From contig JAGPYM010000033.1 of NCBI GenBank assembly GCA_020736575.1, positions 248,001 through 312,000 on the forward strand: a stretch of DNA of 64,000 bases. Reading direction: 5' to 3'. Of this stretch, positions 1 through 64,000 are shown piece by piece. A program made the translations under genes and the position numbers. Numbering within the stretch: the stretch's first letter is position 1; the number at the start of each line of letters is the position of its first letter. The notes beneath the pieces were generated by a model. That model had not been told where the DNA came from, did not search any database, and was given only the letters and a program-made list of their open reading frames with translations. Source of the DNA: Thelonectria olida. Taxonomy: Eukaryota > Ascomycota > Sordariomycetes > Hypocreales > Nectriaceae.

Positions 1-596
1 GGCCGCACGCAATATTATTGCCATATCATGGTAGGCGTTCCCAATCTCGCGTTGTAAGTCCACGGCGATCCGGCCGACTCTTAGAACCCTGGCAGTGACG
101 CCATGCGAAGCGGCGTGAAAACAAACCTGCTCGGCGAGCGCCTTGCACAGAGCGGCCGCCTGCGAATAGGTGCTCACCGAGGAATAAAAGTTCATCGACG
201 CCCGAAGAGGAGATGTCCTACAAAGCGTAATCAAGTTCAATACGGTGGCGACGTTATCGTTCCCGATGTCGGAGCTGTGCACTTCCAAGCCGTCGTTCCA
301 CGCGCAATGAACGACGACTCCGACGCAACGAGCAAGAGCGGTATGGTTAGAGGCTTCGAGGCAAGACTCGAGCGTTCAGTCTGAGTGAGAACTGGGAAGA
401 TTTTGCTGCGGGGTTCCGTCGGCAGCGAATCGTAGACTTGGTTCTGGACTACCAGCGACTACCTGAGACGTGCAGTTCCCTCCGCGCCTGAAGAGCCACT
501 TATGAGGCAGTATACGCAGTCAATTCTCTCGTCAACGGCGAGCTTTGCAACGACGTGGGCACCGAGCGAATCCGTAGCACCTGTTATCACCTGAGA
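1..596 (-). pseudogene. Relic of a thioester-reductase (NAD-binding_4) domain
   Basis: Reading the minus strand from about 596 down to the window edge gives pieces of a thioester reductase domain of the kind that ends NRPS, PKS or adenylate-forming reductases. The nucleotide-binding start reads ITGATDSLGAHVVAKL followed by VYCLISG, matching the family's TGATGxLGAH...VYCLVR. Further on come VVVHCAWNDGLEVH, FYSSVSTYSQ and VTARVLRVGRIAVDL, which match the HxAW, SSxS and VLRxGQI blocks. The pieces lie in different frames with an in-frame TAG after the first block and a frameshift near 370-390, and the usual GYxxSK catalytic tyrosine is missing. The gene is therefore broken, and it also runs off the window at base 1. 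In life such domains release an aldehyde or alcohol from a carrier-bound thioester. Whether an A-T module lies beyond the edge cannot be seen. Confidence 0.7.
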
Positions 597-654
597 ATGT
601 GAGCAGGGAGTCGATATCAAGTGAGGAAAAGGGGACGTACCGCCGATTATTTCT

Positions 655-785
655 CAGCTTGTCGAGGCGTCATTTCCGAGGCTTGAACCGGACATCTTAC
701 AGCGTGTCGAGGCGTGATCTCCAAGTCTTTGCCCCTCTGAAATGGACATCTTACAACATATGGAGGCGTGATTTCGATGTCATCC
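655..785. repeat. Degenerate tandem repeat, about 55-57 bp unit
   Basis: Two and a half imperfect copies are visible, each opening with TCGAGGCGTSATYTCC-like sequence and containing GGACATCTTACAACRT. The copies start near 662, 708 and 762. No gene is recognised around them. Confidence 0.5.
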
Positions 786-1099
786 TCTTCTTCCTCGTCG
801 TTTGGCCAGTTTTGTAAGTCGTGAGAAGACATGCTGAAATTCTCGATAAAGGCTGCTTAAAGACGATGTCTTGTTCAAGTTTGATGTTGTTAATCTGCAA
901 GTTCTCGCTCTCCGAGGGCGGATAGTCGTGCTCTTCATAGTCGTACTTTGCACTTGATGTACATGCAGCGAATGCAGATGAAGGAATGAAGAAGTTCGTG
1001 TCATTGACAATGAAGACCTTGTCTCTATGTGAAGTGTCCGTACAGCAAGGTCTTGCGCGAAAAGGTTAATGTTGGGTTATTGTAACGGTTCGTAACTAC

Positions 1100-1295
1100 T
1101 CCCGTCGAGCCTGAGCCTCCTGCTCCTATTAAACTTGCTCCTGCTAAGTCTGCCCCTATAGCAACTACTCCTACCAACCCTCCTGCTTCTATTCTAGTAC
1201 GCATCTTGCTCCTGATAAGCTTGCTTCTATTGCACCTACACCTACCATGCCTCCTGCTCCTATTGCGCCTCTTTTCCTGCTAAGCCTGTAGACTT
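1100..1295. repeat. Low-complexity CCTGCTCCTATT-type repeat
   Basis: A run of imperfect 12-24 base units built from CCTGCTCCTATT and CTTGCTCCTGCTAAG. One frame reads as Pro/Ala/Lys repeats (PAPIKLAPAKSAPI) before stops appear, so this could be an eroded proline-rich coding repeat or simply a pyrimidine-rich minisatellite. Confidence 0.45.
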
Positions 1296-1517
1296 TGGTA
1301 GCGTCGTAGGCCTCGTCACTCCCTTCTAAGCTCTAATACTACTACGTGCCCTTTACGGTGACGCTGACTGTTGTTCGAGAACATTCGTCAAGTGGCCACA
1401 AGTTCATCAGGGAAGCCTTGAGTCACCAGTATATTCTAGAAGTGAAAGTTTCCTCAGAATATGACTGGTATTCAGAAAACTGTTCTAATGCATCACTACA
1501 TCCCATCCACCCCAAGA

Positions 1518-4500
1518 CTAATATGCCGTCGACGCCGCCTGCCCACTTATCAACCACGTCACGCAGCCGTACGTACCATTGTCCGTGTAGCTACCGCCGT
1601 ACGTCTCATCCACTGTCGGCCCTTGGTTGCAGCTAGCAAGAGTATCGAGAGACTGCTGGCAGTAATCGCTCAACTGGAATTCCTTTACCGGCTGACACCC
1701 GTCTTGCAGGTCCTTGTCGGCGAAGACTTGGATGAGCACGCTGTGCTCAGCATCAATGTTGAAGGTGCCCTTCCTCATCTCAATCGACCCATCCGAGTCT
1801 GGCTTCAAGGTGGTTCCGTCACAGAAGCTGTCGATGCTGAATTCCTGTTCCGCTCTCGTGAAGGGGATAAATCCGAGTTCGTCTCCGAGGACGACGGTGC
1901 AACGGCATCGGTAGTTGGGCCCTGTTCCGTTCTGCAAGACCGGCATATAATGACGATATCAGCTTCTGCGTCCCATGCGGTGAATATTTGCACTCACAAT
2001 CTTGACCAAACTCGATTGTTCTGCTGGTCCATGGCCGTCAGAGCGATTGGCTGGTTCATCAAGTCCACGGCGAGGGCGAGCTTCTCAAGGAACTCCAGCT
2101 TCCCGTTGAGCCATCCCGACGTCGTTTTCCAGCTTGTGCTTGACTGAACGACCCTAGTTCCTGTATCATAAAACGTCGTCTTAGTTTTGACAGAATTCGG
2201 ATTGGTAGCAAATCCCTGCAAACAATATATCAGTCGAGTCCGGACTCGCGGGCAGTACCACTCTGTCTCACCTTGCAGTCGCTGTTCGTGAAGGAATCGA
2301 CACCCATGAAGTCGTCCATGAACTGGTCATCCGTGGGATGAACGATATCGGCCGTGTTCTGTTGAGCTCCGGGGAATGTGTTGTACACCTTCTGGAGCCA
2401 CGCCGGGCCAGTTCCATCGTCGGCGTAGTATTCGAGATCCTGACAGCTGATCTTGCTTACCGCTGCGCCCGTTGTGCCATGGACATTCGTGGCTGATTTG
2501 TCGGTAATCTCTCGGAGGAAGTCCTTCAGGAGGCTCTTCTCGTAGACGTGGTCAATTGTTGGCTTCTGGGCGCTAGTCATGGCGCTGAATGTTTTACCCC
2601 CGTGATAGACGGCAGTTGAGTCGGCGCCCTTGAGCGTGTACACACAGCCGACTCGCTCCGACCACCACCATCGGCTGATCTTGGCCAGAGGAGAAGCCGG
2701 AGATGCTGCGGCGATTGCAGCCTCGTTCTCGTACACGTCGCCTCCTGAGGGATACTCGGGGAACTGAATGTCGGCGAATGCGGGAAAGCCTTTGCAGTTT
2801 CCTACGCTCGCTTCTTTGTCCCCAAGGGGAGACCATCTTCTCTCAAGATTTGACTCGTCATCCTCATCATCATCATCATCTGTGTCTGTATCGTCTTCGG
2901 GAGGAGCAACCTCATCGCCACACGACTGGCAGCCTCCGCCCCCAGTGGCGCTGCAGGCCTTGACTTCAGTGGTGGAAGTGATGCCCGTGGCACTACAACC
3001 CGTGTGTGTCTGGGTGCAAAATGTAGTACAGTCGTCCGTGGAAGCTTCAGCGTCGCCCGTGTAGGTGTACAGGCTACGAGACAGTCGCTGGTAGTGATCT
3101 CCTCAGTGCACGTGGCTGAAGTCGTCGTCGACTCTTCCGTGGAGGATCCGCCATCGCTTTTGGAATTGTTGTCGTCGCCGTCGTCGTCACCGCCCTCGCC
3201 TCCCGGAGTGTTTGGAGGCAAAGAGCAGCCAGGCGGAATGCAGGGGAACGAGAACTTGGGGAAGCCTGGGAAGCTGAACAGAACGTTTTTGAACTTGGGC
3301 CAGCCAAAGAGAATGGTGCCGGAACCGAGTCCTCCACACTTAGGGCAGCCAACAAGGACCGGAACAACAGTGGGATCGCTGGAACCGCTTGAGGTCGTTG
3401 TGATCCACGTGTTGGTCGTCCACTCAGAATGGCCCGATACCGTCGTGGGAGACCAGCCAGCCGGGGGCTCCGTCATGGTAGATGTGATGGCAGCATCGCC
3501 CGTGGTAGTAGTAGTAACGGGGTTTGTCGAGGTCGGACCGGTTCCCCCGGTAGTCTGCGACGGATGCGAAGTCTGCGAAGGGCCAGTGTCGGTACTCGAT
3601 GGCCCTAAAGAGGCACCCGAGGTCCCAGTTGCAGCCCCCGAGCTGTCATTGTCCGTTTTGGTATTGCTGGTCTGTCCAGATGAGGCTGCTGTAGTTGAAC
3701 TCGGCTCCGTAGCGGTGTCCGAGGTAGTTTCAGATGCAGGGACAGAGCCCAATGTGTCGGTTGAGCCGCCAGCGGTATCTGTAGTGCCGGTGGTAGTGTC
3801 AGTACCTCCCGTGCTGTCAGGTTGGCCAGAGGTAGCGTCAGATGTAGGCACGGATCCAGATGTATGAGTTGAAGCACCAGAAACATCCGTGGTACCGGTA
3901 GTGGTGTCGGTCGCTCCCGTGCTTCTAGGCTGACTAGAAGTAGCCTCGGATGTAGGGACGGAGATAGATGTGTCGGTTGAGCCACCAGAAGCATTTGTAG
4001 TGCCGGTGCTGGTGCCGGTAGCTCCCGTGCTTCGAGGCTCTGTGTTGGAGGTTTCTCCCGTCGTACCGCCCGAACTAAGCGCAGCAGTGCCAGAGGTAGC
4101 TCCAGATGTAGGGACTGAGCCAGACGTATCAGTTGAACCGCCTGAAGTATTTGTGGTGCCGGTCTGAGTGCCAGCAGCCTCCGTGCCAGAGGTCGGGGTT
4201 CCTGATACCTGACCAGACCCGGTTTGAGTGCCGCTAGCCGGACCAGACGTAGCTGATGTTGGCGTGTTAGAGTCTTGCCCCGTGGTCGAGCCATTGCCCT
4301 CGGATTGTCCAGCTGAGGCTGTCGTAGCTCCTCCGGGCACTGAACTTGTTTCCGATCCAGGGGTCGAGACTCCTTGAGACGCACCAGTCGAAGCATTCGA
4401 GCCAGTTGTCTCTTGGGCAGGAGTGCCCTCGGTGCCACTGGGCTGTCCAGATGCCCCAGCGCCAGAGCTCTGGGCAGGGAGAGAACCGGTTGCAGCGGTT

Positions 4501-5432
4501 GCAGTTGTACCGCTCACGTCGGCATTGGTAGACTGTCCGGATGATGCAGCCGCCGTCTCGGAGCTTCCAGCAGCACCAGAAGTCGTCTCTATGCCTCCCG
4601 GCGTAGCATTGGTGCCAGTGCTGCCAGGCTGTCCAGGCGTGACATTAGAGGAAGCGCCGACAGTTTGCGCCGGTGTGCCCGAGACGCCAGCAGACGAAGG
4701 CGCTGATCCCGTCGGCACTGATTGAGTGTTTGTGATAGCACCGGACCCGGGGGTTGAACCCCCGTCCGAGGCAGGGCTGGAAGGACCGGAAGATCCTTCA
4801 GAGCCCGATGTTGCTGAACGTGTTCCTGAGGGCACCGAGGGTGTTTGTGAGCCCAGTGTGCCCACTGAGCCAGGTGATCCAGACGTGAAGGTTGGCTACT
4901 GGCCGCCGTTGGTTCCGGGGAGCGAAGCAGTGCCAGATGAAGCAACCGATGATGCTGGAGTGCCTTCACTCCTGGGAGTTGAGGATGTTCCAGATGATCC
5001 CTCTCCGTTTCCAGGAGTATTGGAAGTCCCAGACGACTGGGCGGATGGTACAGAACTGGGAGTGTTACTAGGAGTACCGTTGGGAGTACCGCTAGGGAGC
5101 CATGTAGTATCAGACGATGGCTCCGAAGCCGTCGACTGGCCCGAGACAGCAGTAGAATCTCCACTGGGCCATTCCGCAGTCTCAGATGAAGGTGATGAGA
5201 GGGAATGAGTGTGAGACCCAGAGTAAGTAAAGTCCGGGAGCGGCTGGTAACCGGAATATCCAGTGGGGGTAGAGTCGGCTGGCGCCGTCTCGACCTGAGA
5301 GGTCCCGTATGGGCCTGAAGGAGAGTCGGATACCTCAGAACTAGCGCCGCCATAGGAGACGGGTGGGCGCGGACGACACCGGCCGGCGAGGGCGGCGGTG
5401 CCCAAGAGGCAAAGAAGAAGAAGATGTTTCAT
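1518..5432 (-). pseudogene. Large secreted Ser/Thr-rich (mucin-like) protein with Cys-rich C-terminal domain, with lesions
   Basis: The start at 5432 gives a clear signal peptide (MKHLLLLCLLGTAALAG). About 700 residues of Ser/Thr/Gly/Pro-rich, mucin-like sequence follow, including about four 36-residue repeats. Next come a Cys-rich segment with an acidic Asp run, an ERR Kex2-like site, and a conserved-looking domain containing IDHVYEKSLLKDF and SCQDLEYYADDG. Introns are visible at 2216-2271 and 1932-1997. Three faults break the frame: a TAG at 4896-4898 following CAG, a one-base loss near 3078 between ACTP and YTGD, and a phase clash between the exon ending at 1998 and the one starting at 1931. 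The TAG could be a RIP-type CAG-to-TAG change, or could be removed by a weak 51-nt GT..TAG intron ending there. The product would be a cell-wall or extracellular matrix protein. I do not recognise a catalytic domain. Sequencing error cannot be excluded. Confidence 0.65.
3700..4215. repeat. About four 108-bp coding tandem repeats in the mucin-like gene
   Basis: On the minus strand a 36-residue unit recurs, with cores such as STDTSGSVPTSGATS, STDTSISVPTSEATS, STHTSGSVPTSDATS and STDTLGSVPASETTS. Unit spacing is constant at 108 bp, so the array can expand or contract without shifting the frame. Confidence 0.8.
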
Positions 5433-6728
5433 AGTGAAGGACCAGAAGGAGAAAACAAATCAGACTAGAAGCATTGGAAACGAGAGGAGAGTCTACGGCC
5501 GCAGACTGGTGTCTGAGAGAGTGGGATGCGTCTTGTGTTCCGATCTAGATGGCATAGACAACGAGGGTATTTGTATTCATGTTCTGTACGAATACTACAC
5601 AAACCATCCGAAGAGAAGACAATGTCCATCCTTGCAGAATCTCACCACCAGTCTCATCGTTGCGCTTTTCACGGTACCGACAACCAACGCTGTGGAGAGT
5701 TCTAGGGCTGAGCTTCACCCTTCCCGGGGCTCGGAGTCGACCTGCTTTTGAGTATACGAAGAGAATGAGCCTTGCTGAGAAGCCTGGCGCAGTGGCCATT
5801 CGTTGGGCCAATGGGATCATGCAGGGCGAAGGAGATTGTTTCATGTTTGGCGGGACATCGGACGCGCGACTTCTTCCAGCGTGTAAGGGTTAGAGAGTGA
5901 GAATTATAAAGATGGCTTTGTTTTCATGGCTGTAATAGCTGGGAAGTGATACATATTGGCAATGATAGCGAAGCAAATGAATACCTCGCTTCCCACGATT
6001 GTCTTGATTCCTTGAAGCCATCGCAGCTTCACACTGAAGGAATCTCGGCCCCCAATTTTGTAGCCATTTAGAACAGGCTCCTTTCCAAAAGGACCGCCTC
6101 AACCAACAGCAACAGGTACCCAACATAAGGCCGCAACCAACAGTAATAACCACCTGTAACGAAAAGCTAACAACCGCCTGCAACCACCAGACACCAAGGC
6201 AACCAACAGATAATTCCTTCAAGTAATAACAATGCATCATATGTCGAGGTGGTCGAGACCGGATGACTAAGGGTTTTGGACACATGGGCAAAAACACGGC
6301 GTTTCTTCAACACACAGAAGCAGCACACACATGACAACATCATCAATTTGAACGCAAGTCAATAACACATACTTTTCACATATTCTTTCGTGCAAACTCC
6401 CTCCTCTTGAACGCTGCAACTCGGAGCGCGATTAATCCGGCGCGTCATCCAACATCACCACCCCATAAGAAATGGAGCGCAGATGCACGTCCTTCCTTCT
6501 GCGCCTCTAGTTGGGTAACTAATCTGAAATTGAAGGAACAGGAAAGCTCCATCACGAGATTAGGCACGGGCGTCTTTCTTCATCTTCCTTCATGCACCTG
6601 TGCGCCTATGCGTCGCTCGATCCTGACATAGCCACCATCTTCAATTGGGCTCTTTCAGAATCTATCTCATACCAAGAAAGAAGGCCGTGGCTTGCATCGA
6701 TGTTCATCTTTTCCCTTCATCAAACAAT
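5433..6728. other. Intergenic, no gene seen
   Basis: Holds the presumed upstream region of the mucin-like gene and of the F-box-like gene. A CAACCAACAG-type simple repeat lies around 6100-6210. No convincing coding sequence is visible. Confidence 0.5.
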
Positions 6729-7950
6729 ATGGCTACTACTCACGAGTATTCCTTCTGCACAATATGCGGCATGCAACTAGAAGAAAACGACTTCAGGGAC
6801 TTCCGCTTTGGGCCCTCATATTGGAATCACAGCATGTGGCTGTCCAGTGCCATGGTCATTTCAGGTCCTTACTGGCCGACCTATCACGCAGGCCCCGTGT
6901 CTTTGGACGTGCCAGACGAGTTCGTCACTCGTCGACTTGCCATTGCGAAGTACCGCAGCACAGAATTGACCGTCATCCCCAACGGAGAGGCCGTCACGCC
7001 ACAGGTCGAGGAGTCTCCGGATGACGATAATATTTCATTTGGCATACACGTTGCCTGCGACGCGATAGCAACTTGCGTAATCGAGACGTCCCCGACCGCC
7101 CGCATTCGATCCATCGGTGATCTTTGGGTGACACTCGAGCGACGATGCACCAAAACCGACCAAGATCAGCCTTTCTTTTTTCAGTCTTTCCTCCCTAATA
7201 TCCCCGAGAATAACCCTACAGAGCCACACAAACTGGGACTCAGCCGCTATTACGTTCCGCCCGAGTGTTTTGAGGAAGATCCGCCACCTGGATGGGTACG
7301 CAACCGCTGCTTCATCACTCAACTCTGAGATGCTGACCAAGTGACAGTGGAATCACGACCCTTTACTTGTTCCTGACTTGACTGCGAAACTCTTGTCCAA
7401 CCTGGAGCAAGTGGATGCCTCGTCTTCTCCATTTGCAGCCAACTTTGCATCTTTGCCTCCAGAGGTCAGGGATATGATCGACCCTTTGGTCCTACGCGTG
7501 CCTGTCAACATTGAATGTAACTATCGAATGCCACAGGCATACTGGAAGGAGATATTCTTCCAAATCCCCTTCCTATGGGATCTTGACAAGGAGGTCATCG
7601 CAAGCAAACTATCTACGGATCTGGCAGGAAAGGAATGGAACTGGGAGAAGATTACTCGACAGGTCCTCAGTCCCCCAAAGGTCGCAGCGCTGAGCGAAGA
7701 CGAGATCTCTCATGAGCCGTGGGACTACAAGGAGGTAGGACTGCTAGTTCCCGATGGGCTCACTAATCGTCGACGGATATGGCAGATCTGCGAGGATATG
7801 TATCCAAACGATGTGGGAATGGTCCATGATACACACGCCACCGCCCCATCCCCCGACGATGATATAGGAATCATTGCACTCGACGATGAGGTCTCAAGCG
7901 ATGAGCTCGAGTACCAGGATCACGAGTTCGGGATGCTCATGACTACTTAG
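6729..7950 (+). CDS. F-box-like domain protein (fungal)
   Basis: Two exons, 6729-7295 and 7348-7950, are joined by a 52-nt GTACGC...GACAG intron with a GCTGACC branch site, giving about 389 residues. The start MATTHEYSFCTICGMQLEE is chosen because this Cys-x2-Cys opening is typical of a large family of fungal F-box-like proteins. An upstream in-frame GTG/ATG extension looks non-coding. After a central HxxC-type region (FGIHVACDAIA) the second exon holds the F-box-like helix pair beginning FASLPPEVRDMI. An acidic tail ends the protein. Family knowledge suggests a substrate-recruiting subunit of an SCF ubiquitin ligase, but members vary widely and no substrate can be inferred. The gene stands alone and appears intact. 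Confidence 0.7.
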
Positions 7951-9090
7951 GATCCGAGTTACTATGATGATTAAGGTATAGAATGAGGTGGAACGACTGG
8001 CGAGGGTTCAGATGACGAGTCTGAAGTCATGTTTTTTTGAGTAACTAGCGTTACTTTGAATTATTATTTGCATTAGGGTGCAATGAATGTCAATATTAAA
8101 TAGGCAGCAAACCCTCAGCCCTCTTGTGCACTGCACCAACTACTCCAAGTGCACTGTTCCGCTCGTGTCGCGTTTGTTTGTTTGTTTGTTTTTTGCACTT
8201 GTGAAATAAACATGAGAAGAGGGCATTTTCTGTGACATGAGGGTTACGTTACTCACCAACAAAGTTCACCCATCGTCACCACGCCCGTGTCACCAGATAA
8301 CAGAGGAACCTTTATCAACCGGAATACGGCTTTCTATCAGTGACCAATGTGGAGGATAGAAAAATTTGAGGATATCTGACTCGGTGGTTAATATATCAAT
8401 CACGTTGGGTATCTGGCCAGTGTTAGATCCGTAGAACGTCCTAGAAAAAAAAAAAAAAGAAGTGCTATTTAAAAGTACTATATATCACATGATTGAAAGG
8501 AGTTTCACCTGAGTTTTACTAATTCCACCCTCTTGAGAGGGAAGAGGCTTTGATTGGGCGTTCGAGACATGAGATGCCCGTGGATGATGCAAACATTGAA
8601 CTCTCTCCGAATTCTTCTGACTCAACTGACATATCTTGTAAAATTTAAAAAGGGGTACTCTGGGCGTAGCATCGGCCTCCCCGGCCTCAGTCCCTCATTC
8701 CCAGCATCAGCGAGAACACAAGCGCAACTCAACGTCGAGTTACGAGTCCGACATGTACGACTGAACCACCGCAAATGACCACGTCTTATCGTATCAAACC
8801 GGGTCATTTGATGCAGATGCATGGAGACACCAGGAAGCTAATCTCGTTTTAGCAGTTGGACACGCGCTGCACATTATCTGAATGAATAGGGTACCCCGCA
8901 GTGTGGTTTCCAAGGGCCGGAAATCCTCGTCGACGACGCTTCTTGTCGGGATTTGACGTTGTTGCCTCAAGTCTCGAATCCAGGTGTATCCATCAATGGC
9001 CAATTGATAAGAGTCTCAAGCCACCTACCTCCTTTCTCATCTCATCTTGATCTGGGTAAACCATCCCCTCAATTCGGACTCAGCACCATT
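7951..9090. other. Intergenic, no gene seen
   Basis: AT-leaning sequence with a 14-A run at 8444-8457 and short TG-rich repeats near 8175-8200. No coding sequence is supported. Confidence 0.5.
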
Positions 9091-9600
9091 ATGCGCTTCA
9101 CGTCCCACCTCAAACTGTCCAACTCAGGTTCGTCCCAAATCTTTCCCGGCACGAATTATCTCTAAAACCTATGTCAATACTTACCAGTTCAACCCAGCCT
9201 TCATCAAGTATGTCAAGGCACATATCACCGTCCCTCCTAGCCTGCCCCGCGAGAAGGCGACTGTGGCAGCATGGCAAGATCCTCCTCATCTAACAATCTC
9301 CAACGCTCAATCGCCAACTCTCCCCGCCGACACCGACGTCGTGGTCATCGGCTCTAGAATTACGGGCTGCAGCGTCGCCCACACCCTGCTAAACCATACA
9401 TCGGCTTTAACCCTGCGCATTACAATGCTCGAAGCCCGAGCGGCCGTAAGCGGTGCTACTGGTCGCAACGGAGGCAACTTAGTATCCGATAACGACTCTT
9501 TATGCTCGTCCTTAATTAGCTCTGGCGTGCTTCTGGGTTGAATTCCTGAGACTGGGTGTAAGGACATTCGCATTTGAGACTGCGTAGTGTTGATAGAAAT
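9091..9600 (+). pseudogene. Truncated FAD-dependent oxidoreductase (DAO-like) N-terminus
   Basis: The frame through 9190-9541 reads like the N-terminus of a fungal FAD-dependent amino-acid-oxidase-type enzyme: VPPSLPREKATVAAWQD, then the dinucleotide-binding strand DVVVIGSRITGCSVAHTLL, then LEARAAVSGATGRNGGNLV. The Rossmann GxGxxG is damaged because the second Gly is Arg (GSRITG). The frame stops at 9541. Only a short trace (LRLGVRTFAFETA in another frame) may continue the homology, before the sequence passes into an AT-rich block. About 300 residues of the usual domain are absent. This is a dead 5' stub, possibly cut off by transposon insertion and RIP. Confidence 0.7.
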
Positions 9601-9969
9601 AGACATGAAGAAAACGAAGAACAAAGAGCAACCTATCTCGTCACCTTTACTACCAACCCGGGATCACGGTTCAAGTTCCTAAGCCGGCAAGCATCCGCCG
9701 CTCCCACATTAGTCTCGAACAGTTCGTCGCTCAACGCAACAATAGGAACAGCGAGGAATGCCGCAACAAGGGCAGCATTTAATAGTAATACAGATGCTGG
9801 TAATGGGGCACGCGCAGCAAGCCCAGACAAAGGTAGTGCGTTTCCTCTTTTTAGCCTGCTTTTAAAAGTGAAAAGGCAGAATGTAATATTTTAACTTGCT
9901 ATTTATTTTTATTTTTATTAATATACTTTTAAAGTAAGTTTTTAAAAGTAATTTTAATAATTAATAATT

Positions 9970-10111
9970 ACTATTAACTATTAACTATTAACTATTAACT
10001 ATTAACTATTAACTATTAACTATTAACTATTAACTATTAACTATTAACTATTAACTATTAACTATTAACTATTAACTATTAACTATTAACTATTAACTAT
10101 TAACTATTAAC
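9970..10111. repeat. Heptamer microsatellite (ACTATTA)n, about 20 copies
   Basis: About 142 bp of almost perfect 7-bp repeats at the edge of the AT-rich block. Confidence 0.95.
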
Positions 10112-10437
10112 TACTAGCTAAACTCTTAAAACAACCAAAATGCAACTAGTTACTAAAGGGGTTTTTTAGGGCATCCTAAATTAAACCAAATGGGTAAGAG
10201 ACAAGGCTGCTTTTTTATTTAGTTGCTGGGATCTCTAAAGGAAATAATAGTATTTCAAGTGTGGTCCAAATTGAGCCTCGGATAGAGACTCTCAGCAGGG
10301 TCCAGATACTCCAATTTACTAAAACAATACTCTGAAACGTCTGTAAAATTGAGCGTGCAAATGCTCGGCTCCATCTGACCGGAGTGGATGTCGATAAACT
10401 TGTGATTAGGTGTGTAGTCGGAGCCAGGCTCAGATGG

Positions 10438-10474
10438 TACGGAAGACTGTAGCTAATACTGTCCTAAAACCCAA
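10438..10474 (+). repeat. Left terminal inverted repeat of the 7.6-kb element
   Basis: Starts TACGGAAGACTGTAGCTAA and continues through ACTGTCCTAAAACCCA. It pairs with 18036-18072. Confidence 0.8.
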
Positions 10475-13400
10475 TATCCCTTTTTTTTTTAACTAGGCCC
10501 ACGCCTATAATATTAGGTCAGAATATATATAGCTATTATATATAATTACTATAATATACATCCCTAATAATAGGTTAGTAGTTATATAAGTATTTATTTA
10601 CTATTTTTTAAAATAGTTTTAGTACTATTCTCCCTATTTATTTAATTTTTATATGGTTTTATTATATTATTAAAATATTTAATTTATCCCCCTTACTACC
10701 TTTAGAAATACTTAAATAATTATTTAATCTATTTAAATTAATTATATAAGCACTTTTTAAAATTAAATTATTATAACTAGTAAAGATTAGAAGGTTCTAA
10801 TAGTTTTATTTAATAATATAACTAGTTTAGCTTAATATTTAAGCTAAATAGGGGCAATCTGGCTTATTTAAACTTAATCTAATATAAACCTAAAATATTA
10901 ATATAATACTAATTTTTATTTTTAAAATCTTATAATATTTACTATATTAATAATATACTAAAAGGAATAGGATCTTTTAAAGCTATATTATATAAAATAA
11001 TATAGCTATAAGTATATATATAAATTATATATACTTATTATATAGAATTAAATATTAATTTTATTATATATATTTATTTAATATTATATATTTAAATATA
11101 TATTAATATACTTTAGATTATTTAAAAAGGATTTTAAAGATTAATTATAAATTAGTAAGATTCTAAATTTAATTGCTTTAAAATAATTATATACTTTTAA
11201 GAAGGAGCTAATTAAAAGAGTAAGAATTTTAAGGAAAAATGTTTTAACTAATAAGATATTAACTAATTAGTAATTATTAGTTATTAGTAGAAATTAAGTT
11301 AATATTTATTATATAAATTTTTTATATATATAAAAAATTAATTCTATTTTTATATTATTACTTACCTTCTATTAAAATATTTTATTTTTAAAATAGTATT
11401 AATATATAATTCTTTTTTAAATTAATTTTTAATAGAAATTTTATTCTTATTATAATTATAGTTTTTATTTTTAAGTTCTAATATTCTAATTATTAATTTA
11501 ACTAGTAATAGCCTAATTTAATTAAATATAATAATATCTCTCCTTCTATTTATAAACTAAATCTATTAATAGTAATTTTAAATATCTAATTATATATTAA
11601 TTTTAATTACTTTATATAGCTATTATTATAAGTAATAATAATTAATTTTAATATATTTAAACTACTTAAAAAATATTAAAGAAGATTAAACTATTTAAAT
11701 TTAAAATTTAATTTTATTTTATAAAATATTATATTAAAGTTTATAAGCTTTTAAATTTATATAAGTTCCTCCTTAGTTTTTCTAATTGCTTTTAATAATT
11801 TAATTTACTTTCCTTTTCTAATTTAATTATAAAATATATAATTTATTTAATTCTATTTAAAATAATTATTATAAAAGTAATAGAAAATAAATAATATTTA
11901 GCTTATATATAGAAATTCTTTTTAAATTATATTATAAATAATTTAAAAAGTATTATTAAGTTTATATTTATAATTTAATATATAATTTTAATTTATAAAT
12001 TAATAAAAATTATATTTCCTAATAAAATACTATTTAGGGCTATATACTAATTTATTTTTATTAATATAATAGAAAGTTAATTTTAAAAATAAGAATATAA
12101 TTATAATTATAAAAAGTAAATTAAAAGCTATTAAAAGGAAACTAATTGGAACAATAGGGAAGATATTAGTAAAAGAGCTTAAGCGAAAGTATAAGCTTTT
12201 AATACTAATAGCTCTATTAAATAAGCGTAAGATTAAAGTTAATATAAAATGTAAAAAGAAGAGTAAGGAAAAGTTAAAAATTAAAGATATAATTAATTAA
12301 ACTTTAAAGTAAATAAGGGAGGAGGGAGGTAATAAGTATAATTTACTTAAGAGTTTAGCTAATAAGAATATAGAGAATATTAAAAAGGTTAATTTTATAA
12401 AAGATATTTTACTTATAAGTAGAATATTTTAAAAGAAGGTACTCCTACTATTCTTAATAGTAATTTATTTTAAAAAATAGTATTCTTTTTATATATAACT
12501 AATCTAATTTAAACTATTTATAACTTATATATTAAAGGTTTTTAAATTAATATTTTATATTTAAAGGACCTATTCTAGCTATTTCTATCTATTTTATAAG
12601 TATTTAAATAGAAATACTTTTAGCTCTTTTTAATTAAAAATATACTTTTTAAGTTAATTTTATAAAAGTTTATATTAATTTAATTATAAATAGGTTAGGT
12701 TTTATAAATTAAATTATAAGATATTAGCTTACTTAATAAAAAGGTCTAAATAAATTATTATTATTTTTATTAGTAAGTATATATTTAAGTCTAATTAATT
12801 AAAATTAAAAAGATTTTAATATAATTAGAGCTAATTAGAAGGGATCTCCTTTATATAATTTTATATAAATAGTAAATTAAAATAGTAATAAAGAATATTA
12901 GATTATTTAGAAATAATATAAGTCCGATTTACTTATTTTTAAATTGAATAGCTATTCTATATATAAATAAACTTAATTAGTTTATTTTAAATTATATTTA
13001 TATAAATAAAAAGAATTATAATTCAATTAGTAAGAGAACTATTATTAAAATAGCTATTATTAGTTAACTATTAGAAGTATTAGTAAAATAAGAGGTAATT
13101 AGAAAGAATTAGGTAAATATAGATAATATATAAAGGAACTTACTTACTAATATTTAATATATTTCTAATAGAGTTAGTACTACTAGCTTTTAATTTAAAT
13201 ATTATAAATACTATAATTAAAAAACTAATAATTATAGAAATTAATTAGAATAAGATTAGTATTAATTTATTTCTTTTAATATAATAAAAGAAAAAAGTAT
13301 AAACTAGCTATAAAAGTAGTCTTTCTATTATAATTAGATTGGATAGTATAAGGTATTATATTATAACTCTTTAATATTATAAGGTATTATAAGGTAATAT

Positions 13401-14505
13401 TCCAACTTATAATAGCTAAAAAGCTATAGTAAAACTAGGTAATATATTAAGTATATCTATTAATACTTATATAAATTTTAAACCCCTAGGTCTTAAGCTT
13501 ATTATAGCTATTAATTGATTAAATCTAATTAAAAACTAAAATTATAAAATTATAATACTAATAATTTACCTAACACTAGCAATTAAAAATACTCTTAAGT
13601 AAGATCTTCTAATAAACTAAATATAAGGTATTATAACTATTAGTATAGTACTATTAATATATATATATATATAAATACTTATAGCTATAGTTTTATAAAA
13701 TAGTAAAAAGTTAGTTCTTATTAAAAAAGAAGGTTTATATATAATTTTTTATAATTTTAAGCTATTTAGGGTTTTACTAATAATATAGCTTAAGTTTATA
13801 TTAAAAGTAAAATAATTTATAAGAGGTAATTATATACCCCTTATTTTAAAACTATTATATAATAAACTTATCCTTAAAGCATTTTTTAAAGAAGAGAAAT
13901 TAAAATTAGGCCTATAATTCTAGTATATTAATTATATAGCTTTAGTTATAAAGATCTTATAATTTTAGCTAGTAATAAAGGCCTGAACGGCTAATAGTAA
14001 GATTATATTACTTAAGGAGGTAGGTAATAATCTTTTAAATAGTAGAGTTCCCTTTATATAAAAGGGTAATCTTATTTTAATAGGGGATAAGGTTAATTTA
14101 TAGGTATGGCATTTTATATAAAAGTAATAAAAAGTGTAAGAAGGAGAGTAAAAATATAAAAAAAGAACTTAAAAAATAAAAAAAAAATTAAAATAAAAAG
14201 GGTAAGTTAAAATATAAAATAAAAATTAAAATATTATATAATATAAAATAATATAAAATAATATAAAATATATATTATTTAATATTTAATATAAATTAAT
14301 ATATAATATATAATATAAATTAATAAAAATTAAATAATATATATTAATATATAATATATAATATAAAAAAAATATATAATATTAAATATAAAAAAAATAT
14401 ATAATATTAAATATAAAAAATATATTTTATTAAATTATTAATATAAATTAATATATAATATATAATATAAATAAATAAAAATTAAATAATATATATTAAT
14501 ATATA

Positions 14506-14935
14506 TTCCGGCTTGGGGCGTAGTGGCACGTCTCTGGTCGCAGTTAAGCTGAACCTCTCAGATTGGGAACCTGGGTTGGGGACGAAAAAAACTGCAGTCG
14601 GTTCAATTCCGGCAGCCCGGCAGCCAGTTAAGCGCAAGCAAATTCTGCGACGCTCCTGGGCCACCCGCAAAAGGGCTTTCTGATTGGCCTGCGCTGCGTC
14701 AGTGTGCAAATAATTAGGTACGATTGGTGGATTTCCTACTATTGTGAGAGCTGAAGGCTGGTTTCAGAGGCCGAGGCATATTGTGTTAGCTATTGGTTAG
14801 TTAATTGTGTGGCTGCGTGCTGTAGCCAATTGCCCACAGGGGCGTTTGATTCCGTGCGCGCCTAAAGGCCAGAGGTTTTCCCCCTGTAAATAATATGAAA
14901 TAGGGCTAGCTGTAGAAAATACAGAATATTACAAA
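14506..14935 (+). mobile_element. GC-richer island with tRNA-like head, candidate SINE
   Basis: About 430 bp of ordinary base composition lies inside otherwise RIP-mutated AT sequence, so it probably arrived after, or escaped, the mutation. Its first 113 bases look tRNA-derived. The rest has no coding potential. The tail runs into AT sequence, so the exact 3' end is uncertain. Confidence 0.45.
14508..14620 (+). ncRNA. tRNA-like sequence with A box and B box
   Basis: The 5' acceptor strand CCGGCTT pairs at 6 of 7 positions (one G-U) with AGCCCGG at 14614-14620. A D-arm GGCG-TAGTGGCA-CGTC follows two bases later. The T-arm GTCGG-TTCAATT-CCGGC forms five pairs, and GGTTCAATTCC at 14600-14610 is a perfect pol III B box. 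The middle is too long and has no clear anticodon arm, so a working tRNA is unlikely. A SINE head or intron-bearing tRNA relic fits better. Confidence 0.5.
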
Positions 14936-16753
14936 TGATATTAATATATATATTAATATATAATATATAATATAAAAGAAATTTAAAATATTAAATATAA
15001 AAAATATATTTTATTAAATTATTAATATAAAATTAAATTAAATATATAATTTTTTATAAACTTATAAATAAAATGATTATATAATTTAAATAAATTGAAT
15101 AAATTAAATAATAAAAAAATAAAATAAATAATATTAAGTTAAATTATTATATAATTTAATATATATTTATTTATTAATTATTAAATTAAATAATAAATAA
15201 ATAAATATATATTAAATTATATTTTAATTTATTTTTAAAATTATTATATTTTTAATAAATTATATTATTAAATAAAAATAATAAAATTAAAATAAATAAA
15301 TATATATTATATAATATAATATATTTTATATTAAATTTATATAATATTTAAAAAAAGTTTTATAAAAGCTAGAGCTATAATAGAAAATAAAGGTTAGAAG
15401 CTTTAGGAGCAAATAGAAGAATAGGAAGTAAAAATATTTAAATTTTAATTAGATATTTAGAATTGGTAAATTAAGGCAGTTATAAAAATATAAAGAAGGT
15501 TCTAATTAGTTAAATCTTTATTATAGATATTAATAATTTAATTAGGTTAAATAAGGGGAGGAAAACCCTTATCTTTTATATATAATAAATTAGGTCCTAT
15601 TGGCCCTAGATAAAAGATATATATATTAGATAAAAACTCTATTATTCCTCTATCTAATAGTATTAGAAATACTTATATAAGTGCATTTCTTTTTATTTAA
15701 ATAGTTAGTTAAAAGTAGAAGACTTAAAAGGCATATTAGATTGTTATATATTCTAATGCGCTTTTCTATTTGGGATTGTATGCCTTATTAGGGCGGATAT
15801 TGCCTATTAGGGTAAGAATAGTATATACTAGTATGTTTGCCTTTTTAATTTAGAAATAAGTAAAATATTTTAAATAAAAATATAACTAATAAAGTATATT
15901 AAATAAAAAATATATTATTATAATTCTTATATTTTTATAAATTTAATGATAAATTTTATTCTTTTAATAAGTAAAATATATTTAAATTATTTTATTTTAT
16001 ATATTTAAATTTATATAAAACCTAGTTTTTATAAAAAATAAATAAAATATTCTAAATAAAAATATAACTAATAAGATATATAAGGTAAAAAATATATTAT
16101 TATTAATTAATTAAATTATTTTAAAAATTTTTAAAATATTATATTAATTTATTTTAATTTTCCTTAAATTATTATTTAAATTATAATAATAAATATTATT
16201 TTTAATAAAAATTATTATTATTAAAAGTTGTATTTATAAATATATAATAAATTTAAATAAATAATAATAATTAAAATTTTATTAATAAAATTTATATATT
16301 TAAATATAAATTTTAAATTTTATAATTAATATATATAATAATAATAATATAAATAATTAATTAAAATAATAAATATAAAAAATTTTAAATATAAAAATAA
16401 AATATAAAAAAATAAAATTAAATAAATAAATTAAATTTAATATATAATATAAAAAAACTATATTAAATTAAAATTTATATATATTTTATTAAATTTTATT
16501 AATAAAATTAAAATATTAAATAAAATAAATATAATTAATTTAATTATTAAAAAAAAGTTATTAATATAAATTATTATTATTAAAATTATAATAATTATAT
16601 AATTATAAGTTTTAATAAATATATTATAATTATAATATATTTATAATTATTTTATATAAATAATATATAAAATAAACTTAAATATAATATATTAAATTAT
16701 ATATATATTAAAATTTTAATATAATATATTAAAATTTTAATATAATATATTAA

Positions 16754-16866
16754 ATTATAATTATAATTACTTATTAGTTATAATTACTTATTTATTATAA
16801 TTACTTATTAATTATAATTACTTATTAATTATAATTATTTATTAATTATAATTACTTATAATTATA
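16754..16866. repeat. 17-bp AT minisatellite
   Basis: Six to seven imperfect copies of ATTATAATTACTTATTA inside the large AT-rich element. Confidence 0.75.
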
Positions 16867-18035
16867 TTAAATATTTTTTAAAAAATAAAAATTATAAAAA
16901 AAAAGTTTATTTCTCTTATAAAAAAGCTAAAACTAGCTTAAACTTAAAAAACTCTTTAAAAATCCTTTTAATTAAAAACCCATCCTTATTAACTTTAAAC
17001 TATATAATAAAATATTATTAAATTTATTTATATAAATATATACTATTTAATACCTAATTATCCCATTTTAATCTTTTATTCTCCTTTTTAACTATAAGTA
17101 TATTAAAAATATTATATAAAATCTTATAAAAAAAAAAAAGCAACTTATTAAAAATATTAAAAACTTCCTTATTAAAATATTATTAGTTCTTATTAAACTT
17201 ATTTACTTTTAATTACTTTTTTTTTAAAATATTATTATTATTTTTAATATAACCCTTATACTTTTTAAAAGGCCTAATATTTTTGCTTAAAAATATATTA
17301 ATATATACCTAAATATATTTATAAACCTATATACTAATTGCAAGAGAATATTTTAATATAATTCTATTATACTAATAAAAAGCATACCTAATACTTATAT
17401 CCTCTAATAGTATATAACTAGTATATAGTCTATTTCTATTATAATAGTACTTATATATATTTTTACCTATTTATTCTTCCTTATATAAAAACTTAATTAA
17501 TAAATTAGCAGCTTAAGCGCAAGTAATATTAAAAGCTAGAAACTACTTACTAGTTTTAATTTATTTAGGCTTAAACTTAAAGACATAATTAGGCTATAAG
17601 GGTATTAATAATTATATACTCTTATATATAACTATATACTTATAATAGGAATATTCTTCTTATTAAATAGTATAATAGACTTAAATATATAAGCTAGAAT
17701 AGCATTATAAAAGGCAATAGTAGTCTTATACTTAAAAGTATTCTTATTTCACTTTATAATAGCCTAAGTGGGAATAGTAATACTATTAAACTTATTAGGC
17801 AGCTTATACTTAATAGTAGCAGCTATAATAGTATTATTAGGTGTTATTTGAGTTTATATAGAATAGTATAGCCCTATTAGGCTTAGTAGAGCGGCAGATG
17901 AAAAAAACTAAAAAAAAAAATAGTTATTTAGTTTAAGTTTAATATAATATTTTTAATATTATTTATACTTATATCTAAGTTATATATAGATCTGTTTATT
18001 CTAGTACATACTAGTAGGGTCCACTTATTAAAAGG

Positions 18036-18072
18036 TTGTGTTTTAGGATAGTGTTAGCTACAGTCTTCCGTA
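18036..18072 (-). repeat. Right terminal inverted repeat of the 7.6-kb element
   Basis: On the minus strand it reads TACGGAAGACTGTAGCTAA, matching the left end. GATGG follows outside at 18073-18077. Confidence 0.8.
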
Positions 18073-18077
18073 GATGG

Positions 18078-19755
18078 AATGGCAATACATTTCCTCCCCC
18101 CGGCCCGGCCAGTTACCCCGCACCTCCCTTAGTCTTCCTACACAGTCCTGTTTAGTCGTGTCTCGTCGGGTCCGATCGGGTCCGGTCTGTTCCTTGCTGA
18201 TCTCATTCTTGACAATCGGGTCCATCCTTACTTTGCTGATCCCATTTCTAACGATGCCGCCTTCGTTCCGGGGTTCGATAGTCCACACAAGACCAAAAAC
18301 GATGATTCTATCAGCCAGTTGATCGACCTCGTGAGCAATAAACTGGTATTGTTTAACGATGATAAGACGCCGCTGCTCTCGTCGCAGCTCGATTCGTACA
18401 GCTCAGCCTATAAATTACTCGATGCGACAGACTCGAATCTCTCCATCTCCAAGCAACGACGCAGTGAGAGGGCTCGGGCCCGCGCACGTCTGACAGATAT
18501 ATTCTTGATCTTAGGCTCGAGGTCTTCCTCTTGTACGCGATCGCAATCTCAGCCTCGAAGCTTGCTGCCGCCAACCCAAGAGTGTTCATACCGCGACTTC
18601 GTAGGTGGTGGGCATCTTCGCCACGACCTCGAGGCTTGACATCACATGCAGCGGTCCAGTTGTCCCCCTGAAGGAGTCGCAAATCTAACTTCAGAGCCTT
18701 GCGGGACATCTGACGACACAGCACGTACTGACTGTCAGCTGAAAGTCTTAAGATGAGCCATTACGCTACTATGACGAGAGGGCGTCCATTCCAATAACTC
18801 AGTTTCTCCAAAGGGTGGTTACAACGCGCCAAGCCACGAAGATACACAGTCAGCATTGAGTGTCAGCAGTTGCCAATGCCAATGAAGCATGTGATAGCTC
18901 GCGAGCAGTGGGTGCGTGACTCTGCTGTGATTCTAGGCAGCGGGTGAGGTGGAAGGGAATGATGCGTCTTCCACTACAGAATCCTTCGACACTAGGGCCG
19001 ATTCGGTTCTAGCTTTTCAGCTTCAAAGACAGGTAGATAAGTTTCCTCCAAGGGTCAAATCATCTCCCACCGCTCGGCTGTGTATTTACGTAAGTTGCGT
19101 GAGGCGTAAGCCCTATTTCATTGACAAGGAACCAGGTTGATTGGGTCGAGAGATGAAGAAAAAAGACCTAGGACTCCCCAGCCACCTTCGGGTAAGTAGA
19201 CTCTAGTTGGCCACTTCGCTCCCCCATTCACAGGGCCAAGGCAGCCTGGTTTGTGTATTCGCCACATCCTCCCTATATACAAGCTATAGTAGCGGCGGTG
19301 CTGGGGATCTACTTGTACTATGGATACTCTACTTTCCACCAGACTTAGGTGAGAAGTTATGTACTTTTGGTATCAGAATCTTAATTAGATGATCTCTGGT
19401 ACGCTATCTTCCATACAAGCCTGCACCGCGCCGCATCGCGCGACGCCTCGTAGCCTCTTCCTCCAAATGTAACCACCCACTGACGAAAGCCGGTTTATTG
19501 TTTCTACACGAGGTACCCCAGTCACCACCCCCATCTCAGTACGAGGTAATATACCTCTCGCCCCCGTCACACCATACCTTCACCACCATCAGTCCTCATC
19601 TCTCGGCTTTCTTCCGAATAAAAGAGAGAGAAAAGACGCCAAAAGCTTCCTGGCATTTTTTACTATCAATCTGATACCTCATACCTATTTCCCAAGCCGT
19701 CTGGGCTTGACTTTGATCTCCCCGAGCGGCATCTCGAAGAAGCGCCCTTGATACG
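18078..19755. other. Intergenic region upstream of the patatin fusion gene
   Basis: Normal base composition. An open frame on the plus strand from about 18142 to 18639 (with ISQLIDLVSNKLVLFND) matches nothing I recognise and has no clear start or partner exon. The remainder shows no supported gene. Confidence 0.4.
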
Positions 19756-22700
19756 ATGCAGGCACATGAATCGGCTGCTCTAAGAGCGCTGTCGTTGGGT
19801 GAGTGTCACCAAGCCGACATGTTCTAGTCAGCCGTTGATGAGGTGGGAGATGGCGGTGGCGTGCGGGGTCTCTCATCACTCCTCATCTTGGAGAACTTGA
19901 TGCATCGGCTATCTCCCGAAAAGGATATCCTACCTTGCAATGTGTTTCGCTTGATAGGAGGGACGAGTACAGGTGGCATTATCGCTATAATGCTTGGCCG
20001 TCTGGTAAGGATATCTAATTAGAGCAAGTTTTGGTCGGTTGCCACTTACAAGCTTCAGGGCATGAGCGTAAAAGACTGCATCACAGCATACCATTCTCTT
20101 TCCAGAGATATCTTCGATGGACCTTGGCGCCCCAAAGCCTGGCAGACTTCTAAAAAGGTGCTGGGCTTAACAGGAGATGCCGAACTTCGTTCTCGCAGGC
20201 TCGAAGAGGCCATCTGCCACATAATAGCGCGGTACCTCCCTGCTGAAGAGAAGAGTGCCCTATTCGGTGAGGAAGAAATTGACCCTTGCAAAGTTCCACT
20301 CTTAAGACCCGGCACTTCGCAAGAGACACCAATTTGCCGTGTGTAAGTTCACTTACCCCCAATGTCTTGCGCTTAACGACCCTCTGATTTCTTGCAGATT
20401 TGTTGTTGCCACACAGCAATCGAATGGCAGAAGAGTCATCCTTAGAAACTACCCCATCCCTTATGAAGCGTCACGCGACATGACCATTGTCGAAGCCTGC
20501 TTGGCAACATCTGCAGCCCCTTTTGTATTTGCTCCACTCACTGCTGGGCCTGAAGGCTGTAGGGAGACTTATATTGATGGTGGGCTCGGTAACAACAATC
20601 CTGTCGCCATAGTACTTCAAGAATCCCGATTACTATGGCCAAGACAGAGTGTCAAGTCTCTGGTTAGCATCGGTACCGGAGCACGGGTACCAACTGAAGT
20701 GAAGCAGAACTTGATGTCTCTGGCTAAGAAAGTTGCCGAGATGATCGTCGACGCGGCCAACGAAGCTCGGGACTTTGAGAGCAACATCCGGTTGACGGAG
20801 CCTAGCATCCATTCTGTGTACTTTCGACTAGATGTCGCCGAATCCATGGCTCGCATTGGTTTGGCAGAGTGGCGAATGCTTGGGGCAATCGCACAGCGGA
20901 CACGGTCGTGGATATTCGAAAACCACGATCTTCTAAACAGATGTGTGGTAACTCTCGGCGGTATCCTTCTGAACTGTCTGTGTATTACTCTAAGATACTT
21001 GTCCAAATGCTAACAACCAGAATCAGACGAGGCGAAGTGCTATGCAACGGCCAAAAAGGCTGGACAACCACTTACTGCTCCTCTCCCTCAATTGTCTGTC
21101 GAGATCAAGCCGATCGAAGGCGATTTTGCAGACAACCTCGTCATTACTGACCCCGAGAACTCATCAAAGTTGAGCATCGGTCTTTGGCGCACCGTACGTC
21201 TTCCTGAGGATGGGAAAGTTTACGACCTCCCGGCAGGGTTGGGCAAATTCCCCCTTGTAGAAGCCAGCCCGTTTAAGGAAAAACTCGCAGCGTACGGGAT
21301 AAATGATGCGGATCTAGTGATTCCCATGTATGACCGCGAGGCGATGTATTTGGAGCTGCGTCTCAACAACTTCGACTTCTCTAGCCCTCAAAGGCCATTT
21401 GCAATTCGTCCGTACATTGGCGGCATCAATGCAATCACGGGAGAAAGCATAGAGACAGATGTTGGAGTTGCAGCGGCCACGAGGAACGCGGCCCAGACAC
21501 GTTTAGGCTTCCCTGAAACCAACGAAGTGCTCGGCGGGAGGCCTAGAGAGAACCAGGACTATATTATAACGGATATATCCATTCATGATATTGCTGTCCA
21601 TCCTCAATGGCTTGACGGAATTGCAGTTGCTCCCGGGCGTGTGAAGCAGTTCGTTTGTGTTCCATTCGGTTCAGGAAAGTCTATTGAAGCTCAGAAACGA
21701 GGAAAGGAGATTTTTGGAGGCATCCAGCTCGAGATCATCCCAAGCCTACCCTTAAGTCACTTGAGAAAACCGGCTACAAAAGACATCGAGCTGACCTTCC
21801 ATACGACTACTGACCGGAGGTTCACTATATGGATTGACCAGTGTGCTTTAGTCTGGGATCTCCTGCTCAAAATAAAAAATGAACACGGAGCTGGGGACCT
21901 AGACTTCAACCGACTCCTTTTCGCTGGACGAGGATTGGAGCCGCTTGGGACTCTGGACTATTACGGGATTAAAAACCAGTCTATCATACACCTCGTCTAC
22001 AAGCTACGCGGGGGCGGGCCGGCGGGGGGCGGTCCGGGGCCTTCGAAAAGGATGGCCATAGGAGCTGGCGGAGCCATCTCTCAGAACATTAAGGCCGATC
22101 GGCAGCCTCCATGGATCTGGGATTACCGTCGAGGAAAACTGATCAACATCCAAATTGTGAACTCTTTGTACTTTGAGGAGCTCACTGGGATCGTTGCCCC
22201 AACGACGCCGATCGACTTCAAGAGGTACCTCGAATTGGGCGTCCCGTTTTTCCGATACTATTTGGAAGACGCAGAGGCTCTTAGCGGAAGCTTCGACAAT
22301 ATCCAATCGGTGGGACCATCTATTAAGGATAATGATCCCGATGACGCCAGTGACCCTAGCGGAGGATACTGGAGTCAATCTCCCAACAGCTGTTCAAAGT
22401 GCAATGAAAATGCCCCTTACCGGCTGTGAGTAGTATATTATTGACTAGAACACCGTATACAACTGACAATCGTGTAGGTTGAGACCATGCGAGCATTCTG
22501 TATGCAGAGCCTGCTATGAATCCATATCAGTAATGCCTGAGATGAAAAACGGGATATCTACCATGTTCTCTCCGTGTCCAGTATCGAGCTGCGGTCGCAA
22601 CATCGCTAGAGCTGTGGCATGGCCGCACACTTCAGAGGATATAGATCTGCGACAGCTATATACTGCCATGCCGTTACGAGTGAGGTCTGCCGACACGAAT

Positions 22701-22757
22701 ACTACGAAGCCGTTCAGGGGTGTCGGGCCCCGTAGCCGAGCCAGGTGGTCACAGTAA
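19756..22757 (+). CDS. Patatin-like phospholipase fused to a ubiquitin-like domain and a RING-like cluster
   Basis: Six exons (19756-19798, 19850-20004, 20059-20342, 20398-20960, 21021-22425, 22478-22757) add to 2730 nt with consistent phases, giving 909 residues. The patatin domain fills about residues 1-350. It has the oxyanion motif DGGGVRG (15-21), nucleophile elbow GTSTGG with Ser54, and catalytic Asp221 in YIDGGLG. Residues about 365-600 carry a fungal module with QDYII, WLDGIAVAPG and GGIQLEIIP. A ubiquitin-like fold follows at 603-680, with LLFAGRGLEPLGTLDYYGI and an end at KLRGGG before a Gly/Pro linker. A further module (WDYRRGKLINIQIVNS) and a RING-like set follow: Cys806, 809, 821, His823, Cys826, 829, 850, 855. 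The first intron is placed so that LSL joins DGGG; its GAG acceptor is unusual. Lipid hydrolysis coupled to ubiquitin-type signalling is inferred. No neighbour suggests a pathway. Confidence 0.8.
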
Positions 22758-23270
22758 CAAGGTACTTTAGATTGGTTTGGCGAAATGAGGACCAAGATCT
22801 TGCTTCATTTGTTTTAAAAGAATCCTCCTGTATTTAGTGAGTTTTTATTAAGCTGACTGATGGGTTAAGGATGAAAAAGACCCATGATCTCTAACTAATA
22901 AAGCTATGCGCTATAGTACGCGACTTAATGTCACGGCTCGTGTCGATTAACAGTCACGTGTTATAACCGTTCCTATAAATTTCTAACTATTATATATAAC
23001 TGCTTAAAATTATTAAAAATTACTTTATAAACTAGAGTAAACTATAAAATAGAATTTTTAAAATTTATTTAATAAACTCTTATAAATCTTTTAAATTATT
23101 TTAATATTTTAAATATATTTATTAATATATTAAATTAAATTTAAACTTTTTTAAATTTAAATATATTTTAATTATATTTATTTATTTTAAATATATTACT
23201 AAATATAATAACTTATTATATTATTTAAATATTAATATTTTAATTTTTCTATTAATATTATTTATTAAAA

Positions 23271-24260
23271 TAAGCCTAATATTAATATATAATAAAAGTT
23301 AATATAAGTAAAACCCAGCTTTATATTTATTATAATAAGCTTTTTTATAAGGTTTATAATTAGCTTTTAAGTGAAAATTCTTATTAAATAAACCTTATTT
23401 AAAAAACCTTATTTTAAGCTTTTAATATAAAAGTATAACTTTTTTAAATTCTAATTTATATAATTTAATATAATTAACTGCCTACTAATTAAATAAACTA
23501 TGATATAAAAAGATAATATTAATATAATAGCTTAATATCTATTAAATTATATAAATATCCTTAAGTATATTTATCTAACTAAAGAGCTTAAAAAGTATAT
23601 TAAATAGTTATAACTCTTTAATATTCTTATATTAGCTAATATAAATATACTTTTAAAAGTAATATAAAAAATCAATTTAATCCTTTTAAGTTACTATATT
23701 CTAATTAAAAGACTAAATATATAAAAAAACAATTTTAAATTTTTTAATAGGAAAGTTAGCTAACTTAATTGCCTTTTAAATTAAATAAGAAATAATAGGC
23801 TTAATTAAAATAACTAATTATTTTTAAATAAATATAAGAATATAACTTAAAGTTATTATTAGTATTTGTTAAAATAAGCCTGGTACTAGCATATAATAAA
23901 GGTCGATACAGGCAAAACCCAGCCTTGCATCTATTATAATAAGCTTTTCTATAGGGTTTACAATTAGATAACTTAAAGTTATAACTTTAAAAGCTTTTAT
24001 ATATAATAGTAATAATTTAAATAGTTGCTTAAAAAGCTATAAAGAAAAAATTTAAAAATAAAAAGTAAGTTAAATAGGCAAGTGGATATAAGGGTTAAAA
24101 AGTAGGGGGGCTAAAAGGGTTAAATAAATAAGAAAGTTTAAAAATAGATTAAATAGGTTTAAAAGTAATTAAACTAATAGAAATAAGTAAGGTAATTAAA
24201 TAAAAAGATATATAAAAGAGTTAATATAATAATAAAAGTTACTAATTATAAAGTTTTCTA
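23271..24260 (+). repeat. Dispersed repeat A, copy 1
   Basis: Opens with ATTAAAATAAGCCTAATATT and can be followed, with interruptions, through AAAGTAAGTTAAATAGGCAA to AAAAGTTACTAAT. The same order of segments recurs at 59284-60490. Differences are mostly transitions. No coding capacity remains. Confidence 0.75.
23857..23967 (+). mobile_element. 111-bp short interspersed insertion with 15-bp duplicated target
   Basis: The segment is flanked on both sides by ATAACTTAAAGTTAT (23842-23856 and 23968-23982). The second copy of repeat A has this 15-mer only once, uninterrupted, at 60188-60202, so the pre-insertion state is visible. The inserted sequence retains more G and C than its relatives at 23271, 58605, 58790 and 59290, for example GGTCGATACAGGC against AGTTAATATAAGT, so it is younger or less mutated. 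Confidence 0.8.
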
Positions 24261-25157
24261 TTAATATAAATTTAAAACATTTTAATTTCTATTATTTAAA
24301 ATTAATTAATTATAAAATACTAATTTATAAGTAAATTTCTTAGCTATTTTAAATATTAATTACTATTTATATAATATTAAAATTATAATAATAAATACTA
24401 ATTTATAAAAAAAAAAGCTTTAAAAACTCTAATAAAAGAAACTAATAATAAAAAAAGTAAATATATAGCTTTAAGCTCTTTTTTTTATTTAATTATTATT
24501 TTTACTATAAGCTTAATAAAATAGTTTTTAACTTAAACTTATAAGAGCTTTTAAATGCTAATAGAGCTAGTAGTAACCTTTTAAATAAATATAACTATTA
24601 GTTTAGTTTTAATTAAAACTAAAGCTACTATTATAATTTTTATTACTAAGTTTAAGCCTAGCCAATTATGCTTTTTAAAGGAAATTTTCTAATTAGATCT
24701 CTTTTTCCTTTTTTTCTTTTCTTTTTTTCTCTTATTTTTATTATTTTCTTTATCTCTTTTTATCTTTTTTATTACAGCCCATGTTAGTAAGTAGTTATAT
24801 ATTAAATTACCCTTATAACTTCTTTACTAATCTTAACCCAAACTGCACTAGGGATAGATTATAATAAAATACAAACTATTATAATCTTAGGATTACTATA
24901 ATCCAAAATTATTATAATCTAGAAATACTATAATTTAAAAAAGCACTTTCTTAGTATTTAAACACATTTATTAGCATATTAAATAGAACCTAAGCTTCCT
25001 TAACTTTTAATATAATTTAATTATACTTATTTACTTTAAGTATATTACTAAATATAGTACTATGCCTTTTACTACTTAGACCTTAACGCTCTAATCTCTC
25101 TGCTAATATAAACCCAAAACCCTCTAGTCTTATCCATTAGGAATTGACTAGATCGTT

Positions 25158-25345
25158 ATATTTTTATCTCTCCTTATCTCTTTTTATCCCTCCTTACCTC
25201 CCCTTATTTCCTTTATCTCCCCTTATCTCCCCTTTTCTCCCCCTATCTCTATTATCTCTCTTTATTTTCCCTTATTTCCTTTTATTTCTTATCCCTTTTA
25301 AACTTTCTTATTTCTTCTTATAATAGTATTTCTATTTTCCCTCGT
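25158..25345 (+). repeat. Polypyrimidine tract, TCTCCCCTTAT-like units
   Basis: About 190 bases almost free of purines except spaced A, made of irregular CTCCCCTTATYTC units at the edge of the AT-rich block. Confidence 0.7.
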
Positions 25346-25421
25346 GTGTTTCAATTATAAAACAAGTAGGCAGATAGCTAGTTACAGCCCGAAATAAACC
25401 CTAAGCCTCTGCTAGTAGATT

Positions 25422-27080
25422 TTATGGAGTGGTTTGCAACCCTATCTGTTCCATGCAAGCTTTTAAAATAGCGCAGTTACTAAGACGGACTAGCTCTGTA
25501 ATAAAGTCACTAACTAACTCAATATGAGAAATCTCGTTCGGCGCTAGTCTTCGTATTGGCATGCTGTGGATGAGGTCCACTGCTGAATTCAGTAACTCTA
25601 GATCCTTCTTGGCTTGTGGAGCCAACGGTTCAGCTAGAATGTGCTGGAATAAGGTCATGGTAGCTACCGTGGGGTAGAAGACAAGAACCCTAGAGCATTT
25701 TGGGTTAGTTAATTCCTCGCCTGATCTACGCTACAGAACGGGTCCAAGACGAAGCTTGGAATGGGTTCCTCGACAATCAGGAGTGAACCTACCAGAAAGC
25801 CTCGCCTGCTAGACGATCGATAACGGCTCGGAGGTAGAACAATGTGGATCTGCTGGCTTCAAGGCACAATGCCATGCTGGACCTGAACCCCGCACCTAGC
25901 ACTTGCTCTGTGGATGGTCACCATGAGACGGTGGTACTCGAGGTGTAGAGCAATATGTTGCATTCGTTGAGGAAGTTTTAGATCAGGCACTGGGTGCTTG
26001 ACATCGGATACGGACAGGGCCGGACGGAAAAGCTGGGGGACAGAGAGTCTCCAACTTTCAAGTTCATCATCCAGTTCGAGAATCGCGAGGATCACTTCGA
26101 CGTCTGACTTTACAAGACCTTCAACAGCGTATAAGAGCTTATAGGTTCTATGCTTGATCCTACTCAGCCGTAACTCGCCGGGAAGGAAGGGGACTCATTC
26201 GCAAAAAATGACGAGCAGATATGATCACCTGAGAGAGGTAGAACGAAATGATTCTCGATGTAGCCTTCGGGCGGGGTGAGGTCGCAGTCACTATCAGATA
26301 TCAATGGCGGCTGGCCTGTCCGCAGGTCAATGTCATTGTCAAAGACATAACAATGCCAGAAGAGGAGCCGGACGTGACGGGTCTGGCGCTCTGGAGGAGT
26401 GAGCTCGTCGCTGAGGGGTTTAGTGTCCCTGTGTATATCCCGCCAAGGATGAGGATCATTCGGCATGCAATAGCATGGTACATAGAGCCAGAATCTGAGC
26501 TGCCAAAGAATCTTTGACGGAGATACTAGGTATCATGGTTAGTCATGTCCTACGAAACAGGCTTAGAACCAGGAGAGATTTACTAGCATCAATGCCGTTT
26601 GAAGAGTTTCTAAGGTGGCTTCCTCAAGAATGTTTGAGAAGGAAGTTTGGGCCGCGTTGTAGTATGCATCCCAGTAGATATTAAGGAGAAATGACAATTC
26701 GCTATGAAACAGACCCATCATGGAGAGAAATGCAAAGAGACACTCTCTCGCGATGGCATGTCTTGGGGATGGGATATTGTTCTTAGCTTCATATGCCACA
26801 GCAACGGTCTCCTGGAACAAACTGTAGTCAATGACGGGGAATATCAACCTAAAGGCGGATTGGTGAAAGGCATCTAAGCACGCTTGGGCAACACCCCGTG
26901 CTGGTAGTGCGCAAATATCATCGGTGGCTCCTTGGACAGACGGGAGTGGGAGGTGAACCCGTCGGCCCTTGTCTAGCAGACTCAGTTTTTGAAAGTCGAC
27001 CTTTTCACCGGTCCGCGAATATATCCATTCTTCATCTTCCGCCGTGAATAGCGGGCGGCGAAAGACGAGTTAAGCCGTTG
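25422..27080 (-). pseudogene. Fungal-specific transcription factor (Fungal_trans domain), frameshifted
   Basis: The minus strand carries the ordered blocks of a Zn2Cys6-family regulator: EDEEWIYSRTGEKVDFQKL, IFPVIDYSLFQETV, a helix block ending TLQTALML, MYHAIACRMILILGG, SDELTPPERQTRHVRLLFWHC, RTGQPPLISDSDCDL, ELDDELESWRLSVPQLF, EASRSTLFYLRAV, then a last exon ending at 25422. Frames change between several of these (near 26440, 26180 and 25880), beyond what the plausible introns at about 26510-26590 and 25695-25785 explain. No CysX2CysX6Cys cluster can be found upstream to 27500. The regulator therefore lacks its DNA-binding end and is dead. It lies back to back with the ABC transporter, so it may once have controlled it. 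Confidence 0.75.
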
Positions 27081-27804
27081 TCGGAATCCTGGGAGGGGCC
27101 ACTCAACAGCCGATGAGAAGTGTTCTGCGCTCAGTAAGCGGATGCCTCCTAGTTAACAAGAGAACAATGTTTTGGCTCTTTACCAAGGACGACGCTCGGG
27201 ATCATCCAAAATCGCGATGCTCACCTTGAATTCGGCCCCGAGACCCCGATCGGCCGCTGAGTCAGCGCGTTGGTATTCAAAATAGGGCTTAGCGTGATCT
27301 ACTAAGGCAGTGCTCGAAAAAGAAACTCTGGAGGCCTTGGGGCATTGAAGCCTCGCATAGCGGAACCGGCACGGTTCGGGGTGAGACACTAGACAGAAGC
27401 CATCATTGTCGGTATCTACAATCAAAGGTTCCGCCGTGACACGGTATCGGCACTTGGGCCTTGCCGTAATACCGGAGATTGGCTGCGTCATGCCGACTAC
27501 CAGCCCGGTCTGAAGGCCCTGACTCGCTGATTACCCTGGAATGCGTCGTCATAGTCGGTGCGCAGCTGCCAAAGCTGTCAAACCTGAAGAGATTTGGGCT
27601 GAGTGTGTCCCAACAATGTAGCGGCGTGTCGGGGTCTATCTCTTTTCCGACTCATACAAATATAAACTCATCTTACAACTCCGTGTTCTTCAAGTCCCAT
27701 AACCGCATATCACAGGCTCCTCTTGTACCATACTACTTCTTTTCTTTCTCTCTCCTTTTCAGTTTCCACATCATACCGCCCGTCTGTGTGCACGACTGGC
27801 CACG
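27081..27804. promoter_or_regulatory. Upstream region of the ABC transporter
   Basis: Just before the transporter start lies a CT-rich stretch (TTCTTTTCTTTCTCTCTCC near 27738-27757), common in fungal core promoters. Upstream sequence includes several CGG/CCG triplets of the type bound by Zn2Cys6 regulators, but no paired site stands out. Confidence 0.35.
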
Positions 27805-30800
27805 ATGACAGCGGATTCCGTACCAACAAACAGGGGCAGTTCCGCCTCCTCTGGGGTGACTGAAGAGGAGGACAAGGTCTACGCCGGATTTGAGCCTATC
27901 ATGAGCAGCCGACTGGCTCACAAAAGGAGCCCATCCGATCTAGATGATGCACACCTGCGACACCACAGGCGAGATACCGAGATCGTGATGGAAGAAGCTG
28001 ACAGGGCCGAACTGACGCGGCTCGCCACAGTTCTGTCGCGAAGGCAGTCAACCGTTGCCCCTGGCGGCGTAAGCCGTGTTTCTACAACGACAATGGTGCA
28101 CGAGGATGACCCGGCGATAGACCCGGCAAGCAGCCATTTTGACGTAAAGAAGTGGCTTCACAGAACCCTTCGTCTCCATCGCGAGGAAGGAATCGGTAGC
28201 AGGCAAATCGGTGTCGTCTTCAAAAACGTCAGCGTTTTTGGCTCAGGGGATGCACTTCAGATTCAACAAACCGTGGGGTCTCTCCTGTCTGCGCCGCTAC
28301 ACGTTGGTGAGCTCTTCTCGTTTCGCAAGAAGACGCCCAAGAAGATTCTCAACCAATTTGACGGCTTGATTCGAAGCGGTGAGCTCCTTCTGGTCCTTGG
28401 GCGGCCTGGCTCTGGATGCAGCACGCTCTTGAAAACAATCAGCGGAGACGCAAACGGATTGGAGTTTGGCTCGGAGACCGATGTTCACTATAATGGTATC
28501 CCGCAGAAACAGATGAAGAAGGAGTTCAAGGGAGAGGCGATTTATAACCAAGAGGTATGTGCTGTTCACCCGAAGCGTGGTCAATACTTGACCTTGAGAG
28601 TCTCATATATACTGACCTTTGGTTTTATGTAACACTTTTTAGGTCGATAAGCACTTCCCGCATCTCACGGTCGGTCAGACGCTCGAATTCGCTGCCTCTG
28701 CTCGTACGCCATCGACTCGAATCAACAACCTCTCTCGCAAAGAGTGGTGCAAGTATAGTACTCAAATTGTCATGGCTACCTTTGGCCTTAGCCATACCTA
28801 CAACACCAAAGTTGGCAATGACTTTGTGCGAGGTGTATCAGGAGGCGAGCGCAAGCGAGTCAGCATTGCCGAGATGGTTCTGGCGGGATCTCCCATTACG
28901 GCTTGGGATAACAGGTAGGCCAGACACCTGGTTGTTTCGAGAGCCATTTCATCTGACGATTCCCAGTACCCGCGGCCTTGATTCCGCGACGGCTTTCGCG
29001 TTCGTGAGAGCTCTCCGCATAGCTTCCGACCTGGCAGACTCGGTCAGCGCCGTCGCCATCTACCAAGCCAGCCAGTCCATTTACGACCTCTTTGACAAGG
29101 TCACGCTTCTCTACGAGGGGCGTCAGGTCTACTTCGGCCCAGTGGCAGATGCTAAAGCCTACTTTGAGAGACAGGGCTGGTATTGCCCCCAACGGCAGAC
29201 TACAGGAGACTTCTTAACTGCCGTGACGAACCCGTCCGAGCGTAAAGCACGCAAAGGCATGGAGAACAAAGTGCCCCGAACTGCCGAAGACTTTGAACGC
29301 TACTGGAGAGAGTCTCCCGAATACGCCCTACTCCAGACAGAAATAGCAGAGTATGAGGCTCAGTATCTCGGGGAGGGCCAGGACCAGGACCAGCAGATCA
29401 ACAATCTTCGAGAGCACAAGAGTTTACAGCAGGTCAAACGAACTCGCTCTGGCTCTCCCTATCTCATCAGTGTACCCATGCAGATAAAACTCAACACTGT
29501 TCGAGCCTACCAGCGAGTGTGGCAGGACATTTCAGCGACTATGATGTCCTGCATGACTCAGCTTGTCCTGGCTCTCATAATCGGCTCCGTTTTTTACGAC
29601 ACTCCAGATGCTACAGCTGGATTCTACGCCAAAGGTTCCGTTCTTTTCATGGCTATCCTTCTTAACGCGCTTACAGCTATCGCCGAGATCAACAGCCTCT
29701 ACTCGCAACGCCCCATCATTGAGAAGCATGCCTCATATGCTTTTTATCATCCTGCTACTGAGGCTGCAGCCGGAATTGTCGCCGATATACCCATCAAGTT
29801 CGTCACGGCAGTCATGTTCAACGTCGTACTCTATTTCATGGCTGGTCTTCGAAGAGAGGCTGGCCCGTTCTTCCTATACTTCCTGGTAACCTACGTCATC
29901 ACATTCGTCATGAGTGCTGTCTTCCGGACCATGGCCGCCCTAACCAAGACCATTTCTCAGGCCATGGCGTTGGCAGGTGTTCTAATCCTCGCACTGGTCG
30001 TTTATACAGGGTTCGTCATCACTGTGCCTTCGATGCCTGACTGGTTCGGATGGATCCGCTGGGTTAACCCCGTGTTCTACGGATTTGAGATTCTGATCGC
30101 CAATGAGTTTCATGGCAAGAGGTTTCCTTGCTCAGACGTCGTGCCTTCATATACACCGCAAGTTGGAGACTCGTGGATATGCTCTATTGCCGGGGCTATC
30201 GCTGGCGAACATGACGTTAGTGGCGATCGGTTTATTGAGACCACATACCGCTACTCGTACTCGCATGTTTGGCGAAACTTTGGTATTGTTGTTGCCTTTC
30301 TTGTCTTCTTCATGACAATCTATTTCGTTGCCACGGAGTTAAATTCGTCCATGTCGAGTACTGCCGAAGCCCTGGTGTTCCAGAGCGGACATGTCCCTGC
30401 ACACCTCCGCCAGGACAGCAGCGCCACACCAACCAATGAAGAATCCGGGCCATCTGAGACAACGCGACACCTACAGCAAGACAATGTCAGCGCTAATACT
30501 GTTGAGACCGGGACGGATATCTTCTCTTGGCGTGATGTTGTCTATGACATCCAGATCAAGTCTGAGGAAAGGCGACTTCTCGACAACGTGGCCGGTTGGG
30601 TCAAGCCTGGCTCCCTCACCGCCCTTATGGGCGTGTCTGGCGCTGGTAAGACGACGCTCTTGGATGTTCTTGCTCAGCGAGTCTCTGTCGGCGTGGTTAC
30701 TGGAGATATGTTTGTGAACGGCGCGCCGCTGGGTGCCAGCTTTCAGAGAACCACGGGATATGTCCAACAGCAAGGTACGTCTCGGAGTCTAACATCAGCC

Positions 30801-32545
30801 AATCAGGATACTAACAACCAACATAGATCTGCACCTTGAGACCGCTACTGTGCGCGAGAGCTTGAGATTCAGCGCAGATCTGCGGCAACCTCGGTCTGTC
30901 AGTCAGAAAGAAAAGTACGAATACGTCGAAAAGGTTATCAGTATGTTGAACATGGAAGACTATGCCGATGCTGTTGTCGGTAGCCCTGGAGAGGGACTCA
31001 ACGTCGAGCAACGAAAGCTACTTACTATCGCAGTCGAACTGGCTGCCCGACCAAAGTTCCTGTTGTTTCTTGATGAGCCTACGAGCGGCCTCGATTCCCA
31101 GAGTTCTTGGGCCATTTGCTCGTTTTTACGCAAGCTCGCCGATGCGGGCCAGGCAGTCCTCTGTACCATCCATCAGCCCAGCGCCACCCTCTTCCAAGAG
31201 TTTGACCGATTGCTCTTCCTCGCCCGAGGTGGCAAGACGGTCTATTTCGGAGACATCGGCCAGGATTCACGGACCTTGCTCGACTACTTTGAGAGCCACG
31301 GTGCCCGGCACTGCGCCGACGGCGAGAACCCCGCGGAATACATGCTCGAGACTGTCAACGGCGATAACGATTGGCATTCGGTGTGGAAAGCAAGCGACGA
31401 GTTTCAAGGTGTTCAGGCAGAGCTTGACCGACTTCACTCTAACAAGGGCCAAACTGCCACCGAAGAGGTGCAAGCAGATGCCTCTCTTGAATTTGCCGCT
31501 CCGTTCTCGTCACAGCTTTGGGCCGTTACTTACCGCGTGTTTCAGCAGTATTGGAGAATGCCTACCTATATTGCCTCCAAGCTGCTGCTTGGTGTCGCCT
31601 GCGGGCTCTTTATTGGCTTCACTTTCTACGATGCCGATGGCAGCCAGGCTGGAATGCAGAATGTTATCTTTTCCGTCTTTATGGTTACGACCATTTTTAG
31701 CACCCTCGTTCAACAGGCAAGTACCCCGGTGTCTCTTACTGCTAGTATCTGAACCTATAGCTAACATCGTCTAGGTGCAACCGCTCTTTATTACTCAGCG
31801 GTCACTTTACGAAGTTCGAGAACGGCCTAGCAAAGCTTACTCCTGGAAAGCCTTTATGCTAGCCAACATTGCCGTTGAGATCCCGTATCAGGTCCTTACC
31901 GGTATTCTCTTATTTGCCTGCTTCTACTACCCTGTCGTCGGTATTCAGAGCTCAGAACGTCAGGGCCTAGTCCTTCTTTTTACCATCCAACTCTTCATCT
32001 ACGCCAGCTCTTTTGCGCACATGACCATTGCCGCGCTTCCTGACGCCCAAACTGCTTCCGGTATTGTCACACTCATCACCCTTCTCGCCACTACATTTTG
32101 TGGTGTCATGCAGACGCCAGATGCCCTCCCCGGCTTCTGGATCTTCATGTACCGAGTTTCTCCTTTCACCTATTGGATTGGCGGTATCGCCGCAACAGAG
32201 CTGCATGGACGGACAGTTGAGTGCTCGACGAGCGAAACATCCGTTTTTAACCCTCCAATCGGGCAAACTTGCGGAGAGTACTTGGAGTCATACCTTCAGA
32301 CGGCACCAGGACAGCTGCAAAACCCCAACGATACTTCATCCTGCCGTTACTGTAGTCTCAGTAACGCTGATCAATACATGGTGAGATCGTCCATCTTCTG
32401 GAGCGAGCGCTGGCGGAACTACGGCATTATGTGGGCTTATATCGCCTTCAACATCTTCGTTGCCGTGTTGACCTACTATATCTTCCGGGTTCCCAAGGGT
32501 AGGTCAACGCCGCTCCATGGAAAGCGAGATAAGAAGGCGGCCTGA
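27805..32545 (+). CDS. PDR-type (ABC-G) multidrug ABC transporter, full size
   Basis: Five exons (27805-28554, 28643-28914, 28967-30774, 30827-31716, 31775-32545) give 1496 residues, the normal length for fungal pleiotropic-drug-resistance pumps. The order is NBD1-TMD1-NBD2-TMD2. NBD1 has the degenerate fungal Walker [10 protein letters not shown] (199-207, Cys for Lys) and signature [13 protein letters not shown]2 has a canonical Walker [10 protein letters not shown] (896-904), signature LNVEQRKLL and Walker [15 protein letters not shown]. Each half ends in about six hydrophobic segments. The last intron starts with GC (CAG|GCAAGT), a GC-AG intron. The protein would sit in the plasma membrane and use ATP to expel hydrophobic compounds. 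It is intact although the regulator relic beside it is not. Substrate cannot be told from sequence. Confidence 0.93.
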
Positions 32546-33485
32546 AGAGCCTACTGAGAGCCGTAGAGTAGCACTTTCAGTCCATTTGGGATCGACGTGG
32601 CAAGACCGGGGGGATTGGGTAATTTGTAATATTTCTTTTTACACTCTACTGTATAGACTTACTCGTCATTCTTTCTTTTGTCCACTTAGTAATATTATAG
32701 GCCAAGGAGGTGTGGACCAGGAATATCAGAATAGAGAATAGAGAATAGAGAATAGACGCATTACTATGCATAATTAGGCGGTTCAGATCAGTTCATCACA
32801 TTTCTAGACGGCGCTGCTCCGATGGTTCAAGGCACCTGAGAACCGAACTGGCAGGTTGAGTACCCGACGTGCCCAATCATGCACGGAATTTGATGGTGGA
32901 TGAACTCCTCACATGTTCCATGCCGCCTTGTTTCTTCAACTTTACACTCTTGTTTTACTCTGTAACAAGCCGCTATCAAACTAAACCCAGGGCCCGAGAT
33001 GCCGGTATCTCGGCAGCCGGTAATAAAGTCAGCATCCTGACTCGTATCGTTGCTCAACAATTTTATACGGAGCTTATCGCCCAGCTACAACTCCAACCAA
33101 GCATACATGGACTTATCTAAGGCACATATCGTCTTTACGATGGATATTCGTAAATCTGTACTGTTTTTCCGCCTGCAACAGTGATAATTCTTGGTTTAAC
33201 TTAAATTCTGTTACGATCTCGTGGCAGCTCTCGGTGTCATTATATAATAGTTCCGTGGCTCGCGTCTTGCAATTAGTAGGCACAACCTGCTTCAGAATCC
33301 ACGTCCCTGTGGTGAAGCATGGAATGAGGGGTACTGACTTATTTAATTGTCCTGAAAACTTTAAACACAATATAAACCACCTCCACTCTTAAATTACCAG
33401 ATTGTATAGTTTACTATCTCCAGGCATTCTTATTAAAAGGATGGATAAAGAAGACAGCAAGCAGTTAAAGTTCGACATTTAAGTC
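32546..33485. other. Intergenic, downstream of the transporter
   Basis: Contains the likely 3' UTR and a GAATAGA short tandem repeat. No gene is supported. Confidence 0.5.
32729..32756. repeat. Short tandem repeat (GAATAGA)4
   Basis: Four near-perfect 7-base units downstream of the transporter stop codon. Confidence 0.9.
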
Positions 33486-33489
33486 GACC

Positions 33490-34610
33490 CACTGGGAAGT
33501 CGGCCACTTTTTTCCTACTTTTACTAATATTACTTTTAATATTTAACATATAATATCTCAACTAATTTTAAAGCTATTTTAATTAAATACATTTTATTTT
33601 ATTTCTTATTTTTTAATATATATAAAAAGCCCTTTTTTTAGATGCTTAAAGCTTTAAAAAGTAATATATTTATTTATTACATAGTATAATATATAAAATA
33701 TTATATATAATTTTAATAAATTATATTTATAGCTATATATTATTATAAAAAGCTTATATAAATTAATAATATTTTATTAAAATATAAGAAAAATACTTTT
33801 ATAATTAAATATTACTTTAATAGTAATTAAATAATATTTTATTTTACTAGTAAGTATAAGAGTTAGTAATTTAAAATGTTTAAAAAGATAGTAATAATTA
33901 AAACTTTAAAAAATATTAAATATAAAGCTTTTTAAAATAAAATGCTAATATTATAACTATTAAAAGTAGGGCTATTAATATAATTAGATTTAATATAATA
34001 ATAGTTAATATTATTAAAGAACTTTTAAGTTTTTTTACCTTTCTAACTATTAAAAATATTCTTTTTAAAAATTATTCTAATATTAATAAAATATATTAAA
34101 AGAAGTTAAAAATAAAACTTATAAGTAAACAAAAAAAAATTTTAAAAATACAAAACTATAATTAAAATATTATTATTATTAAAAAAGCTAATAATTTAAA
34201 TATATAATAAAAGTTAATACAAGCTAAACCCTAGTATTATATCTATTATAATAAGCTTGTTAATATAATTGTAAGCCCTATTATAAAGCTTATTATAATA
34301 GATATAAAGCTAGGGTTTAGCTTATATTAACCTCTATTATATATTTAAATTATTAGCTATTTTAATAATAATAATAACTAGTAATTTAATTTAAACCTAT
34401 TATTTAATTAAATTCAATATAGTTAAAAATGCAATTTCTATTACTTTTATTAATATTTTTATTTTTAAACTTTTTATAGCTATTTAATAAGCCTATTTTT
34501 AGTTAATTTTATAAAATAATAAATATCTTATAATATTAAAAAGTTATAATTACAAAATAGTCCATCCATAACCCAAAAAGCCCCAAGCTAATAATATATA
34601 TTTTCCTAGC
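33490..34610. other. AT-rich RIP-type block
   Basis: CG-free, stop-rich sequence carrying an inverted pair of the short dispersed repeat. No gene is visible. Confidence 0.75.
34175..34378. repeat. Long inverted repeat, two head copies facing each other
   Basis: The left arm (about 34180-34262, with AGCTAATAATTTAAATATA and AAGCTAAACCCTAG) is matched in reverse by the right arm (about 34290-34375, with CTAGGGTTTAGCTTATA and TATTTAAATTATTAGCT). Arms are about 85 bp with a spacer of roughly 30 bp. Both arms belong to the family of short dispersed repeats also present at 23.3, 23.9 and 58.6-59.3 kb. Confidence 0.75.
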
Positions 34611-34627
34611 TAATATACAGTTTTAGC

Positions 34628-34648
34628 CCAACCTTGGGACAAGGTTGG
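34628..34648. repeat. Perfect 9-bp hairpin
   Basis: CCAACCTTG and CAAGGTTGG are separated by GGA, just outside the AT-rich block. Function unknown. Confidence 0.6.
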
Positions 34649-35339
34649 CAGAGAAATGCAAATACCCCACAAAGCTAACGGGTATTATAACGCATGGCAT
34701 CGGAGTTTGGACGGATATAAAGCGTGCACGGGCCAGCTTTTAAGTATTACGTCGTAATGCTTGTAGCAATATTAGAGTAGTGGAGCGTTTACAAATGTAG
34801 AACCAAACCTTGTAGAACGCACGGCAGAATTTTTGTCCATTCCTTATATTAAAGTTCATCCGAAAGAAAGCTCGCATTTTGTTTCAATGGGCTGCTGGGT
34901 CTCCTTGTGGAACCCTCAAACCCCTCCAGCCGCTGGAACTTGTCATTAGAGGAGAGAGGCCCTTTTGTTCTCAGCACACACGCCAGGGCGTCTTCACCCC
35001 CCCGCACGCCGTCGGTCTCATTTTGGAGCACCAGCTCCTTAGATTCTAACCTAGAAACGAACAGGCTCTCACCTCGAGTCATGCCTACGTATCTTCTGCG
35101 GTTGCGCTCTGGGAGGTCAGGTGGAGTTGCTATCCCCCGTCTCCTCATGGGGAAGTACGGGGGTAACGCTAACTAATCTTGGGGAGAACTCCAACAACTC
35201 CCACATCGTCTCCGATCGGCATGTCCCCGGCAAATCGACTTGATAGACTACTGTAAGTGTCGGAGCATGTGTGGTGGACGGTGATGCTCACGAGAATTAA
35301 CCGACGTTAGAAGACTCCGAGTGGCGTGTCACATTATAC
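34649..35339. other. Intergenic, no gene seen
   Basis: Open frames on both strands around 34850-35170 overlap each other and match nothing I recognise. Confidence 0.4.
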
Positions 35340-35960
35340 ATGCCCCTTCTCCCGCACACTGCCCCAACAAGGACACGAACAACTCTAGCCCTTTCCGTAT
35401 TGAGGCTCGATGGACCTTTCCAGCTCCAGGAAATAAGCTTCAATTCCTTGCAACTAGACGAGACTCTGGTTGAGATTCACGCATCTGGCATCTGCCCTGC
35501 AGATATCTTGTGGGCGAGTGGCGAGTTGCCGTGCCCTCCGAACGCAGTACTCGGTCATGAAGATGAGCTACCACAAGGCATAGTGCAGGCGACTAGAAAT
35601 GGAGTTACTGAGAGATTGTTGTGTTCATCTACAGGAGCAGTTGTGGTTTTGGAGACAAGCTCTGCGGTCACGACAGTGTCCAAGGGGGAGAAGGTGCTCC
35701 TGTCGTTTTCTCACTTCGCTGTCCCTGCAAATTGCGAAGCCGGGTTGTCCCTGTTTGAGTAAAGTGCAAGGCGTTCTTGAGCGGGAAGGAGAGCTTGATT
35801 TATGTGGTTGGCTACTTGCGCGCCTCAGTGTGCGCTTGACCAGCTTCCCGCCGTTTCCACTACCAGTGCCAATGTGTTTGAATCCGGTTCTAGTTCTTGG
35901 TAGGCCTGAGCGACTGTTCATGGGGGACATGGCGATTGCAGCCGTCATCAGAAGTGTTTG
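35340..35960 (+). pseudogene. Zinc-type alcohol dehydrogenase (MDR) relic
   Basis: The frame from 35340 reads as the GroES-like N-terminal half of a medium-chain dehydrogenase: LVEIHASGICPADILWASGELP, NAVLGHE, VSKGEKVLLSFSHF. The catalytic zinc motif is damaged (GICPAD where GICHTD is usual), the structural-zinc cysteines are missing, and the frame ends at 35762. A patch in another frame up to about 35960 (LVLGRP...GDMAIAAVIRS) may be the remains of the Rossmann half. It is too short and damaged to work as an oxidoreductase. Confidence 0.6.
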
Positions 35961-36366
35961 ATCCATCAGGCAATGGCTAGACGATGAGGAGCACGAAGAA
36001 GCCATATTAAGAGAATCGAGGTAACAGCCTGGTTCTCATGAGATTTTAACCGTATCTAAGTCACATATAAATCATGGCAGGCGGCAGCAAGAGTTCACAG
36101 CAAGAATGTAATATTGTCTCTTGCACACATGTCAGCCCGAGAGTGTGGTGATCAACAGGGCCACACTCTATTTGACACACATGTGGCGTTACACTACTGA
36201 AACCAAGGGGCCGACGTGATAATATATTTGTGCGTGGTACATCTCTTTCATGACGACTGACTCAGCCCGCGCGCGGGTGAGAATCTGTGTTCCCTATATC
36301 TCCCAACTTTTCCCCCTATCTTTCTTCTGCAGTTCTGTGGCATCATGCCTTGGTGTTTCTGAACCC

Positions 36367-37396
36367 ATGGCTTCTCAAAATAACCCCCGTGGCGACGAGG
36401 CTGTGAGGATCTCGATTGCTCTGAGTGTCGTTGGAGATCTCTTCGTCCTAATGCGCCTATACGCTCGATTTTTCATGGTCACGAAGCCAGGTTTCGAGGA
36501 CTTGTGCCTTGCGGTTGCGATGGGGTTTGCAACAGCCTTTACAGTCCTCATGAAGGTCCAAGCTGACAATGGGCTGGGCATGCACCAGTGGGATATGACC
36601 GAGGGAGACCCCCTTCAACCGCTAAAGGCAAGATACATCGTACATCCACGTGTTGGAGTGTTCTGACATTTGATAGCCCTTCCTATTCAGCGTTCTTTGC
36701 TACTATTTCGCCCTCGCTTTTGTCAAGGCCACGTTTCTGTTCCAGTATCATCGAATTTTCGCCGTCGCCGAGCCTCGAATGCGCGGCATAATATACCTTG
36801 TCGGAGCTTTCGTCTTTCTATACAGCCTCATGACAGTACTTGTGACTGTCTTCCTGTGTGTGCCAGTCGAGAAATTTTGGCGGCCCGGCGTGCCCGGCGT
36901 CTGCCTGAATAGAATGGCAGTCTGGTGCACCAGCGCAGCCCTCAACATTGCCACAGATTTTGTCATAATCCTCCTTCCCATGCCCACTTTAAAGCAACTA
37001 CGCTTGCCGAAATACCAAAAGCGTGCCATCATCCTCGTTTTCGCTGTCGGTGGCCTCACATGCGCCGTCAGCATCGCACGGTTGCAGAGCCTAGTCAAGG
37101 TCGCAGGCAGCAACGATATTACGTACGAAAATGCCGGTACAGCCACATGGAGCGCCGGCGAACTGAACATGGCCCTCATTTGTGCGAGTATGCCGGGTCT
37201 GCGTCCCGTGTTAGCCCAGCTCAGGCACGGCCTGCTCGGTGTCTCAACTCATTCGAACACGGGCGATGATCATAGCCAACCATCTCGAGCAAGAGGTTGG
37301 CCACTTAGTCCCGTGGACCATTTCGTCGATGAAAGCCTGCGTCAACAGTCCAATACGATGAGCGACGATGAACTTCCACTACAGAGCAGGTGCTAG
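36367..37396 (+). CDS. Fungal rhodopsin-domain integral membrane protein (Pth11-like, no CFEM)
   Basis: Two exons (36367-36627, 36677-37396) give 326 residues. The start MASQNNPRGDEAVRIS leads straight into the first membrane helix. The family pattern follows: LMRLYARFFMV, LCYYFALAFVKATFLFQYHR, MRGIIYLVGAFVFLYSL, the loop CVPVEKFWRPGVPGVCLNR, then ALNIATDFVIILLPMP and RAIILVFAVGGLTCAVSIARL. The join depends on a GC-AG intron (AAG|GCAAGA...TTTGATAG, 49 nt, TTCTGAC branch). This is the only choice that keeps phase and restores the family sequence. Members are predicted 7-TM proteins, some of them receptors in host or surface sensing. This one lacks an N-terminal CFEM domain and has a polar tail. 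Confidence 0.8.
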
Positions 37397-38615
37397 GCGC
37401 GCTAGGTTGGCCGAGAACTTGGCCAAAATGGAGAATGGACAGATCATGGTCCTCACGGATATCTCACAAGAGGAAAGCAGCCGGTGCTAAGTGTAACACT
37501 ATAAGGATAATTTTCTCAAAATAGCTTTTAATAACTAGGAATATAATCTGAGGTAAGCAGCGGCGCCAATGCCCTGATCTGGGACGGGCATGGATTTATC
37601 ACAGCGGGCCAGGGTGATTGGAACACCGTTCTAGCGAAAATCGAATACCCGGCACAGCTCAATACCGCCCCGTTCGGCCTCCATCCGGACCGTCCCATAC
37701 ATGAGGCCGCGTTAAGAAGAGACGGTGATGTGCATCATGCTGACTCCTGCGATGGCTGGCATATCTCTCCTTTAAAGCAACTGTCCGGCCAGCCGTCTGC
37801 CCAGTGTGTGCCGAGGAGCATTTTATCTGATGGGGCAACTTGCGTGTGGCATCCAAGTCCGCGATAGGACCACTAGATGAAGTGGTGAGCTCTGTCTCAT
37901 GTTACGACAAAATGAGTGCTTGGCGTTGGGGCTGCATGTAAGCCAAGGCCAAGAACCTCATCCAGAGCGTCATCGATACTGCCACGTCCACATATAATCA
38001 TAAGAGCAGACGGAAACTATTCCCACTTCAAGCTTAGCTATTATAAATAGAACTGTCTGGGACGATGAGGATTGCAGCGGCGAGACGCAAGCGAGCCCTC
38101 AGGCTGGGAATCACTAGCGAACAACATAGGGAAATTATGTTTTTTTTAGCAACGGCGGGTTTCTAACACTTTACCCTAGGCCAACAAGGACGAGATCATA
38201 TTTCAGACCGTGAGCATTGGCAACTTACATCATAGATTGAAGGTGTCTCCAAGAGACACTGAATATTTGCTGCCGTGGCGCGTCGATCGATAATTTTAGA
38301 AATATTAATGCAGAGTAATGGCCTTGGTCCGACTAAGACTGCACCGTTTTTTCGTTATAATCCGCGAATTAGACAAAGACCTGGCCCCAATCCTCATTTT
38401 CGCAACTCTTTTAATACTTCATTCTTTATAAAGGCATTCCCCAAACTGTTTCCTTTCGGCATTAGTGGTCCTCGATTGATCGAAGAGGCCATCTTAGACA
38501 TTGGGCAAAGTGCATGATCCCCATCTTATTTGCCTCAAACGTCGCACCGCTCCTTCACTCCCAGTCCAATGCGTCCTTAATAATTGATTCGACTTCCTTG
38601 CAGTTGCTATAAAGT
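37397..38615. other. Intergenic, no gene seen
   Basis: Normal base composition. Short open frames on both strands show no recognisable similarity. Confidence 0.45.
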
Positions 38616-39640
38616 TTAAATACTTACATTTTAATTAATATTTCTACCTTTGAATATAATCTGTATTTTAAATAAAATAAGTTATTAAATATAATTTATA
38701 ATATATTAAAATACTTAAATATAATATTTATATAATATTAATAGTATTAATTTTCTTTTAAAAAGAATTATTATTAATATTTAATTTATTTTATATATTA
38801 AGCTCTTAACTTAAAAGCGTCCCTTATATAACTTTATTTTTAATTTTATATTATATTTAAATATTACCATTTAAATTAATACATTTACTCTTTTATAATT
38901 ATAAGTTTTTTAACTTTTAAATTTACTATTTTAAGCTAATATTTTACTTATAATAATTATTTTATTAAATATTTAAAAAATAAAAGTTTATTTTAAAAAG
39001 TTAATTATAAAACTAATTAATTTTAACTTTTTAATAAAGTTTTTATATATTTAAATTTAAAAAAATAAAAGAAAATAATAGTAAAAAAAATATAAAAATA
39101 ATAATAATTAGTACTATTAATTTTAATTATTAAAAGTAATATTTTTTATTAATAAATAATATTAATAATATTTAAATAAAATACATAAATTTATATTTTA
39201 TTATTTAACTTTTTTTTTCTTTTTATATATTAGCTTTTTACTTTTTATTACTATTAGTTTTTATTTTTAAACTTATATTATAATAGTTTTTTATATATTT
39301 TTTAAAATGTTAAAAATAAAACTTATTTATAAAAAAGTTTATAATACTAATAATAAGTTATTAATAAAATATATAATAATAAAAATAGTAAATTTTTATT
39401 AAAAGTTTATAAAAATTATATAATTTAAATTTCTTATTAAATTTAAGTATATAAACTTAAAAAAAGAGTTAAACCTTATAAAAAAAAAATACAACTTTTT
39501 TATAATTTTTATTAAATTTTAATTTTAATTATATAATTTATTAATTGTTTATTATTTAAATTTCTTTTTTAATTTAATTCTTATTTATAATTATAACTAA
39601 TTGTAAATAAGAGCTAATTTTCCTTTAGGTTTCTACTACC
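38616..39640. other. AT-rich RIP-type block with dispersed repeat B
   Basis: CG-free, stop-rich sequence. Its right part belongs to a repeat also present at 59696-60053. Confidence 0.75.
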
Positions 39641-39690
39641 TAATCTTTTGCCCATTCTCCTTCTGCAGTTACTTTTATTAGGGGTTGGGT
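39354..39690 (+). repeat. Dispersed repeat B, copy 1
   Basis: Shares segment order with 59696-60053: AATAAGTTATTAATA at the start, TTTTTATTAAAAG, CTTCTTATTAAAT-like, TAATTGTAAATAAGAGCTAA, and a C-rich end near CTACTACCTAATCTTTT. Differences are mostly transitions. Confidence 0.7.
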
Positions 39691-41645
39691 TGTATTCTTA
39701 CTCCCACTATTAAAATAATATCCCCTACTTGAAACGTCCAGCTGGCCCTCCATAATGGTAATAACATCTAAAGCGGGGTTCTCAACACCAGACATCCGCC
39801 AAAGGCCTGAATCTCCGCCAAGCGGCTATCAGGTATTTCAAAAGTTATATCGAAGACAAATAATAGGATTTCGAGAGATCTGTCTGTTCCGATCTCGTAA
39901 TATCGTAATTCAAGAGCTCGGGGGGGACTTCGAATACCCCGATACGCACGTGGAAAGTCGCATGGCGTGGGAAACGAGGAACGTCCGGATCGTCGTGATC
40001 CACACGATCTCGGAACATACAACTCCGCATGTAAACACCTTAAAATTTTCCTAGACTAGATTCCACGCCCCTTAGCTTCTAATAGCACTTGGTTACATAA
40101 ATTACATTGATCATTACCAAATGTGGCTTCCAACCTATACCGGTATTACTCAGGCAACGCCCTAATCATACTGCCAACATGTGAGAAACCCTCGACCCCC
40201 AGTTTCCATAGAAGTGTGGCGAATTGGATTAACATCCGGGAACGATCGGCGGGCAGCTAAGTAAACTTAAACCCCTTGACTGCAAACAACCGGCGGATAG
40301 AAAAAGTGTCCGGTTATTGCTTGGATTCGCGCTGGCTCCTGGGAAAACCGGACTTTTTTTGTCCGACCCCACAAAGTTGGGACTAAATCAATTATCAATT
40401 TCATGCCAACACCCTGGCCATTTTGCTACTCGGGATCTCTGGGGGGAGGGCGTGACTTGTTACGTTGATGATAAAAAGAATACTAATCCGGCAAGAACTG
40501 GAAGCGCGATGGTAATATGCAATAGTCGTTGTATGGTTGACAGGAAAAGTAGCATCGTCCTTGATCTTCCTTGCATGAACATAGGTGAGCAGCTAGATTC
40601 ACCAAGTTGCTTCTGAGGGAGGACAACGATACCATCTCACTTGGACTCGGTATGATGGGGAAGGTACAAAGTCATGGCGCAAACGCTATCGCAGCAATTG
40701 AGTCGTGATCGGATGGGAGTCGTCAAACGGATGCCCCCTTGATAACGACATGCCGTCAACGTGAAGACGTTGGGCAACCTGTGATGACGAGACGTCTCGT
40801 GCATCCTTGATTCGTGGTGTCTGTAGTCCGTACCGGTCCCGCAAACGCGAGATGAGGACAGCGGTGACAGATCGACAGCTACCAGCCAAGTGGTGGTGGA
40901 ATGGCTGATGCATGCCCTTTTATTGCTACTACTAAGATAACTAACGGAGCATTGTGGGTGGGATGGTCAGTGTGGAAGGGCCATCGGAAATCGAAAAGGC
41001 CCAGCTTGACCACTGTCGCAGAGCCAGGGAGTCAGTATGTACTTAGAGGTAGCTAGTTTGAACAAGTATTCTCCCAACTCAATGTCTCTTCAACGCAATG
41101 GAAGCTCGCGACCCACAACAATCAACCGTTTCATCTCCACAGCAAGAAGTGAAGAAGTCTGGGGGAGGGGCTGTGAACAGACCCGTTCTGGAGTGTGGAG
41201 GAGATGGGCCACCCTGTAATGACTGGCTTGAATGGGGCGCCACGAGACGACAAGTAAATCGCCGGTGTGATAGGGGCTTCCAACGTTTGAGGAAGTGTAA
41301 TAGGAGTGTTTGCGGTAGAATGAGTAGGCCCTGGGCGCGACCCGTTCATTGCCAGGCTCTTGGAGCACCTTGATGTGGGTGGGACTGTCGGCTGGAGAAG
41401 GCCCAATGACGTGCGTGTGGGGACATGGTGAAGGAGGACAAAGGTTCCTCTCCCCATGATATGATCCGCTGCGGCCCGCCAGCTTTGCTTTAAGTGAAGG
41501 TCTAGTCGGGGGGCACATGAACCTGCCGTTGAGGGACAAGGTGGTTGAGCTGATACGCCACTTACATCCTCGAAACTATGTTGGCCTCATAAGAGTGAAC
41601 CCATCTACCCACTGCTGCCGGGTTTGCCATCTGTATTTTGGCTAA
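39691..41645. other. Intergenic, no gene seen
   Basis: Several open frames overlap on opposite strands with no recognisable motif or consistent splice sites. Confidence 0.4.
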
Positions 41646-42695
41646 GAGTTGCGCCATAGGGTTGGAGGCTCAAAGAACCAGGTGGCCGGCTGGACTGTAT
41701 ACACGACCGTCCTATGGACCATTAAGGCGGCGCTTTGCGCATTCTACTTCCGTCTGACGGTAAGTATTGCCAGGTGAGTCTTGTGCTGCTTGATTTACCT
41801 AAGATCTGACTCCTGTGGCAGCACGGATTGCCCTCGTACAAAATAAGACTCTATATCGGCGCAGGCTTGATTGCTTCGACATACATTGCCGTCATCTGCT
41901 GCATTCTCTTTAGCTGTCGACCATTTCACAAGATGTGGCAGATTAACCCAGATCCTGGCAGTGAGTGCATCGTCCTTGTCTCCATTCCCAGGAGCCTGAC
42001 TTGTTTTCTCTTAGATCTCTGTCAGCCTGCGTCGTCAAAGCTCTATATTTTCATTGTCGTCTGTCTCAACGTGATTACCGATGCCTACCTTCTCCTAATA
42101 CCTATTCCATTGCTCTGGGGTGCTCAGATCCCCAAAATCAAGAAAATCGGTCTCGTCTTTCTCTTCTCTGGTGGTATATTCGTTATGGTTGCTGGTCTGC
42201 TCCGATGCGTCCTTATCCTCGAGGTTCGTCACCAATTCTTGTCGAGCACCCATCGCCCGCAGTCAGTTTACTTCATTTCTTAGTCCGTTAACACTTTGAC
42301 ATTAGAACTCTGTAATGGGACCGACCCAAGGGGCTTCCTGGGCTGTCCGAGAATCCTTCGTCGCCGTCGCCACCTCCAGCTTGCCTATGACTTGGGGATG
42401 GGTGCGGCAGAAGCTGCGGCCATACCTCGGCTCCTTGCTGTCATCCAAAGACAAACACCAGAGCCGCCCGGCGCCCGGCAGCATCATGCTCGGCGACCAA
42501 AGCGACCGGACAACATGGCGCAGCCAGCAGCTCAACTCGATCAAATCTGTCATCCGGAATGAGCCAACGGGTAGGGACCGCGACATATATGTTCACGCCG
42601 GCGAGGCGAGCTCAGATAATATTCTCCCGGTACAGCACGGCGCAATCAGAAAGAAAATCGAGTTTAGCGTGTCGACATCCCAGGGCCAAAAATGA
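41646..42695 (+). pseudogene. Rhodopsin-domain membrane protein, 5' truncated
   Basis: Exons at about 41646-41759, 41822-41960, 42015-42223 and 42306-42695 join in phase through ordinary introns. They encode VGGSKNQVAGWTVYTTVLWT, then FSCRPFHKMWQINPDPGNL, then LLIPIPLLWGAQIPKIKKIG, ending in a long polar tail (SIMLGDQSDRTTWRSQQLN). This is the fungal rhodopsin-type domain from roughly its third helix onward. The first two helices, normally about 100 residues, cannot be found upstream, and a TAA at 41643-41645 closes the frame. It is either a truncated gene or one whose first exon has decayed. It is a different subfamily from the copy at 36.4 kb. Confidence 0.65.
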
Positions 42696-42761
42696 TGACC
42701 AAATAAGCACCCTCGACGAGAATGCATTCCTCCCGCATGGCTACTGGAGTCTACGGAACAA

Positions 42762-43680
42762 TCAAGACAATTTTCTCATTCTTTCGTTTATCTTCCTCGT
42801 CGATCGCTTTGGTAGACGTCCCTTGTTCCTGTTGGCTTCAGTACATGCGATTGCACTCGATGGGGTCCATGTGATTAGAAAAATTGCGAAAAATAAAAGG
42901 GCACATTTAGTGTACTGCCACGACGCCCTGTTGATGTCGTGGTTGACACGCCGCGATGGGCAAGGTACGTCCGGATGCGGCGTCGAGCTGCTTGTGTATG
43001 TCGTCGCCTGCGTTGTTTGCGCCCCTTCGATAGGGAGCCTTATAGCGTTGCCAGCCGCCTGCACGGATGCTTGGTGACCCATGGATTGAAGCTGGAATGC
43101 ATCCGGCTCGCCCACAGCCTCGGACGTGACAGTGACCTCGGTCGTCTTCATATTGTTGACGGTGTCTGGGCGCGCGGATGGCATGGCTACGAGACTTGAT
43201 CCCTGGGCTTTACGAAGTCGCTGGCATGTTGTATAAATGGTGGCGCCGGATCGGATATAGATTGCAAGAGTGATTGCGATGATGCCCCTGTCCACGGGTT
43301 AGCCACGCGGGACATTCATGCTATAAAGGCATTGGCCTTACCAAATGGGCCCATAGAATGTCGCAATGCGCAGAATGTCCCATTTAGGAGTGATCCAGCG
43401 CCACAGGATGTATCACGTACGTATGGAGCAGAAATGCCTGCATCTGACAGCCGGCTCCGTTCGGCGAGTCAACAAACGACCCTGCCATAATGAAGCAGAT
43501 GCTTGCCATCATGTTGCCAAAGGAAGCATAAAAGACCAATCTGTTGATAGGCTTGTGGAACGCCTTGCAAAAGCAAAACGTGCTGATAATTAATAGGCAT
43601 CCTACCAAAGACAACGCTGAGCAAACTTGCTTAATGACGCTAATTAGCATCACCTGATCCGAGGTGAGCCCTTTCGCCAT
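42762..43680 (-). pseudogene. cAMP-receptor-like GPCR relic with internal deletion
   Basis: The minus-strand start at 43680 gives MAKGLTSDQVMLISVIKQV and helices 1-3 of a Dictyostelium-cAR/GPR1-like receptor (LVGCLLIISTFCFCKAFHK, INRLVFYASFGNMMASICF, CQMQAFLLH). Sequence then jumps directly to WRWITPKWDILRIATFYGPI, so about 70 residues covering helix 4 and its loops are missing. After a small intron with a GTAAGG donor near 43345 come IIAITLAIYIRSGATIY, a long hydrophilic loop, and WQYTKCALLFFAIFLITWTPSSA. There a one-base shift removes the expected NRxY continuation. The receptor cannot fold as a 7-TM protein. Intact relatives couple extracellular signals to G proteins. Confidence 0.7.
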
Positions 43681-44765
43681 GTTTGTCGATATTCTATCGA
43701 GAAGCTCATGCAGTCATCGAATAAAGCTCCAAGACACTTGGCTTATCTAGAAACGACAGTCGACGACAGTTTGACTCCCCAAGAGCTTGCAATCTGCGGT
43801 GAATGAGGGCATCGTGCAAGCATTATATATACCTCCTTGTCTCCTAGTGGGATCTGCCAACTATTTGACATGCACTAGACGAACCCTTGATCGACATGAG
43901 GCGGGGCGTTGAAGAAGAAGATCAGTAAGGCATCGGCCCCAGCGAGCATGCCCTCATTGCGGCAAGTTCACATCTAAAAATACGGCAGTTCAAGGCACTG
44001 GCGACACGTTGGTAACGGCAGGTGTTTCACGATATGGGACGGGGCGCCTGGACGCTCTTCATCAGGGGTCCGCTGATGACGTGGCTCAGAAGAGGCCTAC
44101 TCTGCGACGATCCTCGGCACTCCCGTGTGTCAGATAGCCCATGAAAACTAGTGACGACCCTAAGTCTGTTGATCTTATCCATGGGTGTTAGTTCGTTGGG
44201 CATCTGTTCCACATTAACACTGGTTCTCGGCATTGTTTACAGAACTGGTTCGCTGTCACGGCAAATGCCCTTAGCATGGCTTAATCTTATCCTGTCGGGC
44301 CTCACGAGAGGCACTTGCTCCCGACAGGGACAGAGAGGGCAATTGATCTGCCGTAGAAAGGGTTCGAGGTAAGACGCTATCGCAAGACAGATGGTGGAAG
44401 CTTTTATCACACAGGACGAGAGAAGCAGACAAGACATATTGGACAAGGGGGGTTGAATCACAATGCAGGAAAGATAAATCGGTCCTGGTTTGCGCAAAAC
44501 AGCCTTGACGAACGCTTGAAGTAGACGATTTCAATTTCCTGAATCTGGCTTCAAAATCCGAGGCTATATAGGATATAGATTACGATTGGGTGTTAAGAGA
44601 TAGGTGAAGTGGCGGTCAACTAATGTGGCTTGCAGTAGGGCTAAAGTGAGCCTCTGCTGAATCACGCGAAGGGGTGGTTGCTTCAAACATAATGTCTTCC
44701 CATGTCTTACCCTATATTGTCTAACTAGAGAAGCGATCACGGATTGCAAGGCAGGGAAGGAAGCC
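43681..44765. other. Intergenic, no gene seen
   Basis: No recognisable coding sequence on either strand. Confidence 0.4.
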
Positions 44766-44848
44766 CACCACACTGTATCTGTAGTTCTCCAGCGTTGGAG
44801 CACCAGTGATCATCCCCCTAACAAAAGAGGCGAGAACCAGTCATCCTC
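44766..44848 (-). pseudogene. 3'-end relic of a second protein-arginine deiminase gene
   Basis: About 80 bp match the 3' end of the deiminase gene at 45341-45421 at roughly 70-75 percent, in the same orientation. Shared runs include TTGGAGC and CGAGAACCAGTCATCCT. The translation keeps DEDDWFS in place of the intact copy's YQDDWFS and a scrambled version of the CGSNTWRTTDTEWW end. It marks a decayed tandem paralogue or a partial duplication. Confidence 0.65.
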
Positions 44849-45338
44849 ATCAAAGCCAAACGTGAAAAACCACCTGTCATATTATGGGGCCCAAGGCGTG
44901 GTGCAACTGTGAAGCTGGATCGCAGGAAATTGATGGTGTTGGGTGATGGCCGACGAATAGACGGATGCAATGGTGATGAATGATAGAATGGTAGAGACAT
45001 CGGCTAACTGAAGTCCTGTAGGAAGATAGTAACGGTAAGGACGGAATGGAAGAGTAAATAGAGTGATGCGACTTGGGAGAATGTAAACGAAGAGCTAAGT
45101 GGAGAGGGAAGACGGAGGAAAAAATGGTACGGAGTAGAGAGGAAGAGAATTGAAGCCGTGGTGATTTGGAAAAGATGGACCAGTGGAGAGAAGCCATCGC
45201 ACACGCCCGCAGCGTCCAATTCCCCAGTCCCTGCTGTAGATCACACGAAGGAGGGCATCCACAAACGGGATCGTCATTCACTTGGCGCCTGTGGTACCCG
45301 CCTCCAGGGAAGCCTCCGAAAGAAGTATCGTTCCAGAA

Positions 45339-47269
45339 TCACCACCACTCTGTGTCTGTGGTTCTCCAAGTGTTGGAGCCGCAGTGAACTTCCCCCGCAC
45401 CCAAATGATGCGAGAACCAGTCATCCTGGTACGTCACATTGAAGCCAGCTTCTGCATACACCTCCGTCACGGCCTTCATGATGATATCCTCGCCATCAAT
45501 GACAGGACCCCAGGGGTTGGGAGCAAGGACTAGCGAACCGGTCAAGACGACGCCGTTGATTGTACCAGGGTAGAAAGCTACGACTTCGTCGTCAGGGTTG
45601 ACTTGTCGTCGCTGGTTCTTCGGCTGGGCGGCCTCGAGGATGGACTTGGCCTTGGAAGCAGGTCCTCCAGCGAGACGCTTCTTTTGGCTGTGGGACGAAG
45701 TAGAGAGGACGTTTAGTCTGGGCGAGTCGGTTGAGTTGCTGGCGCATGTCCAGCCCTTGCGGTCGATGTAGTAAAATGTCGCAGGGACGCGGAAGATTTC
45801 ATCGTCAGTGATGCCGGTCTCACGCTTGAGAATCTCGATGTTGCCTTCGATACGCTTGGCGGATTCCTTGTTGATAGTCTCAAAGCCGTCAAACTTGAGA
45901 ACCTCATCGATGGTCTGCTTAGGAAGACACAGGTCTGGGCCATCGGCTGCGAGACGGGGTCGCGAAAGGGCCTTCTTACGCCCGTGGCCGTCAGCAGAAG
46001 CCTTCTTGAGGATCTCAACACCTGCGAGAGGGTCGTCGGCCATCAGGACCCAGCCGCGCTCGTTGTCGGCTGGGAGAAATTGGAGGAACTCGTCGACGTG
46101 GCCGACGGCTAACCAGGCTGTGTCCAGGGCGAGAGGATCTTGGACCTCTTGGGCCTTGAGGAAGTCAAAGATCAAAGGCTTTGTTCCGTTCCTCTGACCC
46201 ATGATGATTCGGCCTGCGGGATAGTTCTTCCCCCGGTGCTCGTGAGGGGGAATAGTCTCCAGGTTACCGGTTGAATCTCTGGTCTCGCCGGAGCCTGGGT
46301 GCTGTACCGCGCCGACCTTGTTGTTTCGGAGCTGGTGGAAGACGTCTCGGCCGGATTGACGGTAGTCTTGGGCTGATCGGACCATGACTCGGAGGACGAT
46401 GGGTCCATCAGGGCCGGGGATACTGGTGTAGCCGGGCTCGAAGAAGTCCTGAGTCCAGATATCCTGATTATCGAATAAGAAGACGGGCTCGCTGATGCCC
46501 GCATCTGCAACGTTATCTTTGAGATCAGCGACGAACCTGCCCTGAGTGCTGTTCAAGTAATCAAAGGTAGTGAAGACTCGCTCGACGAGCTGCACATGGT
46601 GATGCGTCAGAACGGGAGCAACCCTGAAGGCAACCGAATCGCTCGCCTTCTCTGCCCCATCCCGGATGGTGAAATAAATCTTGGCCTTTCCGTCCCAGCC
46701 GTTGGGTCGGCGAACATCCCGGGCGTCGATGCCCAACTCAAGACCATCCTTGAGCTCTTCAGCCGTGAACGTGTGGTTTGCAGCGACGTACGTCCACTCA
46801 GTACCCTCTTTAATAAAGACTCGTACCTTTTCAGCGGCGGTCTTGTCGGTGACGTGAATTGACCCCGTAGCAGAGGCACTCAGTTTCGTGCAAGGAAGAG
46901 TCCTCAGAGGCGCAAGATACCTCGGGTTCCGTTGGATGTTGCCCACAGCGTCGTTGCACTCATTGAGATACTCCTCGGTTCCATCGATGTCTTGGCTTGG
47001 GCCCCATTTCTTAGAGCATCGTTGGCTAGTGTCACCGATGTTGGCGAGGAACAAGGCGCCTCTTTTAGACGTCCATTCCGATTTTCCTTTGATGTCTGTG
47101 TCGCCTTTGATGTCGACCTTGCCGTCTCGGTTGGTGTCCGCTAGGATGGTTGCTTTCAGAGCATAGCAAGAGTTGCACAAGGCTGCGTCTTCATTAGCTT
47201 GGGGATCACATAGATGGTGAGTTACATACCCAAGACGACAACCGCAGCTTTGTTGCTCAAGAGACGCAT
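45339..47269 (-). CDS. Secreted fungal protein-arginine deiminase (PAD)
   Basis: Two exons (47269-47230 and 47182-45339, 47-nt intron) give 627 residues. The small first exon completes a signal peptide, MRLLSNKAAVVVLALCNSCYA. An EF-hand-like loop DTNRDGKVD follows, then the PAD catalytic domain. Residues expected of the guanidine-modifying fold are present: Asp259 in IWTQDFFEPGY, His375 and Asp377 in VGHVDEFLQFLP, and the nucleophile Cys614 in GEVHCGSNT near the C-terminus. The enzyme should convert peptidyl-arginine to citrulline with calcium, here outside the cell. Fungal PADs resemble bacterial forms more than animal ones, which fits horizontal acquisition (recalled family knowledge). The gene is intact. 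A relic of another copy lies 0.5 kb downstream. Confidence 0.9.
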
Positions 47270-49645
47270 GTTGATGTTTCTAGCCTCACCAAGATAGCTG
47301 TTTGCTAGACTACCTCTTCTAAGCACTTCACGCCAAAACGTGGTTTCAAAGCCTTTTAAGTACTCATCGTTCTCACATAAAAACATGCAGCCACCTCTTG
47401 CTTGCTTGTAATTTTAAGCACAGCCCACTGGGTGGGAACTCGCTGCCGAGTGTGAAGTTTTGAATGCAAGATGTCATTAGTTCAATCGTAAAACTCGATC
47501 TTGGCATGGGGAGAATGCAATTGGCTAGTGGTTTTATCGCCAAATGAGCTCATCCTTCCAGTCTCACTACTCTCTATTACGAAATGGCGAATCATCCGGG
47601 GTATTTTGTTGCACTGCCCCGTAAAGAGTGTGCAGGGAGCAAGTTGCCAAGCCACGCGCTGACGTTCCCAAAGCATTGCACTTTGAAATTATAGCACCGC
47701 AATCATGCAGCCAATGCCCAGGACTTGAGGAACTTTAATGCGCTTGGCCTGAACCTACACCATCCTGAGAGGGGAGGCTTACGGAACGTCTTTTAGTTGG
47801 CATGCAAAAAGAAAAAAGTCCGGCAAAAGATGGAGGAGGCTTTATTCCACAGTTGTATGATTATCGTGCATATGTGAGAATGGCTTGCGCTCACTCCACT
47901 CTCCAGCAACTTCTTTCTCACACGTGAATCAGCGGAGAATCGCATGAAATGGCCTATATATCAGTCAAGCAATAAATTACAAAACCCTACACGGTGCAGA
48001 CGAAGGCGCTTTATGTAAAATCCGCCTTGTTTCAGCCCCATATGCCGGCAGTCGCTATTGGGTCGGGTGAACAGTTGGTAGCCTCTCCTGGCGGTCTCTA
48101 CACTGAAGTAAACAAACCCAACCCTGGCGCTATAGATCTTGTTAGCGACTGGTCTTACCTGAGAAAATCCTCTAAGAAGATAGCAGTTGTTTATAATTCG
48201 CTTGTCTTTGCATACTGCGCTGTGTTTGAACTTGACTTCCCGGCGCTTTTGCCAGAGGATAAGTTTTTGTAGAAACGCAGCCTCCTCGCCGAGTTAGAGC
48301 CTTCCCGACTGTGATAACCATTTAAGTTTTAGCTTGTTACACTCCTTTTCCCCCGCGAAGAAGTTCAAGGTATCTTTTGGCAATCTTCAGTAGAAGAGTG
48401 AGGCTAGCCTCAGAAGTGCGAGACCAACAAACTCAGAGCTGGCCCTACCTAAATATGTCCCAACATGATAAAGGAACTTTTCAAAGAGATCAAGGTGTCC
48501 ATAGTTCGAGGTGAACCATCGTAACCTAACGTAGCGCTTGTCAAGTGCCGCAAGGGCTGATTTTGCGGGTTATTAGGTATTGACAGGGAGTCGTCATGCC
48601 TGAAACACGTCGTATTTAGACTTAGTTGATTGCCACGTGCTTTTCCGTGAATTATCCTTTGATTCGCGTTGCCTTGTTGCCAAGACGTAGCAATCCAATA
48701 TTAAGGGCACTTCTAAGCTGTGGATGTAACAGCCGAATACGCATATTGTTCGTCTGAAAACACTTGACCATTCTGCCGAATCGCAAGCATGCACCGCCAT
48801 GTGTTGAATCTTTAATTTCCCTCAATGCAAGAGCTGGACGAGCCATTCATAGTACATGAATTAGCACCAGTAGCTCCCCGTGGGCCGTTCCGTGTTTGTT
48901 CATTGCCAAGGGGTCGAAACGTTGCGCTCACCACCAGCTCAGGCTAAAGCAGTTAGGTTCCTTCCTGCCGTATACTCGTGTCTCAGGCTGCCCATGGATA
49001 CCTTGGCATAAGACCTGCTGCCTCGGACTTCCCCCTTTGGCTGTAGTTCTCGTGTCATCCTCACCCCTGATACTCTGCTTCGCTTCTATTTGCCCGCATG
49101 CTCATCAACCGGTCTGAAGCCTGCCTTGGTTTTGTCTCGTATTATACACCAGGAACGTTCGTTATGCGCCCTTCTGGTATTTGCTAAGTGGAGGCATTTG
49201 GGTTTGCAACCTCTCGTTGCTAATCTGGTATATGTGATATCCCCTGACCCGTTGAGCAACTAAGATTCCCTAATAGCATCGCCACTCTTGGCCCCATTGC
49301 TGTGCGTCTCAGTATTCCCGTCCATCCCGCCTTGGCTGGGAGTGAGTCAAGGCACACTAAGCGGAAGAGCCCGGCATCCTTCGCTAGTATACGATAAGAC
49401 CAAAACATGATCATCGTTGCCCTGACGTTGCTGATCCATAAGACGCGTCATGTGGCTTGCCTTGAGTTGGAAAGTGTTAAAAAAGGATTTGTGGAATGAT
49501 TAAGATCCCCGCTTCTACTTCCAATCGCCCGCGCATGTGCTCAAGGCCCCTCAACTTCAGCCCCGACACTTGATTAAGGTATCAGCCCTCCTAGTGAACG
49601 GCCAGGCATTTCATTGCCGAACCCCGTTCTTAACGGCGACCCAGA
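47270..49645. other. Intergenic, no gene seen
   Basis: Likely upstream region of the deiminase gene at the left end. Short open frames elsewhere (for example 47994-48272) match nothing I recognise. Confidence 0.45.
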
Positions 49646-50452
49646 ATGGCTGGATTTCAACATTTCAAAGTCTATGTCACCGCCGATCTCGACCACGACG
49701 CGGTGATCAACGCGCTTTGTGACGACGATGAAGAAGACGCTGGAAACTTCAAGCTTGAGACTTTGCGAGGACAGAAGACACAGGACCTGATTCAGCGTCA
49801 TAGGAACAGGGCTCAAGAGCAGCCATATGCCCACCCGACCCTGTTCCTCGTCTTTGACACCGAAGACCTTGACGAACGCGGCGTCCTGCTTGTCAGCCTC
49901 GACGAGTACCACGGCTTCGATGACGCCGTGAGATATCCGCCAGAAGACGCAAACAGTTACATCAGCTCGCTCAGCATTGAAAACGAGGATTGGTACACCC
50001 TACGACAAGATGTCCCAGACGAAAAGAACAAGGCCTCGCCAGTCAACTGGTTCGCGCTGTATAATCTCCTCCCCAGCTCCCAGCATGACAAGTTTACCGA
50101 TGCTGCACTGGCGATGAACAGTGGTACCCAGTACTTGGGGATAGACGAACCAGAGGAGCACCTTGACGTCGACGAGTTACCAAAGCTGTATCGAGCGATT
50201 CGCCCAGATCGCAGCGATATCGGCGTTATCTGCGACCGACATGCTTCGCTTGCAGAGAACAGCGCCTTGTGCATGGGGCAATTCGCGGCAATTGATGATG
50301 ACTACAAGATAGGGGGCGCGCTCATCGTCCAGGTCAAGCCTCAGAGGGATTCTTTCCGCTGCAAGGGCGAAGTTGCTGGAGAACTTCTACGGTGGATCTT
50401 TATCAACTTGATGGACTGGGATGAAGCTAAAGAGTTTGCTCGCCGACGGTAG
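49646..50452 (+). CDS. Hypothetical protein, single exon
   Basis: An uninterrupted 268-residue frame starts MAGFQHFKVYVTADLDH. It is acidic and soluble, without signal peptide or membrane segment. Codon use is balanced (many GAC/GAG/CTC), and the minus-strand shadow frames are shorter, so it is probably real. The pattern HPTLFLVFDTEDLDERGVLL and the end LLRWIFINLMDWDEAKEFA look like alternating strands and helices of a compact alpha/beta protein. I recognise no family. It has no close neighbour on either side, so context says nothing about function. Confidence 0.65.
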   Translation: MAGFQHFKVYVTADLDHDAVINALCDDDEEDAGNFKLETLRGQKTQDLIQRHRNRAQEQPYAHPTLFLVFDTEDLDERGVLLVSLDEYHGFDDAVRYPPEDANSYISSLSIENEDWYTLRQDVPDEKNKASPVNWFALYNLLPSSQHDKFTDAALAMNSGTQYLGIDEPEEHLDVDELPKLYRAIRPDRSDIGVICDRHASLAENSALCMGQFAAIDDDYKIGGALIVQVKPQRDSFRCKGEVAGELLRWIFINLMDWDEAKEFARRR

Positions 50453-52842
50453 AGGGTTGGAGGGAGTTGACTCGGCTTATTGAAGGCTTCTATAGATACA
50501 TACCGGGTCCTCTGCTACAGTCCTGTGCGTATTATTTACAGCAGAGAAACTTGGGTCTATCGAGTTCATCGACTACTGTGATCTGAGTTGTCCCATCAAC
50601 CTAGTTATTGCTTAATTCCAACGCAGAACCAACATTCAGTCCATCTCATACTCAATAACCCGCGCAACTTCACTAATCCCACGACGTCTAGGTCGTCAGT
50701 GAACTAGACGCTATGTCAAACGCGTCTGTGACACGTCGGTGGGAACAAGAACAAAACGTCTATCTCCTGGACACTTCCAGCAGCCTCCACTTCGCTGGCT
50801 TGTTCTAGGTAGAGCTCAGCGAGATGACCACCCACCGCGACTTCTTGGCTGGTATGCGCCTCTGCTTCTAATATTCCACGCGATGAAATCTAAGGCAATG
50901 CCTACACCGGCGACCGGAATTAGTAATTTTGCTTTCAGGCTTGCCAGCTTCGTCAGTCTGCCTTCCGGAGCTGACTGCCCTCCATCTCCTGCTTTTGGGG
51001 GCCCGCAGAGATCCGGACCAGCCGGTGACTGTCCTTCCTGAGCGACATCCATAGAGCTGGGGAACCGTCCATTGTGCGTTTCAACCCTGTTCAACGCATG
51101 CAACACCCTCTGCGTTGCCCTGCTAACCGTTTCTACTTGCTGGCCGCGCGTCCATATCCCCCATCCCTGGTCTGTCTTCTGCAGAGATGATTGAGAGGTA
51201 CCATTAGCACTGGTGGAACCCCCTGATTTGCTTGTCCGGTGATCCTGACGATGATACGAACACGAGCAAATCACCCCGCGAAGCCCTCGGCATCCAGCTC
51301 TTGTCTCGTCGAATATGCATTTTGGGTCAAGCTCAACGGAGAGGAGGACTTCGCTAACATGGTGACGCCGCCCAGCGCGGACACCTTGACCATAACTGAG
51401 TTTTGCACTTCTTGTCCCATCACTGCTCGCCAGTGCTCCGTGTAGGGCATGGGTTGATCGTCGTGCATTACGCTGTCGTCAGGACCCGCTGCACGTATGC
51501 CACATCATTTCCCAACTGCACTACTTTTTGGATACGCGGTACACCTATGGTGCACATGTAGAAACCGGTGGTGTCGTTCATAAATCCCTCAATTTAGTGT
51601 GCTTATTGTCTTTATCATTCGTGCGGGCGCATCAATCCCTCCCTCCTACGCAGTCTAATAGCAGGGTGAATATAGTAGATAAAGAGGCTAGAATGAGTAA
51701 TTCCACTGAGTAATCCCTCCTTGACCTCTGCTCTTCTGTTCGTTTTTGCTTATCTTGAGTTTACACCTTTTGCACCTTTTGCAGTGGGTTAGTGGATGGG
51801 TCTCTAATCTGTAAAGCTGGATCAGAATTAGTTTTATGTTGGCGAGAGGATCAGAGTGTTGGCACTGAGCCGTATGTTGTCACGTTTGCCAATGTTCAAA
51901 AGCGGAATCAAGAGGGCGGTGATGGCTGGAGACCTGTAGACTAAACTAAGGAAGTTACAAGTGGTTATATACATGTCGGATGGATGCCGATGAGTAGTGT
52001 TGCGAGTAGGATCAGTACGGATGGTGCCGTGTAAGTTGGTGATCAAGAAAGATGGTGACACTGGAAGCAATGGATATCGTTATAGCAGAGAGCACTTCCT
52101 GTAGGTTACATTTATGCTTGGCGTATATTAATAGGGTACCGGTGTGAGAAGTTTTGGCTATCACGATATCGGGGACTGAGAGCGGGGACGTTGTAGCGGA
52201 TAACTCCCCGCAGGAGTGATGAAAGGACATGGACAAGGATCAAGGCATCAATGAGTCAACACCGAGCCACATTTGTGGCACCCGAGGGAACGGTTCAACC
52301 ATCCCAGTAACCTCCGCAGCGAAGAACAGTTCTAGAACGTTAGTCGCTCGTCAGTGGCCCCACTGAAACATCGGCTGCGACGATGCGGGTTTCTCCATGT
52401 GTTCTTATTTAGTCAGGGATGAGAGGGATTGAGGATTTGGAGAACAGAAACGGGGCTGGGACGACCTGCAGCCAACCTTAGCTGAGTCTATGTTAGCATG
52501 TCCACCCGCATTTCTTCAGGTGCGAGGCACCGAGCATCCATCAAATTGCCCCCTTTTTTTTGGGGGGATGGGGGGGGGGAGGGGGGTTGGTAAACTATAG
52601 GAAAATGAAAAACATATTAGGTAATTTGGCAAGTTTATGAGTAGAGTGAGTAGCCTACTAGACCGCCCATGGGGTTAGAAATAATACCCATAAGACATAT
52701 TAGCTATTATATTTGTACTAATCATTTATATATATCACATCTGAGGAGAAAGTGGCTAATGTTGCAATATTAAATGTGCTGCCTGGGGTATTTATGATAG
52801 AGCGACCATGTAGAAAAACAATTGTAAACCCCGATATGACCC
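50453..52842. other. Intergenic, no supported gene
   Basis: Two minus-strand open frames (51271-51468 and 50816-51274, the latter ending with a possible membrane helix LLIPVAGVGIALDFIAW) do not join in phase by any ordinary intron. A T/G homopolymer stretch lies at 52551-52588. Confidence 0.4.
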
Positions 52843-53716
52843 TCAATACCCTTGTTGTCGAATAGCCGCAAATATTACAAGCCGAGCCTCGCTCTGTGCC
52901 ATCCTCCTCCTCTCGATCCTCGCCAGGCTGACAGCTAGGCTCTCGGACTGATCTATCCTATGGGCCTCCATCTCCATCGCCGCCAGCGCCTCCATTCGTG
53001 GTATGACCAGGAACCGACTTGCGACCAGTAGTCTTACGAGCAGTCTTGCCCCAGAGGTCTTACCCCCAGGAGTCTTACGAGTCGGTTTCATAACCTTTGA
53101 GTGATGGTGTTCAGTAGGCTTATGATCCCAACGATGCTTGGTGAGAGCTTGATGAGAGTTGGAGTAGAAGATAGAGAGAATCTGCTTGAGGCGCTCAATG
53201 TCTTTGTGCCGGAGAGTCTGACGCTTGGCGTGGATCGCAATAATACTAGATGCTAGGGAAATTATTAGTACAGAAGATGGCGATAAAAGCTGATATGCTA
53301 CATACCCTCAAACATCTGAGTGATGAAGCTTTCAGTAGCTTCCTGAAGAGCAGTAAGAGCCACAGCTTGGATCCTAAACTTTTTCTTGGTTTCATCGAGC
53401 ATGACCTCCTTCGCCTGATGGGCGAAAGGACCTCGGCGAATGCATGGCTCGACCCTCGTCTGGTAACGGTGAATCTCTCGGATGGCCACATCTAGGAGGT
53501 GATTAGCGCAAACAATGGCCCTCAAAACAAATAAGAAGGACGGGACATACTTCCAGGCTTCCAGCGATGTTGGGCTGTGTCGGGGGGTTCTTCTTCTTGG
53601 GCTTTTTGACATTACCGCCAGCCTTCGCCTGCTTCTTCTTTCTTTTGGCATCGGCCTTCGGGTCACAGAGTGACAGTATTGAGCGCGCCGCCCCGGCGCT
53701 CTTTGGCGGGAGCCAT
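52843..53716 (-). CDS. Divergent histone H3-like protein (5' exon disturbed)
   Basis: The fold region spans three exons (to 53551, 53491-53306, 53252-52843) with introns of 59 and 53 nt in phase. Against H3 it aligns as HRWKPGNVAIREIHRYQ (H3 HRYRPGTVALREIRRYQ), FRIQAVALTALQEATESF (H3 RFQSSAVMALQEASEAY) and FEASSIIAIHAKRQTL (H3 FEDTNLCAIHAKRVTI), so the alpha-N, alpha-1, alpha-2 and alpha-3 elements are all recognisable. A C-terminal extension of about 100 residues follows, starting with a His/Lys-rich stretch and TRKTPGGKTSG, which resembles the ARKSTGGKA of the H3 N-tail. The ATG at 53716 (MAPAK) is in the fold's frame, but that frame has TGA and TAA in the first exon. A Lys-rich tail (KRKKKQAKAGGNVKKP) is readable one frame over. 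So the 5' end is mutated or mis-sequenced, or uses an intron I cannot place. Confidence 0.6.
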
Positions 53717-54542
53717 GACTGGAAAAAATGATTAGAAGAAATGAGTGGTATATTTGAGATGAATTTGTAGAAGGGCACAGAGGGAACGGTTCGGGGAATC
53801 ATAGAGGATAGTATCTTCGAGATGCGAAAGGAAGACGAAAGAAGCGGCCAGCGCGAAAGAAAGTCTCCCTAACCATATGAATGATTGAAAAAGAGAAATT
53901 AGTCAAAGGCCCAAAGGAATGTGTCGCACTGAGCGCGCAATCAGGATCAAAGGTGAGGTAAATGATAATGGGCAGAAGCAGTGTGTTAATTGATTGTTGC
54001 CTGAAATGCGGGATACTCTAGACCACGGTTTTTACTTAAAGCACGGAGCTAGATTACTAAGTACAGTTATTTCTAAGGCTCCTTAAGATTCTACCTGGCT
54101 GCGATAGAACGAAATGAAGCTATTAAGCCTTGCCTTTATGCATAAATCCGGCTGTTTGTTATCGCTTAGGGTTAGCCAATCAGAGGCTGTGACTCATGGC
54201 CCCTAGGGCGGATCTAGAATAGCGTCCGGAAGGCAAAGCCCTACACTAAAAATAACCTAAGCCCACGCCTCCTTTTATTGTTTCTTCTTTCAACGTCACA
54301 ACCCTGCAAATTTCCTCCTGCATCGTAACAAAGAGTCTGCAGTCGCTGCTTCCGAGGCGTTGATCCTACTATTTTTATTTATTTATTATTATTTTTTTTC
54401 TAAATCCCCCCCTATCGGCGGTTCCGGGCTTGGTAGGCAAAAAGCCCTCCTTTTCCCCCATGTTAGACTAAGTATCCAGGTACATCTTTTAGCTTCGCTT
54501 CTACTACACTACCAAGCCATGAGAATAAAGTCTGTGTTCACA
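53717..54542. promoter_or_regulatory. Shared divergent intergenic region between H3-like and H4-tail-like genes
   Basis: About 0.8 kb separates the two starts. Fungal H3 and H4 genes are typically arranged divergently around a shared promoter, and this layout copies that. It contains a T-rich stretch at 54371-54404 and no other obvious element. Confidence 0.4.
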
Positions 54543-54873
54543 ATGACTGGACGTGGTCACGGTAGATTCATACTTTTTGTACTAATATTTTGAGCTGATC
54601 ATTTTAGGCCGACCCCAAGGATCTGGATTGGGCGAAAAGCGCAAGGCTGTTGAGGATATCTCTGATAACCCCTACACCAGGAAAGCCCGAGAGCGCAAGC
54701 AGGGACTCTCTGGGTATGAAGCAGAGCGAGACAGGATTCTCGCGAACTATTGGAGGAAGGTTCGCTATGCCAAAGATAAGCTGTATAAGCATGAGGGATG
54801 GATGAATGCCGATGAAACCACGAGAGCTTCAATGATGGATTCGGCTCTCCAAGTGGTCGATGCCAAGGCGTAA
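54543..54873 (+). CDS. Small basic protein with histone H4-tail-like N-terminus
   Basis: Two exons (54543-54561 and 54608-54873, 46-nt intron with CTGATC branch) give 94 residues. The start reads MTGRGHGRPQGSGLGEKRK, close to the fungal H4 tail (MTGRGKGGKGLGKGGAKR). The intron falls within the first codons of the tail, as I recall for some fungal H4 genes. The remainder (GYEAERDRILANYWRKVRY and MNADETTRASMMDSAL) is charged and helical, but I cannot align it to the H4 histone fold. It faces the H3-like gene. It may be a degenerate or repurposed H4, or a chromatin protein that borrows the tail. The tail similarity could be chance over so few residues. An in-frame ATG at 54522 would add seven residues. 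Confidence 0.55.
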
Positions 54874-55976
54874 GACTCTCAGCTTAGTTCTAATTAATTG
54901 TGCTAATTAAACATTCTTGGTGTCCTCGAGAGATTACGCCCCGAGGTACCCCTTCCACGAGGGTTGTTGGATCGCATGACCGTAAGGTTAGCCAGGATCA
55001 CGTTGGTTTCAACCTATTGCGGCACGTCACTTGCAGACCTCGATCCCTGGCATGCAAACGTGTCTGCATAGCACAGCGTTCTTCGTTCAGGATACTTCCG
55101 AACCCCCGGCACACAATTCCCCCGCTGCTCCTCCATGGCCGCACTCCCCCGGTGCCTGGCTTTATTTAACAATGCCGCTCTCCCCAGCTCCTTCCGGAGA
55201 CCCCTCCTTCGATGTCGTTTTAGTCAACATCGTCATAATCCATGTTCCACTCGACCAACCACTCACTCCAGCCCGCGCCCCCTTCACGTTCGTTTCCCCC
55301 TGATACTCACCTACCCCCCCACCCCCCCCCCCTAATCTTCGTCCACTCCTGTCACTCGCTTGTTTCGATGCTGTGATTCTTGATCATATTCCTTCTTCTT
55401 TGATAGTTCCCTCCATCTTTCTCTCTCCAGAGTATTCGGGCTTTTCCCATCTTGGACTGTCAAGAACCTGCTGCTCTCTGCGGGGACCGGAACAGTGGGG
55501 TGAAATCCGTGTTGGAACGCTTGCTGTGACGCTAAGCCAAATTTCGAACGCCGAGAACAAGCAACAATTGCAACGTTCCTCTCACTCTCAGCTTGGATGA
55601 TCTCACATTGACTCTTCTGTGTGTACCTGGTGTTCCGGCTCTCACACAAATACCCTCGCACCATTGAACGCTACGAGGAGTTCAAGTCTGCTTTCGCTTG
55701 ACTGGTGCTTTTGCCTCCCAACTGCCTCGACATCGTCAGATATATCTCCAGAACTCCCGAGCCCCGATACTCCACCGAGTTGCCGAGGGAAACTATCTCG
55801 ATTGAGTAGGTCACCAAGTTACCCCGAACCTCATCGCGGCCACTATCTGTTCACACTCGTCTTTGTGGATCTCTTCACGTATGTTCGTTCCTGCCCCAGC
55901 GTGTAGAGATATTCGAGGAGTGCTCATGAGTATGTGCCAGGTTTTTCGCTACAGCTCCGTCGACATAATACTATGC
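54874..55976. other. Intergenic, upstream of the regulator relic
   Basis: C- and T-rich sequence with a run of 15 C interrupted by one A at 55313-55332. No gene is supported. Confidence 0.4.
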
Positions 55977-57405
55977 AATGGTTGGTTGTGGTGGTCGCCG
56001 TCGCCGCAGCCACACCAAGTCCCGCAAGGGATGTGATACATGGCATGTGCAGTCAAACTGAAGTTGCGGCTCGACACCAGGTCTAACCAGCCTGTAGCAA
56101 ACAAAGACACATTCGTTGCGACGAAAACTATCCCCAATGGCAAGTATAGACTGGATCCATTCATGGCTTGCAAATAGTTCGAAGCTTGCTAAGCAAACCG
56201 CTTTAGTCGCAACTGCACGAAGCACAAGTTTCGATGCCTCTACATCGACGTCCAGATCCCCGACCCAAATCGCTCGATAACTCCTGATAAGCCCGATTTG
56301 ATGTGGACGCGGCAGATTGAAGCGGCTATCGCTGAGCGGCAAAAAACAGGCATTTTCCCCTTTCCCAGCCCACGCCTTCATCCTGCCCCCATGCCTCATC
56401 TCTATTCTCTAGAGAACTTACGCTTGATCTATTACATTGCTGCTCTATACGATCAACTGGCTACCATTGATGCAAATAACTTTACCCTCTGGACACGTTA
56501 CATCCCAACGTAAGTAGGCTGATTATGAAGGCTGACCTTGGAATGCTAATATCACTGTCTAGCCTCCTCCGAATTGGCGTCACGAGCCCCTATGTCATGC
56601 ATGCTCTGCTCGCCTTTTCGGCGATACATATCGCCTTGCTTACCGACTGCCCTTTGGTTGTTAGGATGGCATACGAATATCGAGGCATTGCCCTCGAGGG
56701 CTTGCAGGAAGCTGTCGGATCTTTCTGCCGAGAGACCTCGGACGCTATCCTGGCTGCTTCCCTGGTGCTCTCCTGGCAAGCCACTGACTGGTAAGGCGAT
56801 CCTTACCTACAATTGGCCATGATGGCTAATAAATTCCAACAGGCATAGCTGGACCCAGCTGATGCAGGGAACTTCGTTGGTATGTTTACTTGTTTGATTC
56901 TATCTAGTAGCACTTGCTGACTCGCCCCATAGGTTATCGATGCTATGGGCTCCTGGAGACACGAATCCCAGTTTAGAGACCTTACTGGGGAGAGCAGTGT
57001 ATTCCCTATGGCACCACTATCGCTAGAAAGGATCACCGCCCTAGCCAGCCGCGGCCCGAGGACTTAGACTCTTACCAGCGTACGCTTGAGCAAATTCATC
57101 GCGTGGAAGTTCATCTAAAGTATCACCAGGAAGACACCACCCAGATTCAAAGCCCCGCTGGCTTTCTAAGAGGATCTCGCAAAATCAGCCCTACTCTTAC
57201 GATTGCCCAGCAGTTTGAGCGTCTTCAACCCCTTGGGACCTGGCTCTTCTAGATGCTTGTTAGTTACCTCTAGAACTGCCACGGCTCTCCTAACTCCCTA
57301 GTCGTTATCGCTTATTTGTACACTGTGGCCCTTCTGATGGAACGTCTGTTCACTGAGATTGGTGCGACCTACTTTGGTAGGCTCACTAACTTACTCAATT
57401 GACGA
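55977..57405 (+). pseudogene. Zn2Cys6 transcription factor, inactivated
   Basis: The start encodes RRSHTKSRKGCDTW, the usual lead-in and first cysteine of a Zn2Cys6 cluster. The cluster is cut by a small deletion, followed by TGA and TAG. The later part is well preserved over ordinary introns at 56510-56562, 56791-56842 and 56880-56932. It gives IGVTSPYVMHALLAFSAIHI, CRETSDAILAASLVLSWQA and WTQLMQGTSLVIDAMGSW. A frameshift near 57060 and two TAG codons replacing expected tryptophan or glutamine positions (TWLF*MLVSYL*) interrupt the C-terminal block, which continues in HGSPNSLVVIAYLYTVALLM. The stop changes are of the C-to-T/G-to-A kind. The family regulates metabolism or transport by binding CGG triplets. 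This copy cannot. Confidence 0.75.
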
Positions 57406-58430
57406 GTCTTAAGGGTTCCACCCGCCAACCTTCTCTAAATATCGGATAGTGGCGGCTGGGAACGGCAGTATCAAGCGCCTGCAAGGGAAAAGTCGCAAAG
57501 GATGAAGGGTCAAGACCGGCTGAAAACCGAGACGCGCGTAGGTCTCGGGGAGTAAGTCGGCCGACGCCGGTCTAGCGTAAAGATAGGCACGCACCCACAC
57601 TTACGACAGGCCTAATGAGCCATGCTAGCAATGATGCTCATGAAACATATTCAAGGGCCTCAATGATGCGTCATGCGCTGATCTGGTGACCGCAGTGCGC
57701 CCTGTGCCTAGTCTGTCAAATATAGACACGAAGACTGGTCGGATGTCTTTATTCGTCGCCGCTGGGCCCCGGACAGCCCTAAAGTAGACGAGCAAAACGA
57801 ATACGATCGTCCATCTTCAAAGCCTTTAGTGGCCGTATCGTAACAGAAGCGAAGTACGACCTCAGCAGGGGGATCATCCGGTCCAGCCTCTTGATTACTG
57901 AGAGACTAGTCCATAATCGGTTCATCATCGAATCGACCACGTTCCTCTCCAAAGTACCAATGACTCCTTCTTCTCCGCCTCCTTCTCCTTCTTCATCCTC
58001 GGCGTTTTCGTCTTTGCTCTCATCCTCGTGTTCGCCGACGATGCACTCATCGCAAGGCTGTTCTGCATTAACCGGGCCCATTGGTCGTCGCTCTTCCAAG
58101 ATTGCATCAGACCAAAGTTGCTCTCACACCTTGCATTGAGAGCTGGACAATCCTCGTCCCATTATTAAGCTAGCCCACAGATTGTGAAAGCCGCAAAACT
58201 CTGTTAAAAGAAGGCGCAGCGTTTGAACTCACTCCTATACAGGCGTTCAGATGCAGATCGCATGACAAGTAAGAATGGCGCCTTGTAAGGACGATCTGGA
58301 AACCTGGCACGACGCCACGTTCGCGCGCTGAAATCGGAATACCTCACTGTCTCTCTGCAACAATCAAATAGACGGTCGAGTGCTGCCGTAATTAATGCAA
58401 GCGTGAACTCGTCCCTAACTGAACTATAAA
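57406..58430. other. Intergenic, one doubtful small ORF
   Basis: A minus-strand frame (57779-58099, 106 residues) has a Glu/Asp-rich middle and a helical end (MIPLLRSYFASVTIRPLKAL) but no recognisable family or splice partners. Nothing else is seen. Confidence 0.3.
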
Positions 58431-59695
58431 CTATAATAAATATGACTAAAAGGGAGCGGGCCCGTTTCAGGCTGTAAAGAGAGCATAGAGTTTTTAAAGT
58501 AATAACTAGTTTAAAAACTAAAATAGGCCCTTTTTTTAATTTAAAGACTTAAGTTAAAAAGTAAGTTTTTTTATAAAGTTTTAAAAAGTTTATTGTTAAA
58601 AAAGGCTAATAATTTAAATATATAATAAAAGTTAATATAAATTAAAATTTAGCTTTATATTTATTATAATAAGCTTTTTAAAGGGGCTTATAATTAGTTT
58701 TAAAATAAAAGTTTTTAATAAATAAACTGTATTTAAAAAACCTTATTTTAAGCTTTTAATATTATTATTATTATTATTATTAAAAAAGCTAATAATTTAA
58801 ATATATAATATAGGTTAATATAGGCTAAACTCTAGCCTTATATTTATTATTATAAGTTTTTTAATAGGGCTTATAATTAGTTTTAAAATAAAAGTCCCTA
58901 TTAAGTAAACCTTATTTTAAAACTTTATTTTAAGCTTTTAATATAAAAGTACCTTTCTATTTAACTATAGTTTATATAATTTAACTAATAATATAATATC
59001 TAATAGTTAAAATATTTAACTTTTTATTAATTAAATATAATATAATTTAATTAAATAATAGAAATTATATAATTACTTATTATATATTAAAATATATAGA
59101 TTTCCTTAAGTATATTAAGCTAATAAGAGATTTTAATAGGTATTTAAAAGAGTTATAACTTTAAAATGTTTTTAATACTATTTAGTATAAATATACTATT
59201 AAATATTAAATAAAAGATTAATTTAATTATTTTAAGCTATAAAATTCTAATTAAAAAACCTAATATATATTAATACTATTATTATTTATTTATTAAAATA
59301 AGCCTAGTACTAGTATATAATAAAGGTTAATATAAGTAAAACCCAGCCTTGCATTTATTATATAAGCTTTTTTATAAGGTTTATAATTAGTTTTTAAGTA
59401 AAAATTCTTATTAAATAAACCTTATTTAAAAAAATTTATTTTAAGCTTTTAATATAAAAATACTACTCTTTTAAACTCTAGTTTATATAATTTAACTAAT
59501 TATATAATATATAATTTAATATAATCAACTTTCTACTAATTAAATAAACTATAATTTAAAAAGATAATGTTAATATAATAGTTTAATATTTATTAAATTA
59601 TATAAATTTCTTTAAATAAATTTATTTAATTAAAAAGCTTAAAAAGTATTTTAAATAGTTATAACCTTTTAATATTTCTATTATAATAGTAATAG

Positions 59696-60053
59696 CAAGT
59701 TATTAATAGATAGTATAGTAATAAGAATAGAGAATTTTTATTAAAAGTTAATAAGAATTAGGCAGTTTAAGCTTCTTATTAAATCCAGTTATTTAAACTT
59801 AAAACGGAAGCTTAAAACTTTTAAGGATAAATATAAGACCTTTTTATAGTTTTTTTATTAAGTTTTTACTCTAGTTTTTATAATTTATTTTAATAATTCT
59901 AACTTATTTCTTTCTAATTACTTAGTTTATTTATTTTCTATTTTATTTCTTATTTACAATTATAACTAATTGTAAATAAGAGCTAATTTTCTATTAGGTC
60001 TCTATTACTTTATCTTTTACCTATTTACCTTTTATAGTTACTTCTATTAAGGA
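59696..60053 (+). repeat. Dispersed repeat B, copy 2
   Basis: Matches 39354-39690 in order and orientation, including the shared TAATTGTAAATAAGAGCTAA. Retains more G and C than copy 1. Confidence 0.7.
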
Positions 60054-60328
60054 AAAACTAAATATATAAAAAACTAATTTTATATTTTTTAATAGGAAAG
60101 TTAGTTAACTAAGTTACCTTTTAAATTAAATAAAAGATAATAGGCTTAATTAAAATAACTAATTATTTTTTAAAAAAATATAAACGTATAACTTAAAGTT
60201 ATAATTTTAAAAGCTATTATATATAATAGTAATAATCTAAATAGTTATTTAAATAGTTATAAAGAAAATATTTAAAAATAAAAAGTAAGTTAAATAGGTA
60301 AGTAAATATAAGGGTTAAAAAGTGCGGA

Positions 60329-60354
60329 GGGGGGGGGGGGGGGGGGGGGGGGGG
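60329..60354 (+). repeat. Homopolymer of 26 G
   Basis: A run of 26 G within repeat A copy 2. The same place in copy 1 (about 24104-24109) has six G. Confidence 0.9.
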
Positions 60355-60849
60355 CTAAAAGAATTACATAAATTTTTTTTTTTAAAAATAGATTAAATAG
60401 GCTTAAAAGTAATTAATCTAATAGAAATAAGTAAGGCAATTAAATAGAAAAATATATAAAAGAGTTAATATAATAATAAAAATTACTAATTGTAAAGAAA
60501 ATAGAATAATATAAATAGAAATTTAAAACTAGAAATTTTACTTTTACTAGTTTTTATATTTTAAGCTTCTATTTTAATAGCTTTATAATTAAATATATTA
60601 TAATAATAGTACTAATTATAAATAATATATTAGAATTTATTTAAATTGTTATTATTTAATATAATATTAAAAAAATTAAATTTGCATTTTAATTTATAAT
60701 AATAATTTAAATAAATTATTTTATTTTCTCTAATTATACACTTCCTATTTTAAAACTTATTAAGATTCTACTAGTCTTTTTCTATATTAGCATTTAGTCT
60801 ACAAACTGGGCCAACCTTAACAACTAAATAATTACATATCTTAATATCA

Positions 60850-61245
60850 ATTTAGAGTCTGGGTTTGCGCTCCCGGCATCGCTACCCGTCTCTGTTGGGG
60901 GGGCTCTTCAGCATGCTGCCCGTCTATGTCGCTCAACGTACGGGCGACCTGCTCGGGAGGTAACATGTCCTTCCCACCTCCCCTCCTGCGTGCTCTTTCT
61001 TCCACATGCTGGCGGTCCAGGTCGCTTAACATACGGCGAATTTCGTCAAAAGGGACCCTAACCAGCTCTTATGGGGATTTTCGGAGAGCCTATATAATCG
61101 TCTTATTAATAAAGATTCTACCCGGCCTGTTTTGTGGCTGGGTGGCTTCGAAGTCCCGCTAAGCTCGGCCTCGAGCGCGTTAGCGGTCTAGATCTTCCAG
61201 TGTTCGGCGAATCTCTTTAAGCGGAATTTTAACTGGCTCTAGTCG
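60850..61245 (-). pseudogene. Relic of a repeat protein with EIRRxLxDLDR units
   Basis: On the minus strand two blocks read KIPLKEIRRTLEDLDR (about 61236-61187) and RVPFDEIRRMLSDLDRQHVEE, followed by a third, weaker TLSDIDGQHAEE. Stops separate the first two. The units look like amphipathic helical repeats rich in Arg and Asp. I do not recognise the family. It could be an eroded gene or part of a transposon. Confidence 0.45.
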
Positions 61246-61249
61246 AGGT

Positions 61250-62582
61250 ATTATAGAAGCGGAAATAGCAGAATCTGCTTATGCAAAAAGCAAAAAAGAG
61301 TAGATAAATAAGAGAGTGCTATACCGGACTAATAGGGGGCCAAACGGGAGAAATGAATATGTCTATTGTTGAAGAAACTGGTCTTAAGAGCCTAAAAGAG
61401 GCACAAGGGAAGGGTTAATATACTATTATAGCTCGTTCTATATCACAAGACCGGCTTCCTAGAGCTGGCAACTGCATAAAGCGTGGCCTATGCCGCTTCA
61501 GGATAGCAACCTCTCCACCCCTAGCATAAATGCTCACCCGGAGGATGTCCAGGCCGGTGGCACCCTGGCTGAAGAATGACAGACTGCGGCACGGCGCGGG
61601 TCGGATATCACATCTTGTGAGCAAAGAGGTCTAGCTGATGTAGGTAGGGATACCCCACAGACGATAAAAATGGGATAAAGACTCGAACTGATACGTGTGA
61701 TAATCATCGATCACTCGGCTTATAACGGCCGTCGCGGTCGACCTTAGCGAGCCGGGAGCCCCTGACTCACATGACGCCACCGCAAGCCATCGCGTTCGCC
61801 AGATGAGGATTACTGGGCGCTGGGTCTGATGGCCTTGGCAGGCCCGGCGATGCGCGAAGGGAGTCCTCTTGGACCTCGGGCAGAAGCAGCATCAACAAAC
61901 AAAGCGTTGGGCGGCTCGATAGTAGTGGCACAAATTGTGGCCCAACCCGTAAACCGTCCCAAAGATGGCGCATGGGTTGTGGTATAGAAGGGGGCTTATT
62001 ACTAAGGCTTAGTTTGGTGGTGCGTAGCAAAGGTGGACGCGGAAGAAGGAACGGAAGAAAGAACCTTTCGTACTAAGGCTAGAAAGCCAGGCAAGGCGTA
62101 CTCCTTAGCCGACACGGCCGCCACCATATAATAGTAGTAGAGGCTGCCTCAACTACTACATAAGACATCCTTTCGTACTACGGCTGAGAGCCAGGCAAGG
62201 TACCCTCCTTAGGGCTTATGCCAACAAAGCCTGCATATGCAGACGTAGAGTCTGTCTGAACTATCATTTTTTGGAGATGGGGCATAGCCAGCAGCTACTG
62301 AGCAGTGCCTGAAAGCCGAAATGTAATTCGTAGAGTCAAAAAGTCGGTGAAGAAAGTTAGGCAACCTGGAGACGCGGCTCAAGTTGCAATCCAAGCAAGT
62401 CCTTGTGAGGTTGAGATATAATACCTGCCATTCGATTTCTTACAAATACCTTTTAATTCTTGTTCAATATTCTATAACGAGACTTTGGCGCATTATAGTC
62501 AACAAGCACATTCTATATCTTCCACAAACACCTCCCACAACGCAAATTCTTCAGCGATTCTAACTTCCACGCGGTTTTTGCC
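61250..62582. other. Intergenic, no gene seen
   Basis: Contains a diverged 105-bp tandem duplication near 62064-62275. Otherwise only short unrecognised open frames. Confidence 0.45.
62064..62275. repeat. Diverged tandem duplication, about 105-bp unit
   Basis: Two units start CCTTTCGTACTAMGGCT (62064 and 62169) and share GCCAGGCAAGG, CTCCTTAG and GTAGAGKCTG at the same spacing. Confidence 0.7.
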
Positions 62583-63689
62583 ATGGGTTGCGCACAAAGT
62601 TGTTCTGCGAAGGAGCAAGGGCATAACTTGCTATCGCTCCCCGATGTGAATGGTCCAGGAGTAAGTAGAATATTTGTACCACATCTTCGTGCGTCGCTCA
62701 TAGTCATGAAGGTCTTGCTGGCGTTCTATTCCGGCGTTGCTCTGTCTATTGCATCTTGGCTGGCCATCAAGAGCCTGGAAACAGATGGACCCCTTCGGCG
62801 ACTCATTCTAGACCTTTTCCGAGTGCCAGGTATCAAACATGATCTGTTCGTTGCCGAGGTAACCGGTAACCTTAAGAGATTTCTCTTAAGCCTGAGCGAC
62901 CAACATCTCATTACTGGAATTGCGATCTGCCTTGCGGTGTACATCCCGATCTGCCAGATCCAAGTTTGGCATTTCTTCGTTGGTAGCCACTTGGCCTATC
63001 TTTCCCTCATCGTACACCTGCTCACCCTCCATACTCTGCGCGAACATATCTGGAACAGTTTGTCCAAGTGGCGGTGTCGACTCCGTCTATTCTTTATCTT
63101 GGCAAACATAGCCCTCATATCTCCATCCCTATATCATATCCCGATCGGCGTTAAATCAAGTTGGGATGTCTCACCGGGTGTATTCCCGGCCATATGCCTT
63201 TTCTCCGGGGCATTCCATGACTCCATAACTGCCGGCGGATGGGTGGTCTTCGGTATCTTCATATTGTTTTTGGCCCTCCTCTTCACAAGCGTTGCCTTCT
63301 ACATCTTGATGGACTTTGGGGGAAACGACCATCTCCGGAGATGGATGGCTCGTATATCTGGGGTACTCATTGTCCTATTCTTAATGCTGGTGATTGCAAC
63401 GAGCGCACATGTGGCTGGCAGTCAGCGTGGAAGCCACCCCCACTCGAGTAATGACTGGACATTTGGGCAAATATTGCCAGCGGTAATGTTATTCCTAGCG
63501 CCGCTGAGTGCGTGGGAGATGAGATATGAAGTTGGCGAAGAACATCTGCGTCAATTAGAGCGCCGTGAGGTGGCGCTTAGGGAATTGCTTACCACGAGGG
63601 GAGTAAGAGATGAGGAGGTGGTGGCACATCTTGTTCCTCTGCCGCTTCACCCTGCTCCCCAGCCTCATGTCGCTGAGGACCATAATTAA
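62583..63689 (+). CDS. Polytopic membrane protein, conserved fungal type, unknown function
   Basis: Start MGCAQSCSAKEQGHNL is followed by DVNGPG, and a GTAAGT donor at 62661 allows a 51-nt intron (62661-62711, AAG acceptor). Splicing joins PDVNGPG to VLLAFYSGVALSIASWLAI, as in related fungal proteins. Unspliced, the frame stays open, so both forms are coding (351 or 368 residues). About seven hydrophobic helices follow, with the recognisable LSDQHLITGIAICLAVYI and LAYLSLIVHLLTLHTLREHI blocks, then GGWVVFGIFILFLALLF and ILPAVMLFLAPLSAWE. A charged C-terminal tail (EEHLRQLERREVALRELL) may form a short coiled coil. Such proteins are common in Hypocreales and have no assigned role that I know. 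Confidence 0.75.
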   Translation: MGCAQSCSAKEQGHNLLSLPDVNGPGVSRIFVPHLRASLIVMKVLLAFYSGVALSIASWLAIKSLETDGPLRRLILDLFRVPGIKHDLFVAEVTGNLKRFLLSLSDQHLITGIAICLAVYIPICQIQVWHFFVGSHLAYLSLIVHLLTLHTLREHIWNSLSKWRCRLRLFFILANIALISPSLYHIPIGVKSSWDVSPGVFPAICLFSGAFHDSITAGGWVVFGIFILFLALLFTSVAFYILMDFGGNDHLRRWMARISGVLIVLFLMLVIATSAHVAGSQRGSHPHSSNDWTFGQILPAVMLFLAPLSAWEMRYEVGEEHLRQLERREVALRELLTTRGVRDEEVVAHLVPLPLHPAPQPHVAEDHN

Positions 63690-64000
63690 GGAGCTTGATA
63701 TGGCCCTCACCCAGACTATTCAGGGGACAGAGGGAAGATAGGATGCTCTTTTTCGTTCAATGCCGTGGAGATTAAGATAGGCACTAACCGATAGGAAATA
63801 AGATATCAGACAAAGGCAAGCTAAGATGTCCATGACTATAGACCAGGCAATGGACCTATTACACACATTATGAGAGGAGCGCGGATAGCAGACTATGGGC
63901 TTAGGGCATTACAGACTGGAACAAGAATCCTAACTAAGTAAGGAGAGATAGCAGTATAGATAGATGTACGAAATGTAATCTGTATTTCGTCTGGGAATTG
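63690..64000. other. 3' flank, no gene seen
   Basis: Purine-rich sequence after the membrane protein stop codon. No coding sequence supported. Confidence 0.5.

What the first reader, a model, noticed from the sequence alone, without database searches (positions are those of the whole stretch)
19756..22757. One polypeptide with a patatin lipase, a ubiquitin-like domain and a RING-like cluster
A six-exon model with consistent phases gives an unbroken 909-residue protein. It has an intact patatin dyad (Ser54 in GTSTGG, Asp221 in DGG), a ubiquitin-like fold ending LRGG, and a C-terminal Cys/His set spaced like a RING finger. A lipid-cleaving effector tied to ubiquitin-type conjugation parts in one chain suggests a self-contained signalling or defence protein. 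It is intact in a window where most neighbours are dead, which hints at selection or recent arrival.
Basis: partly seen in the sequence, partly recalled or inferred. Interest (0 to 1): 0.9.

Follow-up and report, generated by a model that had tools for sequence, protein, structure and literature searches.

The report
Fungal lipase with built-in ubiquitin tag
A mould gene joins a fat-cutting enzyme, a module otherwise found in bacteria and a ubiquitin-like tag in one protein, and it belongs to an undescribed family that may work as a cell-death or defence switch.

Summary

Following it out gave more. The stretches around the UBL form an unnamed module (here MD and AGG) that is a free-standing bacterial protein in ten phyla, with no UBL match in the 80 loci kept. 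In fungi a modifier sits in its linker: ubiquitin-like here, near-true ubiquitin in many relatives, SUMO in two. Nearly all scored ones keep the mature Gly-Gly end, mostly followed by a third Gly.

The same chassis carries a second lipase, SesB-type, in 41 of 42 further proteins, including a paralogue of this genome annotated as one protein. Patatin and SesB are lipase effectors of fungal NLRs; no NACHT or NB-ARC domain matched here.

Best reading: an NLR-like lipase effector on a non-NLR chassis, with an embedded modifier whose Gly-Gly end is used. Activity, cleavage and conjugation are inferred, not shown.

The parts
19756..22757 (+). whole six-exon gene, 909 aa
   Evidence: orthologue P0001
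19756..19798 (+). exon 1
19850..20004 (+). exon 2, with Ser54 at 19966-19968
20059..20342 (+). exon 3
20398..20960 (+). exon 4, with Asp221 at 20576-20578
21021..22425 (+). exon 5: module half MD, UBL, module half AGG, first RING Cys pair
22478..22757 (+). exon 6: rest of the RING-like cluster and tail
19789..20614 (+). patatin-like phospholipase domain, residues 12-233 (introns inside)
   Evidence: Pfam PF01734 89.9 bits, cut-off 27.7
21110..21775 (+). MD: first half of the bacterial-type module, residues 379-600
   Evidence: 80 of 80 bacterial loci kept; no Pfam match
21782..22015 (+). ubiquitin-like domain, residues 603-680
22001..22015 (+). KLRGG tail, residues 676-680, followed by Gly681
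   Evidence: K, R, G, G identical in 17 of 17 patatin-type rows, Leu in 16, next Gly in 16
22046..22330 (+). AGG: second half of the module, residues 691-785
   Evidence: 77 of 80 bacterial loci at E<1e-3
22391..22592 (+). RING-like cluster C-x2-C-x11-C-x-H-x2-C-x2-C-x20-C-x4-C, residues 806-855 (intron inside)
   Evidence: ligands shared with P0001 and P0002; Pfam sub-threshold in the whole protein

Best explanation
It is a real single gene of a fungus whose contigs match Thelonectria olida. It encodes a lipase-effector protein of an undescribed family. Shown by sequence: an N-terminal patatin (as in fungal NLRs and bacterial CBASS effectors), then a module of two halves (MD and AGG) that in bacteria is a free-standing protein, with a ubiquitin-like domain placed in the linker between the halves, then a RING-like cluster. 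Inferred: the module holds the lipase silent and senses a trigger, and on activation the lipase attacks the cell's own membranes, as in patatin NLRs. Inferred more weakly: the conserved ...LRGG|G end is read by the cell's ubiquitin machinery, either by cleavage after Gly-Gly, which would free lipase-MD-ubiquitin from AGG-RING, or by attachment of that piece to a target.
For: Gene and order. Fold of the UBL (in P0001). Same chassis with a second NLR-type lipase: of 42 proteins P0032-P0073, 41 have SesB, 42 MD, 36 AGG and 28 ubiquitin at domain E<0.1. One is the paralogue of this genome: annotated as one 1238-aa protein, B0T10DRAFT_412368, holding SesB, MD, ubiquitin and AGG, 100% identical to my 1329-aa model over the aligned part (57% of the query region). 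The SesB Ser is kept in 34 of 36 rows with a letter there (43 rows, 7 gaps) and the His in 40 of 40 (3 gaps). Of the 78 proteins listed below that block, 55 carry PF00931, PF05729 or PF24883 (NB-ARC, NACHT and a NACHT-like family; names recalled; counted by eye). Patatin and sesB-like are listed as NLR class 1 effectors (PMC4986451, passages); PLP-1 needs its patatin for cell death (PMC10197012 and PMC12881547, passages). Bacterial module without UBL. The rows grouped as fungal (24) and bacterial (52) are split by one branch, 100/99. Gly-Gly use: tail columns 0.98 mean pairwise identity against 0.37 for the UBL body and 0.22 for the linker after it; of 25 scorable SesB-type ubiquitins 21 end in GG, and the next residue is Gly in 19 of those; P0020 and P0026 carry SUMO there (52.7 and 52.1 bits to this genome's SUMO-like gene, -1.3 to its ubiquitin), also ending GGG.
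Against: No activity, expression or cleavage data. At least one other five-column window inside the UBL body also reaches 0.98, so tail conservation alone is not decisive. 4 of 25 scorable SesB-type ubiquitins do not end in GG in the alignment, and 17 of 42 proteins gave no scorable ubiquitin. The RING-bearing paralogues C99 and C57 show no LRGG-type end in their UBL region, while C155 has LRLRGGG but no lipase was noticed upstream in its ORF list (not scanned with Pfam), so lipase and Gly-Gly do not strictly go together. P0001 has no Pfam ubiquitin match. No cell-death link has been found for this family itself.
Confidence: 0.5

Rival explanations
1. The UBL never leaves the chain. It folds back on the RING or the lipase and keeps it inactive, as the UBL of parkin does (recalled), and Gly-Gly-Gly is only a hinge.
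For: UBL and RING lie in one chain; the UBL body has diverged (median pairwise identity 0.32); the linker after the tail is variable, as a hinge would be.
Against: A hinge does not need Lys, Arg and both Gly fixed in 17 of 17 rows, nor a SUMO-type Gln-x-Gly-Gly end in the SUMO-carrying relatives. SesB-type proteins match the window's RING in 0 of 42, with one separate RING-like pattern, below Pfam's cut-off, in P0071.
Confidence: 0.3
2. A housekeeping lipid enzyme or quality-control E3 with no part in immunity or cell death. The lipases are ordinary metabolic domains.
For: No functional data; members without a recognised lipase exist (C99/P0011 by Pfam; C57 and C155 by ORF list).
Against: Both lipases found on the chassis belong to NLR effector classes; the P0001 patatin matches a PADLOC 'Effector, Phospholipase' model (E=3.7e-39) and NCBIfam's CBASS lipase, the latter below its cut-off.
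Confidence: 0.25
3. Gene-model artefact: a patatin gene and a separate UBL-RING gene run together.
For: No transcript evidence here, and P0001 is itself a predicted protein; several splice choices stay open.
Against: P0001 has the same order in 920 aa and is 58% identical over the module; patatin tails precede MD in P0003 and P0004; exons 4 and 5 are 60 bp apart, with a CTAAC branch-like site in the intron.
Confidence: 0.04

Closest known systems
Patatin NLRs such as Neurospora PLP-1 (patatin/NB-ARC/TPR)
   Same: N-terminal patatin of the same family; the patatins of this genome that align best are 34-38% identical (one only over 122 aa), and the one at C2 lies about 0.7 kb from an NB-ARC match on the same strand.
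   Different: No NB-ARC, NACHT or repeat match; MD-UBL-AGG-RING instead.
SesB-like NLRs
   Same: The other branch of this family carries the SesB-like lipase; below the family block most listed SesB relatives are NLR-type proteins (55 of 78, counted by eye).
   Different: Same missing NOD and repeats; ubiquitin inside.
Fungal NLRs with a ubiquitin-clan (Crinkler) N-terminus
   Same: A ubiquitin-clan fold in a fungal NLR-type protein (PMC9815663, passages).
   Different: There it is the N-terminal effector annotation; here a Gly-Gly-ended UBL lies inside a bacterial-type module.
CBASS phospholipase CapV, with Cap2 ubiquitin-like conjugation of its nucleotidyltransferase
   Same: Patatin effector related to the CBASS lipase; ubiquitin-like conjugation in a defence system (PMC10097602, search listing and start of abstract).
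   Different: Far below the NCBIfam CBASS lipase cut-off (97 against 200 bits, P0001); no nucleotidyltransferase match in the chain; here the modifier is built in.
Ubiquitin-ribosomal protein fusions and polyubiquitin (recalled)
   Same: Internal ...LRGG followed by more protein.
   Different: Those have ubiquitin at the N-terminus or in a chain; here it sits in the linker of another module, behind a lipase.
Unnamed bacterial MD-AGG proteins (Streptomyces, Myxococcota, Chloroflexota and others)
   Same: MD in 80 of 80 and AGG in 77 of 80 loci kept.
   Different: No UBL or RING match in 80 of 80; halves a median 42 aa apart (77 measured).

Membership tests
Patatin-like phospholipase | PF01734 above its cut-off | tested here: met
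   89.9 bits against 27.7
Patatin-like phospholipase | Ser in GxSxG and Asp in DGG | tested here: met
   Ser54 and Asp221, both kept in P0001
Patatin-like phospholipase | lipid hydrolysis | not testable with these tools
   needs an assay
Ubiquitin-like domain | PF00240 above its cut-off | tested here: not met
   22.8 bits against 25.4 in the window protein; the C86 paralogue reaches 99.9
Ubiquitin-like domain | beta-grasp fold | tested here: met
Ubiquitin-like modifier | Gly-Gly end exposed and used | tested here: inconclusive
   KLRGG present and conserved but internal; use not tested
RING finger | eight zinc ligands in C3HC4 order | tested here: inconclusive
   order met, last pair C-x4-C instead of C-x2-C; a 62-aa cut-out reaches 28.6 against 27 over positions 1-28 of 46 of PF14447, the whole protein only 20.9
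RING finger | RING fold in a structure model | tested here: inconclusive
   pLDDT mostly under 50 there in P0001
NLR | NACHT or NB-ARC domain | tested here: not met
   no Pfam match listed at E<=5
NLR | C-terminal repeats (TPR, ANK, WD40) | tested here: not met
   no Pfam match listed
NLR | N-terminal effector of a known class | tested here: met
   patatin; class listed in PMC4986451
CBASS CapV | NCBIfam NF041079 equivalog cut-off | tested here: not met
   orthologue P0001 97.1 against 200 bits; the window protein itself not run

The most novel reading that the evidence does not exclude
Fungi took up a bacterial protein and built a 'modifier slot' into its linker, filled with ubiquitin in some lineages and SUMO in others, and coupled it twice to NLR-type lipases. 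On a trigger the chain is cut after Gly-Gly, and the lipase leaves with a ready-made ubiquitin end that tethers it to, or marks, its target: an effector that carries its own conjugation tag.
Probability: 0.25. Interest if true: 0.92.

Novelty: new variant of a known kind. Interest (0 to 1): 0.76.

Why it matters
If right, fungi hold a second family of lipase-armed effector proteins beside the NLRs, built on a module of bacterial type, and surveys that start from NACHT or NB-ARC would miss it. It would also be a case of ubiquitin and SUMO as exchangeable parts at one internal site, which makes cleavage or conjugation of a possible cell-death effector directly testable. The bacterial module itself, in ten phyla and without a Pfam match above cut-off in the ten stretches scanned, is an open target.

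Tried and rejected

Selections: the 42 SesB-type proteins are the block P0032-P0073 of 120 listed (176 hits); 40 carry a source name, all ascomycetes by recall, and two (P0049, P0065) none; P0069 has no SesB match but was labelled SesB in the tree. The 17 patatin-type rows leave out the window's own P0005 and short fragments; P0025 falls among them in the tree. The tree used 68 rows. Bacterial loci: the tool kept the best 80 of 324.

Full report
What was checked. The window is part of a 52.5-Mb assembly. Two paralogues' contig lengths (C99, 310134 and C86, 587541) equal those of annotated Thelonectria olida proteins P0011 and P0032, so the genome is taken to be that species. Other splice choices remain open; the 909-aa one gives LSLDGGGVRG, as in P0001.

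The chassis is shared with a second lipase. A search of this genome with exon 5 found paralogous stretches at C86, C99, C57 and C155, besides ubiquitin genes. C86 reads through 13 exons (eleven GT-AG introns, one GC-AG) as 1329 aa: SesB-type hydrolase with CHSLGG, MD, ubiquitin ending LRLRGGG, AGG, no RING. It corresponds to one annotated protein, B0T10DRAFT_412368 (P0032, 1238 aa), 100% identical over the aligned part, which holds all four domains. In the same search 42 proteins formed a block: SesB in 41, MD in 42, AGG in 36, ubiquitin in 28 at domain E<0.1; with a ubiquitin profile, 31 of 42. The Ser is kept in 34 of 36 rows with a letter there and the His in 40 of 40, of 43 rows. Below the block, 55 of 78 listed proteins carry NB-ARC, NACHT or NACHT-like Pfam families (counted by eye, names recalled). 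In an MD tree the 42 SesB-labelled rows and the 17 patatin-type rows are each one side of a branch (100/99), which fits one gain of each lipase. P0071 adds a sub-threshold RING match to the SesB form. Caution: only the window protein and P0001 hold a whole patatin; P0003 and P0004 hold its end; the rest were typed by the tree.

The module is bacterial in type. The MD-UBL-AGG profile matched 324 stretches in bacterial and archaeal genomes that encode a relative; the best 80 were kept, those with a lineage label all bacterial. All 80 have MD and 77 have AGG at E<1e-3, none has a UBL or RING match, and the halves lie a median 42 aa apart (77 measured, 25-103). Median ORF length is about 360 aa. 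Of ten bacterial module stretches scanned, none has a Pfam match above cut-off. Tree labels name ten phyla, and 24 rows grouped as fungal separate from 52 grouped as bacterial by one branch, 100/99 (grouping of unnamed rows told under Tried and rejected). So in fungi a modifier sits in the linker of a bacterial-type protein. Direction of transfer is inferred from the bacterial breadth and was not tested.

The modifier and its tail. In 17 patatin-type rows, K-L-R-G-G has mean pairwise identity 0.98, the UBL body 0.37 and the linker after it 0.22; K, R, G and G are the same in 17 of 17. A random draw of five columns out of 77 reached that value in 4 of 100000, but at least one other contiguous window inside the body also reaches 0.98. 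In the SesB form, 25 of 42 proteins had a scorable ubiquitin: body match to this genome's ubiquitin 0.58, Gly75 and Gly76 1.00 of the letters aligned, GG in 21 of 25, third Gly in 19 of 21. P0020 and P0026 carry SUMO in this place: 52.7 and 52.1 bits to this genome's SUMO-like gene, -1.3 to its ubiquitin, ending GGG. P0027, P0028 and P0030 also have GGG there, modifier type unresolved. C99 and C57 show no LRGG-type end, and C155 has LRLRGGG without a lipase noticed in its ORF list.

How it probably works. Patatin and sesB-like domains are counted among NLR class 1 effectors (PMC4986451, passages), and the patatin of PLP-1 is needed for cell death (PMC10197012, PMC12881547, passages). The P0001 patatin matches a PADLOC phospholipase effector model and, below its cut-off, NCBIfam's CBASS lipase. 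By analogy the lipase is the executor and the module its control part; that is inference. The kept Gly-Gly-Gly ends, in ubiquitin and SUMO alike, argue that the end is read by processing or conjugating enzymes. Autoinhibition by the UBL, as in parkin (recalled), is the main rival. CBASS offers a parallel, not a relative: there a defence enzyme is conjugated by a ubiquitin-like route (PMC10097602, listing and abstract start).

Setting. The gene lies in a GC-normal stretch (18-23 kb) between AT-rich blocks with RIP-like dinucleotide ratios, while the gene itself shows none. Neighbour ORFs with recognisable domains exist. Two papers on fungal NLRs were searched for ubiquitin (PMC9815663, PMC12258605; [quoted passage not shown] neither passage mentions this family. 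Novelty rests on these and on the listings, in an incomplete library.

Noticed in passing
window 45342-47279 (-): 646-aa open frame with a nearly full protein-arginine deiminase domain (PF03068, E=7e-114), an enzyme family that, as recalled, is unusual in fungi.
   Followed up: no
window 27703-32545: PDR-type ABC transporter domains in three open frames, and a fungal rhodopsin-domain ORF at 36677-37393; speaks against 'most neighbours are dead'.
   Followed up: partly
window 10500-17900, 22950-25000, 58700-60500: Blocks of 15-16% GC with RIP-like dinucleotide ratios; the first two flank the gene island.
   Followed up: partly
G000 C93:211436-212941 and C93:68258-69762: DUF3435 (Starship captain-type, recalled) matches on the same contig, with similar-scoring matches on C123 and C150.
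   Followed up: no
L031-L110: Unnamed bacterial MD-AGG protein family, in 7 of 80 loci beside a small protein whose representative is helix-turn-helix; L032 carries a C-terminal extension that looks repeat-like by eye, without a Pfam match.
   Followed up: partly
L028 (C155): Paralogue with MD, UBL ending LRLRGGG and AGG, no lipase noticed.
   Followed up: partly
P0020, P0026: SUMO instead of ubiquitin in the same slot of the module, ending QIGGG.
   Followed up: yes
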